Shown one piece after another: positions 1-64,000 of a stretch of DNA of 64,000 nucleotides (its first letter is position 1; the number at the start of each line of letters is the position of its first letter). Made by a program: the position numbers and the translations under genes. Origin of the DNA: an uncultured Bacteroidota bacterium. Its GTDB lineage: Bacteria > Bacteroidota > Bacteroidia > Chitinophagales > Chitinophagaceae. The stretch lies in assembly GCA_903877645.1 (NCBI GenBank), contig CAIRES010000073.1, positions 1-64,000 on the forward strand, in the 5' to 3' direction. The notes beneath the pieces were generated by a model that ran no database searches, was not told the DNA's origin, and worked only from the letters and a program-made list of their open reading frames with translations.

Positions 1-111
1 TCAAGATGAGTTTACTTTTAAGTGCCGTGGAAGACTACCACGTTGATAGGCTATAGGTGTAAAGGTGGTAACATCAAAGCCGAGTAGTACTAATTGCACG
101 TAAGCTTTAAT
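1..111 (+). rRNA. 23S ribosomal RNA, 3' end (partial)
   Basis: The first ~110 bases match the conserved 3' end of bacterial 23S rRNA, including the stretch with 'gccgagtagtactaatt' before the terminal helix. The gene begins upstream of the window. The exact 3' end is approximate. The downstream spacer and 5S gene in the same orientation confirm the end of an rRNA operon. Confidence 0.93.
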
Positions 112-264
112 CTTTTTTTCCTTATTCTTCTTAAATGAAATTGCTGAACCAATATGTCTTGATATTTTTTAGTCGAAAGTCATAAGTCGAAAGTCGAAAG
201 TACCCGTGAGGTTACTGTACAGCTTTCTACTTTATACTAAATACTTTCTACTAAAGAGCCATCT
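112..264 (+). repeat. 23S-5S spacer with dispersed 'agtcgaaagt / ctttctacta' repeats
   Basis: The spacer carries tandem 'agtcgaaagt' units followed by 'actttctac' units. Related pieces occur in other intergenic gaps of the window: 3147-3160, 30046-30059 and 31412-31445. It looks like a low-complexity dispersed repeat and not a gene. No tRNA is present in the spacer. Confidence 0.55.
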
Positions 265-375
<111 letters not shown>

Positions 376-382
376 TTCTTTT

Positions 383-416
383 AAAACCTTCAACTTAATC
401 GTTGAAGGTTTTTTTA
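383..416 (+). terminator. Intrinsic terminator of the rRNA operon
   Basis: The stem 'aaaccttcaac' / 'gttgaaggttt' with a six-base loop is followed by a T-run, eight bases after the 5S 3' end. Confidence 0.9.
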
Positions 417-420
417 TGCC

Positions 421-512
421 CGGATGGGAACAGATAAGTTAAGCCTCTGTTAGCTAACGACCAATGGTACGGTACAATCCTCATAGCTATCGGGGGAGGG
501 TAGGTAGCGCTT
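421..512 (+). pseudogene. Decayed 5S rRNA-like copy
   Basis: Downstream of the terminator is a second 5S-like segment. It keeps 'gggaacagataagttaagcc', 'caatggtacggtac' and 'gggggagggtaggtagc' in the order and approximate spacing of the real 5S, but lacks the 5' third and has no closing helix. The trailing 'ttcttttaaaa' also matches the sequence that follows the intact 5S. This suggests a tandem 5S duplication that has decayed. It could still be transcribed only if the upstream terminator leaks. Confidence 0.7.
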
Positions 513-600
513 GTTCTTTTAAAAGAGGCTGTCTCCAAAAGGTTTTTGAACCGCCTGAGAATCGCTTATACGGAAACTTTCTCCATCAGGTACCCGAATA

Positions 601-642
601 AAAAGAGGCTGTCTCGGACTTTTGAGACAGCCTCTTTTTTTA
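601..642 (+). terminator. Strong hairpin terminator with a duplicated left arm
   Basis: The 15-bp stem 'agaggctgtctc' / 'gagacagcctct' is followed by T8. The left arm 'aaaagaggctgtctc' is also present alone at 521-535, which suggests an ~80-bp partial duplication. It may terminate read-through from the rRNA operon. Confidence 0.8.
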
Positions 643-700
643 TGCGCCTATCTCCCGGCGCAAGCGTGGGCCGGCCCATGCGGCGGGGGGTGGGCGTGTC

Positions 701-850
701 GATGGCTCCTATGTTGGAGAGAAAAGTGTTTGGTTATGTTTGGTGGCCCGGCGCGAGGATGGGCAGGGGCAAGCCCGGCCCCTACGGCTGGTTATGTTTG
801 GTGTAGATGGCTCCTATGTTGGGGAGAAGAGTGTTTGGTTGTGTTTGGTG
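701..850 (+). repeat. Two 45-bp direct repeats in a gene-free stretch
   Basis: Positions 701-745 and 806-850 are near-identical, starting 'gatggctcctatgttgg' and ending 'gtttggtg', with a third partial 'gttatgtttggtg' at 791-803. Short open frames crossing this stretch are repeat-driven and share nothing with known proteins. No gene is seen between 643 and 897. Confidence 0.7.
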
Positions 851-897
851 TAGATACCTCCTGTGCCGGAATGACAATCAAGAGTTAGACTATAGTT

Positions 898-2082
898 TTA
901 TTCCCAATCCGGATAATCAGTGTTCCAGTTTATTTTTTCACCGGTTTGACCGAGGCCGAAGAGTTTGTTGAGGCACATAGTGATGCCCAGCTCGTTGTAA
1001 GGGCCGGAGATGTGGTAGTAGGTGCGGGCGTAGTGAATTTGAAATTTGGTGAGGTTGATGCCTGCCCCGAATGCAAAGCCTGCAAGGCCTGGTTGTGTAG
1101 AGAGCGCCAGTTCGCGGCGGTCCAGGTCGTTGTAGGATACAGTGAGGGTAAGGCGTTTAGCGAAAGTGAGCTCTCCGCCGAAGATGAAGTGGCGGAATAG
1201 TTTATCACCAAAGTGGCTGCCCTTATCTGATACAGTATCGGTGATGCCGAGTGCATTGGTGCCTGTAAGGTCTGCGGGGTTGTCATAACGGATGTCCCAC
1301 TCATAGAGGTGGTGCATGGTCATGAACAGGCGAAGCGGCAGGTGCTTGAATTTTTTAGAGATGCCGATCTGCAGGTCGAAGGGCATTGGCTCAGAGGGAT
1401 TGCCCGGAGTGTATTTTTTTACCATCACACCCATGTTCTTGGCGGTAGCGCCTATGTCTATAAGTGAGGCGGTATCGTAGTAGTTGATACCCACATCAGC
1501 GAGCACGGCAGTGGCATTGACCTGGTAGAGGCTCGACTGTGCCAGCTTCAGATCAGCGCCATAGCGCCAGTGATCGAGGTAGGTGCGGGAGGCGCCGAGT
1601 GTGAGTGCATAGTCGTAGGCATGGAAGTTGCCGTAGGTATTGCCGATATAGTCAGTTTCGGAGAATGAGCCGTAATTTATGTATTGTACTCCAAGGCAGA
1701 ATGCGGTAGCGATCTTGGGTGCGTAGTATCCGTATTGCAGGTTCATGATCTTGATGCCGGCGTAATAGTCGTTGTAGTTCAGTTGCAGCTCGTTGTGCAG
1801 CCCCGGGCGCATCATTGCGGGGTTTTGCAATGCCAGGGAGATGTCATTATCAGGATCTGCGATGGAGATGCCTCCGAGCGCGGATACGTGTGGTGAATTG
1901 GACATACGCAGGTATTCAAAGGCATACTGCCCGCCTGTCACCTGTTGGGCATGAGCGGAACTGCCGCAAACACCAAGGATCAAAATCCAAATTCCAATTT
2001 TGAAATTCCAGTTTCCAAAATCCAAATTCCAGTGTCCAGATTTGGTGGATGCGGCTTTTGTATGTGCGTTTGGGTGTTTCAA
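898..2082 (-). CDS. porQ: Type IX secretion system protein PorQ
   Basis: The 394-residue product reads as a PorQ-family outer-membrane protein: an N-terminal 'S..VSALGGI', then 'LALQNPAMM', 'YNDYYAGIK', 'GVQYINYGSFSETD' and 'PFDLQIGISKK', all in PorQ order and consistent with a beta-barrel of the PorV/PorQ type. PorQ takes part in attaching or anchoring T9SS cargo at the cell surface. A signal peptide ends at SSAHAQ (about residue 45). There is no ATG: an in-frame stop lies just upstream and the first usable codon is TTG at 2082. The N-terminal ~40 residues are encoded by a dispersed repeat (see 1978-2040), so the true start is uncertain. It is followed downstream by the rRNA operon end, transcribed toward it. 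Confidence 0.88.
   Translation of the reverse strand: MKHPNAHTKAASTKSGHWNLDFGNWNFKIGIWILILGVCGSSAHAQQVTGGQYAFEYLRMSNSPHVSALGGISIADPDNDISLALQNPAMMRPGLHNELQLNYNDYYAGIKIMNLQYGYYAPKIATAFCLGVQYINYGSFSETDYIGNTYGNFHAYDYALTLGASRTYLDHWRYGADLKLAQSSLYQVNATAVLADVGINYYDTASLIDIGATAKNMGVMVKKYTPGNPSEPMPFDLQIGISKKFKHLPLRLFMTMHHLYEWDIRYDNPADLTGTNALGITDTVSDKGSHFGDKLFRHFIFGGELTFAKRLTLTVSYNDLDRRELALSTQPGLAGFAFGAGINLTKFQIHYARTYYHISGPYNELGITMCLNKLFGLGQTGEKINWNTDYPDWE
1978..2040 (-). repeat. Dispersed 'GGAATTTGGA' repeat inside the start of porQ
   Basis: Several copies of a ~10-bp unit (ggaatttgga and variants) lie in a row. Similar clusters occur at 19481-19541, immediately after the PBP1A gene, and at 26350-26390, before the M90 peptidase. 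Translated, the unit gives residues such as FGIW/LDFGNW, which here form the n- and h-regions of the PorQ signal peptide. Confidence 0.7.
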
Positions 2083-2153
2083 ATTGGATAATGTTTATCG
2101 GTATTAACGGTTTATTTGGTGTTTTATTATAAAGGCATCCTGCGTGAGTTCAA

Positions 2154-2305
2154 CCCCGACCCTAAAGGGAGGTGTTACTTGAACTGATAATTTTGTCCTG
2201 CTTATTTGTTATTCCCTCCTTCGCTAAAGCTACGGCGGTAGAAGTGGAATTTGGTTTTTGTTATTCCCACCTTCGCTGAAGCTACGGCGGGCAAAGTGGA
2301 ATTTG
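2154..2305. repeat. Dispersed palindromic repeats between porQ and fabI
   Basis: There are two families. 'ccccgaccctaaagggag' at 2154-2172 recurs at 3178-3195, 19351-19372 (inverted), 26311-26328 (inverted), 27295-27312 (inverted) and as a variant at 60088-60106. The second unit, with 'cttcgct(a/g)aagctacggcgg', is tandemly repeated at 2209-2252 and 2260-2305 and recurs at 21938-21964 and 30972-30997, where it is a full palindrome. They are intergenic and probably form hairpins in RNA. Confidence 0.75.
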
Positions 2306-2309
2306 TCCC

Positions 2310-3131
2310 TTAACTATTGTTCTTCATTATTTCTTCGACGATGCTTGTACTTACGCCTGTGAAAGAGAACCCGCCGTCGTGGAAGAGGTTTTGCATGGTT
2401 ACCATGCGGGTATAGTCGCTGAAGAGCATGATCGTGTAGTTGGCACAGTCTTCGGCGCTGGCATTACCCAATGGCGACATTTTTTCGGCGTATTCGTAGA
2501 ATACATCGAAGCCGGCTACACCGCTGCCTGCCGAGGTAACTGTAGGCGACTGGGATATAGTATTGACACGAACTTTTTTGGCAAAACCATAGTGGTAGCC
2601 GAAGCTGCGCGTGATGCCTTCGAGAAGTGCCTTGGCGTCGCCCATGTCATTATAGCCCGGAAAGGTGCGCTGGGCAGCTATGTAGCTCAGCGCTACCACC
2701 GATCCCCATTCGTTGAGCGCATCAGCCTTCATTGCGCTTTGCAATACGCGGTGCAGGGAGAGGGCTGATATATCAAGAGTCTTCAGGAAGTTCTCGTAGT
2801 TGGTATTGGTGTAAGAAATGTTCTTGCGCACATTTGGCGACATGCCTATGGAGTGCAGGATGAAATCTATTTTGCCACCAAATATTTCCATGCTTTTGGT
2901 CATGAGGTTATCAAGGTCGGAAGTAGAGGTGGCATCGGCAGGGATCACTTGTGCATTACACAACGTAGCCAACTCATTGATCTTGCCCATACGCAGGGCT
3001 ATGGGGGCATTGGAAAGCACGATCTCTGCACCTGCTGCATGTGCTGCAAGGGCTGTTTTCCAGGCTATGGAGCGCTCATCAAGTGCGCCGAAAATGATAC
3101 CTTTTTTTCCTTTGAGTATTTGATGTTCCAT
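2310..3131 (-). CDS. fabI: Enoyl-[acyl-carrier-protein] reductase [NADH] FabI
   Basis: This 273-residue enzyme catalyses the last reduction of each fatty-acid elongation cycle in the cytosol. It is an SDR-fold protein with the FabI-type N-terminal 'KGKKGIIFGALDERSIAWKTA', 'HSIGMSP' near residue 93, and the FabI catalytic pattern Tyr-x6-Lys (Tyr160, Lys167 in YNDMGDAK), with an additional Tyr150. The C-terminal 'HDGGFSFTGV' is also typical. Length matches the family. The ATG at 3131 is the natural start. It lies between two T9SS-related genes, but no functional link is implied. Confidence 0.95.
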   Translation of the reverse strand: MEHQILKGKKGIIFGALDERSIAWKTALAAHAAGAEIVLSNAPIALRMGKINELATLCNAQVIPADATSTSDLDNLMTKSMEIFGGKIDFILHSIGMSPNVRKNISYTNTNYENFLKTLDISALSLHRVLQSAMKADALNEWGSVVALSYIAAQRTFPGYNDMGDAKALLEGITRSFGYHYGFAKKVRVNTISQSPTVTSAGSGVAGFDVFYEYAEKMSPLGNASAEDCANYTIMLFSDYTRMVTMQNLFHDGGFSFTGVSTSIVEEIMKNNS

Positions 3132-3266
3132 ATTTTTTTGAAGTTGTAAGTCGAAAGTATAAAGCTGTGGCGTACTACCCCGACCCTAAAGGGAGATGCG
3201 GTTACTTAGCCCTGCTTTCTTTACGAAGGGTAAAAATAGAGAAAATAAGGGGATTTTGGGTGGCTT

Positions 3267-5189
3267 TTACCGGATTATTACTATCTCCACTCTGCGGTTC
3301 TTGCGTTGGTTTTCTTCGGTGTCGTTAGGGGCTATCATTTTGGCTTCTCCCCAGCCTTTGGCGCGGATGAAGGATTCTTCGGCACCGAGAGATATAAGGG
3401 TTTTGGCGATGATGTTTGCCCGCTTGGTGGATAGCTCTTCATTGATCATGGGTGTACCGGTATTGTCGGTATAAGCGTTCACATACAGAATGTAGGATCT
3501 TTCACCTGTCCATGGGGCTATGGCCTTGCGCAGATCAGCCTTTTCTTCATCCGTAAGCTCTACCCGGTTCACATCAAAGTTGATAACGGCTATGAGGCTG
3601 TCATTGACAGGGGCCACATAGTCCGATGGCAGCATTGCTACGTTGTGCGTAAGTGGTGTATGCAGGTAATCTTCGTTGAAGGTGATTGTATCATCCACAT
3701 CGGTATGGCCCATTCGGGCGGTGTGTATGGTGTAGGTGTTGCCAAGGTGCAGGGTGATAAGGAAGCTGGCATTGCCCCGGTTGCTTTGCACATGGGCTAC
3801 GGTATCGCCGGTTGCCCGGTTGCGGATATAGATAGAAGCATAATTGAGGGGTAGTTTGGAGATGCTGTCGTACACAATGCCTTGTATATAGCTCACAGGT
3901 ACAGGCTTCACCTTGTCGGGTATATTGGCTTCGTAGATGTCGTAATTGCCGGAAGGGCCGTTGCGGTCGGATGCGAATAAAAGGCGCTGCCCGTCGGGTG
4001 TCACACATTCGCTCTTTTCATCGCAGGCAGTGTTGATGGGGTAACCAAGATTGGTGGCCTGCGAGAACCGATTATCTGCGATACGGTGGCTCATAAAGAG
4101 GTCAGTACCACCCATGCCGGGCCAGCCATCACTGGTAAAGAAGAGGGTTTTATTATCGGCATCGATGTAGGGCGCAGTTTCGTTGCCGGCTGTGTTGATG
4201 GCCGGGCCTGCATTCACAGGGTCTTGCCACAGCCCGTCTTCAAAGCGGGATATCCAGATATCATAACCACCATAGCCGCCCTTGCGGTTGCTCACAAAGT
4301 AGAGTTCGGTATTGTCGGGCGAAAGGGACGGCATGCCCTCATAGTCAGGTGTATTGATAGTGGCACCAAAGCGCTGTCCTATCGTCCAATCGCTGTCTTC
4401 GGCGGTGCGGTAGGCCATAAAGAGGTCGCAGCCGCCCTCTGCAAAGCCATCCTCACTGCGGTTCTCGCACCGGGTGAAGAACATATAATGCCCATCGGCA
4501 GATACGAACATGGCTGATTCCTGGTCGGGTGAGTTAGGGGGTACGCCCATATTGAGGGCATTGAACCAGCCGCCACAGGAGTCGGCATGAGCGCGAAAGA
4601 GGTCTTCATCGCTGTTGTTCACCCTGCGGGTAAAGTACAATTCCTGTGTGTCCACCGCCATTGACGGGAACAATTCAGGGTCGGGCGTGTTGATGCGGAT
4701 ACCCAGGTTCACGGGCCACTCAGGCAGTTGTGTGGCCAATGCTTGCTCTATAAAGTAGGCCTGTGTGCGCAGTTTGTTCCATTCAGCGCTGTCCGCACCA
4801 GTGGAGTAGTTGTTGATGAGAAAGAGGGCGCTGCCCGGCTGGCCGGCATACAGGTAGCATTTAGCCAGGGGGCGGGCAAATTGCCTGGCCCCTTTCTTGC
4901 AATGGGAGGAGCCTCTCTTAAAGGTCTCAGCAGCCAGTGAAAAACGGTGTGCTTCAAAGTACCACTGGCCCAGTGTACTGTAGGCATCGCTGTTCGTGGG
5001 GTCTTTTGCTATGGCCTGCTCCATTTTTTTGCAGGCTTTTTCCGTTTGCTTCTTCGCTTTGTAGTGCAAGGCGGCTTCGTAGCATTTGCCTGCTTTTTTG
5101 GAAGGCAATGCAGTGGCTACGAAGCAAAGGCAACAACAGAAAACAGGCAATATGGCTTTGAATAGCTTCACTGAGCGAAAAATACTCAA
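3267..5189 (-). CDS. PorE-like OmpA-family protein (TPR, beta-propeller, CRD, OmpA)
   Basis: The order of domains is: signal peptide, TPR-like helices (about residues 30-120), PD40 beta-propeller with repeated 'P.LSPDN..LYFVSNR.GGYGGYDIW' blades (about 165-430), a carboxypeptidase-regulatory-like domain (about 440-530), and a C-terminal OmpA peptidoglycan-binding domain with 'NAYTDNTG' and 'NRRVEI'. This exact order is that of PorE, which tethers the T9SS to peptidoglycan, but paralogues with the same order are common in Bacteroidota, so the assignment stays at 'PorE-like'. The first codon is TTG (5189); a GTG at 5171 gives a more compact signal peptide (MKLFKAILPVF) and is an equally good start. 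Confidence 0.8.
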   Translation of the reverse strand: MSIFRSVKLFKAILPVFCCCLCFVATALPSKKAGKCYEAALHYKAKKQTEKACKKMEQAIAKDPTNSDAYSTLGQWYFEAHRFSLAAETFKRGSSHCKKGARQFARPLAKCYLYAGQPGSALFLINNYSTGADSAEWNKLRTQAYFIEQALATQLPEWPVNLGIRINTPDPELFPSMAVDTQELYFTRRVNNSDEDLFRAHADSCGGWFNALNMGVPPNSPDQESAMFVSADGHYMFFTRCENRSEDGFAEGGCDLFMAYRTAEDSDWTIGQRFGATINTPDYEGMPSLSPDNTELYFVSNRKGGYGGYDIWISRFEDGLWQDPVNAGPAINTAGNETAPYIDADNKTLFFTSDGWPGMGGTDLFMSHRIADNRFSQATNLGYPINTACDEKSECVTPDGQRLLFASDRNGPSGNYDIYEANIPDKVKPVPVSYIQGIVYDSISKLPLNYASIYIRNRATGDTVAHVQSNRGNASFLITLHLGNTYTIHTARMGHTDVDDTITFNEDYLHTPLTHNVAMLPSDYVAPVNDSLIAVINFDVNRVELTDEEKADLRKAIAPWTGERSYILYVNAYTDNTGTPMINEELSTKRANIIAKTLISLGAEESFIRAKGWGEAKMIAPNDTEENQRKNRRVEIVIIR

Positions 5190-5333
5190 AAATGTTGAGG
5201 TAGTGTATAGATAAACGTTGTCGGAGCGTTAAAGGAGCACTTCTGACTTTATAAAACAATAAATATTATTCAGCTAAAGAGCTGCAGATAATTACAGAAC
5301 TTCGTACCTTCCAAAATACAGTAAGGATCATTT

Positions 5334-6584
5334 ATGTCTACAACAATAACATGCCCCAATTGCAAGACGCAGTTTGAACCGGAGGCGGCTATAGCGCAGT
5401 CTGTAGAGGAGAAGGTACGCAAAGAATTCAATCAGAAGTGGGTGGAGCTGGAGAAGAAAAAGGACGATCAGCTGCGCCAGAAGGAGCAACAATGGCAGCA
5501 GTTGCAGGAAGAGGCTTCTCGTAAAAATGCAGAAGAAAAAAAGGCCCTTGAGAATAAGCTAAAAACCGACCTCACCGCACAGGTGGGTGCAGAATATGAG
5601 AATAAGCTGAAAATGCTGGAGGATGCCAATAGAACAAATGAATCTAAACTGACCGAAGCCCGCGAAAAGGAACTGGAATTTCTGAAGAAGATGCAGGAAC
5701 TGAAAACGAAGGAGCAGGAACTGGAGCTGGACCTGCAGCGCCGCATGATGGATGAGCGCAGTAAGCTTACAGATCTTATTAAAAAAGAAGAAGAAGAAAA
5801 GAACAGGCTGCGGGAAACTGAATTCCAGATGAAGCTGATGGAGAAAGAGAAGCAGTTGGACGATCAGCGCAAACTGGTGGAGGAGATGAAGCGCAAGGGC
5901 GAACAGGGCTCTATGCAGCTACAGGGTGAGGTGCAGGAGTTGGCGCTGGAGCAGATGCTTACTTATGCCTTCCCTTATGATGTGGTAAGCGAGGTGGGAA
6001 AGGGTGTGCGTGGCGCCGACTGCATTCAAACAGTGCGCAACAACTACGGGCAGGAATGTGGCAGGATCATCTTTGAAAGCAAGCGCACCAAAGACTTTGC
6101 CGCCGACTGGATAGAAAAGCTAAAGGCAGATATGCGGGTACTGGGCGCTGATGTGGCTGTAATAGTAACACAGGCCATGCCTAAGGATATGACCAACTTT
6201 GGTGAGCGCGAGGGTATATGGATATGCACCTTCGATGATGCCCGTGCGCTGGTGCATGTGCTGCGCGAGTTCATCATCAAAGTATATAACGCTTCCAAGA
6301 GCCAGGAGAACAAGGGCGATAAAATGACCTTCCTCTACAATTACTTTACCAGTGGCGAATTCTCGGAGCAATGGCGGGCCATACGCGAGGGCTTTATGAG
6401 CATGAAGATGTCTATACAACGGGAGCGCGACCAGATGGAGAAAATGTGGAAGGCCCGCGAAAAGCAACTGGAAAAAGTGTTGCTGAATGCTGCGCACATA
6501 CGCGGCTCTATAGAAGGCATAGCGGGTATGGATGTGGATCTGAATTTATTGCCTGATGCGAGCGAGGGTTATTTGATAGAGTAA
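5334..6584 (+). CDS. DUF2130 protein, coiled coil with PD-(D/E)XK nuclease-like domain
   Basis: 416 residues. A CxxC zinc-ribbon-like pair (Cys7, Cys10) is followed by a long charged coiled coil (about 30-200) and a DUF2130 domain (about 205-345). The motif 'GADCIQTVRNN..QECGRIIFESKRTKDF' carries the D...E-x-K arrangement of the PD-(D/E)XK superfamily, and the architecture resembles RmuC-type proteins. Family function is unproven; a role in DNA processing is an inference. The ATG at 5334 is preceded by an 'aagga' at 5323-5327. A REP element starts two bases after the stop codon. Confidence 0.8.
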   Translation: MSTTITCPNCKTQFEPEAAIAQSVEEKVRKEFNQKWVELEKKKDDQLRQKEQQWQQLQEEASRKNAEEKKALENKLKTDLTAQVGAEYENKLKMLEDANRTNESKLTEAREKELEFLKKMQELKTKEQELELDLQRRMMDERSKLTDLIKKEEEEKNRLRETEFQMKLMEKEKQLDDQRKLVEEMKRKGEQGSMQLQGEVQELALEQMLTYAFPYDVVSEVGKGVRGADCIQTVRNNYGQECGRIIFESKRTKDFAADWIEKLKADMRVLGADVAVIVTQAMPKDMTNFGEREGIWICTFDDARALVHVLREFIIKVYNASKSQENKGDKMTFLYNYFTSGEFSEQWRAIREGFMSMKMSIQRERDQMEKMWKAREKQLEKVLLNAAHIRGSIEGIAGMDVDLNLLPDASEGYLIE

Positions 6585-6585
6585 T

Positions 6586-6640
6586 GTTCGCAAGCGAGAC
6601 GCTTGCTTCGTTTAGGACGAAGCGGGACGCTTCGACCAGT
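6586..6640 (+). repeat. REP element 1 (two adjacent hairpins)
   Basis: The element consists of two small palindromes, 'gcaagcgagacgcttgc' and 'gaagcgggacgcttc', separated by 'ttcgtttaggac'. It has the same sequence and polarity as the element at 8153-8207 and is inverted relative to 7514-7568. It follows the DUF2130 gene directly. Confidence 0.85.
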
Positions 6641-6676
6641 GAGTATTTGATTGAATAGTTTTTAAAGTTAAAGGTC

Positions 6677-6829
6677 AAAAGTTAAAACCTTAAAGTGGGG
6701 CTATAATACCCAAAGTTTGGTTGTATTACTTGCCCTGCGCGAACCGTAGAGTCTCCCGCGGAAGATGCGGGAAGACTCTACGGGGACACAAAAGGCAAAA
6801 GTTGAAACCTTAAAGTGGGGGGCTATAAT
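6677..6829 (+). repeat. Hairpin flanked by a duplicated ~31-bp segment
   Basis: A strong imperfect hairpin at 6744-6783 has arms 'ccgtagagtctcccgc' and 'gcgggaagactctacgg'. It is flanked by near-identical direct copies of 'gtt(a/g)aaaccttaaagtgg' at 6677-6707 and 6797-6829. The arrangement looks like a small non-coding insertion with flanking duplication. No gene is seen between 6585 and 6906. Confidence 0.6.
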
Positions 6830-6906
6830 GCTGTTCGCGATGTCGATAAGCGTAAGTTATAAGTAATTATTTTAAAATATTAGTCATACTATAAATAAAC
6901 AATGCA

Positions 6907-7473
6907 ATGAAGAGAATCGCTATTACTCTTTTATTAGTACCAATTTTCGTTTTTGGTCAACAAGTAAAGGACACTGCTAAAAAAGATGGTGTTACCAATA
7001 TAGAAAGATTTTCAGAAAGATCAGGTACTTTGATTCAGAGAGAGTTTATTGATGTTGGCAGTATTGCCAGTAGCGGGTTTTTAGGATCAGCATATAGGTG
7101 TGAAGTACAACTTTTCATCACTACCGATTTGATAAATAAGATAACAAGTAAAGGTGTTCGTTTTGAGTATCATTATAGTGGAGGCAAAGATACTAGACTA
7201 GGGTATTTAGATGCAGACGAAATTGATGAAACGATGAAAGCAATTAAAATAATTCAAACTGAAATTTTGAATAAAAAGGTGGATAATTATACTGAGGTGT
7301 TTTTTAGCAGTCGTGGTGGTTTTTCTTTTGGTTGTAACTCTAAAATGCAAAAGTGGGAGATTTATATGGATCTTAATAGCAACAGTCGCTCAACAGAAAC
7401 TTTGGTAAGGCTTACAGATAGCGAAGTAGAGAAATTGTATTTGTATCTCCAACAGATTAAAAACAAGCTATAA
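6907..7473 (+). CDS. Hypothetical secreted protein
   Basis: 188 residues beginning with a signal peptide (MKRIAITLLLVPIFVFGQQ, cleavage near residue 18). The rest is a soluble alpha/beta-looking protein with no motif I recognise. Codon use is more A+T-rich than the surrounding housekeeping genes, which fits an accessory gene. It stands alone between REP elements. The ATG is the only sensible start. Confidence 0.65.
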   Translation: MKRIAITLLLVPIFVFGQQVKDTAKKDGVTNIERFSERSGTLIQREFIDVGSIASSGFLGSAYRCEVQLFITTDLINKITSKGVRFEYHYSGGKDTRLGYLDADEIDETMKAIKIIQTEILNKKVDNYTEVFFSSRGGFSFGCNSKMQKWEIYMDLNSNSRSTETLVRLTDSEVEKLYLYLQQIKNKL

Positions 7474-7513
7474 TAATATTTATAACCTCCTAATTTTTAA
7501 AAAGTATGACCCC

Positions 7514-7568
7514 ACTGGTCGAAGCGTCCCGCTTCGTCCTAAACGATGCAAGCGTCCCGCTTGCGATC
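7514..7568 (-). repeat. REP element 2 (inverted), upstream of the RAYT gene
   Basis: It is the reverse complement of the elements at 6586-6640 and 8153-8207, with two adjacent hairpins containing 'gcgggacgc'. Together with REP 3 it brackets the Y1 transposase gene in inverted orientation. Confidence 0.88.
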
Positions 7569-7593
7569 AATATAAAAGCATTATTTTAGTGCT

Positions 7594-8148
7594 ATGGCAT
7601 TAAAGTACACCATCCAGGATCAGAAGGATTTCTACTTCGTTACATTTACCGTTGTTGATTGGATAGATATTTTCACACGTGATAGCTACAGGGAAATATT
7701 TATCAATAGTGTTAAATATTGCCAAGCCAACAAAGGTCTATTGGTTGGTGCATGGGTGATTATGACCAACCATGTGCATATGATCATTGGTACAGACGGA
7801 CAAAATAAACTACAGGATATCATCAGGGATCTCAAAAGTTACACGTCACGACACATCAGACTTGAAATAGAAAATAGTAATTACGAAAGCCGTAAAGAAT
7901 GGATGCTGCGTAGATTTGGTAATGCAGGGATATATAACAGCAACAATAAAGACTTTCAGTTATGGATACAAGACAATCATCCTATTCAATTATCATCAGG
8001 TGAGCGAATGCAGCAAAGGATAAAGTATATTCACAATAATCCGGTAAGGGCAGGATTTGTTTGCGAGGCGGAGCATTGGAAGTATAGCAGCGCGCACGAT
8101 TATTCTGGTGGTACGCAGGGGTTGCTTGATCTTGTAATGATGTTTTAA
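7594..8148 (+). CDS. REP-associated tyrosine transposase (RAYT, Y1/HUH family)
   Basis: 184 residues. The N-terminal half carries the HUH-type metal motif as 'MTNHVHMI' (His-x-His near residue 58) and the C-terminal half has the usual 'IKYIHNNPVRAGFV' and 'WKYSSAHDY' blocks of the REP-associated branch. Enzymes of this family cleave and join single-stranded DNA at REP hairpins. The gene is bracketed by two inverted REPs 25-80 bp away, so substrate and enzyme are found together. Length and start (ATG 7594) are normal for the family, suggesting an intact gene. Confidence 0.92.
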   Translation: MALKYTIQDQKDFYFVTFTVVDWIDIFTRDSYREIFINSVKYCQANKGLLVGAWVIMTNHVHMIIGTDGQNKLQDIIRDLKSYTSRHIRLEIENSNYESRKEWMLRRFGNAGIYNSNNKDFQLWIQDNHPIQLSSGERMQQRIKYIHNNPVRAGFVCEAEHWKYSSAHDYSGGTQGLLDLVMMF

Positions 8149-8152
8149 TAGT

Positions 8153-8207
8153 GTTCGCAAGCGGGACGCTTGCATCGTTTGGGACGAAGCGGGACGCTTC
8201 GACCAGT
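8153..8207 (+). repeat. REP element 3, downstream of the RAYT gene
   Basis: This 55-bp double hairpin begins five bases after the RAYT stop codon. It matches REP 1 with a few changes, and the changes preserve the stems. A further fragment 'ggcgagacgcatcaaccagg' follows at 8212-8231. Confidence 0.88.
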
Positions 8208-8318
8208 GTAAGGCGAGACGCATCAACCAGGTCAAAGTTTCATTGAACTTTCACTGCATTCCCATTTATTGAATTATATTAGCCATAGAAACACGCAAGC
8301 AGCAAAAAATAATACCAA

Positions 8319-8789
8319 ATGGACAACACACTCACACTATCGCAGAATTGTATAGACATGGTTACAGCATCCGAAGGATTCGTTGCCCATCCATACGTAG
8401 ACCCTGCATCCGGCGGCGAACCGATAACGATCGGGTATGGCAGCACCCATTATTGCGATGGCACTAAGGTGACAATGGCCGATGCACCCATTTCGGAGGC
8501 AGATGCGCAGGCTACACTGCTGTGTTATATGAATAGCCATGCATTGCCGTGTATTCAAAAGAGTGTGACCTCCGATATTAACCAAAACCAGCTTGATGCG
8601 TTGGCCGATTTTGTATACAATCTGGGGTGCGCCAATTTTCAGGTTAGTACGCTCCTGAAAAAAGTTAACGCTGACCCTTCCGATGCCACAATTGCCAATG
8701 AATTTCTTAAATGGAATAAGGCGGGCGGCAGGGTGATGAATGGCCTTACCAAAAGAAGGCAGAAAGAATCTGATCTGTATTTCTCCTGA
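8319..8789 (+). CDS. GH24 lysozyme (phage-type endolysin)
   Basis: 156 residues, glycoside hydrolase family 24, cleaving the glycan strand of peptidoglycan. The catalytic triad pattern is present: Glu19 in 'SEGF', Asp28 in 'PYVD' and Thr37 in 'TIGYGS'. The C-terminal half has 'NQNQLDALADFVYNLG' and 'GLTKRRQKESDLYF', both standard. There is no signal peptide, as in phage endolysins that need a holin. No other phage genes are nearby, so it is either a remnant of phage origin or a domesticated lysozyme. Confidence 0.9.
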   Translation: MDNTLTLSQNCIDMVTASEGFVAHPYVDPASGGEPITIGYGSTHYCDGTKVTMADAPISEADAQATLLCYMNSHALPCIQKSVTSDINQNQLDALADFVYNLGCANFQVSTLLKKVNADPSDATIANEFLKWNKAGGRVMNGLTKRRQKESDLYFS

Positions 8790-8871
8790 TCGCAGGTAGT
8801 GGCTTCGTGTTTCCGGCTGGTCTCCACATATTCTGCGAGACTCGCCGGAAGCCTTTTCAGAGCCTGTATTT

Positions 8872-9753
8872 TTACATTGTTTTCAGAAATGCGCCGATCT
8901 TCTTGCCTGTAGCATCGCTCACAGGCACCACAGGCAGGCGCAGGTAGTTGCCGCACACACCCTGGTGGGCCAGCACGCTTTTTACGCCTGCCGGATTGCC
9001 TTCCACAAAAAGGAGGTCGATACCCGGCAGCAGCTTATAAAAAGACTTCCTTGCTTTGTCGAACTTGCCCACAATAGCCAGGTTCATCATGTCGGTGAAT
9101 TCTTTAGTAAAGCAGTTGGCGGCCACAGAGATGATGCCCTCCATGCCCAGCGCCATTTGAGCCAGCACCAGGTTATCATCACCTGAAAGCACAATAAAGT
9201 CTTCCGGTTTGCTTTGCAGTAGCTCCATGCACTGTACGATATTGCCGCTGGCTTCTTTTATAGCCACTATGTTGGCGCAATCTGCCGCCAGGCGTAGTAC
9301 AGTGGCCGGCAGTATGTTGCCGCCGGTACGGCCGGGTACGTTGTAAAGGATAATAGGTTTGTTGGTAGCGGCTGCTACAGCTTTAAAATGCTGGTATATG
9401 CCTTCCTGGCTCGGCTTGTTGTAGTAAGGCGACACACTGAGGATCGCATAAACGCCATGCAGGTCCATAGTCTTTAGCAGGCCTACTACTTCCTCAGTAT
9501 TGTTGCCGCCAATGCCACACACTACAGGCACTTTGCTGTTCGCATACTTTACTATTGCGGACAGAATAGCCTGTTTCTCTGAGGTAGAGAGTGTAGGAGT
9601 TTCTCCTGTAGTGCCCAATGCAACGAGGAAGTCTACTCCGCCCTTGATCACATTGTTCACTAATGTTTCGAGTGCGGTATAATCAACACTGCCGTTTTTC
9701 TGAAAAGGAGTGACCAATGCCACACCTGTACCTTTTAATTGCTGGTAAGCCAT
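8872..9753 (-). CDS. dapA: 4-hydroxy-tetrahydrodipicolinate synthase
   Basis: 293 residues. It condenses pyruvate with aspartate semialdehyde at the entry of the lysine/diaminopimelate pathway. The Schiff-base lysine is Lys166 (IVAIKEASG), the catalytic tyrosine is Tyr137 in 'YNVPGRTG', and 'GTTGET' (47-52) binds the pyruvate carboxylate. Length is typical and the ATG at 9753 fits the family N-terminus (YQQLKGTGVALVTPF). Confidence 0.97.
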   Translation of the reverse strand: MAYQQLKGTGVALVTPFQKNGSVDYTALETLVNNVIKGGVDFLVALGTTGETPTLSTSEKQAILSAIVKYANSKVPVVCGIGGNNTEEVVGLLKTMDLHGVYAILSVSPYYNKPSQEGIYQHFKAVAAATNKPIILYNVPGRTGGNILPATVLRLAADCANIVAIKEASGNIVQCMELLQSKPEDFIVLSGDDNLVLAQMALGMEGIISVAANCFTKEFTDMMNLAIVGKFDKARKSFYKLLPGIDLLFVEGNPAGVKSVLAHQGVCGNYLRLPVVPVSDATGKKIGAFLKTM

Positions 9754-9806
9754 TGCTGTTAGTTTTTCAATGAGTAATTAGGGCGGGTAGGTGCTATATA
9801 TTGCTG

Positions 9807-10787
9807 CTATGCTGTAGTTACGCTTTCTTCAATGGCGATCTCATCATAAAAGCCCATTTTCGAGAATTTCTCAATGCGCTGTGCTATTCTTGTTTCAGGG
9901 TCTATTGATTTCAGCTCGTGCAGCGACTTTAGCAGGTATTCTTTCAGGATGATGGCCATTTTTTCATGGTCGGCATGTGCGCCGCCAAGTGGTTCGGGTA
10001 TTACATCATCTACCAGCCCGAAGCCGCTCATGTCTTTATAAGTGAGTTTCAGTTGTTCAGCGGCCTTTTCTTTAAAATTCCAGCTCCTCCACAAAATCGA
10101 AGAGCAGGACTCGGGGGAGATCACCGAATACCAGGTGTTTTCCATCATCGCCACTTTATCGCCTATGCCTATGCCCAACGCACCGCCTGAAGCACCTTCA
10201 CCTATGATCACGCAGATAACAGGCACCTTCATGTTCACCATCTCAAAGAGATTGCGCGCTATGGCTTCTGCCTGCCCACGTTCCTCAGCCTCCAGCCCGG
10301 GATATGCGCCGGGGGTATCTATAAAAGTGATGATCGGCCTGTTGAACTTTTCGGCCATCTTCATCAGGCGCAGGGCCTTGCGATAGCCCTCAGGGTTGGC
10401 CATCCCGAAGTTGCGTAGTTGGCGCATCTTGGTGTTCACACCTTTCTGCTGGCCCATCACCATTACCGGTTGCCCGTCTATCTCAGCCATACCGGCCACC
10501 ATAGCTTTGTCGTCCTTCACCTGGCGGTCGCCATAGAGCTCTACAAAATTGGTGAATATCTTTTCTATGTAATGTAAGGTGTATGGCCGTTCAGGGTGGC
10601 GGCTCAGTTGCACCCGCTGCCATGGCGTGAGGTTTTCGTATATCTGCGCCTTGGTGGTTTCAATTGCAGCTTCCAGTTCTGTGATACTGTTGGTCACATC
10701 TACCTTGTTGCGGGCCGACATTTCTTTTAGCTTACCGATCTGGGTATAAAGATCTTCAAGCGGCTTTTCAAAATCAAGGAATTGCAT
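9807..10787 (-). CDS. accA: Acetyl-CoA carboxylase carboxyltransferase subunit alpha
   Basis: 326 residues. AccA transfers the carboxyl group from biotin to acetyl-CoA, together with AccD, at the first step of fatty-acid synthesis. The family core '[26 protein letters not shown]', '[29 protein letters not shown]' and '[15 protein letters not shown]' is intact. The ATG at 10787 ([11 protein letters not shown]) is preferred over an in-frame TTG six bases upstream because it matches the usual N-terminus. It lies 53 bp upstream of dapA on the same strand. Confidence 0.96.
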
Positions 10788-10868
10788 AAGCAAATATTAG
10801 GCTGCAAAAGTAACGATTATTAATAGAAAAGTAGGTAAAGACGGCACCATTAATTATTAAAGTAAAAT

Positions 10869-12080
10869 TTAATGTTGGTCATGCATTTGGTTCGTCTCGT
10901 TTTGAGGAGCAGGCTTTTTCTTACTCCATCGTTCATATACATATTTTGCAAATTGCATGCCGGGGGTATCTATGTATTTGGTCATCAGCCACGACATGGG
11001 GAGGGTCACCAGCGTGGTGAGCACGAATACCAACAGCACCAGGTGGTTGTACCCTATACTGCTGTGTAGTTTCAGGTATACATAGCTCGAAAATGACCCC
11101 AGGATCAATGGATGAAGAAGGTAAAGGGAGAAGGAGATATATCCTAAGAACCGGAAAAAGCGCAAACTGATGATATGCTGCAATGAGCGCGACATCACAA
11201 ATGCCAAAACGACAAAGTAAGCTCCTATGACATGGTACATAGGAGCAAAGCGCAACACGATATGAGGCAAATGGCCGTATATGGTATCGGTGATCACCTC
11301 CGTGGTGGGGTAAGAGCCAAGCAGCAAGCCCACCACCAGCAGCAACGAAGCTAAAATGGTAATGACATATTTCTTGTGCGCGGCAAAGTATTGTTGAGAA
11401 TAATTGAGGCTGATACCCAATACGAAGGTGGCCAGCGTGTACTGCTGTGTGATCTTACAATATAGCAACATCACCAACAGCGCGCCGAGTTTATGCCGTG
11501 TGCCATGTGTGAGGGCCAGGAAAGCAAATACGAACATGGACCCTGTAAGCTCTATAGACATGGTCCATAGGCTGGTATCCATACTGTTATCTCCCTGGAA
11601 CATCGTGCCCACCTTGAGGCAGTGCAGCAATTGATGAAAAGGGTGGGGAAATGTCCACATGCTGCCAAACCACCAGTCGGACATTGCAAAGTGCGCGGCC
11701 TGTACGTTGTAATAAAGCTTTGCCTTCATTAAAAGAAAGGCTAGCACCAATGTAAATGCAACAGGAATATACAGCCGCAAAAACCGCCGCATAGCGCCGG
11801 ATACCAGTACCTCAAAATCATTGGTCCTGAAATATTTTGTACTGAGTACAAACCCGCTCAGCACGAAAAAAATGCAGACACAAAAGTTGCCATTGGAAAG
11901 AAAGCTGAAAATGCTTTGTCCATACTTTACTTCGAGGTTGTTATGAATGTGTGTTGCGTGTAAATCAAAAGTATAATATGAGCCATAAAATGCCAGCAGG
12001 AAATGATGAAAGAATACCAGGAAGGCGGCTACGCCTCTTATTCCATCAAGGTATGATATTTTGCCTGCCGTTTTTGTCAT
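10869..12080 (-). CDS. Acyltransferase family 3 (OafA/NodX-like) membrane protein
   Basis: 403 residues with about ten membrane segments. Family hallmarks are 'LDGIRGVAAFLVFFHHF' near the N-terminus, 'IFFVLSGFVLS' at about 70 and the following 'RFLRLYIP'. Proteins of this family O-acylate envelope sugars or polysaccharides. The His-His pair in the first helix matches the proposed catalytic position. The substrate cannot be told from context. ATG start at 12080. Confidence 0.9.
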   Translation of the reverse strand: MTKTAGKISYLDGIRGVAAFLVFFHHFLLAFYGSYYTFDLHATHIHNNLEVKYGQSIFSFLSNGNFCVCIFFVLSGFVLSTKYFRTNDFEVLVSGAMRRFLRLYIPVAFTLVLAFLLMKAKLYYNVQAAHFAMSDWWFGSMWTFPHPFHQLLHCLKVGTMFQGDNSMDTSLWTMSIELTGSMFVFAFLALTHGTRHKLGALLVMLLYCKITQQYTLATFVLGISLNYSQQYFAAHKKYVITILASLLLVVGLLLGSYPTTEVITDTIYGHLPHIVLRFAPMYHVIGAYFVVLAFVMSRSLQHIISLRFFRFLGYISFSLYLLHPLILGSFSSYVYLKLHSSIGYNHLVLLVFVLTTLVTLPMSWLMTKYIDTPGMQFAKYVYERWSKKKPAPQNETNQMHDQH

Positions 12081-12250
12081 TTAGTGTTATTGAGCCAAAT
12101 GTAAAAGAAATAAGTGTATCGCTACACACAAACGGGAAAGCAGTAAAAAAATGATTTTCAAATAATAAAAAGAACATTTGTTGTTTTCAAAAAATAGACA
12201 CTATATTTGCAGCCCCGAAGGGGGAAAACAATATAGCTCTTTAAGATTTT

Positions 12251-12300
12251 GGATTGGTAGTTCAAGTTGGTCAGAATGCCGGTCCTCTCGGTTCAGGAGT
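12251..12300 (+). pseudogene. Partial tRNA-Asp-like copy (5' half)
   Basis: 'ggattggtagttcaagttgg' plus 'agaatgcc' repeats the acceptor and D-arm of the true tRNA-Asp 79 bp downstream, but the anticodon and T-arms are missing or scrambled. The preceding 'atag(c/t)tctttaa' is also duplicated, so the unit duplicated is promoter-proximal sequence plus the tRNA 5' half. Confidence 0.75.
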
Positions 12301-12329
12301 AGTAAAAAAGTATAGTTCTTTAAAAATAT

Positions 12330-12403
12330 GGATTGGTAGTTCAGTTGGTTAGAATGCCGCCCTGTCACGGCGGAGGTCGCGGGTTCGAGTCCCGTCCAGT
12401 CCG
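12330..12403 (+). tRNA. tRNA-Asp (anticodon GTC)
   Basis: A 74-nt cloverleaf: acceptor 'ggattgg' / 'ccagtcc', D-arm with 'agttggttagaat', anticodon arm 'ccgccctGTCacggcgg', and T-arm 'gcgggttcgagtcccgt'. The discriminator is G. A terminator follows at once. The 3' end is the insertion point of the accessory region described below. Confidence 0.97.
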
Positions 12404-12406
12404 CAA
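12394..12406 (+). repeat. att-like core copy 1 (in the tRNA-Asp 3' end)
   Basis: 'gtccagtccgcaa' at the 3' end of tRNA-Asp is repeated exactly at 13779-13791, 15425-15437 and 15537-15549. It is followed by a terminator hairpin (12407-12436, 'acccgctcccagagcgggt') and by 'ggtggcggtttaggtggcgg' at 12450-12469. Confidence 0.8.
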
Positions 12407-12520
12407 AGACCCGCTCCCAGAGCGGGTTTCGTTTTTTATCCCAAATGAGGTGGCGGTTTAGGTGGCGGTTTTCAATGTTTATTTTCATCATTTTCTGTCT
12501 GTTTTCACGTTAAGAGCATA

Positions 12521-12548
12521 AAAAAACCAGCCTAAGATGCTGGTTTTT
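12521..12548. terminator. Bidirectional hairpin terminator
   Basis: 'aaaaccagc' / 'gctggtttt' with A-run and T-run on the two sides. It lies downstream of the leftward T9SS protein gene and of the rightward tRNA. Confidence 0.7.
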
Positions 12549-12636
12549 AATTCATTTTGAGAATTATGCCGCTTGCCCTAGAGTCTGGTTTTTTATTTTA
12601 TGTATTTTACCGGTACGCTCAAAAAAACGCTTATTG

Positions 12637-13500
12637 CTATTGAATAACAATCTGCCGGGTATCAGCATGACCATTTTCATCAACAATGTGTAGGATATAA
12701 ATGCCGGCATGGAGGTTTCCTTTCTCCAGAGTAAGCTCCTTACCGCTAAACTGAATGTTCTTTACTACTCGCCCGGTAATATCAAGTACTCTGATGATTG
12801 TATTATTTTGTTCATCTGAAAAAGTAATGGTTGTGGTGGAATTAAACGGATTAGGAGATATTGAGCAAGGCACACCTGCAGCTACTACATCATTTATCCC
12901 GCTCACTGCTCCGCTAAAGGCTAAGTCATCAATATACAAATAGTCACCGTTTGTCGCTATCGATGTGCTTCCCGAACCTGCTATCAACGTAATAAGTGCA
13001 CTATCAGGAGATGTGCTTGCAAAATACATAATTGGTACGCTGAAATTAGTCCATGTCGTGACAGTGCCGTTCGTAGGAAATAGCTGTCCAATTCCAACGA
13101 AATCTTCAGTCAGGGTGGTCGTATTCCATTTGGTAAAATATACTAAAATAACGCCTGAATCAGTTGCTGAAAACTTGTATTTATATTTACCGGTAAGATA
13201 TACGGGACGGGCACTACAAGCAAATCCACCTAGCGTGCCTGCTGTTAAAGTGGGTGTACTATATACAATAGTAGGATTCCCACTTTTCACAGTCAGCTTC
13301 AAATACGAAGCGCCTACGGCACCGGGTGTACCTTGCTCGCAGGCAGTGTCAAGTAAAAGAAAGTTGTAACTTGACCAACTAGTAGGGTCGGAATAAGTAC
13401 CATGGTTGGTCCAGCTCTCGAATCCTGCGTTGGGAATTGTTTGTGCTTCGGAAATCGTAACTACGAACATCAAAGTAATCAGAATGTTGAATTTTTTCAT
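12637..13500 (-). CDS. Secreted protein with T9SS type A sorting domain
   Basis: 287 residues. Signal peptide (MKKFNILITLMFVVTISEAQ), then a beta-rich, probably carbohydrate-binding domain ('IPNAGFESWTNHGTYSDPTSW', as in PCMD-like proteins), and a C-terminal Por_Secre_tail of about 75 residues ('ISPNPFNSTTTITF', 'VLDITGRVV', 'LHAGIYILHI'). The tail directs export through the T9SS and surface attachment or release. The ATG at 13500 is chosen; a longer frame upstream starts at a non-ATG codon and would spoil the signal peptide. It is the only cargo gene of the first tRNA-Asp cassette. Confidence 0.87.
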   Translation of the reverse strand: MKKFNILITLMFVVTISEAQTIPNAGFESWTNHGTYSDPTSWSSYNFLLLDTACEQGTPGAVGASYLKLTVKSGNPTIVYSTPTLTAGTLGGFACSARPVYLTGKYKYKFSATDSGVILVYFTKWNTTTLTEDFVGIGQLFPTNGTVTTWTNFSVPIMYFASTSPDSALITLIAGSGSTSIATNGDYLYIDDLAFSGAVSGINDVVAAGVPCSISPNPFNSTTTITFSDEQNNTIIRVLDITGRVVKNIQFSGKELTLEKGNLHAGIYILHIVDENGHADTRQIVIQ

Positions 13501-13640
13501 TTTATTCGTTGTTTGTTTATTGAGAACAGGACGAAAGTACTCTTTAATATACCGGCAGTACTTGACATTTATCAAATAATGTTTCCGAATGTAAAACAGA
13601 CCTTAAATGCAAACGATCAACTCATAATTAGTTAAGTGAG

Positions 13641-13791
13641 CCGTCGTAAAGGTGGTGGTTTGCTATGTCCGCCAACGCATGCGAGTGTATGCGAACTAAC
13701 AAGCGACTATGCTAAAATGCTTGCCGGGTGTATGAAGCCATTAAAATGAACGAAAATACATATAAATTAATTATATTCGTCCAGTCCGCAA
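13641..13791 (+). repeat. Cassette end A with att-like core copy 2
   Basis: A ~140-bp segment ending in 'gtccagtccgcaa' (13779-13791). It aligns along its length with 15293-15437: 'cgtaaaggtgg(t/c)gg(t/c)ttgcta', a 'gaacaagc'-like middle, 'ctaaaa' and a shared A+T-rich run before the core. Both copies can fold so that 'ggtgg' pairs across ~45 nt with the stretch containing 'acaagc'. A terminator hairpin 'acccgctccccgagcgggt' follows the core. Confidence 0.7.
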
Positions 13792-13888
13792 AGACCCGCT
13801 CCCCGAGCGGGTCTTTTTGTTATTTTCCCTACTAGATGGTGGAACGGTGGTGGATAGTGAGTTCATTTACAGCTAGTATGTTAAATTG

Positions 13889-13922
13889 AAAGAGCCCGAC
13901 TTTTGTAGTCAGGCTCTTTTTA
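13889..13922. terminator. Hairpin terminator in cassette 2
   Basis: 'aaagagcc(cgact)' and '(agtc)aggctcttt' form a stem with a T-run on the plus side and an A-run on the other, just downstream of a small leftward frame. Confidence 0.65.
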
Positions 13923-13928
13923 TGTTGC

Positions 13929-14018
13929 TTATTGTTTGTCGTCGTCCTTCTTTCTCTTCTTCCAAAGCACAGCAAATAACATAGCGTGTTGTAAAGAATC
14001 AGTTTTGATGTAAGCCAT
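13929..14018 (-). CDS. Possible 29-residue peptide
   Basis: An ATG-started frame encodes a peptide with a hydrophobic centre (HAMLFAVLW) and a very basic then acidic tail (KKRKKDDDKQ). It is followed by a hairpin terminator after a few bases, which supports a transcription unit. I do not recognise it. The intervening stretch 14019-14172 shows nothing else. Confidence 0.35.
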   Translation of the reverse strand: MAYIKTDSLQHAMLFAVLWKKRKKDDDKQ

Positions 14019-14172
14019 GGAGGATTTTTCAGTCTATTTGCCCGAAATAACAATAATTTTTCCAGTGTCCCATTAAGATATTAAGTAAAGCCTAATGGCC
14101 TCCATCATTTGCGTTTATTTTGTTTGCTTAGTCACGATTCAAATTCATTAACTGGTTAGTTTTGGATGTTGA

Positions 14173-14429
14173 TCATCGAAATGTGTACGAAATACCAATT
14201 TCATTTTTTCTTGTTGAAATAATGCTATATCGATTAGATTTGTGCACAACATTATAGATGCCACCAATTGTTGCCAGTACACCTCCCAATGCGACACACC
14301 CTAATCCACTACCCATTGTCATCCAGGCTTCATCTGGCTGGAAACAAGAGGGTGATCCCTGTGGCTCAGGCCAAAAGCGATTGTCAATGTGTTAACGGCA
14401 ATAATAGTTAGTAACGCTACTTTTTTCAT
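14173..14429 (-). pseudogene. Frameshifted small secreted or membrane protein
   Basis: The first part starts at ATG 14429 with a clear signal-like sequence (MKKVALLTIIAVNTLTIAFG) and stops at 14319. A second frame overlaps it and continues 'PDEAWMTMGSGLGCVALGGVLATIGGIYNVVHKSNRYS...' to a stop at 14173. The second part has a glycine-zipper membrane segment. A single frameshift near 14350 would join the two into one protein of about 85 residues. It may be a sequencing error, a decayed gene, or two overlapping frames. Confidence 0.55.
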
Positions 14430-14659
14430 TTTTCTGTTTTTGTAGAATGAACAATAATTAATTACGGTGTAAAACTTCTTCTTTTTTTCGTCAATGTGTT
14501 TGATAAAAATCAAATCTTTCTCCAGCACCAAACAATTTGATATTTGTCAAACAAGTTGTGTTTGGTGTACGAATTCTGACATTTAATTTATTGAAAACAA
14601 GACGACTATGACATACATCGTAGTATTAGTGTAGCTTCGTAGTAACAAAACTTACTGCT

Positions 14660-15241
14660 ATGCTAGAATTACTATTTCAGTATATGAACTCAATTCGTCC
14701 TTTAAATGAGCAATTAAAACTGAAACTGGCCGACAACCTCGAGATGGTAGAAGTTGATAAGAAGCAGGTACTCCTGACTGAAGGGCAGGTATGTAATTAT
14801 ATCTATGTAGTAATCAAGGGGCTGCTTCGAATGTACTACATTAGGGACAACGAGGAGATATGCTCACGTTTTATGGGTGAGCAGCAAATGGCAATGTCAG
14901 TTAATAGTTTTTATAGCCGCAAACCGGGTTACGAGTATATCGAAACGCTTGAAGCATGCGTGCTGGTGCGCATACATTATGATAACCTAAGTAAAATATA
15001 CACCGAATGCAACGAATTTAACTTTATAGCAAGGGTGATAACCGAACAATACTTTATACGCAGTGAAGAGCGCCTGTACCTCATAAGGAAGCAAAGCGCA
15101 GAACAGCGTTACATTTACTTTGGAGAGCACTACCCCGAACTGCTGCAAAGAGTTCCTTTAAAATATATTGCTACATATCTGGGTTTAACTTTGGAGACCT
15201 TAAGCAGAATAAGGAAAAAGCTAACCAACACAAGGTCTTAG
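14660..15241 (+). CDS. Crp/Fnr-family transcriptional regulator
   Basis: 193 residues: a cyclic-nucleotide-binding beta-roll (about 1-120, 'VLLTEGQVCNYIYVVIKGLLRMYY') and a C-terminal winged helix with 'PLKYIATYLGLTLETLSRIRKKL'. It is the short Bacteroidota form without the Fnr iron-sulfur cysteines. The effector is unknown. It is the main intact gene of the second tRNA-Asp cassette. ATG at 14660. Confidence 0.88.
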   Translation: MLELLFQYMNSIRPLNEQLKLKLADNLEMVEVDKKQVLLTEGQVCNYIYVVIKGLLRMYYIRDNEEICSRFMGEQQMAMSVNSFYSRKPGYEYIETLEACVLVRIHYDNLSKIYTECNEFNFIARVITEQYFIRSEERLYLIRKQSAEQRYIYFGEHYPELLQRVPLKYIATYLGLTLETLSRIRKKLTNTRS

Positions 15242-15292
15242 CATTACCTACAGAACTTTCCACAATACTAAACAGCAAATTTTCTTACCACT

Positions 15293-15437
15293 CCGGCGTA
15301 AAGGTGGCGGCTTGCTACATATGTGAATAAATATGAGAGTATGCGTATGAACAAGCCACCATTCTAAAAAATTTTCTGGGTGTGTAAACCCGTAAAACGA
15401 ACTAAAACGCATTAAATATATCAAGTCCAGTCCGCAA
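15293..15437 (+). repeat. Cassette end B with att-like core copy 3
   Basis: Homologous to 13641-13791. It contains 'ggtggcggcttgcta' and the pairing 'aacaagccacc' some 40 nt later, then the core 'gtccagtccgcaa' at 15425-15437. A terminator hairpin (15438-15467, 'aagcttcacatttgtgaggctttttt') follows. The compensatory differences between copies A and B keep the long-range stem. Confidence 0.7.
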
Positions 15438-15477
15438 GTAAAGCTTCACATTTGTGAGGCTTTTTTGTTTTTATTGC

Positions 15478-15580
15478 CTTGGTTAGAATACTACCCTATC
15501 ACGGTCCCAACGAATGTCGGCATGGGTTCGAGTCCCGTCCAGTCCGCAAGTATGTTCCGAAACCCGCTCCCAGAGCGGGT
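15478..15580 (+). pseudogene. Degenerate tRNA-Asp 3' portion with att-like core copy 4
   Basis: 'ttggttagaat', 'accctatcacgg' and 'gggttcgagtcccgtccagt' repeat parts of tRNA-Asp, with the anticodon triplet changed to ATC and about ten bases of unrelated sequence in the variable region; the 5' acceptor strand is absent. The core at 15537-15549 is followed by the same terminator stem and the same 'ggtggcggtttaggtggcgg' (15603-15622) as behind the real tRNA. Confidence 0.78.
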
Positions 15581-15709
15581 TTCGCTTTTTAGTCCAAATG
15601 AGGTGGCGGTTTAGGTGGCGGTTTTCAACTCAATTTATTTAATTTGAGTTGCGTAAATGAGGATTATAATAGACGCTCTTTTGTTATTTTTGGCTAAATA
15701 TCCTTTTGT

Positions 15710-16000
15710 ATGCCAGAATTCTTTGGAAGAGTCGGCGGCACTGCTGAGCCGATACCTTCATTTTACAACCAATCACTTTTGCTTGAAACTTCTTTTAGGG
15801 GAAAAGTAATCGCCAAAGGTAAGCTAACCTCAGCCGGATTTCATCTTATGAAGGGTTCACTGGTAAAAAAGCACGACACATTTAGAGATAACCATGGAAT
15901 AAGGAAAACGAGAGATGAACTGATTGCCAAACAATGGCTAACCAATAACGGACAAAATTCAGATTACTTTATTTTACAAAATGATATCCTGCTTGGATAG
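15710..16000 (+). CDS. DUF4357-like protein, probably truncated
   Basis: 96 residues. 'GKVIAKGKLTSAGFHLMKGSLVKKHDTFR...RDELIAKQWLTNNG...YFILQNDILLG' resembles the first part of a DUF4357 domain, a module often at the C-terminus of GIY-YIG or restriction-associated proteins. The usual C-terminal 'SPSAAA' block is missing. It may be a remnant. It follows the fourth att-like core and precedes R-M debris. Confidence 0.5.
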   Translation: MPEFFGRVGGTAEPIPSFYNQSLLLETSFRGKVIAKGKLTSAGFHLMKGSLVKKHDTFRDNHGIRKTRDELIAKQWLTNNGQNSDYFILQNDILLG

Positions 16001-16091
16001 TTTTGACCTATGAGAGTATAGGTCAATAGGATAGATTTTCCTTGGCAATAAGGTTTATCCTCCTGATATTAGCCATCTAAAATCATATAAT

Positions 16092-16373
16092 ATGTCAAGT
16101 ACAAAGAAGAAAAGAGAAGTAGTAGCAAAGGTGCCTGTTGAAAAGAATGGCAAAATTGAAATGGTAAACATTTTCTCAACAAATTACGGGTACTATCGTT
16201 ATTTTGTTCGTGAGATTTTACAAACCGGAGGTATATCAAAGTTCCGCTTTGCCAAGAATAAAGAGAACTATTCCGGTCAACTGGCAGTAGCCAAAACAGA
16301 GGTTGATAAAGCAAAGAAGGTTTTGGCGGAGTATCAAAAGAAGAATCCCGAAGTCAAGGCTATGTGGACTTAA
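16092..16373 (+). CDS. Hypothetical protein
   Basis: 93 residues, rich in Lys and starting MSSTKKKREVV. The centre (NIFSTNYGYYRYFVREILQTGG) may form a short alpha/beta unit. I do not recognise it. ATG at 16092. A hairpin 'ggcac tacga gtgcc' with a T-run at 16399-16420 could terminate it. Confidence 0.5.
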   Translation: MSSTKKKREVVAKVPVEKNGKIEMVNIFSTNYGYYRYFVREILQTGGISKFRFAKNKENYSGQLAVAKTEVDKAKKVLAEYQKKNPEVKAMWT

Positions 16374-16513
16374 TTTTTTGTATTTTCTATTAAAAACGGC
16401 ACTACGAGTGCCTTTTTTTATGCCATATCTTTTGATATGGTTTTTTTATTGTACTACCATGATATGCTGCCCGGTTTTTATTTCTATATTTACTTCAAAT
16501 CCGATTTAGTGAA

Positions 16514-16870
16514 ATGACTGGTAGCGAACACATACAGATTAAATCTAAAAAAAGAGTTGCCGACCACGGAGAAGTATTTACTGCTCAACGAGAAGTAAAT
16601 GCAATGTTAGACCTTGTTAAACAAGAAACAGAACGAATTGATTCCCGTTTTTTGGAACCTGCCTGCGGAACAGGTAATTTTTTGGCTGAAATATTAAGAA
16701 GGAAATTGGCAATAGTAGCAAGCCGTTATGCTAAAAGTCAATTAGAATTTGAACGATATGCGGTAATAGCCGTTTCAAGTATATATGGCGTTGATTTATT
16801 AGAAGACAATGTGCAACATTGCAGGGAACGGCTGTTCAATATTTTTAATGAAATATACAGTAGTTTCTTT
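16514..16870 (+). pseudogene. Truncated N6-adenine DNA methyltransferase
   Basis: The frame starts 'MTGSEHIQIKSKKRVADHGEVFTAQREVNAMLDLV' and carries SAM-binding motif I as 'EPACGTGNFLAEIL' (about residues 52-65), followed by 'SIYGVDLLEDNVQHCRERLF'. These match the N-terminal catalytic part of type I/IIG-like modification enzymes, which are several hundred residues longer. Homology stops near 16870, and the frame then runs 126 nt through unrelated sequence to a stop at 16996. The catalytic NPPY motif and specificity region are gone, so it should be inactive. Confidence 0.85.
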
Positions 16871-16992
16871 AAAAATTTATGCAACCTTGTGTCAAAAATA
16901 TTCATTTTCTGCCATTACAACTGTTTTATTGAATGGCGGCCTGTACCTTTGCGAAATAATAGATGCGGCTACACGGGCATTATTATTCGTCT

Positions 16993-17214
16993 ATGAGAAA
17001 ACCTTACAAAAATATACTGCTCTCTTCAGTAATGGTTACCGCCATATTGTTTGGCTACGACTATTCACACGATCCCGGGCGGCACAGGCTTACGGTTGCT
17101 CTAAAGGTGTTGGAGGGGCTATTGTATGGCGCGGTTTATATCCTGCTTATTTTCGGTGTAGCCAGTTTGCTTTACTTTCTCGCATCCCGTATCAAAAGGC
17201 GTTTCAGTAAATAG
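16993..17214 (+). CDS. Small membrane protein
   Basis: 73 residues from the ATG at 16993 (MRKPYKNILL). Two hydrophobic segments (about 8-23 and 44-65) and a basic C-terminus (SRIKRRFSK) suggest a two-pass inner-membrane protein. A -7-type box 'tacctttg' lies at 16944-16951. It precedes the LtaS-like gene on the same strand. No family recognised. Confidence 0.55.
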   Translation: MRKPYKNILLSSVMVTAILFGYDYSHDPGRHRLTVALKVLEGLLYGAVYILLIFGVASLLYFLASRIKRRFSK

Positions 17215-17348
17215 CGATCTTTTCTCTACCTCTCATATTACAACGTATAATGTAAATACATGTATTTGATTTCGATGTTTATACGATTGCCTCGCCTACT
17301 TTTGTGGTCCGGCATATACATCAGCAGAGAAGCTGTAAATATTTTATT

Positions 17349-19319
17349 ATGAACAAGAGGCTACGGTGGATCGTCTATACGGCGGTCGTCTTTTTTATTC
17401 TATCGACTTTAGACAGAGTGGTACTGCTGTACACATCGCCACAGTTGCATGATGTGCAGGGACATACTTCCGGCGCCTTCCTGCTGGGTGCGCGCTACGA
17501 CCTGCGAGAGATCGGTGTTGTTGCAGTCCTTATGTTATTGCTGGGCTTTATACCCTTGTTCGATCCATTCAGGTCTTCCTTCGGCAAAAAATTCTGGAGT
17601 ACCCTGCTGTCTGTTATTTCTGTGCTGGCCATATTCATGTATGTGGCAGACATCATGCACTTTGCCTACCTGGCACAGCGGCTCAATGCCAGTGCCATCA
17701 ACTTCATCCCTGAGGGGGGTACTTCGGCATTGATGGTATGGCAAACGTACCCGGTCATTAAAATACTGCTCATCATTATTATTCTCAGTTGGCTGCTCAT
17801 CTTTTGCCTGCTGCGCATTATTAAGAACGTGGGCCGTAGTAGCGCTACGGGTAGTAAGGCTGTAAATATATCGGGCGGTATTGTGGTGTTCCTGCTTTGC
17901 GCGCTTTGTATCTTTGGCCGTGTAGGGCAGTATCCCCTCCGCTGGAGCGATGCCTTTGGCCTGGGCGACAGCCGCCTGTCGCAGCTCGCGCTCAATCCCT
18001 TCCAGAGTTTCTTCAGTTCACTCAGTTTTCGCCATACCAACTTCGACGAAAAAGCTACTGAGCAATACTACCCTATGATGGCCGGCTACTTTGGTGATGA
18101 TAATGCGCCGGTTGGCAAGCCTTCATTTTTGCGTACCATTGCCGGCACTGCACAAGCCACACGCCCGAATGTGGTACTGGTGATCTGCGAAAGCTTCAGC
18201 GCCTATAAAAGCTCTATGTGGGGCAATCCGCTTAATACCACACCGTTCTTCAGTACCATGTGCGATAATGGCGTGTTCTTCGATCATTGTTTCACACCAC
18301 ACTTTGGCACTGCCCGTGGCGTATGGGCTACCGTCACCGGAATTCCTGATGTGATGCTGGAGAAAACTGCGAGCCGTAATCCGCTTATCGTTGACCAACA
18401 TTCCATCATCAACGATTTCAAGGGCTACGATAAAGACTATTTCATTGGTGGCAGCACCAGTTGGGCCAACATAAAAGGCGTGCTGGAAAACAACATCACC
18501 GGCATCAATATACACGAACAGGGCAGCTATACCGCCAAGCGGGTGGATGTATGGGGCATCAGCGATAAGAATCTGTTCCTACAGGCCAATGAAGTGTTGC
18601 GCACCAAAACAGGGCCGTTCTTTACAGTGATACAAACATCAGATAACCACCGCCCCTACACGATACCAGAGGAAGACAGGGCGGAATTTAAGACAGTGAA
18701 CTACCCACAGGATACGCTCGTGAAGTATGGCTTCCAGAATAACGATGAACTAAATGCTTTTCGCTATACCGACTTCTCTTTCCATAAATTCATCGAGGCA
18801 GCAGGCAAGGAAAAATATTTCAATAACACGGTCTTTGTTTTTGTTGGCGATCATGGCATTCGTGGCGATGCAGGCAATATGTTCCCTCAGGCATGGACTG
18901 CTAATTCACTTACCTGTTTTCATGTGCCGTTATTGTTTTACGCGCCCGGCCTGCTGCGGCATGAGCGGCACACGATGGTCTGCTCGCAGGTGGATATACT
19001 GCCTACCATTGCCGGCATCACCGGTATACCCTACACTAATACCGCCATGGGCCGCGACCTGCTACACCTACAGGACACAAACTCCAATACTGCTTTCTTT
19101 ATAGATCATGATGTCAGGAATATAGGCGTAGTGCATGGTAGTTACATGATGCAACGTAACCTTGCTAATAATGCAGAACAACTGGTACCCATCTACTCAA
19201 ACGATCCCATTCCCGCCGATAGCGTAGTTTCACTCTCTGCCGACATGCGCAAGCGCATATCTGCCTTCTACGAGACCGCGCGTTACATGCTGTTCAACAA
19301 TGGTAATAAGCACAAATAA
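17349..19319 (+). CDS. LtaS-family sulfatase/phosphoglycerol transferase
   Basis: 656 residues from ATG 17349 (a GTG 45 bases upstream only lengthens a poor N-terminus). Five hydrophobic segments (about 1-205) precede a periplasmic alkaline-phosphatase-superfamily domain. Metal and catalytic positions are visible: Glu in 'VLVICES', the nucleophile region 'HFGTARG' with Thr, and Asp-His in 'VGDHG'. The family transfers phosphoglycerol or similar groups to lipids or glycans in the outer leaflet of the inner membrane. The substrate in Bacteroidota is not settled. Confidence 0.88.
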   Translation: MNKRLRWIVYTAVVFFILSTLDRVVLLYTSPQLHDVQGHTSGAFLLGARYDLREIGVVAVLMLLLGFIPLFDPFRSSFGKKFWSTLLSVISVLAIFMYVADIMHFAYLAQRLNASAINFIPEGGTSALMVWQTYPVIKILLIIIILSWLLIFCLLRIIKNVGRSSATGSKAVNISGGIVVFLLCALCIFGRVGQYPLRWSDAFGLGDSRLSQLALNPFQSFFSSLSFRHTNFDEKATEQYYPMMAGYFGDDNAPVGKPSFLRTIAGTAQATRPNVVLVICESFSAYKSSMWGNPLNTTPFFSTMCDNGVFFDHCFTPHFGTARGVWATVTGIPDVMLEKTASRNPLIVDQHSIINDFKGYDKDYFIGGSTSWANIKGVLENNITGINIHEQGSYTAKRVDVWGISDKNLFLQANEVLRTKTGPFFTVIQTSDNHRPYTIPEEDRAEFKTVNYPQDTLVKYGFQNNDELNAFRYTDFSFHKFIEAAGKEKYFNNTVFVFVGDHGIRGDAGNMFPQAWTANSLTCFHVPLLFYAPGLLRHERHTMVCSQVDILPTIAGITGIPYTNTAMGRDLLHLQDTNSNTAFFIDHDVRNIGVVHGSYMMQRNLANNAEQLVPIYSNDPIPADSVVSLSADMRKRISAFYETARYMLFNNGNKHK

Positions 19320-19344
19320 CTCTTTTATGCAAGTTGGCGGGCTA

Positions 19345-19541
19345 TTACGTAACACCTCCCCTTAGGGTCGGGTTGTCTCGCGTAAGTAGATACCCTAAAG
19401 TGGCAGAATATAAAAGCGAGGGACAACGCCTCGATATAGGAAATATATGATAAGCCCTGAAAGGGCGAAGTAATCGCCTTTTGAAAATTGGAATTTGTAC
19501 CTTGGATCTGGAATTTGTATCCTGGAATTTGGAATTTAAAA
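19345..19541. repeat. Intergenic dispersed repeats after the LtaS-like gene
   Basis: The gap holds an inverted 'ccctaaaggg'-type repeat (19351-19372) and a cluster of 'ggaatttg' units (19481-19541) ending three bases from the PBP1A stop codon. The two flanking genes converge here. No gene is seen. Confidence 0.65.
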
Positions 19542-19543
19542 AA

Positions 19544-21865
19544 CTACTGCTCTTGCGAAGTATCCACATTAGGTGCCACCGGATGCTCATTCGCTTCTTT
19601 TGCATCCTTGCCACTTGATTCCAGCCCGGCCCTGTCTACACTGTCCTTATCACTGGCATCGCAATCGTCAAATCCATCAGGTTGCTTAAAGGTAGCTGCC
19701 GGGTTAATGTGCAGGCTCTTATCAGCCCACACGCGCTTCATGAATAATGCCCATATTGGTAGCGCAGCAGAGGCCCCTTGCCCCAGCCGCTCGTCTTTGA
19801 AGCTGAATTCCCGGTCGTCGCAACCTACCCATGCGCCTGCGAGCAGTTCAGGGGTATAGCCTATGAACCATGCATCGGCCTGGCTATTGGTAGTACCTGT
19901 TTTGCCGGCTACATCTGCAGTTACATTGTATTTGAAGCGCATCCTTGCGCCGGTGCCGCCACTGGCTACTACGCCCCGCATCATCTTCACCATTTTAAAG
20001 GCTGTATTGGGGTCCACCAGTTCCTTCTGATGAGGCGAGAAGCTTTTGATGAGCATTCCGTTCTTGTCCTCTATCCGCGTTACAAAGAAAGGTTGCGTAT
20101 TCACGCCTTTGCCGGGGAACATACTATAAGCGCCCATCATCTCGAACAGCGAGATGTCTGATACGCCCAGCGCTACAGCAGGCACTTTGTCTAATCTACT
20201 CACCAGGCCGCATTTATGTGCAAAGTCCACAAAAGCATCAATACCTACTTGCTTCAGTACATACAATGCTGCATTGTTTATAGAGCGTGCTAACGCGACC
20301 TTCATGGTCAGATCGCCTAATACTTCACCGGCATCTGCATCATAAGGGTGGGAGAGGGTTGGGAATTCCTGCGGATCCGTTTTTACGACACCGCAAGGGC
20401 TGTAACCGTTGTTCACAGCAAAAGTATAGAGCAGTGGCTTTATAGTAGAGCCTACCTGCCGCTTGCTGTTGATGTTCACGTGATCGAACTGGAAGTAGTT
20501 GTGGTCTATACCGCCCACCCATGCCTTCACCGCGCCGGTAAAGGGGTCCATAGCCATAAAACCCGATTGAAGGCAGGTCTTCATGTACTTGATGGAGTCT
20601 ATTGGTGTCATCAGTGTATCTTTCATACGGTTCTTGTTCCATGCAAATACTTTCATTTTCATGGGATGATTCATGGCTGCCATCGCCTTATCTTCGTTCA
20701 TGTTCTGGTTACGGAACCACTGATACCTTTCTGATCCTTTAATGCTTGATTTAAGTATGCTCTGTATAGTCTGGCTCTTCGACCATATAGTCCCGCTGGC
20801 GTATGCCGGCTGCGCCATGAATTTTTTTTGCAGGCCCGTCAGGTGTTCTGCCATGGCCTCTTCCGCATATACCTGCATCTTCACATCCAGGGTGGTCCAT
20901 ATTTTCAGCCCGTCTTTGTAAATGTCGAATGGGGTGCCATCCGGCTTTTTCATGTCTTTCAGTGCGGCCTTCACTTGCTGCTCCACTACTTGCCTGAAGT
21001 AGGGTGCTATGCCATCATGGTAGTCTATTTTATGGTAGTCCAGCGGCGTTTCCTTGGCCGTCAGCTCCATGTATTGGGTGTCGTTAATGAAGTTGTATTT
21101 TCGCATCTGGTCCAGCACCACATTGCGGCGCTCTCTCGCTTTTACGGGGTGGCTGCGTGGGTTGTAAATGGTGTTGCCCTTCAGCATTCCTACCAGTGTT
21201 GCAGCTTCATCCACAGTTACCTTGTCGGGTGTTTTGTTATAAAAGGTAAGTGATGCATTACGGATGCCATATACATTATCCCCGAATGGAACTGTATTGA
21301 GGTACATGGTGATGATCTCATTCTTCGTCAGGTTGCGTTCCAGTTTCACTGCCAGCACCCACTCCTTCAGCTTCATAAAGGGCAGGGTCAGCATACTTTG
21401 GCTGGTTCTCGGGAAAAGGTTTTTCGCAAGCTGCTGGGTAATGGTGGAGGAGCCTCGCTTTTTATGCATCAGCACATACATCGGGATCGCCATCGTGGCA
21501 ATCGGGTCTATACCGGCATGTTCATAAAAGCGGGCATCTTCGGTGGCGAGTAGGGCATTCAATATGTTTGGCGATATCTCGGCATACTTGCTGTTCGACC
21601 GGTCCAGCACATAATACCTGCCCAGCAGGGTGCCATCTGCAGCATATACATCGGAGGAGAGTGCGCTTTGCGGGTTCTCCAGTTCGGCCAGCGATGGCAT
21701 ATAGCCTACCCAGCCGCTGTTGATGCCCCATATCAATGCAGAGAACCCAACGATCAGCAAAATGAACGTGATCCACAGGATCCTTACAGATCGCTTCATT
21801 CCACGGCCTTCCGCGGGTATATTCCCTGTTTTCTTTTTCAAAATATTATCCGGTTTGTTGGCCAA
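19544..21865 (-). CDS. Penicillin-binding protein 1A (bifunctional transglycosylase/transpeptidase)
   Basis: 773 residues. A basic N-terminal tail and one membrane anchor (about 28-48) precede a GT51 domain with catalytic Glu109 in 'ATEDARFYEHAGID' and 'GSSTITQQLAKNLF'. The transpeptidase domain has 'STIK' (SxxK), 'SIN' (SxN) and 'KTGT' in order. It polymerises and crosslinks peptidoglycan at the inner membrane. The start is TTG at 21865; an ATG at 21799 (MKRSVRILW) would drop the basic tail. The Lys-rich tail is usual in the phylum, so the longer form is kept. Confidence 0.93.
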   Translation of the reverse strand: MANKPDNILKKKTGNIPAEGRGMKRSVRILWITFILLIVGFSALIWGINSGWVGYMPSLAELENPQSALSSDVYAADGTLLGRYYVLDRSNSKYAEISPNILNALLATEDARFYEHAGIDPIATMAIPMYVLMHKKRGSSTITQQLAKNLFPRTSQSMLTLPFMKLKEWVLAVKLERNLTKNEIITMYLNTVPFGDNVYGIRNASLTFYNKTPDKVTVDEAATLVGMLKGNTIYNPRSHPVKARERRNVVLDQMRKYNFINDTQYMELTAKETPLDYHKIDYHDGIAPYFRQVVEQQVKAALKDMKKPDGTPFDIYKDGLKIWTTLDVKMQVYAEEAMAEHLTGLQKKFMAQPAYASGTIWSKSQTIQSILKSSIKGSERYQWFRNQNMNEDKAMAAMNHPMKMKVFAWNKNRMKDTLMTPIDSIKYMKTCLQSGFMAMDPFTGAVKAWVGGIDHNYFQFDHVNINSKRQVGSTIKPLLYTFAVNNGYSPCGVVKTDPQEFPTLSHPYDADAGEVLGDLTMKVALARSINNAALYVLKQVGIDAFVDFAHKCGLVSRLDKVPAVALGVSDISLFEMMGAYSMFPGKGVNTQPFFVTRIEDKNGMLIKSFSPHQKELVDPNTAFKMVKMMRGVVASGGTGARMRFKYNVTADVAGKTGTTNSQADAWFIGYTPELLAGAWVGCDDREFSFKDERLGQGASAALPIWALFMKRVWADKSLHINPAATFKQPDGFDDCDASDKDSVDRAGLESSGKDAKEANEHPVAPNVDTSQEQ

Positions 21866-21937
21866 TACTTATAAATTTATGATAAAACACACTAACAATA
21901 GACATCCTGTTGCGAACTTTGCGTCTCTGCCTTCTTC

Positions 21938-21964
21938 GCCCGCCGAAGCTAAAGCGAAGGAGGG
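21938..21964. repeat. Dispersed 'cgccgaagctaaagcgaagg' palindrome
   Basis: Another copy of the element seen at 2209-2305 and 30972-30997, located between the PBP1A gene and the transglutaminase gene. Confidence 0.65.
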
Positions 21965-21990
21965 TGCGGTTAAACTAACCGCCCTCAAAT

Positions 21991-24612
21991 TTACATTTCT
22001 TTTTCATCTTCCTCAGGCATCACAAAAAACGCCGCAAACCTCGCCACGTTAAAGAAACCAAAGAACCTGCTGCTGAAACTTGTCTTCTCAGCCGCCTTCC
22101 TCAAAAATGGCATCAGGAACCCGGCTACATACTGTTCTTCAGTGGCCGTAAGTGGCTGATTGGCATATTTCTTCTTTAGATACACGTTCATGAATCTGCC
22201 GAGTTCTGTACCCAATTTCGGATCTACTATCTCCCTGGCATATTTCATCGGTGTCATTTGCCCCCGTATAATGCCCGCCATGTGTACATAATAGGTAGCG
22301 GCCCTGTATGCCCAATAAGGCTTGTCTCCACTTGCCCCGGCATTCCTGTACCTCGCTATATAGTAGCGCAGCATGAGCCGCGGCATATACAATGCCAGCA
22401 GAAGCAACAACCCGGCTATCAATAACGCCATATAGGCATAATGCCTTACAGATACCGGTTTGGCTACCACAGCCTGCTCCTGCTTGGGCTTTGCCTTGGT
22501 GGTGTCCTTGCTTTTCAGGTACACCTCATCTATCGGTGTAAGGGCAGGGAATTTCTTTAATAGGGAAACTCCGTTGTCATTGGGTGCGGGCTCCAGTTGC
22601 TTCATGGCTTCGGCATAAGATACCGATGTGCCTTCATCTCCTGCATGTACATTACGCAATGGCACCGCCAGGCTATCTTTGTACACCACGGCTATCTTCA
22701 TATCCATCGGCACAGATACGGGATTTGCCAGTTTATATTCCTTATCATGAAACACGTATTGTTTCACAGACACTGTCATGGTCTTCTTCAGCGTATCTAT
22801 ATTCTCTACAACGCCCTCGGCTGCCAGCCAGGCTTTTGGTGGCTGCATAGGCGGTGTGCCATCCGGTTGTGGGGTAGGGCGCGTTTCATTGTCATTACCC
22901 ACAGTAGTATCAAAGTCCAGCCAGCCATAGCCGGGGAAGTAAACTTGCACCCAGGCATGTGCCTGGTTGGCATAATACCAGTACCAGCCCTTGTTCTTAT
23001 CACTCCTGTCTTCGGTAAGAAAGCCAACAGCTATGCGCGATGGAATGCCCAATGAACGCAGCATAAACAAGGTAGCCCCTGCATAATAGGCGCAATAACC
23101 CTTGTGGTTCTCATTCAGGAAGTACATTAGCTTCGATGCGCTCGGCAGGTCCGGTACACCGGGGTTATCGGTATAGTGGTATAGCCTGTCGCCGTTCTCA
23201 TCCTTCGACCAGAAGTAGTTGCGTATAGCCAGCACTTTATCTACCGGTGTCTTGGCAGTATCTGTCAATTGGTGCGCCAGCGTGCCTATGGATTTGAACT
23301 TATCATTCTCCGGCATGAAGGTGTAATACTTCATGAACTTTCGGTCTACCCCATCATAATCTGCGACATGGCGCAACAGTTCAAATCGTTGCTCCTGGAA
23401 TTTCTTGAAAACCGGCGTAGGTATGTTCTCCACAAAATAAGCGCTGTTCAGCACAGATACATAGCTCTTTGTCCGGTATGCCGATTTGAACTCATCCCTG
23501 AAATCCTTCTCTACCGTTATCGGTTGTACAAAGTAGCCCACATTCGGCGCCAGGTAGGTGCTCGGCGAAAGCATCTTGTTGTAGATCTCCACATCCACAG
23601 TCTGCCTCAGTTTAGACCCCAGGCTGTTGCGGATCACAGTCGAATCCTGCTTCGTAGAGAACAGCGCGATCTTCGATGGGTCCGGCTCAAATAGATCATT
23701 GTAAGGAATGGTAGAATCCCGCTCAAAGGTTTCTGTAAGTGTATCAAACTTAGTGAAGTAGAATGCCGTCAGGTACAGTGGGTTAGGCACGTCTGTGCCG
23801 GGGAAGAAGTTATTGATATGCGCGCAAAACAGCAACTGCTTGCTTCGGCTCAGTGAACTGCTCAGCCTCGTATAATCATTCAGGTCAAAGGTGCCATCCT
23901 TGTTCTGCTTCAGCATGCTGCCCTTACCCGGCTTTGCGCCACCACCAAAGCTATCCACTGCCGCTTCCAGTTGTGGCTGAAAAGCATATACCACACTCCC
24001 CAGTATCAGCCCCGCCAGCAGCCCGAAGAAAGCAAGCCGCCGTGTAAGGAACCACCAGAACATCTGCGACTTGTCCTTATAATTATAGATCTGCTCTGCT
24101 GTGAAGATGATGTAGATAGCATACAATATAGCCGGTACAAACGCCCGTAATATCCCGTTCACACTATCTGAATTCGATTTGGCGATCATCAGTATACCCG
24201 CTACCACTAATAACCCCGCTATCACCACCGACCAATACCGCAACCTCGCAAAGCCCCAGCCCACCAGCCATCCCGTTGCAAACAGGAAGGCAAAGAACAT
24301 ATAGTGCATGGTGATGAAGAAGGTATCAAACTCACCCACCACATACTTATCCAGCCCCTTATAAACTACATACAACCCGAAAACAAGCAGCGCATACGTC
24401 GGCAGAAAACGAAAACGGAAAGCATAGAACACTGCCGCAATACCCATGCCCGCAGCAAAATAAACCGCCTGCTGAAATGCCTGGTTTTGCAGAATGGAAT
24501 AATACTGGTTCACATTCACCAGCAGGAAGTACCCCACCGCCGCAGTAGGCAGTATCAGAAAGATCAGTTTGGCCAATAGCTCATTGGCCGGTGCGGCGCG
24601 TTGTATCCTCAT
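21991..24612 (-). CDS. Transglutaminase-domain membrane protein
   Basis: 873 residues. About six membrane helices (1-220), a large extracytoplasmic part, and a transglutaminase-like domain whose catalytic triad is visible as Cys in 'HKGYCAYYAGATLFMLRSLGIPSR', His in 'QAHAWVQVYF' and Asp in 'GWLDFDTT' (about 505-580). A second membrane segment (about 720-740) is followed by a cytoplasmic helical tail. Such proteins are usually called TgpA-like; the natural substrate is not known. It is in the same orientation as the PBP1A gene, 125 bp upstream of it. Confidence 0.87.
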   Translation of the reverse strand: MRIQRAAPANELLAKLIFLILPTAAVGYFLLVNVNQYYSILQNQAFQQAVYFAAGMGIAAVFYAFRFRFLPTYALLVFGLYVVYKGLDKYVVGEFDTFFITMHYMFFAFLFATGWLVGWGFARLRYWSVVIAGLLVVAGILMIAKSNSDSVNGILRAFVPAILYAIYIIFTAEQIYNYKDKSQMFWWFLTRRLAFFGLLAGLILGSVVYAFQPQLEAAVDSFGGGAKPGKGSMLKQNKDGTFDLNDYTRLSSSLSRSKQLLFCAHINNFFPGTDVPNPLYLTAFYFTKFDTLTETFERDSTIPYNDLFEPDPSKIALFSTKQDSTVIRNSLGSKLRQTVDVEIYNKMLSPSTYLAPNVGYFVQPITVEKDFRDEFKSAYRTKSYVSVLNSAYFVENIPTPVFKKFQEQRFELLRHVADYDGVDRKFMKYYTFMPENDKFKSIGTLAHQLTDTAKTPVDKVLAIRNYFWSKDENGDRLYHYTDNPGVPDLPSASKLMYFLNENHKGYCAYYAGATLFMLRSLGIPSRIAVGFLTEDRSDKNKGWYWYYANQAHAWVQVYFPGYGWLDFDTTVGNDNETRPTPQPDGTPPMQPPKAWLAAEGVVENIDTLKKTMTVSVKQYVFHDKEYKLANPVSVPMDMKIAVVYKDSLAVPLRNVHAGDEGTSVSYAEAMKQLEPAPNDNGVSLLKKFPALTPIDEVYLKSKDTTKAKPKQEQAVVAKPVSVRHYAYMALLIAGLLLLLALYMPRLMLRYYIARYRNAGASGDKPYWAYRAATYYVHMAGIIRGQMTPMKYAREIVDPKLGTELGRFMNVYLKKKYANQPLTATEEQYVAGFLMPFLRKAAEKTSFSSRFFGFFNVARFAAFFVMPEEDEKEM

Positions 24613-24864
24613 ATCCGAAAAGCAGTAGTAAATATAGCAGAAAGCTATTGATGAGAATGTTAAAAAAACTTCAGTTAAATGGATGTTTTATTTGATGCCC
24701 TCGTTGTAGTTGTTCACCAACAAGCTCGCGCAGGACAGGTACTCAGGGTTTTTATTGTACTATTAAGGCCATTGCGAAGCATAACCCCAACATTTCTTAG
24801 TTTCTCAATATCATAAAACCTTCCAAACACATCCCTACTTTCAGCTTTTTTACCATAAATAACC

Positions 24865-24872
24865 TAACTTTG
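24865..24872 (+). promoter_or_regulatory. -7 box (TAnnTTTG) of ahcY
   Basis: 'taactttg' lies 24 bases before the ahcY ATG and matches the Bacteroidota -7 consensus. A clear -33 TTTG at the right distance is not seen. Confidence 0.55.
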
Positions 24873-24896
24873 CGCCGTATTTTATAAAATTTAACT

Positions 24897-26225
24897 ATGA
24901 GCACAATGACTCGTTCACAGATCGACTTTAAACTTCCTTACAAGGTTAAGGACATCAGCCTCGCAGAATGGGGCCGTAAAGAAATAAGGCTTGCAGAAGC
25001 AGAAATGCCGGGATTGATGGCGATCCGTAAAGAGTACGGCGCGCAGAAGCCACTCAAAGGTGCACGCATCGCCGGTTGCCTACACATGACCATCCAGACT
25101 GCCGTGTTGATAGAAACACTGGTAGACCTGGGCGCAGAAGTGCGTTGGAGCTCTTGCAATATCTTCTCTACACAGGATCACGCTGCTGCGGCTATCGCTG
25201 CTGCGGGTATCGGTGTTTTTGCATGGAAAGGCCAGAGCCTTACTGATGCTGATTGGTGCATCGAGCAGACATTATTCTTCGGCAGCGAAGACCGTCCGCT
25301 GAATATGATCCTTGACGATGGCGGTGACCTCACCAACATCGTACTCGACCATAATACTGAGCTGGTGCAGCACATCAAGGGCCTCAGCGAAGAAACAACT
25401 ACAGGCGTTCACCGTCTTTACGAAAGGATGCAGAAAGGTACTTTACCTGTTCCCGCTATCAACGTAAATGACTCCGTTACTAAATCTAAGTTCGATAACA
25501 AATATGGTTGCAAAGAAAGCCTGGTGGATGCTATCCGCCGCGCTACCGATGTGATGATGGCCGGTAAAGTGGCTGTTGTTGGCGGTTACGGCGACGTAGG
25601 TAAAGGCTCTGCAGAATCTCTGCGTGGCGCCGGCGCCCGTGTTATCGTTACCGAGATCGACCCTATCTGCGCACTCCAGGCAGCTATGGACGGCTTCGAA
25701 GTAAAACGCATGATCGACGCAGTAAAAGAAGCAGACATCATCGTTACCGCTTCAGGTTGCCGCGACCTCATCACCGAAAAACATTTCCGTGCTATGAAGG
25801 ATAAGGCGATCGTTTGTAACATCGGCCACTTCGATATCGAAATAGATATGGCATGGCTCAATGGCGCTTATGGTACTACTAAGGATACCATCAAGCCACA
25901 GGTTGATCTGTACAGCATCGATGGCAAAGAAGTGATCCTACTGGCTGAAGGCCGCCTCGTGAACCTCGGTTGCGCCACCGGCCATCCAAGCTTCGTAATG
26001 AGTGCTTCTTTCACTAACCAGGTATTGGCACAAATAGAATTGTGGATCCATACCGCCCGCTACGAAAACAAAGTATATGTGCTCCCTAAGCACCTCGACG
26101 AAAAAGTTGCCCGCCTCCACCTCGAAAAGGTTGGCGTTCAGCTCGAAGAGTTGACCACAGAGCAGTCAGATTATCTGGGCATACCTAAATCAGGTCCGTA
26201 CAAAGCTGAGCAGTACAGGTACTAA
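24897..26225 (+). CDS. ahcY: Adenosylhomocysteinase
   Basis: 442 residues. It reversibly splits S-adenosylhomocysteine into adenosine and homocysteine and removes the product inhibitor of methyltransferases. The NAD-binding motif is '[18 protein letters not shown]'; substrate-binding blocks '[16 protein letters not shown]', '[13 protein letters not shown]' and '[14 protein letters not shown]' are all intact. The C-terminus ends in '..YRY' as in the family. A strong codon bias typical of highly expressed genes is visible. It stands alone with its own promoter and terminator. Confidence 0.98.
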
Positions 26226-26244
26226 TACCAAACAAAATAATAAT

Positions 26245-26271
26245 CAAAGGCTCCGATATTCGGGGCCTTTG
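26245..26271 (+). terminator. Terminator of ahcY
   Basis: 'caaaggctccga' / 'cggggcctttg' forms a near-perfect stem with a four-base loop, 20 bases after the ahcY stop codon. Confidence 0.8.
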
Positions 26272-26402
26272 ATGTTTTTATCAATATGCGAAGCATGGGT
26301 ATAGGCTACATCTCCCTTTAGGGCCGGGGTGGTCTCGCGGTTGGAGTGTATGCTTGGAATTTGAATACCGGGATTTGGAATTTATAACGATAGCTTTGCA
26401 CC

Positions 26403-27182
26403 ATGACACCAACCATGTTCATCATCAGTATCGTTGTGCTTGCTGCAGCAGCATACTTCTTTTACAATTCCATGCAGCGTAAGACAACAGCCTATACTCC
26501 TTCTGTGGATACTGCAACTATCCTCACACAAAACGTATCTTTTTACAACAACCTCACCGCCGAAAATAAAACCGTTTTCGAAGCCCGTGTAAAAGACTTC
26601 CTTTCCTACGTTACAGTAAGAGGAGTGGATGTGGAGATAGACGATACCGACCGCATACTCGTAGCCAGCGGTGCCATCATTCCCATATTCGCCTTCCCCG
26701 ACTGGCGTTACAACAACATCTCCGAAGTGCTCCTCTACAAAGGCACTTTCAGCAAAGAATACAATACCGATGAAGGCGAGCGCAACGTACTAGGTATGGT
26801 GGGCGATGGCGCCATGCACCGCGAGATGATCCTCTCCAAACCCTCGCTGCGCAGCTCTTTCAGCAACGACCATTATGGTCATAATACAGTGATACATGAG
26901 TTTGCACACCTCATAGACAAAGCCGATGGCGCCACAGATGGCATACCCGAATACCTGCTCGTCAACCCCTGCATCATACCCTGGGTAAGCAGGATACACG
27001 ATACCATAAATGAAATGAGAAGAGCACAGCACTCCGACATCAACCTCTACGGCGCCACCAACGATGCCGAGTTCTTTGCTGTCATCTCCGAATATTTCTT
27101 TGAGCGCCCCACCGAACTAAAAGACAAACACCCCGAGCTATACGCCATGCTCCAACAAATGTTCACCCCAACAAAAAAGTAA
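26403..27182 (+). CDS. Zinc peptidase of the M90 (MtfA) family
   Basis: 259 residues with one N-terminal membrane anchor (about 4-22). The metalloprotease motif is 'HEFAHLID' and the second conserved block 'NDAEFFAVISEYFFERP' supplies the third ligand, as in MtfA, the Mlc-titrating peptidase of E. coli. The E. coli regulatory partner is not expected in Bacteroidota, so the role here is open. The extra membrane anchor is a Bacteroidota feature of the family. ATG at 26403. Confidence 0.88.
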   Translation: MTPTMFIISIVVLAAAAYFFYNSMQRKTTAYTPSVDTATILTQNVSFYNNLTAENKTVFEARVKDFLSYVTVRGVDVEIDDTDRILVASGAIIPIFAFPDWRYNNISEVLLYKGTFSKEYNTDEGERNVLGMVGDGAMHREMILSKPSLRSSFSNDHYGHNTVIHEFAHLIDKADGATDGIPEYLLVNPCIIPWVSRIHDTINEMRRAQHSDINLYGATNDAEFFAVISEYFFERPTELKDKHPELYAMLQQMFTPTKK

Positions 27183-27313
27183 AAAGCAGACGTTAGAATA
27201 TTATAATTGGCAGATACCCCGCCGAGCTTTGCGCCCTTTGCGAAACCTTTGTGCCTTGGCGTTAAAAAGTCAAAATAAGAGAGCCACGCAATGGCTCCCT
27301 TTAGGGTCGGGGT

Positions 27314-27472
27314 TTACCAATCCCTGTTTCTGCGCTCGTGCATGTGCCTGTAGTGGCCACGATGCCCGTAGTGCGAGCTGTTTTTATAATTGGCCCACCT
27401 GCCCTCAAAGCAGCTGCTGATACTCACCAGCAAAAGCAAAAGTCCTATTATACGAAGTGCATTATGTTTCAT
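27314..27472 (-). CDS. Small lipoprotein (52 residues)
   Basis: An ATG-started frame encodes a lipoprotein signal (MKHNALRIIGLLLLLVSISSC, lipobox SISSC with Cys21) and a short tail rich in His, Tyr, Gly and Arg ('HYGHRGHYRHMHERR'). The tail could bind metal, but this is only a suggestion from composition. It lies between the M90 peptidase and porX; 27183-27313 holds only a dispersed 'ccctttaggg' repeat. Confidence 0.6.
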   Translation of the reverse strand: MKHNALRIIGLLLLLVSISSCFEGRWANYKNSSHYGHRGHYRHMHERRNRDW

Positions 27473-27604
27473 GAGCAAACTAAATATTGGGCTAATATCG
27501 GTAATTTTTTCTCATTTTCTTAATATTCACCTACTTAAGCTCTTTCATCTGCCAATTTTTTCTCATCTTCATTGATAAGGGCACCGGGCAATTGGGTCAT
27601 TTAA

Positions 27605-29164
27605 TCACTTACTCTCCAACCTTACTACAGGCACGATCATCTCTTCGAGCGATACCCCGCCATGCTGAAAAGTATTCTTATAGTAGTTTACGAAGTGATT
27701 ATAGTTATTCGGGTAGCACAGGAACACATCTCCCTTACCGAAGATGAAGGTAGAACTCACATTAGGCCGTGGCAACCCGGCTAACTTAGGGTCGCGGAAC
27801 GCAAGTACATCCTTTTCTTCATATTGCAGGTTGCGGCCATGTTTATAACGCAGGTTGGCTGTGGTGGCTCGGTCGCCCACGCACTTGCTTGGTGTCTTCA
27901 CCCGCACACTTCCATGGTCGGTAGTGATCATCACCTGTATGCCCTTATCGGCTATTTTACGTAATGCCCTGTGCAGTGGTGAGTGTTCAAACCAGCTCAC
28001 AGCAAGTGATCTGTAAGATATCTCATCGCCGGCCAGTTCCTTCAGCACCTCCATCTCAGTGCGTGCATGAGAGAGCATATCCACAAAATTATACACGATC
28101 ACCGTCAGGTCATTGGTGAGGCAATTGTGTATATTCTCTTCCATTATTTTGGCATCATCGTTGTTCGTGATCTTGATGTATTGCCACCTCAGTTTGTCTA
28201 ATTTCAAATGCTTCAGCTGGTTGGCCAGGAAGGTCTCTTCATACATATTCTTACCACCCTCTTCATCATCATTCTTCCACTCCAGCGGAAAATTCTGTGC
28301 GATATCTATCGGCAGCATACCCGCAAATATGGCATTCCTGCAATACTGCGTAGCCGTAGGCAAAATGCTGTAGTACAGTTCATCCTCCAGTATCCTGAAC
28401 GACTCCGTAATGATCGGCTGAAAAGCTTTCCAGTGGTCGAGTCGCAGGTTGTCTATAACTACCAGTATGGTTGGCTTGCCCTGCATCAGGTGCGGCGCTA
28501 TCTTTTGCTCAAACACCTGGTGCGACAACAATGGCCCGCTCTTGCCGCCGTCTTTTATCCAGTTGGCGTAGTTCTTAGTGATGTATTTAAAGAACTCAGT
28601 ATTCGCCTCTGCCTTCTGCGACTGCAGCACTTCCATCATTTCCTCGCTGTCGCTCTTGCCCATTTCCAACTCCCAGTACACCAGCTTTTTGTACAACTCC
28701 TTCCATTCTTCATGGTTAGGGTTATTGCTCAGCGCCATGAACAGGTTCCTGAAATCCTGCTGGTAAGCTATAGTTGTTTTTTCTGACACCAGCCGCTTGC
28801 CATCCATGATCTTCTTTAGCGACAGCAGCACCTGGTTGGGGTTCACCGGCTTTATCAGGTAGTCGGTTATTTGCGCGCCCAGTGCGTCTTCCATTATATT
28901 CTCCGCTTCATTCTTAGTGATCATCACCACGGGCAGCAGCGGCAACATTTCTTTTATTTTGGCCAGTGTCTCCAGCCCTGTAAGGCCGGGCATACTCTCA
29001 TCCAGTAGCACCACGTCCATCTGCTTTTCTTTCAGCAGCTCCAGTGCGTCATAGCCATTGCTCAAAGGCGTTACTGTATAGCCTTTGTTCTTCAAAAAAA
29101 GTATCTGCGATTTCAGTGAATCTATTTCATCGTCCACCCATAATATTTCGCCTTGTGTACTCAT
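27605..29164 (-). CDS. porX: T9SS response regulator PorX (REC-PglZ)
   Basis: 519 residues. An N-terminal receiver domain has the acidic pair Asp11-Asp12, the phospho-acceptor Asp55 in 'VVLLDESMPG' and the conserved 'LIKPVNP' lysine. The rest is a PglZ domain of the alkaline-phosphatase superfamily ('ILVVIDNLRLDHWKAF', 'STFIFGKGDVFLCYPNNYNHFVNYYKNTFQHGGVSLEEMIVPVV'). PorX with the kinase PorY controls T9SS gene expression, and its PglZ domain is a phosphodiesterase. Length and order match PorX exactly. porY is not in the window. Confidence 0.94.
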   Translation of the reverse strand: MSTQGEILWVDDEIDSLKSQILFLKNKGYTVTPLSNGYDALELLKEKQMDVVLLDESMPGLTGLETLAKIKEMLPLLPVVMITKNEAENIMEDALGAQITDYLIKPVNPNQVLLSLKKIMDGKRLVSEKTTIAYQQDFRNLFMALSNNPNHEEWKELYKKLVYWELEMGKSDSEEMMEVLQSQKAEANTEFFKYITKNYANWIKDGGKSGPLLSHQVFEQKIAPHLMQGKPTILVVIDNLRLDHWKAFQPIITESFRILEDELYYSILPTATQYCRNAIFAGMLPIDIAQNFPLEWKNDDEEGGKNMYEETFLANQLKHLKLDKLRWQYIKITNNDDAKIMEENIHNCLTNDLTVIVYNFVDMLSHARTEMEVLKELAGDEISYRSLAVSWFEHSPLHRALRKIADKGIQVMITTDHGSVRVKTPSKCVGDRATTANLRYKHGRNLQYEEKDVLAFRDPKLAGLPRPNVSSTFIFGKGDVFLCYPNNYNHFVNYYKNTFQHGGVSLEEMIVPVVRLESK

Positions 29165-29347
29165 GTGTAGCTGTTTGTTTTTTGACTGGTTAAATGTATT
29201 GCAAATATTATTCCTTATTGATAATTGGTTTTCAGTTTAACGCAACTTTGGGACTGCCCCATTCCCCTCAAAAATAATACCACCACACTCTATATTTGGA
29301 ATAACGTCTGCGAGCCATTAGTATTGCATCCGTAAAGTTAAAAAGAT

Positions 29348-29803
29348 ATGAACACGAACATAACCATACGAAAAGCTACTGCCGCCGATTGCTCCCGGAT
29401 GATGGAACTGGTCAATGAACTCGCGGTCTATGAGCGCGCCCCGCAGGAAGTTACCGTATCCCTGGAGCACTTTATACAAAGTGGCTTTAGTGCAAATCCT
29501 GTATGGTGGGCATTTGTGGCCGAAGAGGCTGGCGCCATACAGGGCTTTGCGTTATACTATATCCGTTACTCCACCTGGAAGGGCCAGCGCATGTATCTCG
29601 AAGACATCCTTGTTACTGAATCAGCGCGTGGCAAGGGTATCGGCACCCTGCTCATGAATGCGCTCATTGAAGAAGCTAAAGAAAGGAAATTCGCCGGCCT
29701 CACGTGGCAGGTACTCAACTGGAATGAGCCTGCTATCAACTTCTACAAAAAATACGATACACTGTTTGATGAAGAATGGACCAACGGCATGATCAATTTT
29801 TAG
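29348..29803 (+). CDS. GNAT N-acetyltransferase (diamine acetyltransferase-like)
   Basis: 151 residues. The acetyl-CoA-binding signature is 'LEDILVTESARGKGIGTLLMNAL'; 'QVLNWNEPAINFYKKYDTLFDEEW' near the C-terminus is characteristic of the spermidine/spermine acetyltransferase branch. Probable substrates are small polyamines or amines. Transcribed divergently from porX. Confidence 0.85.
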   Translation: MNTNITIRKATAADCSRMMELVNELAVYERAPQEVTVSLEHFIQSGFSANPVWWAFVAEEAGAIQGFALYYIRYSTWKGQRMYLEDILVTESARGKGIGTLLMNALIEEAKERKFAGLTWQVLNWNEPAINFYKKYDTLFDEEWTNGMINF

Positions 29804-30014
29804 CCAGTGTGTTCCTTTTGCGCAGGGGTATATCTGTAATACCATAAAATACCCCTGAAAACAGGCTGAAGAAGAACAAAGTATAAAATGTCCCAACCCC
29901 CATTATCATGCTCATGCTATCATGAGATTGAGGATATTCTTGATCATCTATTGAGAACAGGTATATCGTTAATGCTACCGACGAAAATAATATGATCCAA
30001 TAGGCTTTTCGCAT
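29793..30014 (-). CDS. Small membrane protein
   Basis: 73 residues from ATG 30014 (MRKAYWIILFSSVALTIYLF), with two membrane segments separated by a short acidic loop and a basic C-terminus. It overlaps the end of the GNAT gene by 11 bases in convergent orientation. No family recognised. A longer frame begins at TTG but lacks support. Confidence 0.5.
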   Translation of the reverse strand: MRKAYWIILFSSVALTIYLFSIDDQEYPQSHDSMSMIMGVGTFYTLFFFSLFSGVFYGITDIPLRKRNTLAKN

Positions 30015-30066
30015 GGAAATGACTTTTATTGGCAATCAAAACTTGTACTTTCTACTAACGACTCAT

Positions 30067-30942
30067 TTAATGCACCCTCAGTTGATCATCAAAGTCATTG
30101 GCGTGCGGGCACTTGTAGGAAGTAAAGTTGAATGAAATGCTCACCACGGCCATCAGGTACTGGTCATAGCTGCTCGTATTGCCACGCTGCTTGCCCGGCC
30201 TGCCGAGAGCCACCGGGCTATTGTTATTCTCTGTAGATCTGTCTTGCAATCCCGCCGCAGCCGAGCCGGGTTTAAAACTATTGATACCCACATAGGTACT
30301 GCTCACATCATCCAGGTAATCAGTAGTGGTCAGGCGGTCTGCTATTTCAAATGATAGGTTCACGCCACCCTTCAGCCACCACTTTACTCCTGCACCTATT
30401 GGGAAGCAGGGGCTTACCGTACTGTACTTTCTGCCACCCTGACCAGCGTCTTGCCCTTCGGTGCCCAATGGCCTTAAGTAATAGGTTTTGCCCTGGTAAG
30501 TAGTGTAAGGATTGTAATAGAAAGCACCTATCCCCCCGGTAAGATAGGGAGTAAAGCGGTGCAGTTTATCCCCGGTCACAAAGGCAAAGAAGTTAAACTC
30601 AGCCTGCACTGATACCTCGGCTATATCACTTTTAAAGTTCAGGTTGCGTTGCTTTTCAAATGGGTCGGAGTTATATTTATCATCATAGCCCACCTGCGTG
30701 TAAAAAGCAGATGCTTTGACCGCTATATAGGCATTGATGCGTTGGCGGGCATACAGCCCCCCGGCAGGATTAATGGTTTTGAATCCGTAATGGTCGTTCA
30801 GATCGCCAAAATACTGCGAGCCACCCACGGATATCCCTGCCTCCAGCGTAGTAAAATAACGCTGGGCACTGGCCATATCTCCGCAAAAAACAGCTAAAAA
30901 CAGTAACAGAAAGGCTCCCTTCTTACTCATATTACCCCACAT
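30067..30942 (-). CDS. DUF6089/PorG-like outer-membrane beta-barrel protein
   Basis: 291 residues. Signal peptide ends at 'DMASAQ'. The body has 'GGSQYFGDLNDHYGF', alternating beta strands, 'AEFNFFAFVTGDKLHRFTPYLTGGIGAFYYNP' and 'GVKWWLKGGVNLSFEIADRLTTTDYLDDVS', which is the DUF6089 pattern shared with the T9SS protein PorG. Whether it is PorG itself or a paralogue cannot be decided without a tree. Two starts are possible, 30942 and 30930 (MSKKGAFLL), the latter giving a tighter signal peptide. Confidence 0.75.
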   Translation of the reverse strand: MWGNMSKKGAFLLLFLAVFCGDMASAQRYFTTLEAGISVGGSQYFGDLNDHYGFKTINPAGGLYARQRINAYIAVKASAFYTQVGYDDKYNSDPFEKQRNLNFKSDIAEVSVQAEFNFFAFVTGDKLHRFTPYLTGGIGAFYYNPYTTYQGKTYYLRPLGTEGQDAGQGGRKYSTVSPCFPIGAGVKWWLKGGVNLSFEIADRLTTTDYLDDVSSTYVGINSFKPGSAAAGLQDRSTENNNSPVALGRPGKQRGNTSSYDQYLMAVVSISFNFTSYKCPHANDFDDQLRVH

Positions 30943-30971
30943 AACGGCAAAAGTAGCTTTTTATTGTTTCA

Positions 30972-30997
30972 CCCGCCGTAGCTTTAGCGAAGGCGGG
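30972..30997. repeat. Dispersed palindrome 'cccgccgtagctttagcgaaggcggg'-type
   Basis: It is a near-perfect palindrome in which 'cccgcc' pairs with 'ggcggg', and is the fullest copy of the family seen at 2209-2305 and 21938-21964. Confidence 0.7.
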
Positions 30998-31027
30998 CAT
31001 CATCAACCAGCTAATTCTCTAAATCAG

Positions 31028-31204
31028 CTAATCTGCTAATCTCCTCCTCGCCTTCCTATATGTATACCTTACCCGGCCCTGCCGCACCCTAAAGTCCACC
31101 TCCACCTCTTCTGGCTCAAAAACACCCATTACCCAATGCCACGACCTCTTAAAAAATGATCCTATTTTGCTATATATCCCATTTCGCTTATCTCTGCCGC
31201 TCAT
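31028..31204 (-). CDS. Possible small basic protein
   Basis: 58 residues from ATG 31204 (a GTG start at 31231 is also possible). It is rich in Arg and Lys, with an amphipathic 'GSFFKRSWHWVMGVF' and a C-terminal 'RYTYRKARRRLAD'. No family recognised and no clear ribosome-binding site, so it may not be a gene. Confidence 0.3.
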   Translation of the reverse strand: MSGRDKRNGIYSKIGSFFKRSWHWVMGVFEPEEVEVDFRVRQGRVRYTYRKARRRLAD

Positions 31205-31329
31205 AGCTTCATATTTAATAACCACCTCCACTCAATTGCAAAATCAATGCCACAATTGCCTAACTTTACCTTATAAATACCCCAATTGCCAGATCGCGGG
31301 ATTGCCGAATTAACTAATTCTCTATTTAA

Positions 31330-31361
31330 TTTGGTTAAAAAAAGAAATAGCCATACCTTCG
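31330..31361 (+). promoter_or_regulatory. Promoter of rpsF-rpsR-rplI, with a structured leader
   Basis: 'tttg' at 31330-31333 and 'taccttcg' at 31354-31361 are 20 bases apart, which fits the -33/-7 spacing of Bacteroidota sigma factor. The mRNA would begin near 31368 with 'ttttccggctacactatgtg', followed by a ~130-nt leader before rpsF. The 'ccg' next to a small hairpin 'cacta..tgtg' is reminiscent of the S6:S18 autoregulatory leader, but I could not verify the fold. Confidence 0.6.
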
Positions 31362-31502
31362 CCGTCCCAAATTTTCCGGCTACACTATGTGGCTGAAGGT
31401 TAATGGCAAATAGTCTTTCGACTTTCTACTATCTACTTTCTACTACAAAAAGGTATCCAATGTTCCCGCCGGGAGATGGGATTAACAATTTAAAAAGCTA
31501 TT

Positions 31503-31868
31503 ATGGCAACAGAAAACAACCTTCAGAATTACGAGCTGATGGTCATCTTCACCCCCGTACTTGCGGAAGAAGATTTCAAGAATGCTCAGAAGAAGTTTAC
31601 GGACTTCATCAAAGACAATGGTGGTCAGGTGACTCACCAGGATGCATGGGGCCTTCGCTCACTTGCTTACCCGATCGGGAAAAAGACAACAGGTATCTAT
31701 TGCGTGCTCGAGTATTCAGCGCCAACCGACCTGAACGCAAAACTGGAGATCCAGATGAACCGCGACGAGAACATCATTCGTCACATGGTTACTCATATCG
31801 ACAAGTTTGCTTTGGCTTATAACAACCGCAAACGTAACAAAACAGCATCAGCAGAATCAGCATCTTAA
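31503..31868 (+). CDS. rpsF: 30S ribosomal protein S6
   Basis: 121 residues. '[24 protein letters not shown]', '[26 protein letters not shown]' and '[15 protein letters not shown]' are the standard S6 blocks. It binds 16S rRNA together with S18 in the platform of the small subunit. First gene of a three-gene ribosomal operon. Confidence 0.97.
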
Positions 31869-31882
31869 AATCTTCCACAATC

Positions 31883-32149
31883 ATGGCTAAGCAAAACGAA
31901 ATAAAGTTCCTCACTTCCCAGAGGGTTGAAAAACGCCAGAAGAAATACTGTCGTTTCAAGAAAATGGGCATCCGTTATATAGATTATAAAGACGGAGAAT
32001 TCCTCAAGAAGTTCCTTAATGAGCAAGGCAAGATGTTGCCACGCCGCATTACCGGCAACTCCCTGAAGTACCAGCGCAAAGTGTCGCAGGCGATAAAGAA
32101 GGCCCGCCAGATGGCCATTTTACCTTACGTTACTGACCTTTTAAAGTAA
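31883..32149 (+). CDS. rpsR: 30S ribosomal protein S18
   Basis: 88 residues, with '[61 protein letters not shown]', typical S18. It begins 14 bases after rpsF and partners S6 in the ribosome. Confidence 0.97.
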
Positions 32150-32156
32150 ACTGATC

Positions 32157-32603
32157 ATGCAAGTAATCCTCATAAAAGACGTTGACAACCTGGGCGCTGC
32201 CCATGAACTCGTGGTAGTAAAACCGGGATACGCCCGTAATTACCTTATACCACAGAAGTACGCAATCGAGGCTAGCGGTTCTAACTCCAAGATCATGGAA
32301 GAGCGCCGCAAGCAATTGCAGAAGAAAGAAGATAAGCTCATGGCCGAGATCGCCAATGTAACTACCGTACTCAAGGCTGCCCCTGTAAAGGTGGGCGCTA
32401 AGCTGGGCGTTAGTGGCAAGATCTTCGGTTCTGTTACTGCCATCCAGATAGCACGTGCTATCCGCGAGCAGAAGGGCTACGAAATAGACCGCCGCCGCAT
32501 ATCTATCGTTGATGATGTGAAGGAAGCAGGTACTTACAAAGCTAACATCGACTTCGGTAAAGACAATGTTGTTGAGATCGAATTCGAAGTAGTAGGCGAA
32601 TAG
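32157..32603 (+). CDS. rplI: 50S ribosomal protein L9
   Basis: 148 residues. N-terminal 'MQVILIKDVDNLGAAHELVVVKPGYARNYLIPQKYA' is the L9 signature; the long connecting helix and the C-terminal domain ('GKIFGSVTAIQIARAI') are complete. It begins seven bases after rpsR. Confidence 0.97.
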   Translation: MQVILIKDVDNLGAAHELVVVKPGYARNYLIPQKYAIEASGSNSKIMEERRKQLQKKEDKLMAEIANVTTVLKAAPVKVGAKLGVSGKIFGSVTAIQIARAIREQKGYEIDRRRISIVDDVKEAGTYKANIDFGKDNVVEIEFEVVGE

Positions 32604-32628
32604 TCCTCCACTACACTATATTTAAGAG

Positions 32629-32658
32629 ACCATCCTCCGCAAAGAGGATGGTTTTTTT
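32629..32658 (+). terminator. Terminator of the ribosomal protein operon
   Basis: 'ccatcctc' / 'gaggatgg' with a six-base loop followed by T7. Confidence 0.88.
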
Positions 32659-32662
32659 ATGT

Positions 32663-32694
32663 ATTGTGCCATCCATTTTAAAATTGTAACTTTG
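32663..32694 (+). promoter_or_regulatory. Promoter of hicBA
   Basis: 'attg' at 32663-32666 and 'taactttg' at 32687-32694 are separated by 20 bases, a good Bacteroidota promoter, 20 bases before hicB and directly behind the rplI terminator. Confidence 0.65.
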
Positions 32695-32714
32695 AATAAA
32701 CAACCTAATCGGTT

Positions 32715-32921
32715 ATGGATTACATTATCGAAGTAGAACAGGAAACAGATGGCCGCTGGATAGCGGATATTGCCCAGCTTCCCGGCGTAATGGCTTATGG
32801 CAGCACACGCGACGAAGCTATGGCAAAAGCCCAGGCACTGGCATTGCGTGTAGAAGCAGAAAAGCTGGAGAACGGCGAACGTCCTTTCTTTGAAACAAGC
32901 CTTTCGTTCAAAGCAGCATGA
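32715..32921 (+). CDS. hicB: HicB-family antitoxin
   Basis: 68 residues with the HicB partial RNase-H-like fold: 'YIIEVEQETDGRWIADIAQLPGVMAYGSTRDEAMAKAQALALRVEAE'. It lacks an extra DNA-binding domain, as in the short HicB form. It overlaps hicA by four bases (ATGA), so the two are translated together. It should neutralise HicA and repress the operon. Confidence 0.88.
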   Translation: MDYIIEVEQETDGRWIADIAQLPGVMAYGSTRDEAMAKAQALALRVEAEKLENGERPFFETSLSFKAA

Positions 32922-33130
32922 GTAACTGGCCATCAAAAAAATCCAAACGCGTATACGCGGCCTTATTAAAAGCCGGATGGACCTTAAAAAGGCAAACAGG
33001 CTCACACCGTACGCTCTCTAAACCCGGTATGCCTGACTATGTATTTGCCTTTCATGATAACGAAGAGATCGGCCCTAAAATGCTATCACGCATAGCTAAA
33101 TATACCGGCCTTCGCCCCGAGGATTTGTAA
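32918..33130 (+). CDS. hicA: HicA-family mRNA interferase toxin
   Basis: 70 residues, the dsRBD-like HicA fold with the catalytic His in 'KRQTGSHRTLSK', 'GWTLKR' before it, and a C-terminal 'IAKYTGLRPEDL'. It cleaves mRNA in a translation-independent way when HicB is lost. The antitoxin-first order is the reverse of the E. coli hicAB locus but common elsewhere. Confidence 0.9.
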   Translation: MSNWPSKKSKRVYAALLKAGWTLKRQTGSHRTLSKPGMPDYVFAFHDNEEIGPKMLSRIAKYTGLRPEDL

Positions 33131-33160
33131 AACACAATCCTTGATTGCCTTTTATCCCAA

Positions 33161-33529
33161 TCATTTCTTATCATCCCTCACACACGCTCCATACGCCCAC
33201 CATATAAGCAATAACTGCAGTGGCAGCCGGGCTATGGCTACCCAGGCGTGCGTGTGGCCGGTATGTACCCAGTCTATGGCCATTTGTATGTTGGCAGGGA
33301 AGACGGCGATGAGCAGTAGTATGGTGAGCCAGCCGCCCACCCTCGCTGTGCGGCTATACAGCACCAGCAGCCCGCAAATGATCTCGCACACACCGCTGGC
33401 CTGCACCAGCGCCTCATGCCACGGCAGCCGGTGCGGCATGATCTGCAGGTAGAAGCCCGGATTCCGGAAGTGGTTGATGCCGGCGGCTATGTAGAGCAGG
33501 CCCATGAGGATGCGGGAGAAGTGTTTCAT
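33161..33529 (-). CDS. DoxX-family membrane protein
   Basis: 122 residues from ATG 33529 (a longer frame starts at TTG). Four membrane helices and the family blocks 'RILMGLLYIAAGINHFRNPGFY' and 'ASGVCEIICGLLVLY'. DoxX-like proteins are small integral membrane proteins of poorly defined, possibly redox-linked function. It converges with hicA. Confidence 0.82.
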   Translation of the reverse strand: MKHFSRILMGLLYIAAGINHFRNPGFYLQIMPHRLPWHEALVQASGVCEIICGLLVLYSRTARVGGWLTILLLIAVFPANIQMAIDWVHTGHTHAWVAIARLPLQLLLIWWAYGACVRDDKK

Positions 33530-33683
33530 GTTGTATAAAGCTATCTTATTGTGCTGAAATCGCAAATCCCAAATACCACTTTCCTTATCTCCCGCAACAA
33601 AATACCACTAAAGTGTTATTGACGACGTATGCCCTGCATGGTAGTTTTGCCCTATCAATTCACCAAACAAAAAATTAAACGTC

Positions 33684-34448
33684 ATGAACACAAGAATTAC
33701 ACATGTCCTGGCCATGATTGCGGTATTTGCCTGCATCCTCTTCTGCGCCAGTTGCAAGAAGAAATCAACCGGCACGCCTGCCCCTGTAGTTACCTGTACG
33801 AGCTGCGTGACCACCCCCGATGCCGTAGCCGCATACGACAACAGCAGCAAGGGCATTTACAAAGGCACTGTGGTGGGCTCGTCGGGCACCATTAAGTTCA
33901 ACATCGGCAACAACGACAGCACCATTACCGCCACTATGGTCATCAACGACACTACGGTGGCTCTCACCGCATCCGTATCGTGGACCAGCGGAGTGGCCTA
34001 TGTATCGCCATTCACCGGCACCCTGGGCGGGGCAGCGGTAAGCATTACCTTCTCGGTAGGCGCCGATGGTACCAACCCTACGGTGACGGCGGCCAGTATA
34101 CCCGGCCACCCCAATGCCGTGCTTAATGTGACCAAAGAGACCTCTACCAACCTGATCATGGTATTTGAAGGCACTTATGCCGACAACAGCTCCAGCGGCG
34201 ACCGTGGCACTTTCGACCTGTTCCTGAGCAAGGTGCTGAAAAAATGGACCATCACCAGCAAGTCGTCTGTAGACCCCACAAAGAGCAGCGACAATATAAA
34301 CGGCACATTCGACAACAATACCAATACCCTCTCTTATACCGATGGCAGCGGGGGCGTACTTACCGGCACTCTCAGCGGCGACAAGATCACCGGCACCTAT
34401 AATGGTGGCGGCAACAGCGGCACATTTACGGCTACCCGCACTTTATAA
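33684..34448 (+). CDS. Hypothetical lipoprotein
   Basis: 254 residues. Signal peptide with lipobox 'LFCASC' (Cys24) followed by KKK, so probably lipidated. The rest is Thr-, Ser- and Gly-rich with beta-strand repeats such as 'GVLTGTLSGDKITGTYNGGGNSGTFTATR', which resemble the beta-sheet repeats of small secreted Bacteroidota proteins. Function unknown. The hairpin at 34467-34510 is its terminator. Confidence 0.7.
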   Translation: MNTRITHVLAMIAVFACILFCASCKKKSTGTPAPVVTCTSCVTTPDAVAAYDNSSKGIYKGTVVGSSGTIKFNIGNNDSTITATMVINDTTVALTASVSWTSGVAYVSPFTGTLGGAAVSITFSVGADGTNPTVTAASIPGHPNAVLNVTKETSTNLIMVFEGTYADNSSSGDRGTFDLFLSKVLKKWTITSKSSVDPTKSSDNINGTFDNNTNTLSYTDGSGGVLTGTLSGDKITGTYNGGGNSGTFTATRTL

Positions 34449-34466
34449 TACTTTATGCGTTCAGAG

Positions 34467-34510
34467 GTAAAAAGGGGCAGCCGTGACCGGCCGCTCCTTT
34501 TACTTTTTTT
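34467..34510 (+). terminator. Terminator of the hypothetical lipoprotein gene
   Basis: 'gtaaaaaggggc' and 'gctccttttac' form an imperfect long stem followed by T7. Confidence 0.7.
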
Positions 34511-34762
34511 ACAGGGGGCGACTACCCTCAACTTTCATTTTTATTTTTTGTTTTGGAAGACTATGGGCAACATGGGTCTCCGCAAGAAGACTATGAGCAC
34601 CTGATAATAAACCGATATCAATAATGATAAAAAGCAAAATAGTTAGTGTCATGGTGAGCCTCGTCGAACCATGACTAGCACAATTAGAATAAAAAGCTAA
34701 GTAGCATCTTTGATACCGGCCATTATGAGCTGGTGAGGTAAATTACACAGACCAGACAGGCA

Positions 34763-34950
34763 TTACTTGATGATTAAACGTTTGCGCACATCCTCCACGA
34801 TACCAGCTCATGTGGATTTTTCGTAGTGGTCTATTCTTCTTTTTACCTCATCCATCTGCCATTGCGGGATATCTGTGCTTTCCTGTCCCTCGGCAAGCAG
34901 TTCTACAGCGTCGGACTTTTCCAGCAATAGGGGAAGATTACACCCAACTA
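34763..34950 (-). pseudogene. Decayed addiction-module antitoxin
   Basis: Reading the minus strand gives 'PLLLEKSDAVELLAEGQESTDIPQWQMDEVKRRIDHYEKS', then after a frameshift near 34812 'HELVSW', and after a second near 34793 'DVRKRLIIK' and a stop. Joined, these match the short 'addiction module' antitoxins that pair with ParE/RelE toxins (IPxWQxxEVxxRxxxY...P..LVSWE.VRxRL). The 5' end is lost (in-frame stop and no start). No toxin can be recognised next to it. The rest of the gap 34511-35037 shows no gene. Confidence 0.65.
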
Positions 34951-34983
34951 CAGGCTAAATAAATACAAACAATAAATATTCAT

Positions 34984-34997
34984 ACAGAACGGTCTGA
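34984..34997. promoter_or_regulatory. Operator upstream of the TetR gene
   Basis: 'acagaacggtctga' matches the reverse complement of the operator at 35612-35631 at 11 of 14 positions and covers the -33 region of the tetR promoter, whose -7 box is 'tacctttg' at 35015-35022. This position suits autorepression. Confidence 0.6.
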
Positions 34998-35037
34998 TTT
35001 CTGGAATAATCCTATACCTTTGCCTTGATTAAGGAAA

Positions 35038-35592
35038 ATGGATACAAGGAAAAAAATATTGGATACCGCTTCCAGGTTGTTTTATCAGCAGGGGTATAAT
35101 GCCACCGGTATCAATCAAATCATTGAAGAAGCCGGTGTGGCAAAGGCAAGTTTATATGAGCACTTCAGGTCAAAAGAAGATTTGCTCATAGCATACCTGG
35201 AGTTTATGTTTGAGCAAACCATAGGCCGATTCAGGCAAGTAGCATCAACGAAAGTGGAGGCAAAAGAAAAAATATCTGCCATTTTTGAATTTTTATCCCT
35301 GAATACTGATTCTAAAGGATTTCATGGCTGCCAATTCCTAAATATTGCGGGGGAGATCCCTGTTGAAAACGTTCGCGTTTATGACGTGATACGAAAGCAA
35401 AAAAATGGGCTTCGTGCTTTATTTGCCGGGATATTAACACCTGGTGCAATGAGCCACGATGAATTGCAAAGTGCAGAAAGCTTAGCTGACGGCATCTATT
35501 TATTATTTGATGGCGCTATAATGTCATGCAAGGTCTATGGAGAGTCCTGGCCCGTTGTTGCAGCACATAAAAGTGCGCTAAAGCTGTTGTAA
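35038..35592 (+). CDS. TetR/AcrR-family transcriptional regulator
   Basis: 184 residues. The N-terminal helix-turn-helix is 'RKKILDTASRLFYQQGYNATGINQIIEEAGVAKASLYEHFRSKEDLLIAYL'; the ligand-binding domain contains Cys in 'FHGCQFLNIAGE'. The likely target is itself and the neighbouring SDR gene, both of which have the same operator. Effector unknown. ATG at 35038. Confidence 0.9.
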   Translation: MDTRKKILDTASRLFYQQGYNATGINQIIEEAGVAKASLYEHFRSKEDLLIAYLEFMFEQTIGRFRQVASTKVEAKEKISAIFEFLSLNTDSKGFHGCQFLNIAGEIPVENVRVYDVIRKQKNGLRALFAGILTPGAMSHDELQSAESLADGIYLLFDGAIMSCKVYGESWPVVAAHKSALKLL

Positions 35593-35611
35593 CTTTTTTT
35601 TGCCATTAAAA

Positions 35612-35631
35612 AAAACAGACCGACCTGTTTT
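35612..35631. promoter_or_regulatory. Operator upstream of the SDR gene
   Basis: 'aaaacagaccgacctgtttt' is a palindrome with perfect 7-bp arms and a six-base centre, between tetR and the SDR gene. Palindromes built on 'agaccg' are typical TetR targets. Confidence 0.68.
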
Positions 35632-35695
35632 TTAATACGACTGATCTACCCGACCACACAAATATTTTTCAACGCAGTAAAAAAAAGAAACAAAA

Positions 35696-36622
35696 ATGAA
35701 CGAAAGTATATTAATAACCGGGGCAAATAACGGGCTTGGAAAAGAGGCGGCCCGACAGTTAGCAATGAGAACGGAAACAAAAAAGGTGATCCTTTTCTGT
35801 AGAAATCAGGAAAGGGCCGAGGCAGCAAAAAAAGACCTGGAGCAGCAAACGGGAAAAACGATCTTTGAAATTGTTATTGGGGATGTTTCAGATGCAAATT
35901 CTGTAAGAAAAGCAGTAGAAAAAATAAAAGGACCTATCGATGCAGTGATTTTAAATGCAGGTGGAATGGTTGGGAAAACTGCTGCACAGGTTACTTCTTC
36001 CGGTATGAACCTACTAGCAGCGACTAATATTTTAGGCCATGTCGTGCTGGTAGAGGAATTAATAAAACGTGATCAGTTAAAAAAGGCAGTGCTTTTTGTA
36101 AGTGCAGAAGCAGTACCGGGAGTAAAGAGTCTTGGAATGAAGCCGGTAGCAATGAGAACTTCTTCTGTAGATGAGTTTGCGGGTGTTCTTGATGGTTCCT
36201 ATTTTGGTAATAAATTCGATGTAACGCAAGTATATGGCTACGTTAAATACGCAGGAACGATGTGGACGTTAGCAATGGCAAGAAAATATCCCGGCCTCAA
36301 GTTTGTTGTGATGAGTCCCGGGAATACCACGGGGACAGCGGCACCGGATAATTTGCCCGCGCCCATGCGTTTCATGCTGAAAAATTTTATGATGCCTGTT
36401 GTATTTCCATTGATGGGAGACATGGTGCATAAATTGGACGTAGGTGTAAAACGCTTTGTAGATGGCATTTCGGAAGATCGTTATAAAAGTGGCGTTTTTT
36501 ATGCCAGCAGAGAAGGCAAGTTATCGGGCAACGTAGTTGACCAGAGCACTTTCTACACTGATCTGAAAAACACTTCATTCCAAGATAACGCCGATAAAGC
36601 AATTCACCGCTTTATAAAATAG
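35696..36622 (+). CDS. SDR-family NAD(P)-dependent oxidoreductase
   Basis: 308 residues. The nucleotide-binding motif is 'TGANNGLG' at about 8-15, followed by 'NAGG' near 89 and a catalytic Tyr-x3-Lys in 'YGYVK', with a Ser in 'FVSAEA'. The substrate is not evident. A TetR gene with a shared operator lies directly upstream, so expression is probably induced by a small molecule. ATG at 35696. Confidence 0.86.
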   Translation: MNESILITGANNGLGKEAARQLAMRTETKKVILFCRNQERAEAAKKDLEQQTGKTIFEIVIGDVSDANSVRKAVEKIKGPIDAVILNAGGMVGKTAAQVTSSGMNLLAATNILGHVVLVEELIKRDQLKKAVLFVSAEAVPGVKSLGMKPVAMRTSSVDEFAGVLDGSYFGNKFDVTQVYGYVKYAGTMWTLAMARKYPGLKFVVMSPGNTTGTAAPDNLPAPMRFMLKNFMMPVVFPLMGDMVHKLDVGVKRFVDGISEDRYKSGVFYASREGKLSGNVVDQSTFYTDLKNTSFQDNADKAIHRFIK

Positions 36623-36650
36623 CTGGTACTGGCTACCATCTAAAGATCAC

Positions 36651-36699
36651 GCTCAACAACCTATTTTTTATCTTAGTGAACAATACGTGCAACGGGAAA
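36651..36699 (+). repeat. Direct repeat with 37252-37300
   Basis: 'cgctcaacaacctatt...gtgaacaatacg..aacggg' recurs at 37252-37300 with few differences. The two copies flank the small gene at 36818-37063 and a hairpin-rich stretch (37100-37240), so the interval may have moved as a unit. Confidence 0.6.
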
Positions 36700-36817
36700 A
36701 TGATTTTTACACAATAAGAACAGAGACTATTATTGAACGATGTTTTTTATTAGTTTTGGAAGACTTATGTAATAAGTACAATACCCCCTTCTTATTATTT
36801 ACAAAAAAATAAAAAAC

Positions 36818-37063
36818 ATGAAAACATACACATTAGATCAGCTCTCGAAAAAGAAATTTAAACCGGTAGATTGGCATAAATCAATCATGGATAGGCTTCG
36901 TGACGAAATGAACGGATACGATATTTCCGATGAGACATGGGAACGACATGTGTCCATTTGGATTACAGAAGCACTCAATGAGTTTAGTCTCGAACTAAGA
37001 AAAAAAATTGTAAGAGATTTAAAAAAAGGAAAAAAGAAAGTTTCCACTACTAAGATTGAGTAA
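36818..37063 (+). CDS. Hypothetical protein
   Basis: 81 residues, charged, probably all-helical, ending in a Lys-rich tail ('KKIVRDLKKGKKKVSTTKIE'). No family recognised. A+T-rich like its surroundings, so accessory. ATG at 36818. Confidence 0.5.
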   Translation: MKTYTLDQLSKKKFKPVDWHKSIMDRLRDEMNGYDISDETWERHVSIWITEALNEFSLELRKKIVRDLKKGKKKVSTTKIE

Positions 37064-37099
37064 ATATCGCTTTTGGCTTTTAAAGTTTGATTTGATATA

Positions 37100-37300
37100 T
37101 TCAATCCAGGTAAAGGTTGCAAACCGGCGATTACGTAGACACAGGTCGGCGGTGCTCAATGCTGGGCTACAGACCTGCGCCAGTGAACAGTGGTTGCGCG
37201 CACTCGCCAGTCAGAGACTGGCTACCGGCAAGGACGTAAATAAAATTTACGCCCAACAACCTATTCTTTTATTTTTGTGAACACTACGGGGAACGGGGAA
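37100..37300. repeat. Hairpin-rich repeat block
   Basis: It contains 'gccagtcagagactggc' (a perfect short hairpin), 'caggtcggcggtgctcaatgctgggctacagacctg' (long-arm pairing of 'caggtc' and 'gacctg') and the direct repeat shared with 36651-36699. 'ggaacatcacgaacaa' at 37297-37313 also recurs near 37956. No coding potential seen. Confidence 0.55.
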
Positions 37301-37317
37301 CATCACGAACAACACAA

Positions 37318-37815
37318 CTAGCGGGAACTACTGGCAACATGGGGATGACTTGCTTGCATATCTTCAATCAGCTTTTTCTTATAGCTTTCATAATCAATAA
37401 TAAGCATACCTAACAAATCATCCATGTTCATTTTTGTATTCTGGTTTCCCATATCTTTTCTTATTTCAATAATAACGTCAATAAATAGCACCAATGCGTC
37501 GCTGCCATTAGAACCAGCGGCTTGCGTCTTCCAATAAGCAAATTTTTTAACCACATTATCAGATCCATAAATCACCAATCCCTCAACAATTTTAAATAGT
37601 TTATCAATTGTTTCCTCCGAGACATTCCCTTGTTCTTTATTTTTTCAAATTGTCTCAAACATTGAAAAAAATAATTCAATAATCGATATATAAACGCCAT
37701 ACTTTTTTTCCGAAAGTTGCTTTTCTATTTCTCTTCTTTTTTCAATCTCAATTTTAAGTACATAGCCAATACCCGCAATTATTGCTGTTAACACTATAGT
37801 AAGTGACGATCCCAT
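37318..37815 (-). pseudogene. Membrane-anchored protein interrupted by an in-frame TGA
   Basis: From ATG 37815 the frame reads an N-terminal membrane segment (MGSSLTIVLTAIIAGIGYVL), a charged helix and 'GVYISIIELFFSMFETI', then a TGA at codon 57 (37645-37647), and continues in the same frame with 'KNKEQGNVSEETIDKLFKIVEGLVIYGSDNVVKKFAYWK...' to a stop at 37318. There is no frameshift, only the one stop. The 165-residue product is split into a 56-residue peptide and a downstream part without good start. No family recognised. A sequencing error changing CGA to TGA would restore it. Confidence 0.75.
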
Positions 37816-38032
37816 AAATTTCTATTTTTAAGTAAAATACATTTCGGAAGATTCTAACAAAGAAGATAACATAGAGCTATGGTATGTTACCCGAACTGCT
37901 CCAGTTGTCGATTGCAAATCGGCGGTATTCCAGTTCGCGATGCCCGCTGCGCGGAACATCACGAACAATGGGAATACGAAAAACGGGCAAAACTACTGTT
38001 TGTACCTAACAATCTCCAATCGGAGACCACAA

Positions 38033-38410
38033 TCAATTATCTATTTTTCGTTCAATGCATTTTTTAATCAGTTTTATTACCCCACCATTAGGAAGCACAG
38101 AATTTACAGTTGGTGTGGTATAAACTATACTATCCCTTTTATCTCGAAATTCGGCTGAAAAATTAAAATCCATATAGGAAACAGGTCTTTTATCCATATA
38201 TAGATATATAACGAAGTCCGCCGTTTCTTTACTTTTAGCAAAGCTCCAATAACCCCAACGCCCAAGCTCATCCAATGCTGCATCCACCATTACATGAGTT
38301 GGGCCCAAAACATATATCTTACTTTCTTTCGGTACTTGCTGTTTCAATGTTTGGGCATTGACCGAAATATTTAGCATCTGTAACATTATTAATAAGCCTA
38401 TTTTCTTCAT
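38033..38410 (-). CDS. Hypothetical secreted protein
   Basis: 125 residues with signal peptide (MKKIGLLIMLQMLNISVNAQ). The mature part ('KIYVLGPTHVMVDAALDELGRWGYWSFAKSKETADFVIYLYM') could adopt an alpha/beta fold. No family recognised. ATG at 38410. Confidence 0.6.
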   Translation of the reverse strand: MKKIGLLIMLQMLNISVNAQTLKQQVPKESKIYVLGPTHVMVDAALDELGRWGYWSFAKSKETADFVIYLYMDKRPVSYMDFNFSAEFRDKRDSIVYTTPTVNSVLPNGGVIKLIKKCIERKIDN

Positions 38411-38475
38411 AACTAAAAATTATTAAATTTCATTTGCGGAACAATTATAATAAAATAATGCTTAACGCGCAAACA

Positions 38476-38650
38476 TTAAGCCATCATTACCCATAGTGTA
38501 TTGACTCCGTCTGGCGCGAATCTGTAGCATAGCCCTTGCATGGCCGACTCGTCTACAAATCTAGCCCAGTTTACACCTACCGTACACACTCGGTTTTCAT
38601 CAATACCCCTATAGATTTTTCGTCTTGGAGCGTATTCAATTCCTTCCGAT
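38476..38650 (-). pseudogene. Possible gene remnant (C-terminal fragment)
   Basis: The minus strand ends in 'EYAPRRKIYRGIDENRVCTVGVNWARFVDESAMQGLCYRFAPDGVNTLWVMMA', which looks like real protein sequence, while everything upstream of it (38651-38919) is low-complexity intergenic DNA with repeated 'tttgtg' units. It may be the tail of a decayed gene. The rest of 38411-38992 shows nothing. Confidence 0.3.
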
Positions 38651-38955
38651 CTTTGTGTCGTATTTAAGCATTGTGATCTCTGTGTTTGCCATTGTGGCCT
38701 TTGTGTGAAATGACGCGCTTTGGTAACTAAATTCCTGATTCGGCGGCGCACCAAGACTACGTGAAACCGGCCATCGTGATGAAAAATCAGTGAGTAACAA
38801 AGTGAGCAACAATTCCTGCTCAAAACGACACAACTTATTGATTGCCAATAAAAATGTGAGCAATAAAAATGAGCAATTATACACACCTTTGTCATCGTGA
38901 GTTTGTCGAACGGAACCAATTAACCCTTTAACTAATTAACTAACCCGCAAAACGT

Positions 38956-38963
38956 TACCTTTG
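38956..38963 (+). promoter_or_regulatory. -7 box of the thiolase gene
   Basis: 'tacctttg' lies 29 bases before the ATG and matches TAnnTTTG. Confidence 0.55.
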
Positions 38964-38992
38964 CGCGACTTTTAATCACACAAAACAACAAC

Positions 38993-40171
38993 ATGAAAGA
39001 AGTATATATAGTATCGGCAGTGCGCACGCCTATAGGGGCGTGGGGCGGTGCGCTGAAGGATTTTTCGGCTACAAGGCTGGGCGCTATCGCCATCAAGGGC
39101 GCGCTAGAGAGAGCGGGTGTGAGTGCGGAGAGCGTGAACGAGGTGCTTATGGGCAGTGTGCTGCAGGCCAACCTGGGCCAGGCGCCTGCACGGCAGGCAG
39201 CAAGGTATGCAGGTGTGCCGGATAATGTACCCTGTACTACCGTGAACAAGGTATGTGCCAGCGGCATGAAGGCCGTGATGCAGGGTGCGCAGAGCATACT
39301 GCTGGGCGATAATGATGTAGTAGTAGCGGGTGGTATGGAGAGCATGAGCAATGTGCCCTTCTACAACGAAAACCTGCGCTGGGGCAATAAATACGGCAAT
39401 GTGACGGTGATAGACGGCCTGGCCAAGGATGGCCTGACGGATGTGTACCACAACTATGCTATGGGCAATGCCGCCGACCTGTGTGCCAGGGAATGCAACA
39501 TCAGCCGCGAGGCGCAGGACGAGTTTGCGATAGAAAGCTACAAGCGCAGCCAGGCAGCGTGGGATGGCGGCCTGTTTGAGAACGAAGTAGTGCCGGTAGA
39601 GGTGCCGCAGAAAAAAGGCGACCCGGTAAAAATAAGCAAGGACGAGGACCCATGGAATGTGAAGTTTGACAAGATAGCGGGCCTGCGCCCTGCCTTCAGC
39701 AAAGAAGGCACGGCCACAGCAGCCAACAGCAGCACCATGAATGATGGCGCGGCCGCACTGGTGCTGATGAGCAAGGAAAAAGCCGACGCACTGGGCATAA
39801 AGCCCCTGGCCAAGATAATAGGCTATGCGGATGCCGAGCAGGCACCGGAGTGGTTCACCACATCGCCATCTATAGCTGTGCCCAAAGCGGTAGCCAAGGC
39901 GGGCCTGAAAATGGAGGACATCAATTATTTTGAGCTGAATGAAGCCTTCAGCACTGTGGGCATAGTGAATATGCAGAAGATGGGCCTGAAGCCGGAGCAG
40001 GTGAATGTGAATGGCGGCGCGGTGGCGCTGGGCCATCCATTGGGCTGCAGCGGCGCACGCATCATCACTACCCTCATCAATGTACTGAAGCAGAAAGGCG
40101 GCAAGTATGGCGCGGCCGGGATATGTAATGGCGGGGGTGGCGCGAGTGCGGTGGTGATAGAGTTAATGTGA
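38993..40171 (+). CDS. Acetyl-CoA C-acetyltransferase (thiolase)
   Basis: 392 residues. It joins two acetyl-CoA to acetoacetyl-CoA or runs in reverse. The acyl-accepting Cys88 is in 'NKVCASGMKA', and the C-terminal catalytic pair is in 'NGGAVALGHPLGCSGARI' and 'GICNGGGGAS'. The N-terminus 'EVYIVSAVRTPIGAWGGALKDFSA' is the biosynthetic-thiolase type. No neighbouring fatty-acid or butanoate genes are present, so the pathway is not fixed. Confidence 0.95.
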   Translation: MKEVYIVSAVRTPIGAWGGALKDFSATRLGAIAIKGALERAGVSAESVNEVLMGSVLQANLGQAPARQAARYAGVPDNVPCTTVNKVCASGMKAVMQGAQSILLGDNDVVVAGGMESMSNVPFYNENLRWGNKYGNVTVIDGLAKDGLTDVYHNYAMGNAADLCARECNISREAQDEFAIESYKRSQAAWDGGLFENEVVPVEVPQKKGDPVKISKDEDPWNVKFDKIAGLRPAFSKEGTATAANSSTMNDGAAALVLMSKEKADALGIKPLAKIIGYADAEQAPEWFTTSPSIAVPKAVAKAGLKMEDINYFELNEAFSTVGIVNMQKMGLKPEQVNVNGGAVALGHPLGCSGARIITTLINVLKQKGGKYGAAGICNGGGGASAVVIELM

Positions 40172-40230
40172 TAAATGTGGTGGAATGTGCTCATGTGCAA
40201 TGCACTTAGCTTCTGACCTTTAAATATTTA

Positions 40231-40262
40231 GCAACGAACGGGAAACTGTTCGTTGCTTTTTG
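40231..40262 (+). terminator. Terminator of the thiolase gene
   Basis: 'gcaacgaac' / 'gttcgttgc' is a perfect 9-bp stem followed by T6. Confidence 0.88.
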
Positions 40263-40318
40263 GTCTAAGTGTGTGAGAGCGAAGAAACAGAGCGGGGAGC
40301 GGGTGTACGCAAGAAGGG

Positions 40319-40447
40319 CCACCACATAGGCACATAGACCACATAGGAACGAGTAATTTATTGCTGCTATGTGTTTTGTTTTGGAGGCGTGGTTTAGTTC
40401 ACATAGGTAGCGCATACACTGAGGTGACGTATGTGCCTATGTTGTGG
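40319..40447. repeat. Inverted repeat element in the thiolase-GT87 gap
   Basis: 'ccaccacataggcacata' (40319-40336) and 'tatgtgcctatgttgtgg' (40430-40447) pair with one mismatch and enclose ~93 bp with further 'acatagg' units. It may be a small non-autonomous element. No gene in 40263-40497. Confidence 0.6.
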
Positions 40448-40497
40448 AAATTTTCGGTTTCCCGTTTTTCGTTGTAAATTGTTGGTGAATAATATTG

Positions 40498-41760
40498 ATG
40501 GTGGGAAATTCGTCTTTTGTTGCGTGGTTTAAGAAGCTGGTGTTCGATCCGCGGTTCCTGGTGGCGGTGTATGTGGGAGCGGCGGTGTTCACATCGGTGC
40601 AACTGGTGATGATGGGGAGCCACTTGTATCATGCGCCCGTAGAGCCCTATCCTGACGACATCATGAACCACCCGCAGTACATGAACCTGTTTTGGGGCAA
40701 GCAGCTAACGGAGTTCAACAACTACCTCATCTTTAAAGGGTCTTACTTTCATTTGCTGCACGGCCAAAACCTGTATGGCATCTTCCCGGACGAGCACTGG
40801 GACTTTTATAAGTACAGTCCCACGTTTGCATTGCTGATGGCGCCAATGGCCTACCTGCCCAACCTGGCCGGCCTAATGATCTGGAATGTGCTGAATGTGC
40901 TGGCGGTGTGCATGGCAGTGCGGATGCTGCCCTTTACCTCGCGGGTGCATGCGATACTGCTGTGGTTCATAGTAAACGATATGGTGACCTGCCTGAGCAA
41001 TGCCCAGAGCAATGGCCTGATGTGCGGACTGATGGTGGCGGCCTACTGCTGCCTGCAGAACAACAAGGCCATATGGGCCACGCTGTGGCTGGCGCTGGCT
41101 ACCTACATCAAGGTATATGGGGCTATAGGCTTCTGCCTGTTCCTCTTCTACCCGGACAAGATCAGGTTTGTACTCTACGCCATCTTCTGGAATGTGGTGC
41201 TGCTGGCGCTGCCGCTGATCGTAACGCCGCTGCATACGCTGGTATGGCAGTACCACAACTGGGCTACCCTGCTGATGGCGGATGCGAGCACCGCAACGGG
41301 TATATCGGTAGCGGGGTGGCTGCATAGCTGGTTTGGCATAGATGCCAAGGGGGTAGTGAGCGTGGTAGGGCTTGCGTTGTTCCTGGTGCCATTTATACGG
41401 TACAAGCTATACCGGGACGAGCTGTATAAGATACTGACACTGGCGGGGATGCTGGTATGGGTGATCATCTTTAACCACAAGGCCGAGTCATCGACCTACA
41501 TCATAGCCGTGACGGGGGTGGGTATCTGGTACTTTGCCAACCCAAGGGCCAACTGGCGCACAGCGCTGATATTGCTGGTGTTCTTCTTCACCTGCCTCTC
41601 CGGTACCGACTTCTTTCCGACGTATGTGAAGAAGCATTTTGTGTACCCGTATACCATAAAGGTGGTGCCTTGTATACTGGTGTGGTGCGTGATATTTGTG
41701 CAATTGATGACGGCCTCTCCCCGGCACTCTCCGAAGGAGAGGGAGGTGTTATCCAAGTAA
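40498..41760 (+). CDS. GT87-family (DUF2029) mannosyltransferase-like membrane protein
   Basis: 420 residues from ATG 40498, about ten membrane segments. The first loop with 'NNYLIFKGSYFHLLHGQNLYG' followed by 'FYKYSPTFALLMAPMAYLP' is the DUF2029/GT87 pattern of polyprenol-phosphate-dependent glycosyltransferases. The last 14 residues (SPRHSPKEREVLSK) are encoded by a dispersed intergenic repeat (41716-41752). Acceptor unknown. Confidence 0.82.
   Translation: MVGNSSFVAWFKKLVFDPRFLVAVYVGAAVFTSVQLVMMGSHLYHAPVEPYPDDIMNHPQYMNLFWGKQLTEFNNYLIFKGSYFHLLHGQNLYGIFPDEHWDFYKYSPTFALLMAPMAYLPNLAGLMIWNVLNVLAVCMAVRMLPFTSRVHAILLWFIVNDMVTCLSNAQSNGLMCGLMVAAYCCLQNNKAIWATLWLALATYIKVYGAIGFCLFLFYPDKIRFVLYAIFWNVVLLALPLIVTPLHTLVWQYHNWATLLMADASTATGISVAGWLHSWFGIDAKGVVSVVGLALFLVPFIRYKLYRDELYKILTLAGMLVWVIIFNHKAESSTYIIAVTGVGIWYFANPRANWRTALILLVFFFTCLSGTDFFPTYVKKHFVYPYTIKVVPCILVWCVIFVQLMTASPRHSPKEREVLSK
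41716..41752 (+). repeat. Dispersed repeat forming the end of the GT87 gene
   Basis: 'ctctccgaaggagag' is a short palindrome, flanked by 'ccccggca' and 'ggaggtgtt'. It is a variant of the intergenic element at 2154-2180 ('ccccgaccctaaagggaggtgtt'). Confidence 0.6.
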
Positions 41761-41844
41761 AAGGAAGAAAAAAGGCTCAATGCCTGCCTGGGCAGAGGGT
41801 TCAATGGAATGAAGTAAATACAACGTTACGTTTAACTGCAAATA

Positions 41845-42057
41845 ATGAATGACAATATTGTTGATGCTATTGGCGAGTTGTTGTTGTATTGCATACCGGT
41901 AACTCCTTTCATTACGGTGCCTTTGATGTGGAAATTGAGCAGCCAAAAGAAAGTGGTGAAGGGATTGCTGGGGCTATTATTTGCTTTGATATTATCCTTA
42001 TCGCTGGCTGCTATCAGCTTTGGGATAGCAGCCAGGAATGGTATGGGGCCGGGATGA
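41845..42057 (+). CDS. Possible small membrane protein
   Basis: 70 residues with two hydrophobic segments ('LLLYCIPVTPFITVPLMW' and 'LLGLLFALILSLSLAAISFGIA') and Lys between them. No family recognised. ATG at 41845. Confidence 0.45.
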   Translation: MNDNIVDAIGELLLYCIPVTPFITVPLMWKLSSQKKVVKGLLGLLFALILSLSLAAISFGIAARNGMGPG

Positions 42058-42123
42058 TGTTGCGACTATATTTCTTTCGGAAAAAGGCATTAATATTATA
42101 GCTGTAATTAAAAAACAGTGTTC

Positions 42124-43098
42124 ATGCTTTTTGAAGGAAAGTTTACAGAAGACGGATTTGATAACCGGGTGACCAGGTTATTCGGTATCAAATATCCCAT
42201 TATACAGGCCGGTATGATCTGGGCATCGGGTTGGCGGCTGGCAAGTGCGGTGAGTAATGCCGGCGGGCTGGGCATTATAGGCGCGGGCAGCATGTACCCC
42301 GATGTGCTGCTGGAACATATACAAAAGTGCAAGGCGGCTACCGGCAAGCCTTTCGCGGTGAACCTGCCGCTTTTATATCCCGACATAGAACAGCATGTAG
42401 CACACATCATCAATGAGCAAGTGCCGATCGTATTCACATCGGCGGGCAACCCCAAAATATGGACGGCAAAGCTGAAGGCCGAAGGTATAACCGTTGTGCA
42501 TGTGGTATCGAGCGCGAAGTTTGCTCGCAAGTGCGAGGATGCGGGTGTGGATGCCGTAGTGGCCGAGGGCTTTGAAGCAGGGGGGCATAACGGGCGGGAA
42601 GAAACCACCACGCTGTGCCTGCTGCCTGCTGCGCGGGCAGCCATAAGCATACCCTTGATAGGCGCAGGCGGCATAGGCAGCGGCAGGGGCATGTATGCGG
42701 CTATGGCGCTGGGTGCAGAAGGCGCGCAGATAGGCAGCCGGTTCGTGTGCACACCGGAGGCATCGAGCCATAGCAATTTTAAAGAAGCCATCATCAAGGC
42801 CAATGAGGGCGATACCATAGTAGCCCTGAAAAAATTAACTCCTGTACGCCTCATCAAGAATGAGTTTTACAAACAGGTACAGGTTGCCGAAGACGCCGGC
42901 TCATCAAAAGAAGAGCTGGAAACTTTGCTGGGCAGGGCGCGCGCCAAGAAGGGCATGTTTGAAGGGATGATGGACGAAGGGGAGCTGGAAATAGGGCAAG
43001 TAAGCAGCATGATCAAAGAGATAAAACCAGCCGCAGAAGTGGTTGCCGAAATATGGGCAGAGTTTAAAAACGTCTATACAGCTCCGTTTAAGTATTAA
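42124..43098 (+). CDS. NAD(P)H-dependent flavin oxidoreductase / nitronate monooxygenase-like
   Basis: 324 residues from ATG 42124 (GTG two codons earlier is possible). A TIM-barrel FMN protein: 'RVTRLFGIKYPIIQAGMIWASG', 'SNAGGLGIIG', catalytic-type His in 'GFEAGGHNGR', and phosphate-binding 'IPLIGAGGIGSGRGMYAAMALGAEGAQIGSRFV'. The family includes 2-nitropropane dioxygenases and FabK-like enoyl reductases. With FabI in the window, a detoxifying nitronate role is more likely than FabK, but this is inference. Confidence 0.85.
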   Translation: MLFEGKFTEDGFDNRVTRLFGIKYPIIQAGMIWASGWRLASAVSNAGGLGIIGAGSMYPDVLLEHIQKCKAATGKPFAVNLPLLYPDIEQHVAHIINEQVPIVFTSAGNPKIWTAKLKAEGITVVHVVSSAKFARKCEDAGVDAVVAEGFEAGGHNGREETTTLCLLPAARAAISIPLIGAGGIGSGRGMYAAMALGAEGAQIGSRFVCTPEASSHSNFKEAIIKANEGDTIVALKKLTPVRLIKNEFYKQVQVAEDAGSSKEELETLLGRARAKKGMFEGMMDEGELEIGQVSSMIKEIKPAAEVVAEIWAEFKNVYTAPFKY

Positions 43099-43327
43099 GT
43101 ATCTTATTTATTTTTCCTAACCTTTTTCTGGAATAATCTGTCTTATTTAACGAGCAAATGAGGTTTTTTGATCAAATGTGCATCTGTGGCATGTAGTTTG
43201 TGGATAATGTATTGAAAATGAGGATGAAAAATGCCCTATAGATCGTAGAAAAAAAGCAATAAGTAGTTCTTTTGCTTAGTTTTTATATATTTGTATAGTA
43301 TTCTTATATTTTGTCTGATAAAGTATT

Positions 43328-46300
43328 ATGAAAAGATCATTACTCCTTTTAATGCTGGTGCTGAGCGCTCATGCGCTGTTTGCGCAGGTAATGCCTATAA
43401 CTGGCGGTGGGCCTGGTGGCAATTTGTGTATAGGCACGTCCTACACACTTAATGATGCAGACGCGCCATTGGGCGTATGGGAAACCAGCTCACCTGCTAT
43501 AGCTTCAATAGGCTCGGCAAGTGGAGTGGTGACGGGTTTGTCGGCAGGTGTGGTAACGATCACTTACTACATTTATCCTGTTTACGCAGTGAAGACATTT
43601 ACCGTAAACCCTGCCCCACGGGCAATAGCAGCTACGTCATCCACTATCTGCATCGGCGCTACAACAACAGTGACCGACCCTACAGGTGGTGGCAGATGGA
43701 CGAGCAGCGCACTGGGTGTGGCCAATGTAGGCACCTCCTCGGGCGTAGTACATGGAGTGGGCGCCGGTGTCACAGCCATCTCATATACCGTAATGGCAAC
43801 AGGTTGTTACACAACCACATCTATTAATGTAAATTCAGTAGCTATATCGGGGCCTAATGTAGCCTGCCTGGGTGCAGGCAGCATCACACTGATCGATGCC
43901 ACAGCCGGAGGAACCTGGAGCAGCAGCAGCCCATCTATAGGCTCTATAGATGCGGGCACAGGAGTGCTGACACCGATAGCAGCAGGTAATACAACAGTTA
44001 CTTATAACAACGGGCCGGGCTGTATATCCACAGAATTGATTACGGTAAGGCCGGTGCCATCCATATCGCCCAACCCCATCAATGCATGCGTAGGCAGCTC
44101 TGTAACATTAGTAGGCACGCCAACCGGTGGCTCATGGGCCAGCAGTAATACGGCCATAGCTACAGTGAATTTTGTGGGCGTAGTAACAGGCGTTACAGGC
44201 GGAACGGCCAGCATAGACTATATAGCTCCCGGTGGTTGTATCACTTCGGCATTAGTGAGTGTGAACCCGGTGCCCAGCGCTATAGTAGGCGCTACTTTCG
44301 TGTATTCAGGAGCAACAACTACGCTTGGCGATGTTACTTCCGGCGGCACCTGGAGCAGCGCCAATACTACGTTGGCTACGGTCAACTCATCGGGTGTGGT
44401 AACAGGTGTGTCTGCCGGGCTGGTAGATATTTTGTATACTTTGTCAACTGGTTGCGCTGCTGCTTTCCGTATAGAAGTGAATCCCATGCCTGCAACTGCC
44501 GACCTTGAAGCCTGGTGGCCGTTTTGCGGCGGAGATACTGCCGACTACAGCAGGCCGGGCGGTGGGCCATATACCTTGCTGAACCATCCTGATGTGGGCC
44601 TGCCTACCATAGTGCCGGCCACGCTTACTGCCGACAGATTTTTAGCGCCAAATAATGCATACGAATTCAGTGGCAACAGCGCAATGCATTACAGCACGTA
44701 TCTGCCCACAACCAGCCTTACCGGAGATTTTACTTATTCGGTATGGATATATCCATCCGGGCCGCAGTCGTCAATTATCGCTTATAACGGTAACCCGAAC
44801 AGTGATGGTTTTGGGTTTGTAATGGACGGAGGCACCTTAGGTACACCCGGAAATAATGTAAGTATACTTATAGGAGGGCAAGGTGAATTTTTGAGTACGC
44901 CTCTTTCCAGTTTTCCTCCACTGGCACAGTATAACGGATGGACTAATTTGATGCTTGTAAAAAACGGGGGTAGTTTCCGTTTTTATATGAATGGGTCTAC
45001 TGTAGGGTTTTTCATCAATACATTCTATGCGATAGCTCCGGGTAGTTTTTTCACACTTGGGTACAACACATCAGGTGGGCCGATAGCCCCTTCCGGCTTC
45101 CAGGGTGGTATTGATGACATTACGGTTATAGACCGCCAGCTTACGAATGATGAGCGTGTATCTCTTTTTGGTTTCAATCCTGATGCGCAGAAATTTTCGC
45201 TCGGCAATGACACAACGATCTGTTCAGACATCATGCAACTGGCGCCCAATCCACAAACTATTGGGTCGAACTATACCTGGGAGAGCCTGCCACCCACAGG
45301 TGGTTATGTGGTGCTGAATACTACCGATACCATACTCACTGTGTATCCCAACCAAGGGGCCAACGTATATGCACTATCATTGAACAAACCATACGGTTGC
45401 TCGGCAAATGATACTATTGTAGTGACCAAAACGCCTATCCCTGTAAACCTGGGGCCAGACCTGAAGTTGTGTATAGGTGATACACTTTCACTAACCAATA
45501 ACTTCCCTCATTCCAGCTTCCTGTGGAGTACCGGCGATACTGCTCATACTATAAAGGTGACTACTACCGGCACGTATTATGTGACAGTGGACAGTGAATA
45601 TTATTTTACCAACGTGCTGACCGGTCTGCCAGACAGCAGTACCTGCGTGGGTAGAGATACAGTGAGAGTTCAATTTCATGCGATACCTGTGTTGCAACTA
45701 CCTGCCGCGCAATCAAACTGTATAGGTAATCCCTTTACGTTAGTAGAATATTATGACCCGGCCTATACCTATAAATGGATAGACAATACAACCAAGGATT
45801 CCCTTACTGTAGCCACTTCAGGTGTGTATTGGGTTAAAGTAAATGATACAGGATGTGTACGTATTGATACATCAGTAGTAACCATCGTATATGATACGCT
45901 GACCTTTACAATGCCTGATGTAAAGATGTGCAAAGGCGGGCCGCCCGTACAAACAGTAGGCTTTATTACCAATAATTTTGTGGCTAACTACCAATGGACG
46001 CCTTCGGCAGGTATGGCATTGTCTAATACTTACGACCCTGTGATCTACCCAGATACCTCTGCAACTTATGTACTTACGGTGTCGTATCCCGGATGTCCGG
46101 ATATTGTTGATTCTTTCCATGTAGATGTGGAGCCTGTGCCAACTGCTGTGCTCATTAACAACAATGCAACTATTAATATTTGCGAAAACGATACGATGCA
46201 CCTCACCGCAAATGTGTCGCCTAACTGGTATACCGGCTATACCTACAGTTGGTCTCCCGGCAAATACATAGACGATTCAACAACGCAGACTGTTGTACTT

Positions 46301-47152
46301 ACCGGTGGCGATAGCACCAAGCTGGTAGTGACAGTAAGTACGCCCGCAGGCTGCACTTATGCCGATTCGGTAGCTGTATATGTTCACCCGGGATATTTCG
46401 ACAGCCTTGGTGCAACACTTTTTGATCTGTGCCCCGGAGATTCGGTGCAGCTAATGCCGTATGACACCATACCCGGTACATCTGGTAATATAGTATCTAA
46501 TCACTGGTCGCCAGGTGTGTACCTTGATGATTCTATGTCACTAACGCCATGGGTACATCCGATCACATCTACGAACTACACATTGATCGCTACGAGCGAA
46601 TATGGGTGTAAGGATACATTGAAAGTACAGGTAATTGTGCATCCTGCCGCAGTGATCTACATGGATGATTCCACGATCATTTATCCGGGAGAAAGCTACC
46701 ATATACAGCCTCAAACAAACTGTGTGAATTTCACCTGGTTCCCGCCGCTTGGCTTAAATGATATTCATGTTGTTGATCCGGTAGCTTCGCCATCAACGCA
46801 TACTACGTATCATGTGCATGCCACAACCGAAGCAGGCTGTGCAGTTGACGATTCGTTCATTATTCATGTAGACCCATATACTTTACTGGGTGTGCCTAAT
46901 GCGTTTGCTCCGGGCAACGGGCCTAACAGCGTGTTCAAGGCTATACCAAGGGGCGCTGTGACGCTTAATTACTTCCGTATCTATGACAGATGGGGGGTAG
47001 AAGTATTTGAAACAAAAGATATTAATGAAGGATGGGATGGTAAGTATAAAGGCGTTCCGCAACCATTCGGTGTGTATGTGTATGAGCTGGGAGCAGTATC
47101 CATAACCGGGGAATTATACATCAGGACAGGCAATGTGACTTTGCTTAGATAA
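43328..47152 (+). CDS. Large secreted protein with Ig-like repeats, LamG-like domain and T9SS type B (CHU_C) sorting domain
   Basis: 1,274 residues. Signal peptide (MKRSLLLLMLVLSAHALFAQ). Five BIG2-type Ig-like repeats of ~75 residues follow (about 25-395; each has 'G.WSSS...ATV...GVVTGVSAG'), then a concanavalin/LamG-like domain (about 400-590; 'FTYSVWIYPSG', 'GFQGGIDDITVIDRQLTNDE'), PKD/Ig-like repeats with 'W.PG.YLDDS' (about 590-1180), and a gliding-motility-associated C-terminal domain ('VPNAFAPGNGPNSVFKAIP', 'FRIYDRWGVEVFE', 'WDGKYKGVPQPFGVYVY'). It is a T9SS client, probably a surface adhesin. ATG at 43328. Confidence 0.92.
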   Translation: MKRSLLLLMLVLSAHALFAQVMPITGGGPGGNLCIGTSYTLNDADAPLGVWETSSPAIASIGSASGVVTGLSAGVVTITYYIYPVYAVKTFTVNPAPRAIAATSSTICIGATTTVTDPTGGGRWTSSALGVANVGTSSGVVHGVGAGVTAISYTVMATGCYTTTSINVNSVAISGPNVACLGAGSITLIDATAGGTWSSSSPSIGSIDAGTGVLTPIAAGNTTVTYNNGPGCISTELITVRPVPSISPNPINACVGSSVTLVGTPTGGSWASSNTAIATVNFVGVVTGVTGGTASIDYIAPGGCITSALVSVNPVPSAIVGATFVYSGATTTLGDVTSGGTWSSANTTLATVNSSGVVTGVSAGLVDILYTLSTGCAAAFRIEVNPMPATADLEAWWPFCGGDTADYSRPGGGPYTLLNHPDVGLPTIVPATLTADRFLAPNNAYEFSGNSAMHYSTYLPTTSLTGDFTYSVWIYPSGPQSSIIAYNGNPNSDGFGFVMDGGTLGTPGNNVSILIGGQGEFLSTPLSSFPPLAQYNGWTNLMLVKNGGSFRFYMNGSTVGFFINTFYAIAPGSFFTLGYNTSGGPIAPSGFQGGIDDITVIDRQLTNDERVSLFGFNPDAQKFSLGNDTTICSDIMQLAPNPQTIGSNYTWESLPPTGGYVVLNTTDTILTVYPNQGANVYALSLNKPYGCSANDTIVVTKTPIPVNLGPDLKLCIGDTLSLTNNFPHSSFLWSTGDTAHTIKVTTTGTYYVTVDSEYYFTNVLTGLPDSSTCVGRDTVRVQFHAIPVLQLPAAQSNCIGNPFTLVEYYDPAYTYKWIDNTTKDSLTVATSGVYWVKVNDTGCVRIDTSVVTIVYDTLTFTMPDVKMCKGGPPVQTVGFITNNFVANYQWTPSAGMALSNTYDPVIYPDTSATYVLTVSYPGCPDIVDSFHVDVEPVPTAVLINNNATINICENDTMHLTANVSPNWYTGYTYSWSPGKYIDDSTTQTVVLTGGDSTKLVVTVSTPAGCTYADSVAVYVHPGYFDSLGATLFDLCPGDSVQLMPYDTIPGTSGNIVSNHWSPGVYLDDSMSLTPWVHPITSTNYTLIATSEYGCKDTLKVQVIVHPAAVIYMDDSTIIYPGESYHIQPQTNCVNFTWFPPLGLNDIHVVDPVASPSTHTTYHVHATTEAGCAVDDSFIIHVDPYTLLGVPNAFAPGNGPNSVFKAIPRGAVTLNYFRIYDRWGVEVFETKDINEGWDGKYKGVPQPFGVYVYELGAVSITGELYIRTGNVTLLR

Positions 47153-47173
47153 TATTATTAAAGGCTGATTTTG

Positions 47174-47208
47174 AAAAGGACAATTTCCAATGGAGATTGT
47201 CCTTTTTC
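47174..47208 (+). terminator. Terminator of the CHU_C protein gene
   Basis: 'aaaaggacaat' / 'attgtcctttt' stem followed by T-rich sequence, ~20 bases after the stop. Confidence 0.85.
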
Positions 47209-47317
47209 TTTGTGTGAAAATCTCAATGTTAAGAAATTATTAAGTCTATATTATCGTTTCGAAAGCCGGGTATTAGCAGATAGATTTGCAGTGTTAACTC
47301 TACATTAATAAATTGTT

Positions 47318-47965
47318 ATGTCGTTTGATAGCATATTGAAATTTTTCCTACCTAAAGACAGGGTATTTTACGGACTTTTTGAAGAAGTGGCTGCAACCCT
47401 GGTGCAGATGGGCAATACCTTTAAAAGGGCAATGCAGGAAGAAGACCTTTCGCAGCGGGATGTGCTATTGCGCACACTGGAAGACCTGGAGCATAAAAAT
47501 GATGAGACCACGCACCGGATATTTATAGAACTGGGCAGGAACTTCATTACTCCGTTCGACAGGGAAGATATTCATTACCTGGCCACCTCGCTGGATGATA
47601 TTGCCGACTATATATGGGGCGCTGCCAAACGCGTGGTGAACTACCAGATAGACGACCAATACAACACCTTGCCGGCATTTGCCGAGATCATATCAAAGTC
47701 TATCGCGGCCATAAATACCGGCGTATATGGCCTTCGTGATATGAAAGACCTACGCTCGATAACAGCGGCCTGCGTGATCGTGAACAGCCTGGAGAATGAT
47801 GCGGATGACCTGCTGGACAGCACTTTGCTGAAACTGTTCTCCTCTAAAATTGACGCGGTTGAGCTGATCAAGCAAAAAGATATTTACCAGATGCTGGAAA
47901 CAGTAACTGATAAGTGCGAAGACGCAGCAAATGTGGTAGAATCCATCATCATTAAATACTCTTAA
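47318..47965 (+). CDS. DUF47 (PhoU-like) family protein
   Basis: 215 residues, all-helical. 'FFLPKDRVFYGLFEEVAATLVQMGNTFKRAM', 'LEDLEHKNDETTHRIFIELGRNFITPFDREDIHYLATSLDDIADYI' are the DUF47 signature. These proteins occur next to Pit-type phosphate transporters and are thought to regulate them. The stop is four bases before the transporter ATG. Confidence 0.93.
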   Translation: MSFDSILKFFLPKDRVFYGLFEEVAATLVQMGNTFKRAMQEEDLSQRDVLLRTLEDLEHKNDETTHRIFIELGRNFITPFDREDIHYLATSLDDIADYIWGAAKRVVNYQIDDQYNTLPAFAEIISKSIAAINTGVYGLRDMKDLRSITAACVIVNSLENDADDLLDSTLLKLFSSKIDAVELIKQKDIYQMLETVTDKCEDAANVVESIIIKYS

Positions 47966-47969
47966 CAGC

Positions 47970-49166
47970 ATGACAGCATTGCTGATCGTTATCCTTGTAC
48001 TTGCCATTACCTTCGATTATATTAACGGGTTTCATGACGCGGCTAATTCGATAGCTACGATCGTGTCTACAAAGGTACTCACGCCTTTCCAGGCAGTGGT
48101 ATGGGCTGCGCTCTTCAACTTTGTGGCATTCTTTATTTTTAAAGACCATGGTGTAGCCAATACCATAGCCAAAACTGTAAAAGAAGATTTTATAACGCTG
48201 CCGGTAATTCTATCCGGGCTGATAGCCGCCATCTCCTGGAACCTGCTGACGTGGTGGTTCGGGATACCATCCAGTTCTTCCCACACACTGATAGGTGGCT
48301 TTGCCGGCGCTGCTATAGCGCATGCTGGGTTTCACGCGGTGAATTCAGAACCTATTATAAAAACGGTGAGCTTTATCGTACTGGCGCCATTAATGGGCAT
48401 GATCATGGCGTTCATCATTTCGTTATGGTTTATTTATTCTTTCCGGAAAAGCCACTGGCCGAAAGTTATATCCACTATAGTGATATTAACAGTGGCGATC
48501 ATCTTATTTAATATACTTGAGAAAGATCCCGCGAAGTTGAAAGGCCACATGGACAATTATTACCTGAACATACTGATGGATACCCATAATTTCAAATGGA
48601 TATTGCTTGGTCTTATTCTTACGGCGATCAGTGTCTTTACCATGTTTCTCGGATCTCTGAATACAGCGCGTTCTACGCTGTACCTCAAGCGTTTTCAACT
48701 TGTATCATCTGCCGCATTCAGCATAGGGCATGGTGGCAATGATGCGCAAAAAGTAATGGGTATCATCACAGTGGCGCTCATAGCAGGGCACCGGATACAT
48801 TCCTTCTCAGAGATGCCTGTATGGGTGCCATTGGCCTGTTATTCGGCTATTGCTGTGGGCACTATGAGCGGTGGCTGGAAGATCATTAAAACAATGGGTA
48901 CGCGCATCACCAAAGTAACGCCATTTGAAGGCGTGGCTGCGGAAACAGCCGGCGCCATTACTTTATTCCTTACTGAGAACCTGAAGATACCTGTGAGCAC
49001 TACGCATACCATTACAGGGTCTATAATAGGCGTAGGCGCTACCAAACGCCTGTCGGCGGTGCGCTGGGGCGTTACCATCAATCTGTTGTGGGCATGGATA
49101 CTGACGATACCTGTGAGCGGGCTGCTGGCAGCCGGTGTGTTTTATATTGTGAACCTTTTCCTCTAA
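47970..49166 (+). CDS. Pit-family inorganic phosphate transporter
   Basis: 398 residues, about ten membrane helices. Both internal signature repeats are present: 'GFHDAANSIATIVSTKVLTPFQAVVWAALFNF' near the start and 'SIGHGGNDAQKVMGIITVAL' in the middle, with 'GIPSSSSHTLIGGFAGAAIA' and 'LKIPVSTTHTITGSIIGVG'. It imports metal-phosphate by proton or sodium symport. It forms an operon with the DUF47 gene. Confidence 0.95.
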   Translation: MTALLIVILVLAITFDYINGFHDAANSIATIVSTKVLTPFQAVVWAALFNFVAFFIFKDHGVANTIAKTVKEDFITLPVILSGLIAAISWNLLTWWFGIPSSSSHTLIGGFAGAAIAHAGFHAVNSEPIIKTVSFIVLAPLMGMIMAFIISLWFIYSFRKSHWPKVISTIVILTVAIILFNILEKDPAKLKGHMDNYYLNILMDTHNFKWILLGLILTAISVFTMFLGSLNTARSTLYLKRFQLVSSAAFSIGHGGNDAQKVMGIITVALIAGHRIHSFSEMPVWVPLACYSAIAVGTMSGGWKIIKTMGTRITKVTPFEGVAAETAGAITLFLTENLKIPVSTTHTITGSIIGVGATKRLSAVRWGVTINLLWAWILTIPVSGLLAAGVFYIVNLFL

Positions 49167-49241
49167 GAAATTTTCCGGGTTAAGATAAAGTCTTTAATTT
49201 GTGCTTTGCTGCCTTTATGTGCAGCTATAAAGGTGTTTAAA

Positions 49242-49535
49242 ATGATTAAGAAAGAGATACTTCCTGATTCAGTGGTGGTGAGAGAAGAGAAAGGCTACCT
49301 GGCCAGCGCCGTGGGCGATGAATTGGTGATGATGGGTATAGCCAGCGGGAATTATGTGGGTATGAACAGTGTAGGCAGCGTAATATGGGGCCTATTAGAG
49401 CAGCCAATACAGGTAAATGAAGTGACAGCAAGGCTTATGGAAATATACGATGTGCGCAAAGAAGATTGCGAAAAGCAGGTGCTTAACTACCTAAGAAAAA
49501 TACAGGAACAGGGAATGCTGATAATAGCCTGTTAA
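49242..49535 (+). CDS. PqqD-like RiPP recognition protein (lasso B1/RRE)
   Basis: 97 residues from ATG 49242; a frame from an upstream TTG adds 12 unconserved residues. The PqqD fold is recognised from 'SVVVREEKGYLASAVGDELVMMGIASGNYVGMNSVGSVIWGLLEQPIQVNEVTARLMEIYDV' and 'FLxxLxxQGMLI'-like end. In lasso clusters this stand-alone domain binds the leader peptide and brings it to the B2 protease. It converges with the precursor gene, 27 bp away. Confidence 0.88.
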   Translation: MIKKEILPDSVVVREEKGYLASAVGDELVMMGIASGNYVGMNSVGSVIWGLLEQPIQVNEVTARLMEIYDVRKEDCEKQVLNYLRKIQEQGMLIIAC

Positions 49536-49562
49536 TGAAATGAATCTGCTTAACCGACTGAA

Positions 49563-49712
49563 TTAACTCAATAAACCGCCATCTGAGCCGGGAGCGCCGG
49601 CCCCAAGCGTTACGTCTTTTACAGACAATAATACGATCTCGGGCTCGTTCCAAACTTTCTTATTAGATGTATTTACAGTTTGCTCCATGGTCTTATTATT
49701 CTCGTGTTTCAT
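49563..49712 (-). CDS. Predicted lasso-peptide precursor
   Basis: 49 residues, ATG at 49712, stop at 49563. The leader contains 'WNEPEIVLLS' (residues 21-30), matching the Tyr/Trp-x-x-Pro motif that lasso RRE domains bind, and has Thr35 at position -2 to the predicted cleavage, as in almost all lasso leaders. The core would be residues 37-49, GAGAPGSDGGLLS, with Gly1 and Asp8 for an eight-residue macrolactam and a five-residue tail. The C-terminal residue is Ser, the site phosphorylated in paeninodin-type precursors. The tail has no bulky plug residue. It lies at the downstream end of the cyclase operon on the same strand and has its own -7 box. Confidence 0.85.
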   Translation of the reverse strand: MKHENNKTMEQTVNTSNKKVWNEPEIVLLSVKDVTLGAGAPGSDGGLLS

Positions 49713-49759
49713 TGTGAGTCTATTGAGTTAAAGTATTGTTTCCATTTACTTTAGCGATG

Positions 49760-49792
49760 CAAAAGTACCATTTTCCCTTTACTTTTAAAAGT
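49760..49792 (-). promoter_or_regulatory. Promoter and possible operator of the precursor gene
   Basis: On the minus strand 'tacttttg' at 49767-49760 matches TAnnTTTG, 48 bases before the precursor ATG. Just upstream is the perfect 12-bp palindrome 'acttttaaaagt' (49781-49792), in the spacer/-33 position, a plausible operator. The remaining stretch 49793-49943 is A+T-rich and shows no gene. Confidence 0.5.
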
Positions 49793-49943
49793 GGTCAGGC
49801 ATTTTAAATGTATGATCAGCTCCTAAAGAAAAGCAGGCGTTAATTGCATTTCAGTAACAAATGTAATATTGAATCACTATAATTAAAAATTTATTTTTAT
49901 TTAATAGTTAATTATTGTCTTGCATTAGTGTAAAAATAATATT

Positions 49944-51827
49944 TTATTTAAATAAATACCCATTCTCAGATAGCCATTTTAAGAATGCAGCCGTAATAAC
50001 ACCCTGTGCAATGCGAATGCCGGCAATGTCTTTGCCGCTGGTCATGCCCGCTGCTGGTTGCAGGCTTTGTAATTGGCTGAGTATGCGCTCCGGAGCAATA
50101 TATTGCGAAGTGTGCCCTGGCCGGTTGAACAGATCATTGATCGCCTCTTTTTCCTTGATGATCCTGCTGATATAATCGGGTGAATAGGGTTGCTTATCTG
50201 CCCTCCATTGAATTTCCGGAGGTAAAATGCCTTCCATTGCCCTGCGCAGGAGGCTGCGTTTAGAGCCGCCTACCCTGTATTGTTCTACAGGCACATCGAG
50301 CATGAATTCCATTACATTTTTATCGAGTAGGGGTGTGGCGGCCTCTATATTATATGCTGCGAAGGTATTGGCAAAATTACCCAGCAGCCTGCCCATCTGC
50401 CCGCTGCTGATGTATTGTATCATCCAGGCTGCCTGGTCTTTTGGCGGGGTATGATCGATAGCCGATTTGTACTTGTCTGTAAAAGTTTGATTGAGTGGCG
50501 TATGTGTGCGCCAGTCTATACGGTCTTTGTTCTTGCTTGCTTCGTAATATTTGTAAAAGGTAGTAAAGGCTATATAGTCTGTTTTGAGCAGTTGCAGGAA
50601 AGAGCTTTCGTGGCTCAGCGATTCTTGCAGCAGGGTGAATGCTTTTTTGAACTTGCCCTGCGAGATGAGCTGGTAGAGCACAAAATTGCCTTTGTGCGAA
50701 ACGAGAAGATCGCCCCCAAAACCGGATAGCGCTACGCGTATCCCTTTTTGCTGCATAGCCTGCTGCAAAGCACGGTCTGTGTAGAAGAAAGGATTAGGTA
50801 TACTATCCTCCATATCGAAAGATGCTTCGAAGTTGGTGAGCGGGCCTGTGCCGGGGTCTTCTACGAAGGTTTGCTCGAGATTCTTTACACGTTGGCCTAC
50901 GATGCCAATATATTTACGCTCGTCAGTTTCAATGCCTGTATATCCTTCAGGCAGTACGGTGGAGAAGGCATACAATGGTTTGTTTTTTTGTTGCAGTATT
51001 TGGCCGGCTATGCATGCAACTGCGGATGAGTCCAGGCCACCGCTAAGGGTAATGCCCACAGGCATATCTGTGTGCAGCCGGTACGCTATTGTTTTGAAGA
51101 GCAGGTCGCGGAGGCATTCGGCCCAGTCGCTGTCATTTGAAAAATGATATTTCCCAAGGGGTTGCGGTGCCCAATATTCACTGATTCGGGCTGCGTTGTT
51201 ATGATCTATAGTGAGTGTATGGCCGCCGCGCAGTGCAAAGACCTCACTGTTGTAGGTGCGGGACTGATCGGAGTGGCGGAAGAAGTACTCAATCAGCGAT
51301 TCTTCATTGAAGGTATTCGGTGTTTTTTTTAGAGCGAGTATGCCCTTTATTTCGCTGGCGAAAATAAAAGCATCAGCAGTATCATAATAGTATAATGGCC
51401 GGGCGCCAATATGATCTGTAGCACAGAACAGGGTGTGGGTTTGTTTGCTGAAGATGGCAAAAGCAAATTCACCCTCGAGATGGAGCACACAATCCTGCGC
51501 CCATTTTTCATAAGCCGCAAGGATAAGGTGGCTGTCGCTTAATGTAGAGGCCAGTTGCGGCTCGATGTTTAACAGGCTGCTGAGTTCTTGCCGGTTATCT
51601 ATCCGGGCATCGGCGGTAATCACCAGGTCGCCACGCTCCGGTGGAGTAAAGCCTGTTTGCTGTAATGCCGTTACCGAAAGTTGGTGATTGCCCAGGAAGG
51701 CCGTAGTATCCTGCCAGTAGCCTTTGCCATCGATGGCCCGGTGAAGTAGTACGTGCTGTATCTTTGCGATGAGTTGCTCATCCAAAGGCTGCCCGTTTTT
51801 ATTAATGATACCGAAGATGGCGCTCAT
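49944..51827 (-). CDS. Lasso-peptide macrolactam synthetase (asparagine synthetase-like, C protein)
   Basis: 627 residues. It has the two domains of class B asparagine synthetases: a glutaminase-like half (1-200) and an ATP-pyrophosphatase half with the PPi loop 'SGGLDSS' at 262-268. Residue 2 is Ser (MSAIFGI) in place of the catalytic Cys, so it should not use glutamine. This is expected of lasso cyclases, which adenylate the side chain of Asp/Glu and close the ring with the new N-terminus. It is followed by the precursor and preceded by the B2 protein with a nine-base gap. Confidence 0.92.
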   Translation of the reverse strand: MSAIFGIINKNGQPLDEQLIAKIQHVLLHRAIDGKGYWQDTTAFLGNHQLSVTALQQTGFTPPERGDLVITADARIDNRQELSSLLNIEPQLASTLSDSHLILAAYEKWAQDCVLHLEGEFAFAIFSKQTHTLFCATDHIGARPLYYYDTADAFIFASEIKGILALKKTPNTFNEESLIEYFFRHSDQSRTYNSEVFALRGGHTLTIDHNNAARISEYWAPQPLGKYHFSNDSDWAECLRDLLFKTIAYRLHTDMPVGITLSGGLDSSAVACIAGQILQQKNKPLYAFSTVLPEGYTGIETDERKYIGIVGQRVKNLEQTFVEDPGTGPLTNFEASFDMEDSIPNPFFYTDRALQQAMQQKGIRVALSGFGGDLLVSHKGNFVLYQLISQGKFKKAFTLLQESLSHESSFLQLLKTDYIAFTTFYKYYEASKNKDRIDWRTHTPLNQTFTDKYKSAIDHTPPKDQAAWMIQYISSGQMGRLLGNFANTFAAYNIEAATPLLDKNVMEFMLDVPVEQYRVGGSKRSLLRRAMEGILPPEIQWRADKQPYSPDYISRIIKEKEAINDLFNRPGHTSQYIAPERILSQLQSLQPAAGMTSGKDIAGIRIAQGVITAAFLKWLSENGYLFK

Positions 51828-51836
51828 AGTTTTTCT

Positions 51837-52253
51837 TTAACTGCCGAACCAACTAACTATTGTGAACTGACTAATATCCGGCCCACCCGTAACGATGGTA
51901 TTGTTTACTTTGAGCCATGCATGTGCCCGCATTTCGCTTTGATTGCTTTTGTTGATGCCAAAATACACTGTAGTGCTGATACCACGAAGCCTCAGCATTA
52001 TTTTAGCTGCAATCGCCTGCTCGAAACACTTGGTGCGCCACGGCGAGCGAGTGCCTGCACGAATGATAGCCGTGCTGACTCCGGCTAGGGCAATTGGGTC
52101 TTGTTGAAGATCAGCCGGAGCCTCATACATAGCCTTGCCGAGCATTTTCGCGATCTTGCGGAAAGGAACAAACACCAACACGAGCCGTGCAAAAGCAAGG
52201 AATATCCAGGCCTCAGCAAATAGCAGGTAGTCTGATAGTGTTCGTCCTTTCAT
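51837..52253 (-). CDS. Lasso-peptide leader protease (B2, transglutaminase-like)
   Basis: 138 residues. The catalytic triad is visible as Cys76 in 'WRTKCFEQA', His111 in 'RAHAWLKV' and Asp126 in 'TGGPD'. The N-terminal helices (about 8-40) are typical of B2 proteins. It cuts the leader off, with the PqqD-like protein supplying recognition. The start ATG overlaps the stop of the kinase gene (ATGA), so they are translationally coupled. Confidence 0.92.
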   Translation of the reverse strand: MKGRTLSDYLLFAEAWIFLAFARLVLVFVPFRKIAKMLGKAMYEAPADLQQDPIALAGVSTAIIRAGTRSPWRTKCFEQAIAAKIMLRLRGISTTVYFGINKSNQSEMRAHAWLKVNNTIVTGGPDISQFTIVSWFGS

Positions 52254-53167
52254 GCCTGGGTGATAGTCGGTTCGGTAAAAAGTGATTCAAGTTTGTCTAT
52301 AAATGCGGGTATGTCATTGCCTGCAGGCCTGTATATCTCTACCACGTTGCAACTACCCGCTAACGCAGTGATGGTTTTGAAGTATATAGTGCGCAGGGCG
52401 AGATCGGCAATAAGATAACGGCGATAGACCTGCTGCGCCAGTACATCAAAAGCTTTGTGTCCGGAGAGCTTGTTGTAGCGCACCTCGTTGGCGCTATCGT
52501 CTTTACTTATGATGAAGATAGTGCTGATTGCTGCTGCTTCCTCATGAAATTCCTCATGAAAGAAATGGCCATATTTATCGATATCGGGTTTCAGGCGAAA
52601 GTTTTTGTTGTTATATGCAGGGGCGTTGATTAGCGCAAGTGTATCATCCCAGAGTTTGAGCATGGGGTAGGACGCAGTGCCCTGTCCATCTTTGCCGATG
52701 ACACAAATATCGTCAGTAAATATTTTATAACCCCGCAAGGCCAATTGGGCAATAGTAGTGGATTTACCTGCACCCGAATCACCGGTGAACAAAATGACCT
52801 TATCGTTTTTGATGATACCTGACGCATGAAGGGGTATCAATCCTTTGCGGAACAAAATGAATGCCATTACCGACCCGAGCAGGAAGAGGCGAATACTGCG
52901 GCCATCTATGCCGGGATAAGGGTCTATTTGGATGATATCGTTATTAAGTACCTGGTACCTGCAATTGCCCTTGATGTCGAGGTAATATTCTGTGGGACTG
53001 ATAACAGTCGCATAATCGTCCTGTTCATAGCGGTCGCCGGGAATATCGCTGTTTACAGCGCCATGAATGATAGTAATATCAGGATGTGTGAAGGTAGCAG
53101 CGAGTAATTCGGGAAATTCAATATCAGATGCAATATTTAATCCAAAGCCACGGTACTGATGCATCAT
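52250..53167 (-). CDS. HprK-like kinase (precursor C-terminal Ser kinase)
   Basis: 305 residues. The P-loop 'GDSGAGKST' at 129-137 is preceded by the HprK-type His in 'LHASGI' (His114) and followed by 'FTDDICVI' (150-157). Such kinases occur in lasso clusters of the paeninodin type, where they phosphorylate the C-terminal Ser of the precursor. First gene of the leftward operon; a -7 box 'taaatttg' lies at 53197-53190 on the minus strand. Confidence 0.88.
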   Translation of the reverse strand: MMHQYRGFGLNIASDIEFPELLAATFTHPDITIIHGAVNSDIPGDRYEQDDYATVISPTEYYLDIKGNCRYQVLNNDIIQIDPYPGIDGRSIRLFLLGSVMAFILFRKGLIPLHASGIIKNDKVILFTGDSGAGKSTTIAQLALRGYKIFTDDICVIGKDGQGTASYPMLKLWDDTLALINAPAYNNKNFRLKPDIDKYGHFFHEEFHEEAAAISTIFIISKDDSANEVRYNKLSGHKAFDVLAQQVYRRYLIADLALRTIYFKTITALAGSCNVVEIYRPAGNDIPAFIDKLESLFTEPTITQA

Positions 53168-53189
53168 GATGTTTTGTGTATATAATTGA

Positions 53190-53210
53190 CAAATTTAGAG
53201 ATTATATTTG
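53190..53210. promoter_or_regulatory. Divergent promoter of the lasso cluster
   Basis: Two -7 boxes sit almost back to back: 'taaatttg' on the minus strand (53197-53190) for the kinase operon and 'tatatttg' on the plus strand (53203-53210) for the transporter operon. Both coding starts lie within 25-35 bases. Shared control of both arms is likely. Confidence 0.55.
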
Positions 53211-53240
53211 TTTAATGATAGGGGAAAAAAGAGGGCGCGG

Positions 53241-55016
53241 ATGAGCTATATAAAAGAGGCCAATCACTTCAGGAAGGATTTTTACCGTACAGTATTGCTC
53301 ATCTGGCAGGCGGGACGGTATCTTTCTGTGCTCAATATGTTGCTTTTGTTTTTACAGGCCTTGCTGCCGGTCGCCTCCCTTTACTTCATTAAAATGCTGG
53401 TGGACCTGATCTCGGAGCCACAAAAGCGCGGGTTTGAAACCATTTATCCTGTTATTATCGGTTTTGCGGCAATACAGTTCCTGCTGGCAGTGGCTAACCA
53501 GGTATCCATCTATATCTACACCATACAGTTGCAAAAACTGTCTATGCACCTCTCTGAAAAGGTGCTGCAAAAAGCAGTGGCGGTAGATATGGCCTATTAC
53601 GAAAACCCGGACTACCATGACACGCTGCATTTGGCACAGCAGAAGTCGGAGTACCAGGCACCGGTGTTGCTGAACAATATGAACGGACTTGTGCTCAACA
53701 GCCTGTCGCTGGCCATGCTGATCGCGTTCCTGTTCAAGCTGCAATGGTTTTATGCGTTGATATTTGTGGCCATATCAATTCCCCTTGCGTGTGTGAAATG
53801 GTATTATGGGTACCGGCTCTTCAAACTGGAGAAGAAGTATGTACATATGGAGCGGGAAGCAAATTATTACCACCAGGTACTTACAGGGGTTTCTTATGCC
53901 AAAGAGGTGAGGTCTTTTGGCTTTGCAAATGTATTCATCACCAAATACAAAGACATCAAGGATATTATTTATAAAGCGAAAGATGGTGTGAATAAGAAAT
54001 TTACCGTATTGAGCTTGCTGGCGCAGGTGATAGAAGTGGCGATCATGGCGGCTATACTGGTGGTGCTGACTAAGAATGCCTGGATGGGCGCTATAACGCT
54101 CGGTGTGTTTGTTATTTACTTGCAGGGCTTTCAACGGCTGCAAACGGCCTCAAAGAATTTCCTGCAATCGTTGGTGCAGATATTTCAGCAAAGGCTTTTC
54201 TTAAGGGATATTTTTACATTTTTTGATATTGAGGAAAAAAGAAAATTGGCCTCAAAGCCTTTTCCGGCTGCCATTGGCGAAGGGCTTGTGGCAGAAGGCA
54301 TCTCGTTCTCTTATCCGCAAACGGGTAAGGAGGTGCTGACGAATGTGTCTGTCAAATGTGCGCCGGGGAAGATCATCGCTATTGTGGGTGAAAACGGATC
54401 AGGCAAGTCTACATTAGTGAAATTGCTGGCCCGGACATACGATCTGCAGCAAGGGAGTATACAGATAGATGGGGTGGATATATGCGATATTGCTGACGAT
54501 AGCTATAAGCGCAACAGCATTTTCCTGTTCCAGGATTTTGAGAAGTATTTTATGACCATTGGTGAGAACATTACGCTTGCCGATGAGCTACAGGCAAGGG
54601 ATGGCGATATGAAGACCGCTGCCGCAGCGGCGGGGGCAGATGAATTCATTGCCATGCTCAATGAGCAATATAATACGAGGCTGGGGCGCACGTTTCAGCG
54701 TTCTGAGCAACTAAGTGGTGGGCAATGGCAGAAGCTGGCGCTGGCTCGAACTTTTTATAAGCAGGCAAAACTCATTATACTGGACGAGCCCACCAGCAGC
54801 ATAGATGCCATGGCTGAGTATGAGATATTCCGAAACCTGAAGGAGCATGCGAAAGACAAGATGGTGATCCTGATCTCGCACCGGATGTATAATCTGAAAC
54901 TGGCGAGCAATATTTATGTCATGAAGGATGGTGCAGTTGTAGAAAGCGGAACGTATGAAGAACTGATCAATAAGCAGGGTATTTTCAGGGATATGTATAA
55001 CAAGCAGCAACTATGA
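53241..55016 (+). CDS. ABC transporter, fused permease-ATPase (lasso exporter)
   Basis: 591 residues from ATG 53241. Six membrane helices (about 15-300), then an ATPase domain with Walker A 'GENGSGKST', signature 'LSGGQWQKLALARTF' and Walker B 'LIILDEPTSSID'. There is no C39 peptidase domain, as expected because B2 does the leader cleavage. In lasso clusters this D protein exports the peptide and gives self-immunity. The stop overlaps the start of the next gene (ATGA). Confidence 0.92.
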   Translation: MSYIKEANHFRKDFYRTVLLIWQAGRYLSVLNMLLLFLQALLPVASLYFIKMLVDLISEPQKRGFETIYPVIIGFAAIQFLLAVANQVSIYIYTIQLQKLSMHLSEKVLQKAVAVDMAYYENPDYHDTLHLAQQKSEYQAPVLLNNMNGLVLNSLSLAMLIAFLFKLQWFYALIFVAISIPLACVKWYYGYRLFKLEKKYVHMEREANYYHQVLTGVSYAKEVRSFGFANVFITKYKDIKDIIYKAKDGVNKKFTVLSLLAQVIEVAIMAAILVVLTKNAWMGAITLGVFVIYLQGFQRLQTASKNFLQSLVQIFQQRLFLRDIFTFFDIEEKRKLASKPFPAAIGEGLVAEGISFSYPQTGKEVLTNVSVKCAPGKIIAIVGENGSGKSTLVKLLARTYDLQQGSIQIDGVDICDIADDSYKRNSIFLFQDFEKYFMTIGENITLADELQARDGDMKTAAAAAGADEFIAMLNEQYNTRLGRTFQRSEQLSGGQWQKLALARTFYKQAKLIILDEPTSSIDAMAEYEIFRNLKEHAKDKMVILISHRMYNLKLASNIYVMKDGAVVESGTYEELINKQGIFRDMYNKQQL

Positions 55017-56197
55017 TAGCGGCGGAGGACCTGATGCGGAAATATAGCGCCGAGACGACAGCACTCGTGTTGGCTTGCCGGGTATTCTTAGGCACTGCTT
55101 CGGAAAATGAATTAGGCGGATTTTGTAAAAAAAATAGAATAGACTGGCCGCTATTCTACAAAATGGCCAAAGTACACCACATAAGGCCGGTGGTGAACAA
55201 AGCGATCGCAAATATAACAACTGATGATGCCACAAAGCAGCAGCTACAGGCTGATTGCAGGCTTATCGCATTGAGGAATTTTGAGCATTATAAAGAGTTG
55301 CTCCGCCTCCATGCATTGTTTCAGCAGGGTGGGGTGGTTGTTGTTCCCTACAAAGGAAGCTCATACTGCCTGCAATTTTATGGCGACCTGAGCCAGCGGG
55401 AATCATCTGACCTCGACTTCCTGATGCAGTACAGCATGGATGACCTGGAGATTTTGGAAAGGCTATTTGAGGAACAGGGGTATGCTAATCTCTCCGAAGT
55501 GCCTGCAAATTTTAAAGTATATTATTTTGAGCATGTGCGGGAGTTCAAGTTCGCAAAGTTTGAGGAAGGTCAGAGGAAATTCTTGGCGGAATTTCACTCA
55601 TCGCTTAACGATGCTGTGTTCGAGACTTCGACCCCTATCAGTAATGACTATCTTTTTGCCGATCTGCAGGAGCAGGATATGAATGGGTATAAGATAAAAG
55701 CCTTATCACCTACAAAGCATCTGATAGCGATGCTTTCGCACCATGGGGTAAGAGAGCAGTGGACCGCTCTGAAAAACCTGGTGGATATAGCTGTGGCTAT
55801 AAAGAATGGCGATAGTATAAACTGGGATGTCGTTGTAACTGCCAGCCATCAATACGGATTTTACAAGGTGCTGGGCATGGGTGTGGGTATGATCAGCGAC
55901 CTGTTGGGCATTGAGCCGCCTGTTGCCATTGAAAGGGATCGGGAATTAGCTCCGTGGATGAATAAACTTTTCTTGCGCCATACCTATACCACGGACCGTA
56001 GCTGGTTGTATAATTTCTCATTGAAATTGAAGTCTAAGGACAGTGTGGGAGCACAGGCAAAAATACTACTGAACCATTTGCTGTATGCCGGGCGGCCATC
56101 CGTCCTCGACTACAAATTTGTGGCGCTGCCCAGGCCGTTATTTTTTCTATATATCCTCATAAAGCCCATCCGGAAAATGAGCAAAGGGAGCAAGTAA
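55013..56197 (+). CDS. Nucleotidyltransferase-fold protein (NTP_transf_5)
   Basis: 394 residues. 'VVVVPYKGSSYCLQFYGDLSQRESSDLDFLMQ' contains the G-S and D-x-D elements of the nucleotidyltransferase fold; the remaining part is helical. Members accompany HprK-like kinases in lasso clusters (the PadeN type); their reaction is not well established. Translationally coupled to the exporter. It could modify the phosphorylated or free C-terminus of the peptide, which is inference. Confidence 0.82.
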   Translation: MIAAEDLMRKYSAETTALVLACRVFLGTASENELGGFCKKNRIDWPLFYKMAKVHHIRPVVNKAIANITTDDATKQQLQADCRLIALRNFEHYKELLRLHALFQQGGVVVVPYKGSSYCLQFYGDLSQRESSDLDFLMQYSMDDLEILERLFEEQGYANLSEVPANFKVYYFEHVREFKFAKFEEGQRKFLAEFHSSLNDAVFETSTPISNDYLFADLQEQDMNGYKIKALSPTKHLIAMLSHHGVREQWTALKNLVDIAVAIKNGDSINWDVVVTASHQYGFYKVLGMGVGMISDLLGIEPPVAIERDRELAPWMNKLFLRHTYTTDRSWLYNFSLKLKSKDSVGAQAKILLNHLLYAGRPSVLDYKFVALPRPLFFLYILIKPIRKMSKGSK

Positions 56198-56252
56198 CAT
56201 GTTACAGGAACAAATTAATCCTCTGTTTAACATATAATTATGCAAAAGACGC

Positions 56253-56282
56253 TTGATGTGCGCCTCTTTTTCGGTACTTTTG
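56253..56282 (+). promoter_or_regulatory. Promoter of the SNF2 helicase gene
   Basis: 'ttg' at 56253-56255 and 'tacttttg' at 56275-56282 are 19 bases apart; the ATG at 56316 follows. This placement shows that the longer frame beginning at 56253 overlies the promoter. Confidence 0.6.
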
Positions 56283-56315
56283 CAGATTGCCTTTTTTGAA
56301 CTGCGGAACCGGAAA

Positions 56316-59300
56316 ATGTCATTACCTCCAATACTAAGATTTGTATATAACCATGGCACCGAAGAGGTGATCAAACGTGGTAAAAAGATATTCTATACAT
56401 CGGGCGTGCAAATGCTGGATGTGGACCACCTGCTGGAGCAGGTACGCTTTCGCGTGCGGAATGACCTGTACCAGAATTATTATACGGTAACGATCAATAA
56501 ATACCTGCAGCCCAAGGAAATATCTGTGCGCTGCCAGTGCCCTTACAACCTGGGTGATATATGCCGCCACGAAGTGGCTGCATTATTTCAACTCAACGAC
56601 ATACTGCAAAGCGGGTTTTTTGAAAATACGAACATCACCTACGATCAGAAGCACACCGTAGTGCGCATGAGGCAGGTGAATAAGCAGATGTTGCAAATAT
56701 TCTCCGCGCCCGATACCCTGGAACAAGCAGAGCGTTATGCCAACTCGAATAAGGTGGTGATCACCTCGAAGAAAAGTGACCGGGTAGAGGCTAATGTGAC
56801 CGATGAGGACAGGGTACACCATGTGACACTGAAGCAGAACGAAGAACGTTATTTTGATACATCATGCGATTGTGCAGAAACGAGCCATCCGTTATGCCTG
56901 CATAAAGCAGCCGTATTCTTTCATGTATTAAAGATACATGGGGCGCAATTCTTTCAGGCTACCCAGAACTGGGATATCCAAAAGAACAAGCTGCTGGAAC
57001 AATACGGCTATACCATCAACGATGACCTTACCAATAAATTTACATTTACCTACGAGAATAATAAGCCATTCCTCAGGGTACTGGATGCATCAATAAAAAA
57101 AGTAAATGCACCGCAGCCCATAGTGCGGGAGGAGCCGGTAGCTACAATCGTGGCAGCGCCCGTAGAGGAGAAGCGGCTGGGTATAGTGATAGACCCGGAA
57201 ATGAAGGAGTTTCCTTACGTCACCGTGAGCCTGATATCAGGGAAGACGGATGAGGAAGAGCGAAACATCACAGGCAGTATAGATAAGCTGGACCTGGACC
57301 AATACATTAACCCTACAAGATACAGGCAGGAAGAGCGCGACCTTTTCCCGGTAGTCAGGAAATTCATGCCTGTAGAGCTGCTGAAGTACCTGAAGAAGAA
57401 TCTGCCGTTTGGCGACCTGCTGGATGACTACGCTTCATTGATGAAGGAATTGCCTTCGGATGAGATACGGGAGCAGCTATGGGAATACCTGCTGCCTAAG
57501 TACCATAAGCTGCTGGACAGGTATTCGGCCTACCCGCTTTTATACCTTAAGAAGAAGGGCAAGGCTATATCATCAACAGGTATACAGCCGATAGGCTTTG
57601 CTGAGCGTGCGGTGAGCCCGCAGCTCATCGTGAAGAAGGAGGGTAAGCAATACATCATTACGCTGGAGTGGACCATAGATAATACTGCTGTGCCACATAA
57701 AAGTGTGACCATGTACAATGCCGGCTTGCTGCAATATGATGGCCGGATACACAGTGTAGTGAGCATAGCCGAAGTGATGCTGGTAGAACGGTTCATGCCG
57801 GATGGCAAGATGGCGATACCTGCCAAAGAATGGGCGGCCTTCCTCACTCAGGCACTAATGGACTGGAGCCATAAGGTGCATGTACACTTTTCTGAAGAGC
57901 TGGTGGAGCATGTGCAAAAAGCAAAGCCTGAATACCGCCTGTATTTGAAAGAGCGCGACCAGGTATTGGTAATGGAGCCCACTTTCCTTTATGGAGATGT
58001 GGAAATACATCCCGGTTACTTTGGCGATGTGATACAGCCGCAGAATGGCATTGTAAAGATCATGCAGCGCAATGAGGGGCTGGAAGAAGAATTCCTGGAA
58101 TTCATGCTCACGCTTCATTCAGACGTACAATATAATAAGAAAGATAAATTTTACTACCTGCCCGGCACCGCAGTACTGGCCAATAACTGGTTTTACCGGT
58201 TTACGGAGATGATGCGGGAGAGGAATGTAGAGATCATGGGTTTTGAAGGGCTTAAGAACCTGAGGGTGAACACACACAAACCTGAAACGCAGGTACATGT
58301 GACCAGTGGCATTGACTGGTTTGATGCATCTGTGGAGCTGAAGTTTGGTGATCAGTCAGTATCCATAATCGAAGTAAAAAAGGCGCTGGCTCAGCGGCAA
58401 AATTTTGTGAAGCTGGGCGATGGGTCAATAGGGCTGCTGCCCGAAGACTGGCTGAAGAAGTATAGCCTGCTGCTGAAGATGGGCGAGACCAAGGGCAACA
58501 AAGTGCGCCTGAAGAAATACCACTTCAGTATACTGGATGAGTTGCTGGGTGATATAGACGAAGATGAGTTGCAACAGGAACTGGAGGCCAAGAAAGAAAA
58601 GCTGGAGGGCATACTGACCAATGATTACAGCCTCATCAATCCGCCGGAACATTTGAAAGCTACATTGCGCCCTTATCAGCTCGCCGGCTTTCAATGGTTG
58701 ATATTCCTCAATGAAGCAGGCTGGGGCGGTATCCTTGCCGATGATATGGGCCTTGGTAAAACGATACAAACACTTACCTTCTTCCAATATTATAAGAACC
58801 TGCACCCCGGAGCCAAATACATGGTGGTATGCCCTACCACGCTGATGTATAACTGGGAGAATGAAATAAAGAAATTTACACCGACTCTTACACACGTCAT
58901 ACATCACGGGCCTAAGCGAAATGTGAACATCAACGCCTACGACGGTATTGATATCATTATCACTACTTATGGTACCATGAGGAGCGATATAAAGGCATTT
59001 AAGGAAATTCCTTTTGATTATGTGGTGTTGGACGAGTCTCAGTCTATAAAAAATCCGCAGTCGCAGGTGGCCAAAGCCTCTTTGCTGCTGAACAGTAAGA
59101 ACAGGCTGGCCCTCAGTGGTACACCCGTACAGAACAACACTTTTGACCTCTACGCACAGATGAACTTTCTGAACCCCGGTATGCTGGGCAGCAGGGAATT
59201 CTTTATGAGCGAGTTTGCAACACCCATAGATAAATTCAGGGAAGATGAAGTGAAGCAGCAATTGCGCAAGCTCACGCACCCCTTCCTGCTGCGACGCACC

Positions 59301-60053
59301 AAGGAGCAGGTGGCAAAGGATCTGCCTGAAAAGACAGAGACAATACTATACTGCGAAATGGGCGTCGAACAGCGCAAGATATACGATGCCTATCGCAATA
59401 CTTACCGCTCGCAGATACTGGGCATGATAGAGGAGCGGGGTATGGAAAAGTCGCAGATGCACATTTTGCAGGGGCTGACCAAGCTCCGACAAATATGCGA
59501 TTCTCCGGCTATTATGAACGAGGAAGAACGCTTCCACAATTACTCCATCAAGCTGGATGAATTGAGCCGCGAGATCACTGAGAATGTGGGCGATCACAAA
59601 GTGCTGGTGTTCTCCCAGTTTCTGGGTATGCTGTCGCTCATCCGCAAAAAGATGGAAGAAGAGGGGATTAGTTATGTATACTTTGATGGCAGCAGCTCAT
59701 CTTCTGAGCGCGAGAAAGCGATACAGCAATTCCAGAATGATCATGAATGCAGGGTGTTCCTGATATCGCTCAAAGCAGGTGGTATAGGCCTTAACCTTAC
59801 AGCAGCCGATTATGTGTACATAGTAGATCCATGGTGGAACCCTGCGGTAGAGCAACAAGCCATCGACCGTACACACCGTATCGGCCAAACCAAAAATATA
59901 TTTGCGTACCGCCTCATCTGTAAGGATACGCTTGAAGAGAAAATGCTGCAACTACAGGAGCACAAGCGCGCCCTTGCATCAGATCTCGTATCCGATGATA
60001 CTGCAATGATGAAGCGATTGACCAAGGATGATATAGCGTTCCTGTTTAGTTAA
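56316..60053 (+). CDS. SNF2-family helicase with SWIM zinc finger
   Basis: 1,245 residues from ATG 56316. The SWIM motif is near the N-terminus: 'VRCQCPYNLGDICRHEVAAL' (CxC...CxH). The SNF2 ATPase spans the C-terminal 450 residues: motif I 'DDMGLGKTIQ', motif II 'LDESQ' (a DEAH variant), 'ALSGTPVQNN', and the second lobe with 'SLKAGGIGLNLTAADYV' and 'QAIDRTHRIGQ'. It is probably a DNA translocase of RapA/HepA type; the target in bacteria is not known. Confidence 0.92.
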   Translation: MSLPPILRFVYNHGTEEVIKRGKKIFYTSGVQMLDVDHLLEQVRFRVRNDLYQNYYTVTINKYLQPKEISVRCQCPYNLGDICRHEVAALFQLNDILQSGFFENTNITYDQKHTVVRMRQVNKQMLQIFSAPDTLEQAERYANSNKVVITSKKSDRVEANVTDEDRVHHVTLKQNEERYFDTSCDCAETSHPLCLHKAAVFFHVLKIHGAQFFQATQNWDIQKNKLLEQYGYTINDDLTNKFTFTYENNKPFLRVLDASIKKVNAPQPIVREEPVATIVAAPVEEKRLGIVIDPEMKEFPYVTVSLISGKTDEEERNITGSIDKLDLDQYINPTRYRQEERDLFPVVRKFMPVELLKYLKKNLPFGDLLDDYASLMKELPSDEIREQLWEYLLPKYHKLLDRYSAYPLLYLKKKGKAISSTGIQPIGFAERAVSPQLIVKKEGKQYIITLEWTIDNTAVPHKSVTMYNAGLLQYDGRIHSVVSIAEVMLVERFMPDGKMAIPAKEWAAFLTQALMDWSHKVHVHFSEELVEHVQKAKPEYRLYLKERDQVLVMEPTFLYGDVEIHPGYFGDVIQPQNGIVKIMQRNEGLEEEFLEFMLTLHSDVQYNKKDKFYYLPGTAVLANNWFYRFTEMMRERNVEIMGFEGLKNLRVNTHKPETQVHVTSGIDWFDASVELKFGDQSVSIIEVKKALAQRQNFVKLGDGSIGLLPEDWLKKYSLLLKMGETKGNKVRLKKYHFSILDELLGDIDEDELQQELEAKKEKLEGILTNDYSLINPPEHLKATLRPYQLAGFQWLIFLNEAGWGGILADDMGLGKTIQTLTFFQYYKNLHPGAKYMVVCPTTLMYNWENEIKKFTPTLTHVIHHGPKRNVNINAYDGIDIIITTYGTMRSDIKAFKEIPFDYVVLDESQSIKNPQSQVAKASLLLNSKNRLALSGTPVQNNTFDLYAQMNFLNPGMLGSREFFMSEFATPIDKFREDEVKQQLRKLTHPFLLRRTKEQVAKDLPEKTETILYCEMGVEQRKIYDAYRNTYRSQILGMIEERGMEKSQMHILQGLTKLRQICDSPAIMNEEERFHNYSIKLDELSREITENVGDHKVLVFSQFLGMLSLIRKKMEEEGISYVYFDGSSSSSEREKAIQQFQNDHECRVFLISLKAGGIGLNLTAADYVYIVDPWWNPAVEQQAIDRTHRIGQTKNIFAYRLICKDTLEEKMLQLQEHKRALASDLVSDDTAMMKRLTKDDIAFLFS

Positions 60054-60087
60054 ACCCTGTAGGTGTTGCCGGTTCTGCGCGAGTACA

Positions 60088-60106
60088 ACCCCTACCCTAA
60101 AGGGCG
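60088..60106. repeat. Variant 'ccctaccctaaaggg' dispersed repeat
   Basis: It lies in the gap after the SNF2 gene, related to the copies listed at 2154, 3178, 19351, 26311 and 27295. The gap 60054-60198 shows nothing else. Confidence 0.55.
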
Positions 60107-60198
60107 GCAGTACCTGTTCTGTGCGAGTGCAGATATATGTCTGCCCATTAGATTGACAGTAATTGGGTAGCTTTACATACATTGAAAGCAATGTTTTT

Positions 60199-60402
60199 AT
60201 GAATAGCTTGACTGTGCATGAAAAATTAGATAGCTTGCCTGAAAATTTGCAGCAGCAGGTAGCTGATTTTATAGATTTCCTTATGGAAAGATATGCAGTT
60301 AAAACTACTAAAACTGCTCCCCAGACTGGAAGTGCAAAAGGTAAGATAAGGATGGCCGCAGGTTTTGATGCGCCTCTTGATGATTTCAAAGATTACATGT
60401 GA
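60199..60402 (+). CDS. DUF2281-like small protein (possible antitoxin)
   Basis: 67 residues from ATG 60199. 'LTVHEKLDSLPENLQQQVADFIDFLMERY' is the DUF2281 N-terminal helix pair, and 'IRMAAGFDAPLDDFKDYM' is the usual C-terminus. Many such proteins pair with PIN-type toxins, but no PIN gene is adjacent. It overlaps the HNH gene by 10 bases in convergent orientation. Confidence 0.75.
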   Translation: MNSLTVHEKLDSLPENLQQQVADFIDFLMERYAVKTTKTAPQTGSAKGKIRMAAGFDAPLDDFKDYM

Positions 60403-61238
60403 TGCATTATAAGTTCGATCTCAAAATTTTTACCATTTAACTGCCCGCTTAATTTGCTTGACGTGTGCGTATTGATTTTTAGATTTCCGTAATCGAATTC
60501 TTTATGATGGTTAGGGCATAGTACTAAAAGATTGCCATGAACACTTTTACCTCCATCCTTTACCGCATTGATGTGAGCAACTTCGATGTACTTGCTGCCA
60601 TCTCCCATTAATATTTCAGCAGTGCAATTTGGAAATTGACATTTATAATTTGCAGTTTCTTTTAGGAAATTTACAATCTGTCGATCATTTCGAAGAAGTA
60701 ATTCAATTTGTACAAGCTTTCGCTCTATTTCATTCTTTTGGGTTATTAAACTTCTTTCTTCTAAAGAAAACGATGGATTAGGGCTATACGTTTCTGGAAT
60801 AGGGATCTGTGATGAATAGGAAATGAGTTTTTGTGTAAATGCAAGTCTTGTAATATTTTTAAATCCTACGAAATTGGCGCAATCACTTTGAAATTTCTTA
60901 AAATGCTCGCTATTGTTTAATAGTATAGGTTTCTGAAAATTGCAACCAATTCCAAATATATCATTGTGTGTTTCATTTTTCTCGTGAAAATCTTCTATTC
61001 GAAAGAGAGACCATAGATAAAATTTCGTTTGGGCGTTAACTTTTTTTCCGACTATAAGAAAGCATAAGTTGCCCTTTGCTTCCAAAATATTTTTTTTCTT
61101 ACTAGCGTAAACCCACTTTTTATAAGTAGGCGTTGTATCAAAATTGATTGTTTCCACTTCTGTTTTGATATTGAACGCATCATCTGGGTAATGTTTTAGT
61201 TTACTTGCATTGTGGTATTGCATATAGTATTCCGCCAT
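60393..61238 (-). CDS. HNH endonuclease-domain protein
   Basis: 281 residues. A C-terminal HNH motif: 'NYKCQFPNC' (zinc Cys pair), 'VAHINAVKDGG', 'NLLVLCPNHHKEFD'. The N-terminal ~180 residues are of unknown type and more A+T-rich than the flanking genes, suggesting a horizontally acquired restriction-like gene. The partner methyltransferase is not present. ATG at 61238. Confidence 0.83.
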   Translation of the reverse strand: MAEYYMQYHNASKLKHYPDDAFNIKTEVETINFDTTPTYKKWVYASKKKNILEAKGNLCFLIVGKKVNAQTKFYLWSLFRIEDFHEKNETHNDIFGIGCNFQKPILLNNSEHFKKFQSDCANFVGFKNITRLAFTQKLISYSSQIPIPETYSPNPSFSLEERSLITQKNEIERKLVQIELLLRNDRQIVNFLKETANYKCQFPNCTAEILMGDGSKYIEVAHINAVKDGGKSVHGNLLVLCPNHHKEFDYGNLKINTHTSSKLSGQLNGKNFEIELIMHHM

Positions 61239-61285
61239 AGTGTATCAAATTATTGCCTTTCTAAATTACAGGAATTTCAATGAAA

Positions 61286-61307
61286 AAACCAAGCAATTGC
61301 TTGGTTT
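61286..61307. terminator. Perfect 22-bp palindrome, likely terminator
   Basis: 'aaaccaagcaattgcttggttt' is a perfect palindrome flanked by A- and T-rich sequence, between the FBPase stop and the HNH start, both on the minus strand. Confidence 0.7.
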
Positions 61308-61347
61308 AGATTTTAAAACTACTTAGCCGGTATGTTTATTAGGTAAT

Positions 61348-62370
61348 TTACGATACTGCTTCCTTCGCTTTCACAAACTCCACAGCCTTATTCACCATGT
61401 TCTTAGAGCCTATGAATATTGGCGTGCGCTGGTGCAGCTCGGTAGGTACAATGTCGAGGATATTGCCTGTGCCGCTGCTGCCCTTGCCACCTGCTGCTTC
61501 TACGATAAAGGTCATAGGGTTGCATTCATATTGGAGGCGCAGCTTACCGTTTGCGTTGCTTTTATCTGCCGGGTAGATGAAGATACCACCTTTGATGAGC
61601 GTACGGTGCAGATCGGCAACCATAGAGCCGATGTAGCGATGGCCATATGGGCGGCCTTCTTCTTTATTGCTTTCCATACAGTAATTGAGGTATTGCTTCA
61701 TGCCCTCGCTGTACTTGATGGTGTTGCCCTGGTTGAGGGAATATATCTTGCCATCAGCTGGCACCTTCATATTGGGATGCGACAGGCAGAATTCGCCTAT
61801 AGATGGTTCAAGTGTAAAGCCATTCACACTGATCTTGGTGGCATACACCATCATCGTGCTGGAGCCGTATATGATATAGCCGGCAGCCATCAGTTTATTG
61901 CCGGGTTGCAGAAAATCTTCTTCTGTACAAGGCTGCCCCAATGGGCTTACCCTTCGATATATAGAAAATATGGTTCCTATAGATGCATTCACATCTATAT
62001 TGGATGAGCCATCCAGTGGGTCAAACAATACTACGTATTTTGAATTAGCTGAATAGGTGTCTTCGTAGCAAACGTGGTTGTCGTTCTCTTCTGATGCTAT
62101 CCCGGCGCAGTCGGTACTGTTTTTCAGTATGCGGATGAGGATGTCATTGGCAAAAACGTCCAGCTTCATTTGTTCCTCACCTTGTACGTTGGTTGCGCCG
62201 TGCTTACCCAGCAGGTCTGCAAGGCCCGCTTTGCGTACCTGCTTATTGATGATCTTGCCTGCAAGGCCCAGGTCTCTCAAAAGGGATGATAACTCCCCAG
62301 TAGCTTGCGGGAATTTGCGGGTTTCCTGGATGGTAAATTCATCCATCGTGATCAACGATCCTAAAGACAT
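61348..62370 (-). CDS. fbp: Fructose-1,6-bisphosphatase class 1
   Basis: 340 residues from ATG 62370 (MSLGSLITMDEF); a longer frame upstream adds a non-conserved stretch. The metal site is seen in 'IASEEND' and 'LFDPLDGSSNID', and the substrate-binding block in 'GHRYIGSMVADLHRTLIKGGIFIYPAD..NGKLRLQYECNPMTFIVEAAGG'. It makes fructose-6-phosphate in gluconeogenesis. A -7 box 'taattttg' lies on the minus strand at 62401-62394. Confidence 0.96.
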   Translation of the reverse strand: MSLGSLITMDEFTIQETRKFPQATGELSSLLRDLGLAGKIINKQVRKAGLADLLGKHGATNVQGEEQMKLDVFANDILIRILKNSTDCAGIASEENDNHVCYEDTYSANSKYVVLFDPLDGSSNIDVNASIGTIFSIYRRVSPLGQPCTEEDFLQPGNKLMAAGYIIYGSSTMMVYATKISVNGFTLEPSIGEFCLSHPNMKVPADGKIYSLNQGNTIKYSEGMKQYLNYCMESNKEEGRPYGHRYIGSMVADLHRTLIKGGIFIYPADKSNANGKLRLQYECNPMTFIVEAAGGKGSSGTGNILDIVPTELHQRTPIFIGSKNMVNKAVEFVKAKEAVS

Positions 62371-62474
62371 TTGAAAATAGTTGTTGTTTGCTCCAAAATT
62401 AAGAAAAGATGATGAGATAAAGATGTAGTAGCTTGCTGGCACTGTTTTTATTACGTGATTTATATATTTATCAG

Positions 62475-63206
62475 ATGATCAGGAAAGTAGCTACATACCT
62501 TATTGCAGTGATATTGTCGCCGCTGCTTTTCAGCAGTTGCCTGATCATTCATAAGGATAGCGCCAAGTATAAGTTCAGCGATGGGTTATACAAGACACAA
62601 AGATTTGGTGGTAAGAATGTGTATGTGCTGCGAATAGGTGATGATACCATCAGTGTATTCCAGGTACAGGAGTTCAAAGATTCTACAGCCGTGCTCACCA
62701 ACCAGCGGGTGAATTATACCAGCATGCAGCGGAAGTTCAAAGACAACAAAATGATGCATGCTTTTTATAAGCCATCATTTGATCTTGATCTGATGACCAT
62801 AGCAATGAAGTACCGGCCCGAAATAAAAGGGGTGCCCAATCAACTGACCACTAATTTTAATGGGGCCGTTTATGGGGGCTACCGTATTGATGCCTACAAG
62901 GTCAACTATAAACGTACCCCGCTGAATGTATACAAGCAAAGTGTGAAGCACATGGGCTATAGCGTGGGATTGTATGCCGGACTTGGCAGTGCACTGATAG
63001 ATGGAACCACGTTAAATGACCCCCAGGTGCCTATACAATACGAAGGCGTACTCCTCACTACCGGTGTGGCTGTAACCACAGCTATAGAGAATATTACATT
63101 TGGACTGTCTATTGGCACCGATCACCTGCTCGATAAATACAGCTCGCAATGGATTTATGAGGGACAGCCCTACATAGGTTTTACGCTCGGGTTGAACATT
63201 AATTAG
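62475..63206 (+). CDS. Hypothetical lipoprotein
   Basis: 243 residues from ATG 62475. Signal with lipobox 'LFSSC' (Cys22). The mature part is beta-rich and ends in barrel-like strands ('YIGFTLGLNIN'), with 'FSDGLYKTQRFGGKNVYVL' near the start. No family recognised. It is divergent from fbp and converges with the GNAT gene by a four-base overlap. Confidence 0.65.
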   Translation: MIRKVATYLIAVILSPLLFSSCLIIHKDSAKYKFSDGLYKTQRFGGKNVYVLRIGDDTISVFQVQEFKDSTAVLTNQRVNYTSMQRKFKDNKMMHAFYKPSFDLDLMTIAMKYRPEIKGVPNQLTTNFNGAVYGGYRIDAYKVNYKRTPLNVYKQSVKHMGYSVGLYAGLGSALIDGTTLNDPQVPIQYEGVLLTTGVAVTTAIENITFGLSIGTDHLLDKYSSQWIYEGQPYIGFTLGLNIN

Positions 63207-64000
63207 CGTTTCTTCTTCGGCTTTTTGTATTCACTTTGCAATAAAGAGAAACATGCGGAATCCTGCATCTCGCCGTCTTTGCAATAATGTGACCTCAATA
63301 CGCCCTCTTCTGTGAAATTGAAGCCTTTCAGCAAACTCAGCGATGGGGTGTTTTTAGGGCTGGTGAATGCCTCTATCCTGTTCAGTTTCATTTTCTCAAA
63401 GCCATATTTGAGAACGGCTGCCAGGGCTTCTTTCATGAATCCTTTATTTTTATCTGCATCATCATTCAGCCCGTAGCCGATCTCTGCCCGGTCATGAAGG
63501 ATATGCCAGGTATGAAAGTCGCAATGGCCGATCACTTTGCCGGTTTCTTTCTTTACAATAAGGAACTTCTTAAAGGAAAGACGGAATGTGGTCATCCCTT
63601 TTTGCCATTGACTTCTTTTTGTTGCCAGTTCTTCTTTGCTTGCCAAACCAAGGAAAGCAATAAGGTCTCCATCGGCATAAGTAGTGAAGAGCTCATCATA
63701 GAACTCCGGGGTTAATTCCTTCAACAACAGGCGTTCCGTTTCTATCACCGTTTGTTCGGTCTGTCGTTTTTTCTCTTTGGATGTGGATGTGCCAGGTCCT
63801 CCAAGGCTGAAAAGAAATACATGTTGTTCTTCCGGTGTCGTGACGCGGATATTACTGCTGTCATCCACAGTAAAATTTTTCAAACCATTCTTTTTAAGCG
63901 CAGCGATCTTCTCCTTCATGTCGGCAGCAAAGTAGGTAATGGCAGGATACGAGAAATGGTCAGACTGGTGAAGGCCCACGATGCTCAACCCGTCAGAAAG
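63203..64000 (-). CDS. GNAT acetyltransferase with an N-terminal VOC-like domain (partial)
   Basis: The frame is open to the window end, so the N-terminus lies outside. The visible part begins with the C-terminal half of a glyoxalase/VOC-like domain ('SYPAITYFAADMKEKIAALKKNGL...EQHVFLFSLGG'), a Lys-rich linker, and a RimJ/RimL-type GNAT domain ('VIETERLLLKELTPEFYDELF', 'AEIGYGLNDDADKNKGFMKEAL', 'NTPSLSLLKGFNFTEEGVLR'). The fusion suggests acetylation linked to binding or resistance to a small molecule, which is inference. Confidence 0.75.
   Translation of the reverse strand, partial: LSDGLSIVGLHQSDHFSYPAITYFAADMKEKIAALKKNGLKNFTVDDSSNIRVTTPEEQHVFLFSLGGPGTSTSKEKKRQTEQTVIETERLLLKELTPEFYDELFTTYADGDLIAFLGLASKEELATKRSQWQKGMTTFRLSFKKFLIVKKETGKVIGHCDFHTWHILHDRAEIGYGLNDDADKNKGFMKEALAAVLKYGFEKMKLNRIEAFTSPKNTPSLSLLKGFNFTEEGVLRSHYCKDGEMQDSACFSLLQSEYKKPKKKR

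Follow-up and report, generated by a model that had tools for sequence, protein, structure and literature searches.

A predicted class II lasso peptide cluster with kinase and nucleotidyltransferase genes in a Chitinophagaceae genome

We describe a seven-gene cluster from an uncultured member of the Chitinophagaceae that we read, with a probability of about 0.87, as a class II lasso peptide cluster of a Bacteroidota branch having both a kinase and a nucleotidyltransferase. The cluster lies at positions 49242-56197 of the window, by which we mean the whole 64,000-nucleotide stretch of DNA that was analysed. The earlier note had proposed that a Bacteroidota genome carries a complete lasso set with both of these genes, and this is borne out by profiles, motifs and a cyclase tree. 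Judged from the precursor sequences, the predicted products of the branch are short, often without the bulky residues that usually lock the knot, and a tail lacking such residues is the least expected feature of the cluster.

Gene layout and biosynthetic enzymes

Each of the seven reading frames was open at the coordinates given below. The genes are split into two divergent blocks, K-B2-C-A running leftward and D-N rightward, with B1 convergent with A; the order previously claimed, around a divergent promoter and with the precursor at the far end of the leftward operon, is thus confirmed as a layout. The divergent promoter region (53190-53210) holds the boxes TAAATTTG (reverse strand, 53190-53197) and TATATTTG (forward strand, 53203-53210). 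The 34 bases spanning both were identical in the same-genus locus L146, but were not kept in L148 within the stretch aligned to them. A further TAnnTTTG box, TACTTTTG (49760-49767, reverse strand), which lies 48 bp ahead of the start of A, is a candidate for the precursor's own promoter; such boxes were called by consensus match alone, with 65 in the window against 54.7 expected. L088 has the split layout too, L058 has its mirror image with no B1 observed, and L147 has its left half, on a contig that ends in K. Nothing in the GC content pointed to recent transfer.

Gene C (49944-51827, reverse strand) encodes an asparagine-synthetase-like lasso cyclase of 627 residues. Its best match was the lasso cyclase model NF033535 at 423.9 bits, yet under the cut-off of 525; PF00733 and PF13537 were matched above cut-off. 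On the asparagine synthase (AsnB) model TIGR01536 it scored 242.2 bits, below the cut-off of 267, whereas the genome's two own asparagine synthases passed that model (425 and 359 bits) and reached 323 and 194 bits on NF033535. An annotated lasso cyclase from Priestia aryabhattai (locus L142) likewise stayed under the NF033535 cut-off, at only 388.8 bits. Since this annotated cyclase scores lower still, and since the genome's own asparagine synthases pass the AsnB model that C fails, the shortfall of C is not decisive. In a quick tree with those two synthases as outgroup and L142 as the one paeninodin-family reference, the window cyclase paired with that of same-genus L058 (53% identity, SH-aLRT 95), and both fell within a 13-row clade (SH-aLRT 99) of cyclases from lasso-type loci. 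The earlier note had named a cyclase outside the lasso clades as grounds for refutation; instead it groups with the cyclases of other B1/B2 clusters. The Priestia cyclase belonged to a separate 11-row group (SH-aLRT 99). The substitution of Ser2 for Cys2, pointed out before, is correct but ordinary: 27 of the 39 cyclase reading frames listed begin with MS and 4 more have MS a few residues on, and both asparagine synthases of the genome begin with MC. A search of genome contigs with the cyclase as single query protein returned no relative, and relatives in a plasmid collection were all under 60%.

B1 (49242-49535, forward strand) is a discrete PqqD-like leader-recognition protein (RRE) of 97 residues that exceeded the cut-off of PF05402 (58 bits) and missed that of NF033536 (76.8 bits, cut-off 80). 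It matched the solved chain 9x90_B, 'Lasso peptide biosynthesis PqqD family chaperone' (1.5e-15), and TbiB1 (2.3e-8). B2 (51837-52253, reverse strand), a transglutaminase-like leader peptidase, scored 96.2 bits on NF033537 (cut-off 33) and 81.4 bits on PF13471; no solved relative was found by sequence. A Cys/His/Asp set had been claimed for it. Cys and His stand, as C76 and H111 were invariant in 40/40 aligned rows (37 distinct). The Asp does not stand at its usual place, which by comparison with McjB we take to be 12 residues after the His: the window has Gly123 there, and Gly is found in 32 of 38 distinct B2 proteins. This is no novelty, because the Priestia paeninodin-family B2 likewise has Gly.

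The rightward block encodes an ABC exporter with permease and ATPase parts (D; 53241-55016; PF00664 and PF00005 above cut-off) and a nucleotidyltransferase-like protein of 394 residues (N; 55013-56197; PF14907 at 135 bits, above cut-off). In an alignment of 12 N proteins K114, G115, D125, D133 and D135 were invariant. N had no solved relative by sequence; its structure model (pLDDT 87) gave nucleotidyltransferase-fold matches, which reflect the general fold and do not fix the reaction. PsmN has been tied to hexose addition (PMC9266682, PMC8498205).

Precursor, kinase and terminal serine

The precursor A (49563-49712, reverse strand; 49 residues) gave no Pfam or NCBIfam match at E <= 1, and its features are those expected of a lasso precursor: a (Y/W)xxP leader motif (W21-x-x-P24), Thr at -2 (T35) and Asp/Glu at core positions 7-9 (D44). 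The predicted core, GAGAPGSDGGLLS (49566-49604), was placed by hand, guided by the T(-2) rule and by the precursors of relatives, and sequence comparison likewise underlies the predicted cleavage site and G1-D8 ring, which would leave the tail GGLLS with S13 as the predicted phosphorylation site. W21, P24 and D44 were invariant in all 12 rows of an alignment that joined the window precursor to 10 others from its cyclase clade and to one from a Priestia paeninodin-family cluster. The core varied while the leader stayed conserved, a pattern as in RiPP precursors. Within the cyclase clade Asp8 was present in 10/10 distinct predicted cores and Gly1 in 9/10, all hand-placed. An eleventh core, from same-genus L147 (cyclase 51% identical, outside the tree), has Asp at both 7 and 8. 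Computed [M+H]+ values are 1040.50 for the lasso, 1120.47 for its phosphorylated form and 1282.52 for phosphate plus hexose. The idea that 13 residues would make this the shortest lasso peptide was rejected, as huascopentin has 13.

The HprK-like kinase K (52250-53167, reverse strand; 305 residues) has H114, the motif GDSGAGKS (129-136) and D152-D153. Its profile matches were weak (TIGR04352 at 2.5e-9, and PF07475, both below cut-off), and it matched the HPr kinase chains 2qmh and 1jb1; H114, S131, G134, K135, S136, D152 and D153 were invariant in 10/10 aligned kinases. The window precursor ends in Ser (S49), as do 31/36 precursors of Bacteroidia-type loci (28/33, plus 3/3 additional ones of the genus) compared with 63/926 other small intergenic reading frames; we place no weight on a p value for this contrast, since it would count related loci as independent. 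L087 (B1, B2, C, N) has a precursor ending in Ala and no kinase in its stretch; L020 and L025 have precursors ending in Ser and no kinase in their own stretches, yet both genomes hold one, about 8 kb away in L020. Pro is the last residue of the Chitinophaga and Flavihumibacter precursors of the same clade, which do have a kinase next to them, and the precursor of L084, a locus with a kinase, ends in Val. Farther away in the phylum, precursors from clusters with a kinase frequently end in a residue other than Ser. PadeK, ThcoK, SyanK and PsmK phosphorylate a C-terminal Ser, according to PMC9266682 and PMC8498205. The last residue of the window peptide is probably phosphate-tagged. Ser7 of the core is a second candidate site. 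A sulfotransferase beside K was considered as a new feature and rejected, being already noted for Bacillota clusters.

We propose that B1 would bind the leader through its WxxPxI motif, that K would phosphorylate the C-terminal Ser of the precursor and that B1-guided B2 would remove the leader after T35-L36. C may then use ATP to activate the Asp8 side chain and link this to Gly1, closing the ring around a tail folded beforehand, N may extend the phosphate by a further group, a hexose by analogy with PsmN, and D would export the product.

Alternative readings and the stopper question

That an asparagine synthase merely neighbours unrelated genes, none of them lasso enzymes, is hardly credible. 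C and B1 do miss the curated lasso cut-offs, but B2 lies above its own, the same parts co-occur across many distant loci, and C, below the AsnB cut-off, stands apart from the genome's two asparagine synthases; profiles, AsnB scores, tree and co-occurrence together led us to reject chance assembly or a plain asparagine synthase. It is improbable, though less starkly so, that the kinase acts elsewhere, on the ring residue Ser7 or on a different substrate, with the terminal Ser kept for some other purpose such as export. Ser3 is the residue used by BsfK (PMC10368454) and by LppK (PMC13381572), so belonging to the family does not settle which residue a kinase targets, and the kinase is kept beside SAP-ending precursors. 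However, besides Gly1 and Asp8 the terminal Ser is the most conserved core position, and Ser7 is not conserved within the clade.

The tail raises a separate question. Predicted tails without any F, W, Y, H, R or K numbered 7/11, compared with 0/60 for published lasso peptides, whose tails are mostly longer and some of which are disulfide-held. The corresponding p values (2.5e-7 by Fisher's test; about 8e-4 against 1.9/11 expected from composition) overstate the difference because the loci are related. Published rings were all predicted from the last Asp/Glu at 7-9, Bacteroidota cores and rings by hand, and a separate set of 14 short tails was hand-picked. The product could be phosphorylated yet not threaded, a branched-cyclic (lariat) peptide in which the G1-D8 ring closes and GGLLS cannot hold the thread, an outcome we consider possible but unlikely. 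None of the 60 published peptides has a tail like this one, of five residues and with none of the bulky ones, or a tail under six residues, and at 95 °C the interlocked form was lost in caulosegnin I, whose ring likewise has 8 residues (PMC13352647). Yet Leu may lock a small ring, and other members of the clade, their machinery intact, repeatedly have predicted tails of 5-8 residues. Threaded products are known from homologous cyclases, which also counts against an unthreaded peptide. A C-terminal phosphoserine, perhaps enlarged with a sugar by N, might instead replace the plug residue as the stopper of a minimal lasso with an 8-residue ring and a 5-residue tail; we hold this to be doubtful. 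As the kinase acts on the linear precursor, such a stopper would already be in place when the ring closes, and the knot could then be opened by a phosphatase or a sugar hydrolase. The role of phosphorylation in lasso peptides is described as an open question in PMC7533575. Because the predicted tails mostly lack a plug but the kinase and, mostly, the terminal Ser are kept, the idea of a phosphate or phosphosugar lock is testable.

Relation to known lasso systems

Lasso B2 genes in the phylum are found by standard models, and were present in 36 of 395 genomes sampled across it. One passage in the literature cites the phylum as an underexplored source, and a partial literature search found no isolated Bacteroidota lasso peptide; the product of this cluster could be among the first from Bacteroidota. 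Kinase-bearing lasso clusters are already known elsewhere. The paeninodin cluster of Paenibacillus dendritiformis likewise bears a kinase, PadeK, which phosphorylates the C-terminal Ser there. Paeninodin itself (PMC12427821) has 23 residues (AGPGTSTPDAFQPDPDEDVHYDS), an acidic residue at position 9 and a long tail with F, H and Y, whereas the window has a 13-residue core, Asp8 and the tail GGLLS. The paeninodin family model NF033524 did not match the window precursor at E <= 1, and a Priestia control scored 57.7 bits. The label 'paeninodin-type' in the earlier note therefore holds for gene content and fails for the peptide family, given the absent NF033524 match, a ring of 8 rather than 9 and a different cyclase group.

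The Priestia aryabhattai plasmid pB2.3 cluster (L142), annotated 'paeninodin family lasso peptide', shares C, A, an HprK-like kinase (annotated as an aldolase), B1, B2 and the ABC exporter, together with a terminal Ser, a WxxPE leader and, in B2, Gly where Asp usually stands. Unlike the window it has a one-direction gene order, a predicted ring to D9, a 15-residue tail and a precursor passing NF033524. The psm cluster of Bacillus pseudomycoides has kinase, nucleotidyltransferase and terminal Ser in common with the window; pseudomycoidin comes from Bacillota and has a 24-residue core (AGPGKRLVDQVFEDEDEQGALHHS), and hexose addition is tied to PsmN there, which the window's N may parallel. The bsf cluster of Bradymonas sediminis (PMC10368454) likewise has A, B1, B2, C, D, K, N and a G1-D8 ring, but differs in having Ile at -2, where the window has Thr, and in phosphorylation of Ser3. 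Bacillota LPP clusters resemble the window in RRE, HprK kinase, NTP transferase and MsbA-like transporter, but according to PMC13381572 they include an enzyme resembling signal peptidase and for the most part lack a lasso cyclase and B2, both of which the window has. D, K and B2 of L146 (same genus) are 87, 83 and 73% identical to those of the window, same-genus L058 and same-class L088 fall in its cyclase clade, and in L147 and L088 B1 is convergent with A as in the window. Between their K and B2 genes L058 and L147 encode an additional membrane protein, and in L058, L146, L147 and L088 the core letters differ from those of the window.

A seven-gene lasso-peptide cluster and its genomic site

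The lasso-peptide cluster claimed in the earlier note is real and looks intact in the window, and domain scans agreed with the functions that the note had given its genes. Seven genes lie between a phosphate-permease-like gene (47970–49166) and an SNF2-like helicase gene (open reading frame from 56253, start probably 56319), both flanks being named by eye. Open reading frames and domain scans placed the PqqD-like leader recognition protein B1 at 49242–49535 (+), the cyclase C at 49944–51827 (−), the leader peptidase B2 at 51837–52253 (−), the HprK-like kinase K at 52250–53167 (−), the ABC exporter D at 53241–55016 (+) and the nucleotidyltransferase-like protein N at 55013–56197 (+); the open reading frame of the precursor A (49563–49712, −) has a 49-aa product. 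K and B2, and likewise D and N, overlap by 4 bases. Genes split into two divergent blocks, with B1 and A convergent, are also seen in L088, a locus of the same class; in the same-genus locus L147 the left half of this layout is present, again with B1 convergent with A. In L058, to which the same-genus L148 is identical letter for letter, the K-B2-C and D-N halves are mirrored relative to the window and no B1 was seen. A membrane protein of ~340 aa, absent from the window and without a match in a Pfam scan, lies between K and B2 in L148 (7354–8379) and L147 (9402–10439); our guess is that it is a possible tailoring partner of N.

TAnnTTTG is the −7 promoter motif of Bacteroidota. A motif search found such boxes upstream of K, D and A, in a window where the motif is common (65 found, 54.7 expected). 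A 34-base stretch spanning both K/D boxes is identical in the window-genus locus L146, and the boxes are not kept in the L148 stretch compared with the window.

The interval after the permease-like gene (49166–56253) differs in content within the genus: L130 has unrelated genes there, an acyltransferase among them, and L151 has a lasso-type cluster other than the window's, with a sulfotransferase. In the same-genus genome G097 the permease and helicase genes that flank the cluster in the window are ~2.8 kb apart, with other genes between them; in G171 they lie on separate contigs. Since the contents in G097 and L151 differ from those in the window, the site looks variable, with lasso clusters coming and going. 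The lasso B2 model NF033537 was detected in 9/35 genomes of the genus (window included), 9/195 of the family, 13/298 of the order (12 above cut-off) and 36/395 of the phylum, in samples that overlap. Upstream of the permease-like gene, 43328–47152 encodes a predicted secreted protein of 1274 aa with repeated Ig-like segments and a type 9 secretion-like end (by eye).

Cyclase, peptidase and tailoring enzymes

In profile searches, window C reached 423.9 bits with NF033535 (cut-off 525) and 242.2 bits with the model for asparagine synthase, whose cut-off is 267.1. For the two asparagine synthases that the genome itself encodes the pattern is reversed (323 and 194 against 425 and 359). With NF033535, a Priestia aryabhattai protein annotated as a lasso cyclase scored 388.8 bits. 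A quick tree of 47 rows (eight of them long-branched), rooted on two AsnB only, made window C and L058 a sister pair (SH-aLRT 95) inside a 13-row Bacteroidota clade (SH-aLRT 99). The earlier note's Cys/His/Asp description of B2 was right for two of the three residues, because Cys76 and His111 are invariant (40/40 aligned rows) and Gly stands 12 residues after the His. This Gly occurs in 35/41 rows (32/38 distinct) and in 16/20 of the wider set L091–L110, where one row missed the search pattern.

His114, the P-loop GDSGAGKS and Asp152-Asp153 are all retained in window K; passages of PMC10368454 and PMC9266682 describe this residue set for lasso kinases. A profile built from ten K matches HPr kinases. 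N belongs to PF14907, with K114, G115, D125, D133 and D135 invariant among 12 aligned N. Its structure model (pLDDT 87) matched nucleotidyltransferase folds: 5uvd (E 4.6e-4, the sole one <0.001), TglT, ANT(2'')-Ia, MenT and FKRP. The last, a ribitol-phosphate transferase, is a lead, no more, that N might form a phosphodiester.

Kinases of the K family also occur in L134 (7974–8972) and L135 (2217–3128), where no lasso cyclase lies in the stretch retrieved; they may be parts of LPP-like systems, or may work in trans on clusters at other places in the same genome. The Mucilaginibacter locus L065 holds three K-family genes within ~10 kb (9767–10702, 11180–12133 and 18839–19759). A PF00685 sulfotransferase adjoins a lasso-type kinase in seven scanned Bacteroidota loci: L021 (13450–14304), L026 (5912–6787), L028 (6189–7073), L133 (8911–9681), L135 (3125–3943), L149 (12644–13498) and L151 (12195–13055). 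Similar PKSGNTW proteins were seen by eye in L150, L152 and L153. Kinase-adjacent sulfotransferases have been described before in Bacillota clusters; sulfated products from the present loci would be of interest.

Precursors, short tails and the terminal serine

The window precursor carries W21xxP24, T35 at −2 and D44. W, P and D are kept in 12/12 aligned precursors (the window, ten others of the clade and one from Priestia), while the cores vary. The predicted window core is GAGAPGSDGGLLS, with a G1–D8 ring, and Asp8 is present in 10/10 distinct, hand-placed cores of the clade. Precursors in L021 (13272–13397) and L026 (3269–3400) have Ile or Val at −2, and a non-Thr residue there is likewise described for a Bradymonas precursor in part of PMC10368454. 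L023 has two precursor genes (7349–7513 and 7759–7923) with the same core, differing only near the start.

Seven of 11 predicted tails, ten from the clade plus that of L147, whose cyclase was outside the tree, have no F, W, Y, H, R or K (window, L058, L065, L070, L088, L021 and L147); the other four (Chitinophaga type, L077, L020 and L025) contain F or Y. Composition alone predicts ~1.9/11, and by our own count 0/60 published lasso peptides in the table of PMC12427821 lack all six. Tails of 5 (window, L070) are shorter than the shortest there by the same rule (6), whereas the 13-residue window core equals its shortest core.

There are three possibilities: with a ring of 8 residues Leu is enough, the product is unthreaded, or a modified C-terminal Ser, in place of a bulky residue, locks the thread. 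Terminal Ser was counted among small ORFs with (W/Y)xxP at most 1 kb from C, K, B1 or B2 in the window, L017–L029 and L058–L090 (L076, L079 and L080 left out). Three of 36 distinct candidates were removed by eye as unlike precursors; 28/33 end in Ser (28/36 with those three), against 63/926 other intergenic small ORFs. The exceptions are three near-identical Chitinophaga/Flavihumibacter precursors (Pro), L084 (Val) and L087 (Ala), whose stretch has no kinase. Nine surveyed loci gave no precursor candidate (L019 and L072 being one contig). Further precursors of the window's genus (L147, L149 and L151) end in Ser in 3/3 cases, and L146, L150, L152 and L153 yielded no candidate. The rule is limited to this part of the family, because precursors of kinase-bearing clusters in the more distant L091–L110 often lack terminal Ser. 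We did not find a serine lock stated in the portions consulted of the review literature on lasso phosphorylation, unthreading and bulky plugs.

Comparison with paeninodin-family systems

Nine lasso clusters were expressed according to passages of PMC9576775; neither of the two reported products named there comes from Bacteroidota, their sources being Bacillus cereus and Streptacidiphilus. The paeninodin precursor model NF033524 matches the Priestia precursor but not that of the window, nor those of L020, L070 and L088. The cyclase of the Priestia paeninodin-family locus falls in a separate 11-row group (SH-aLRT 99), apart from the window's clade. The B2 of that Priestia locus has Gly 12 residues after the His, as in the window, whereas B2 of another Priestia locus, L141, has Asp there.
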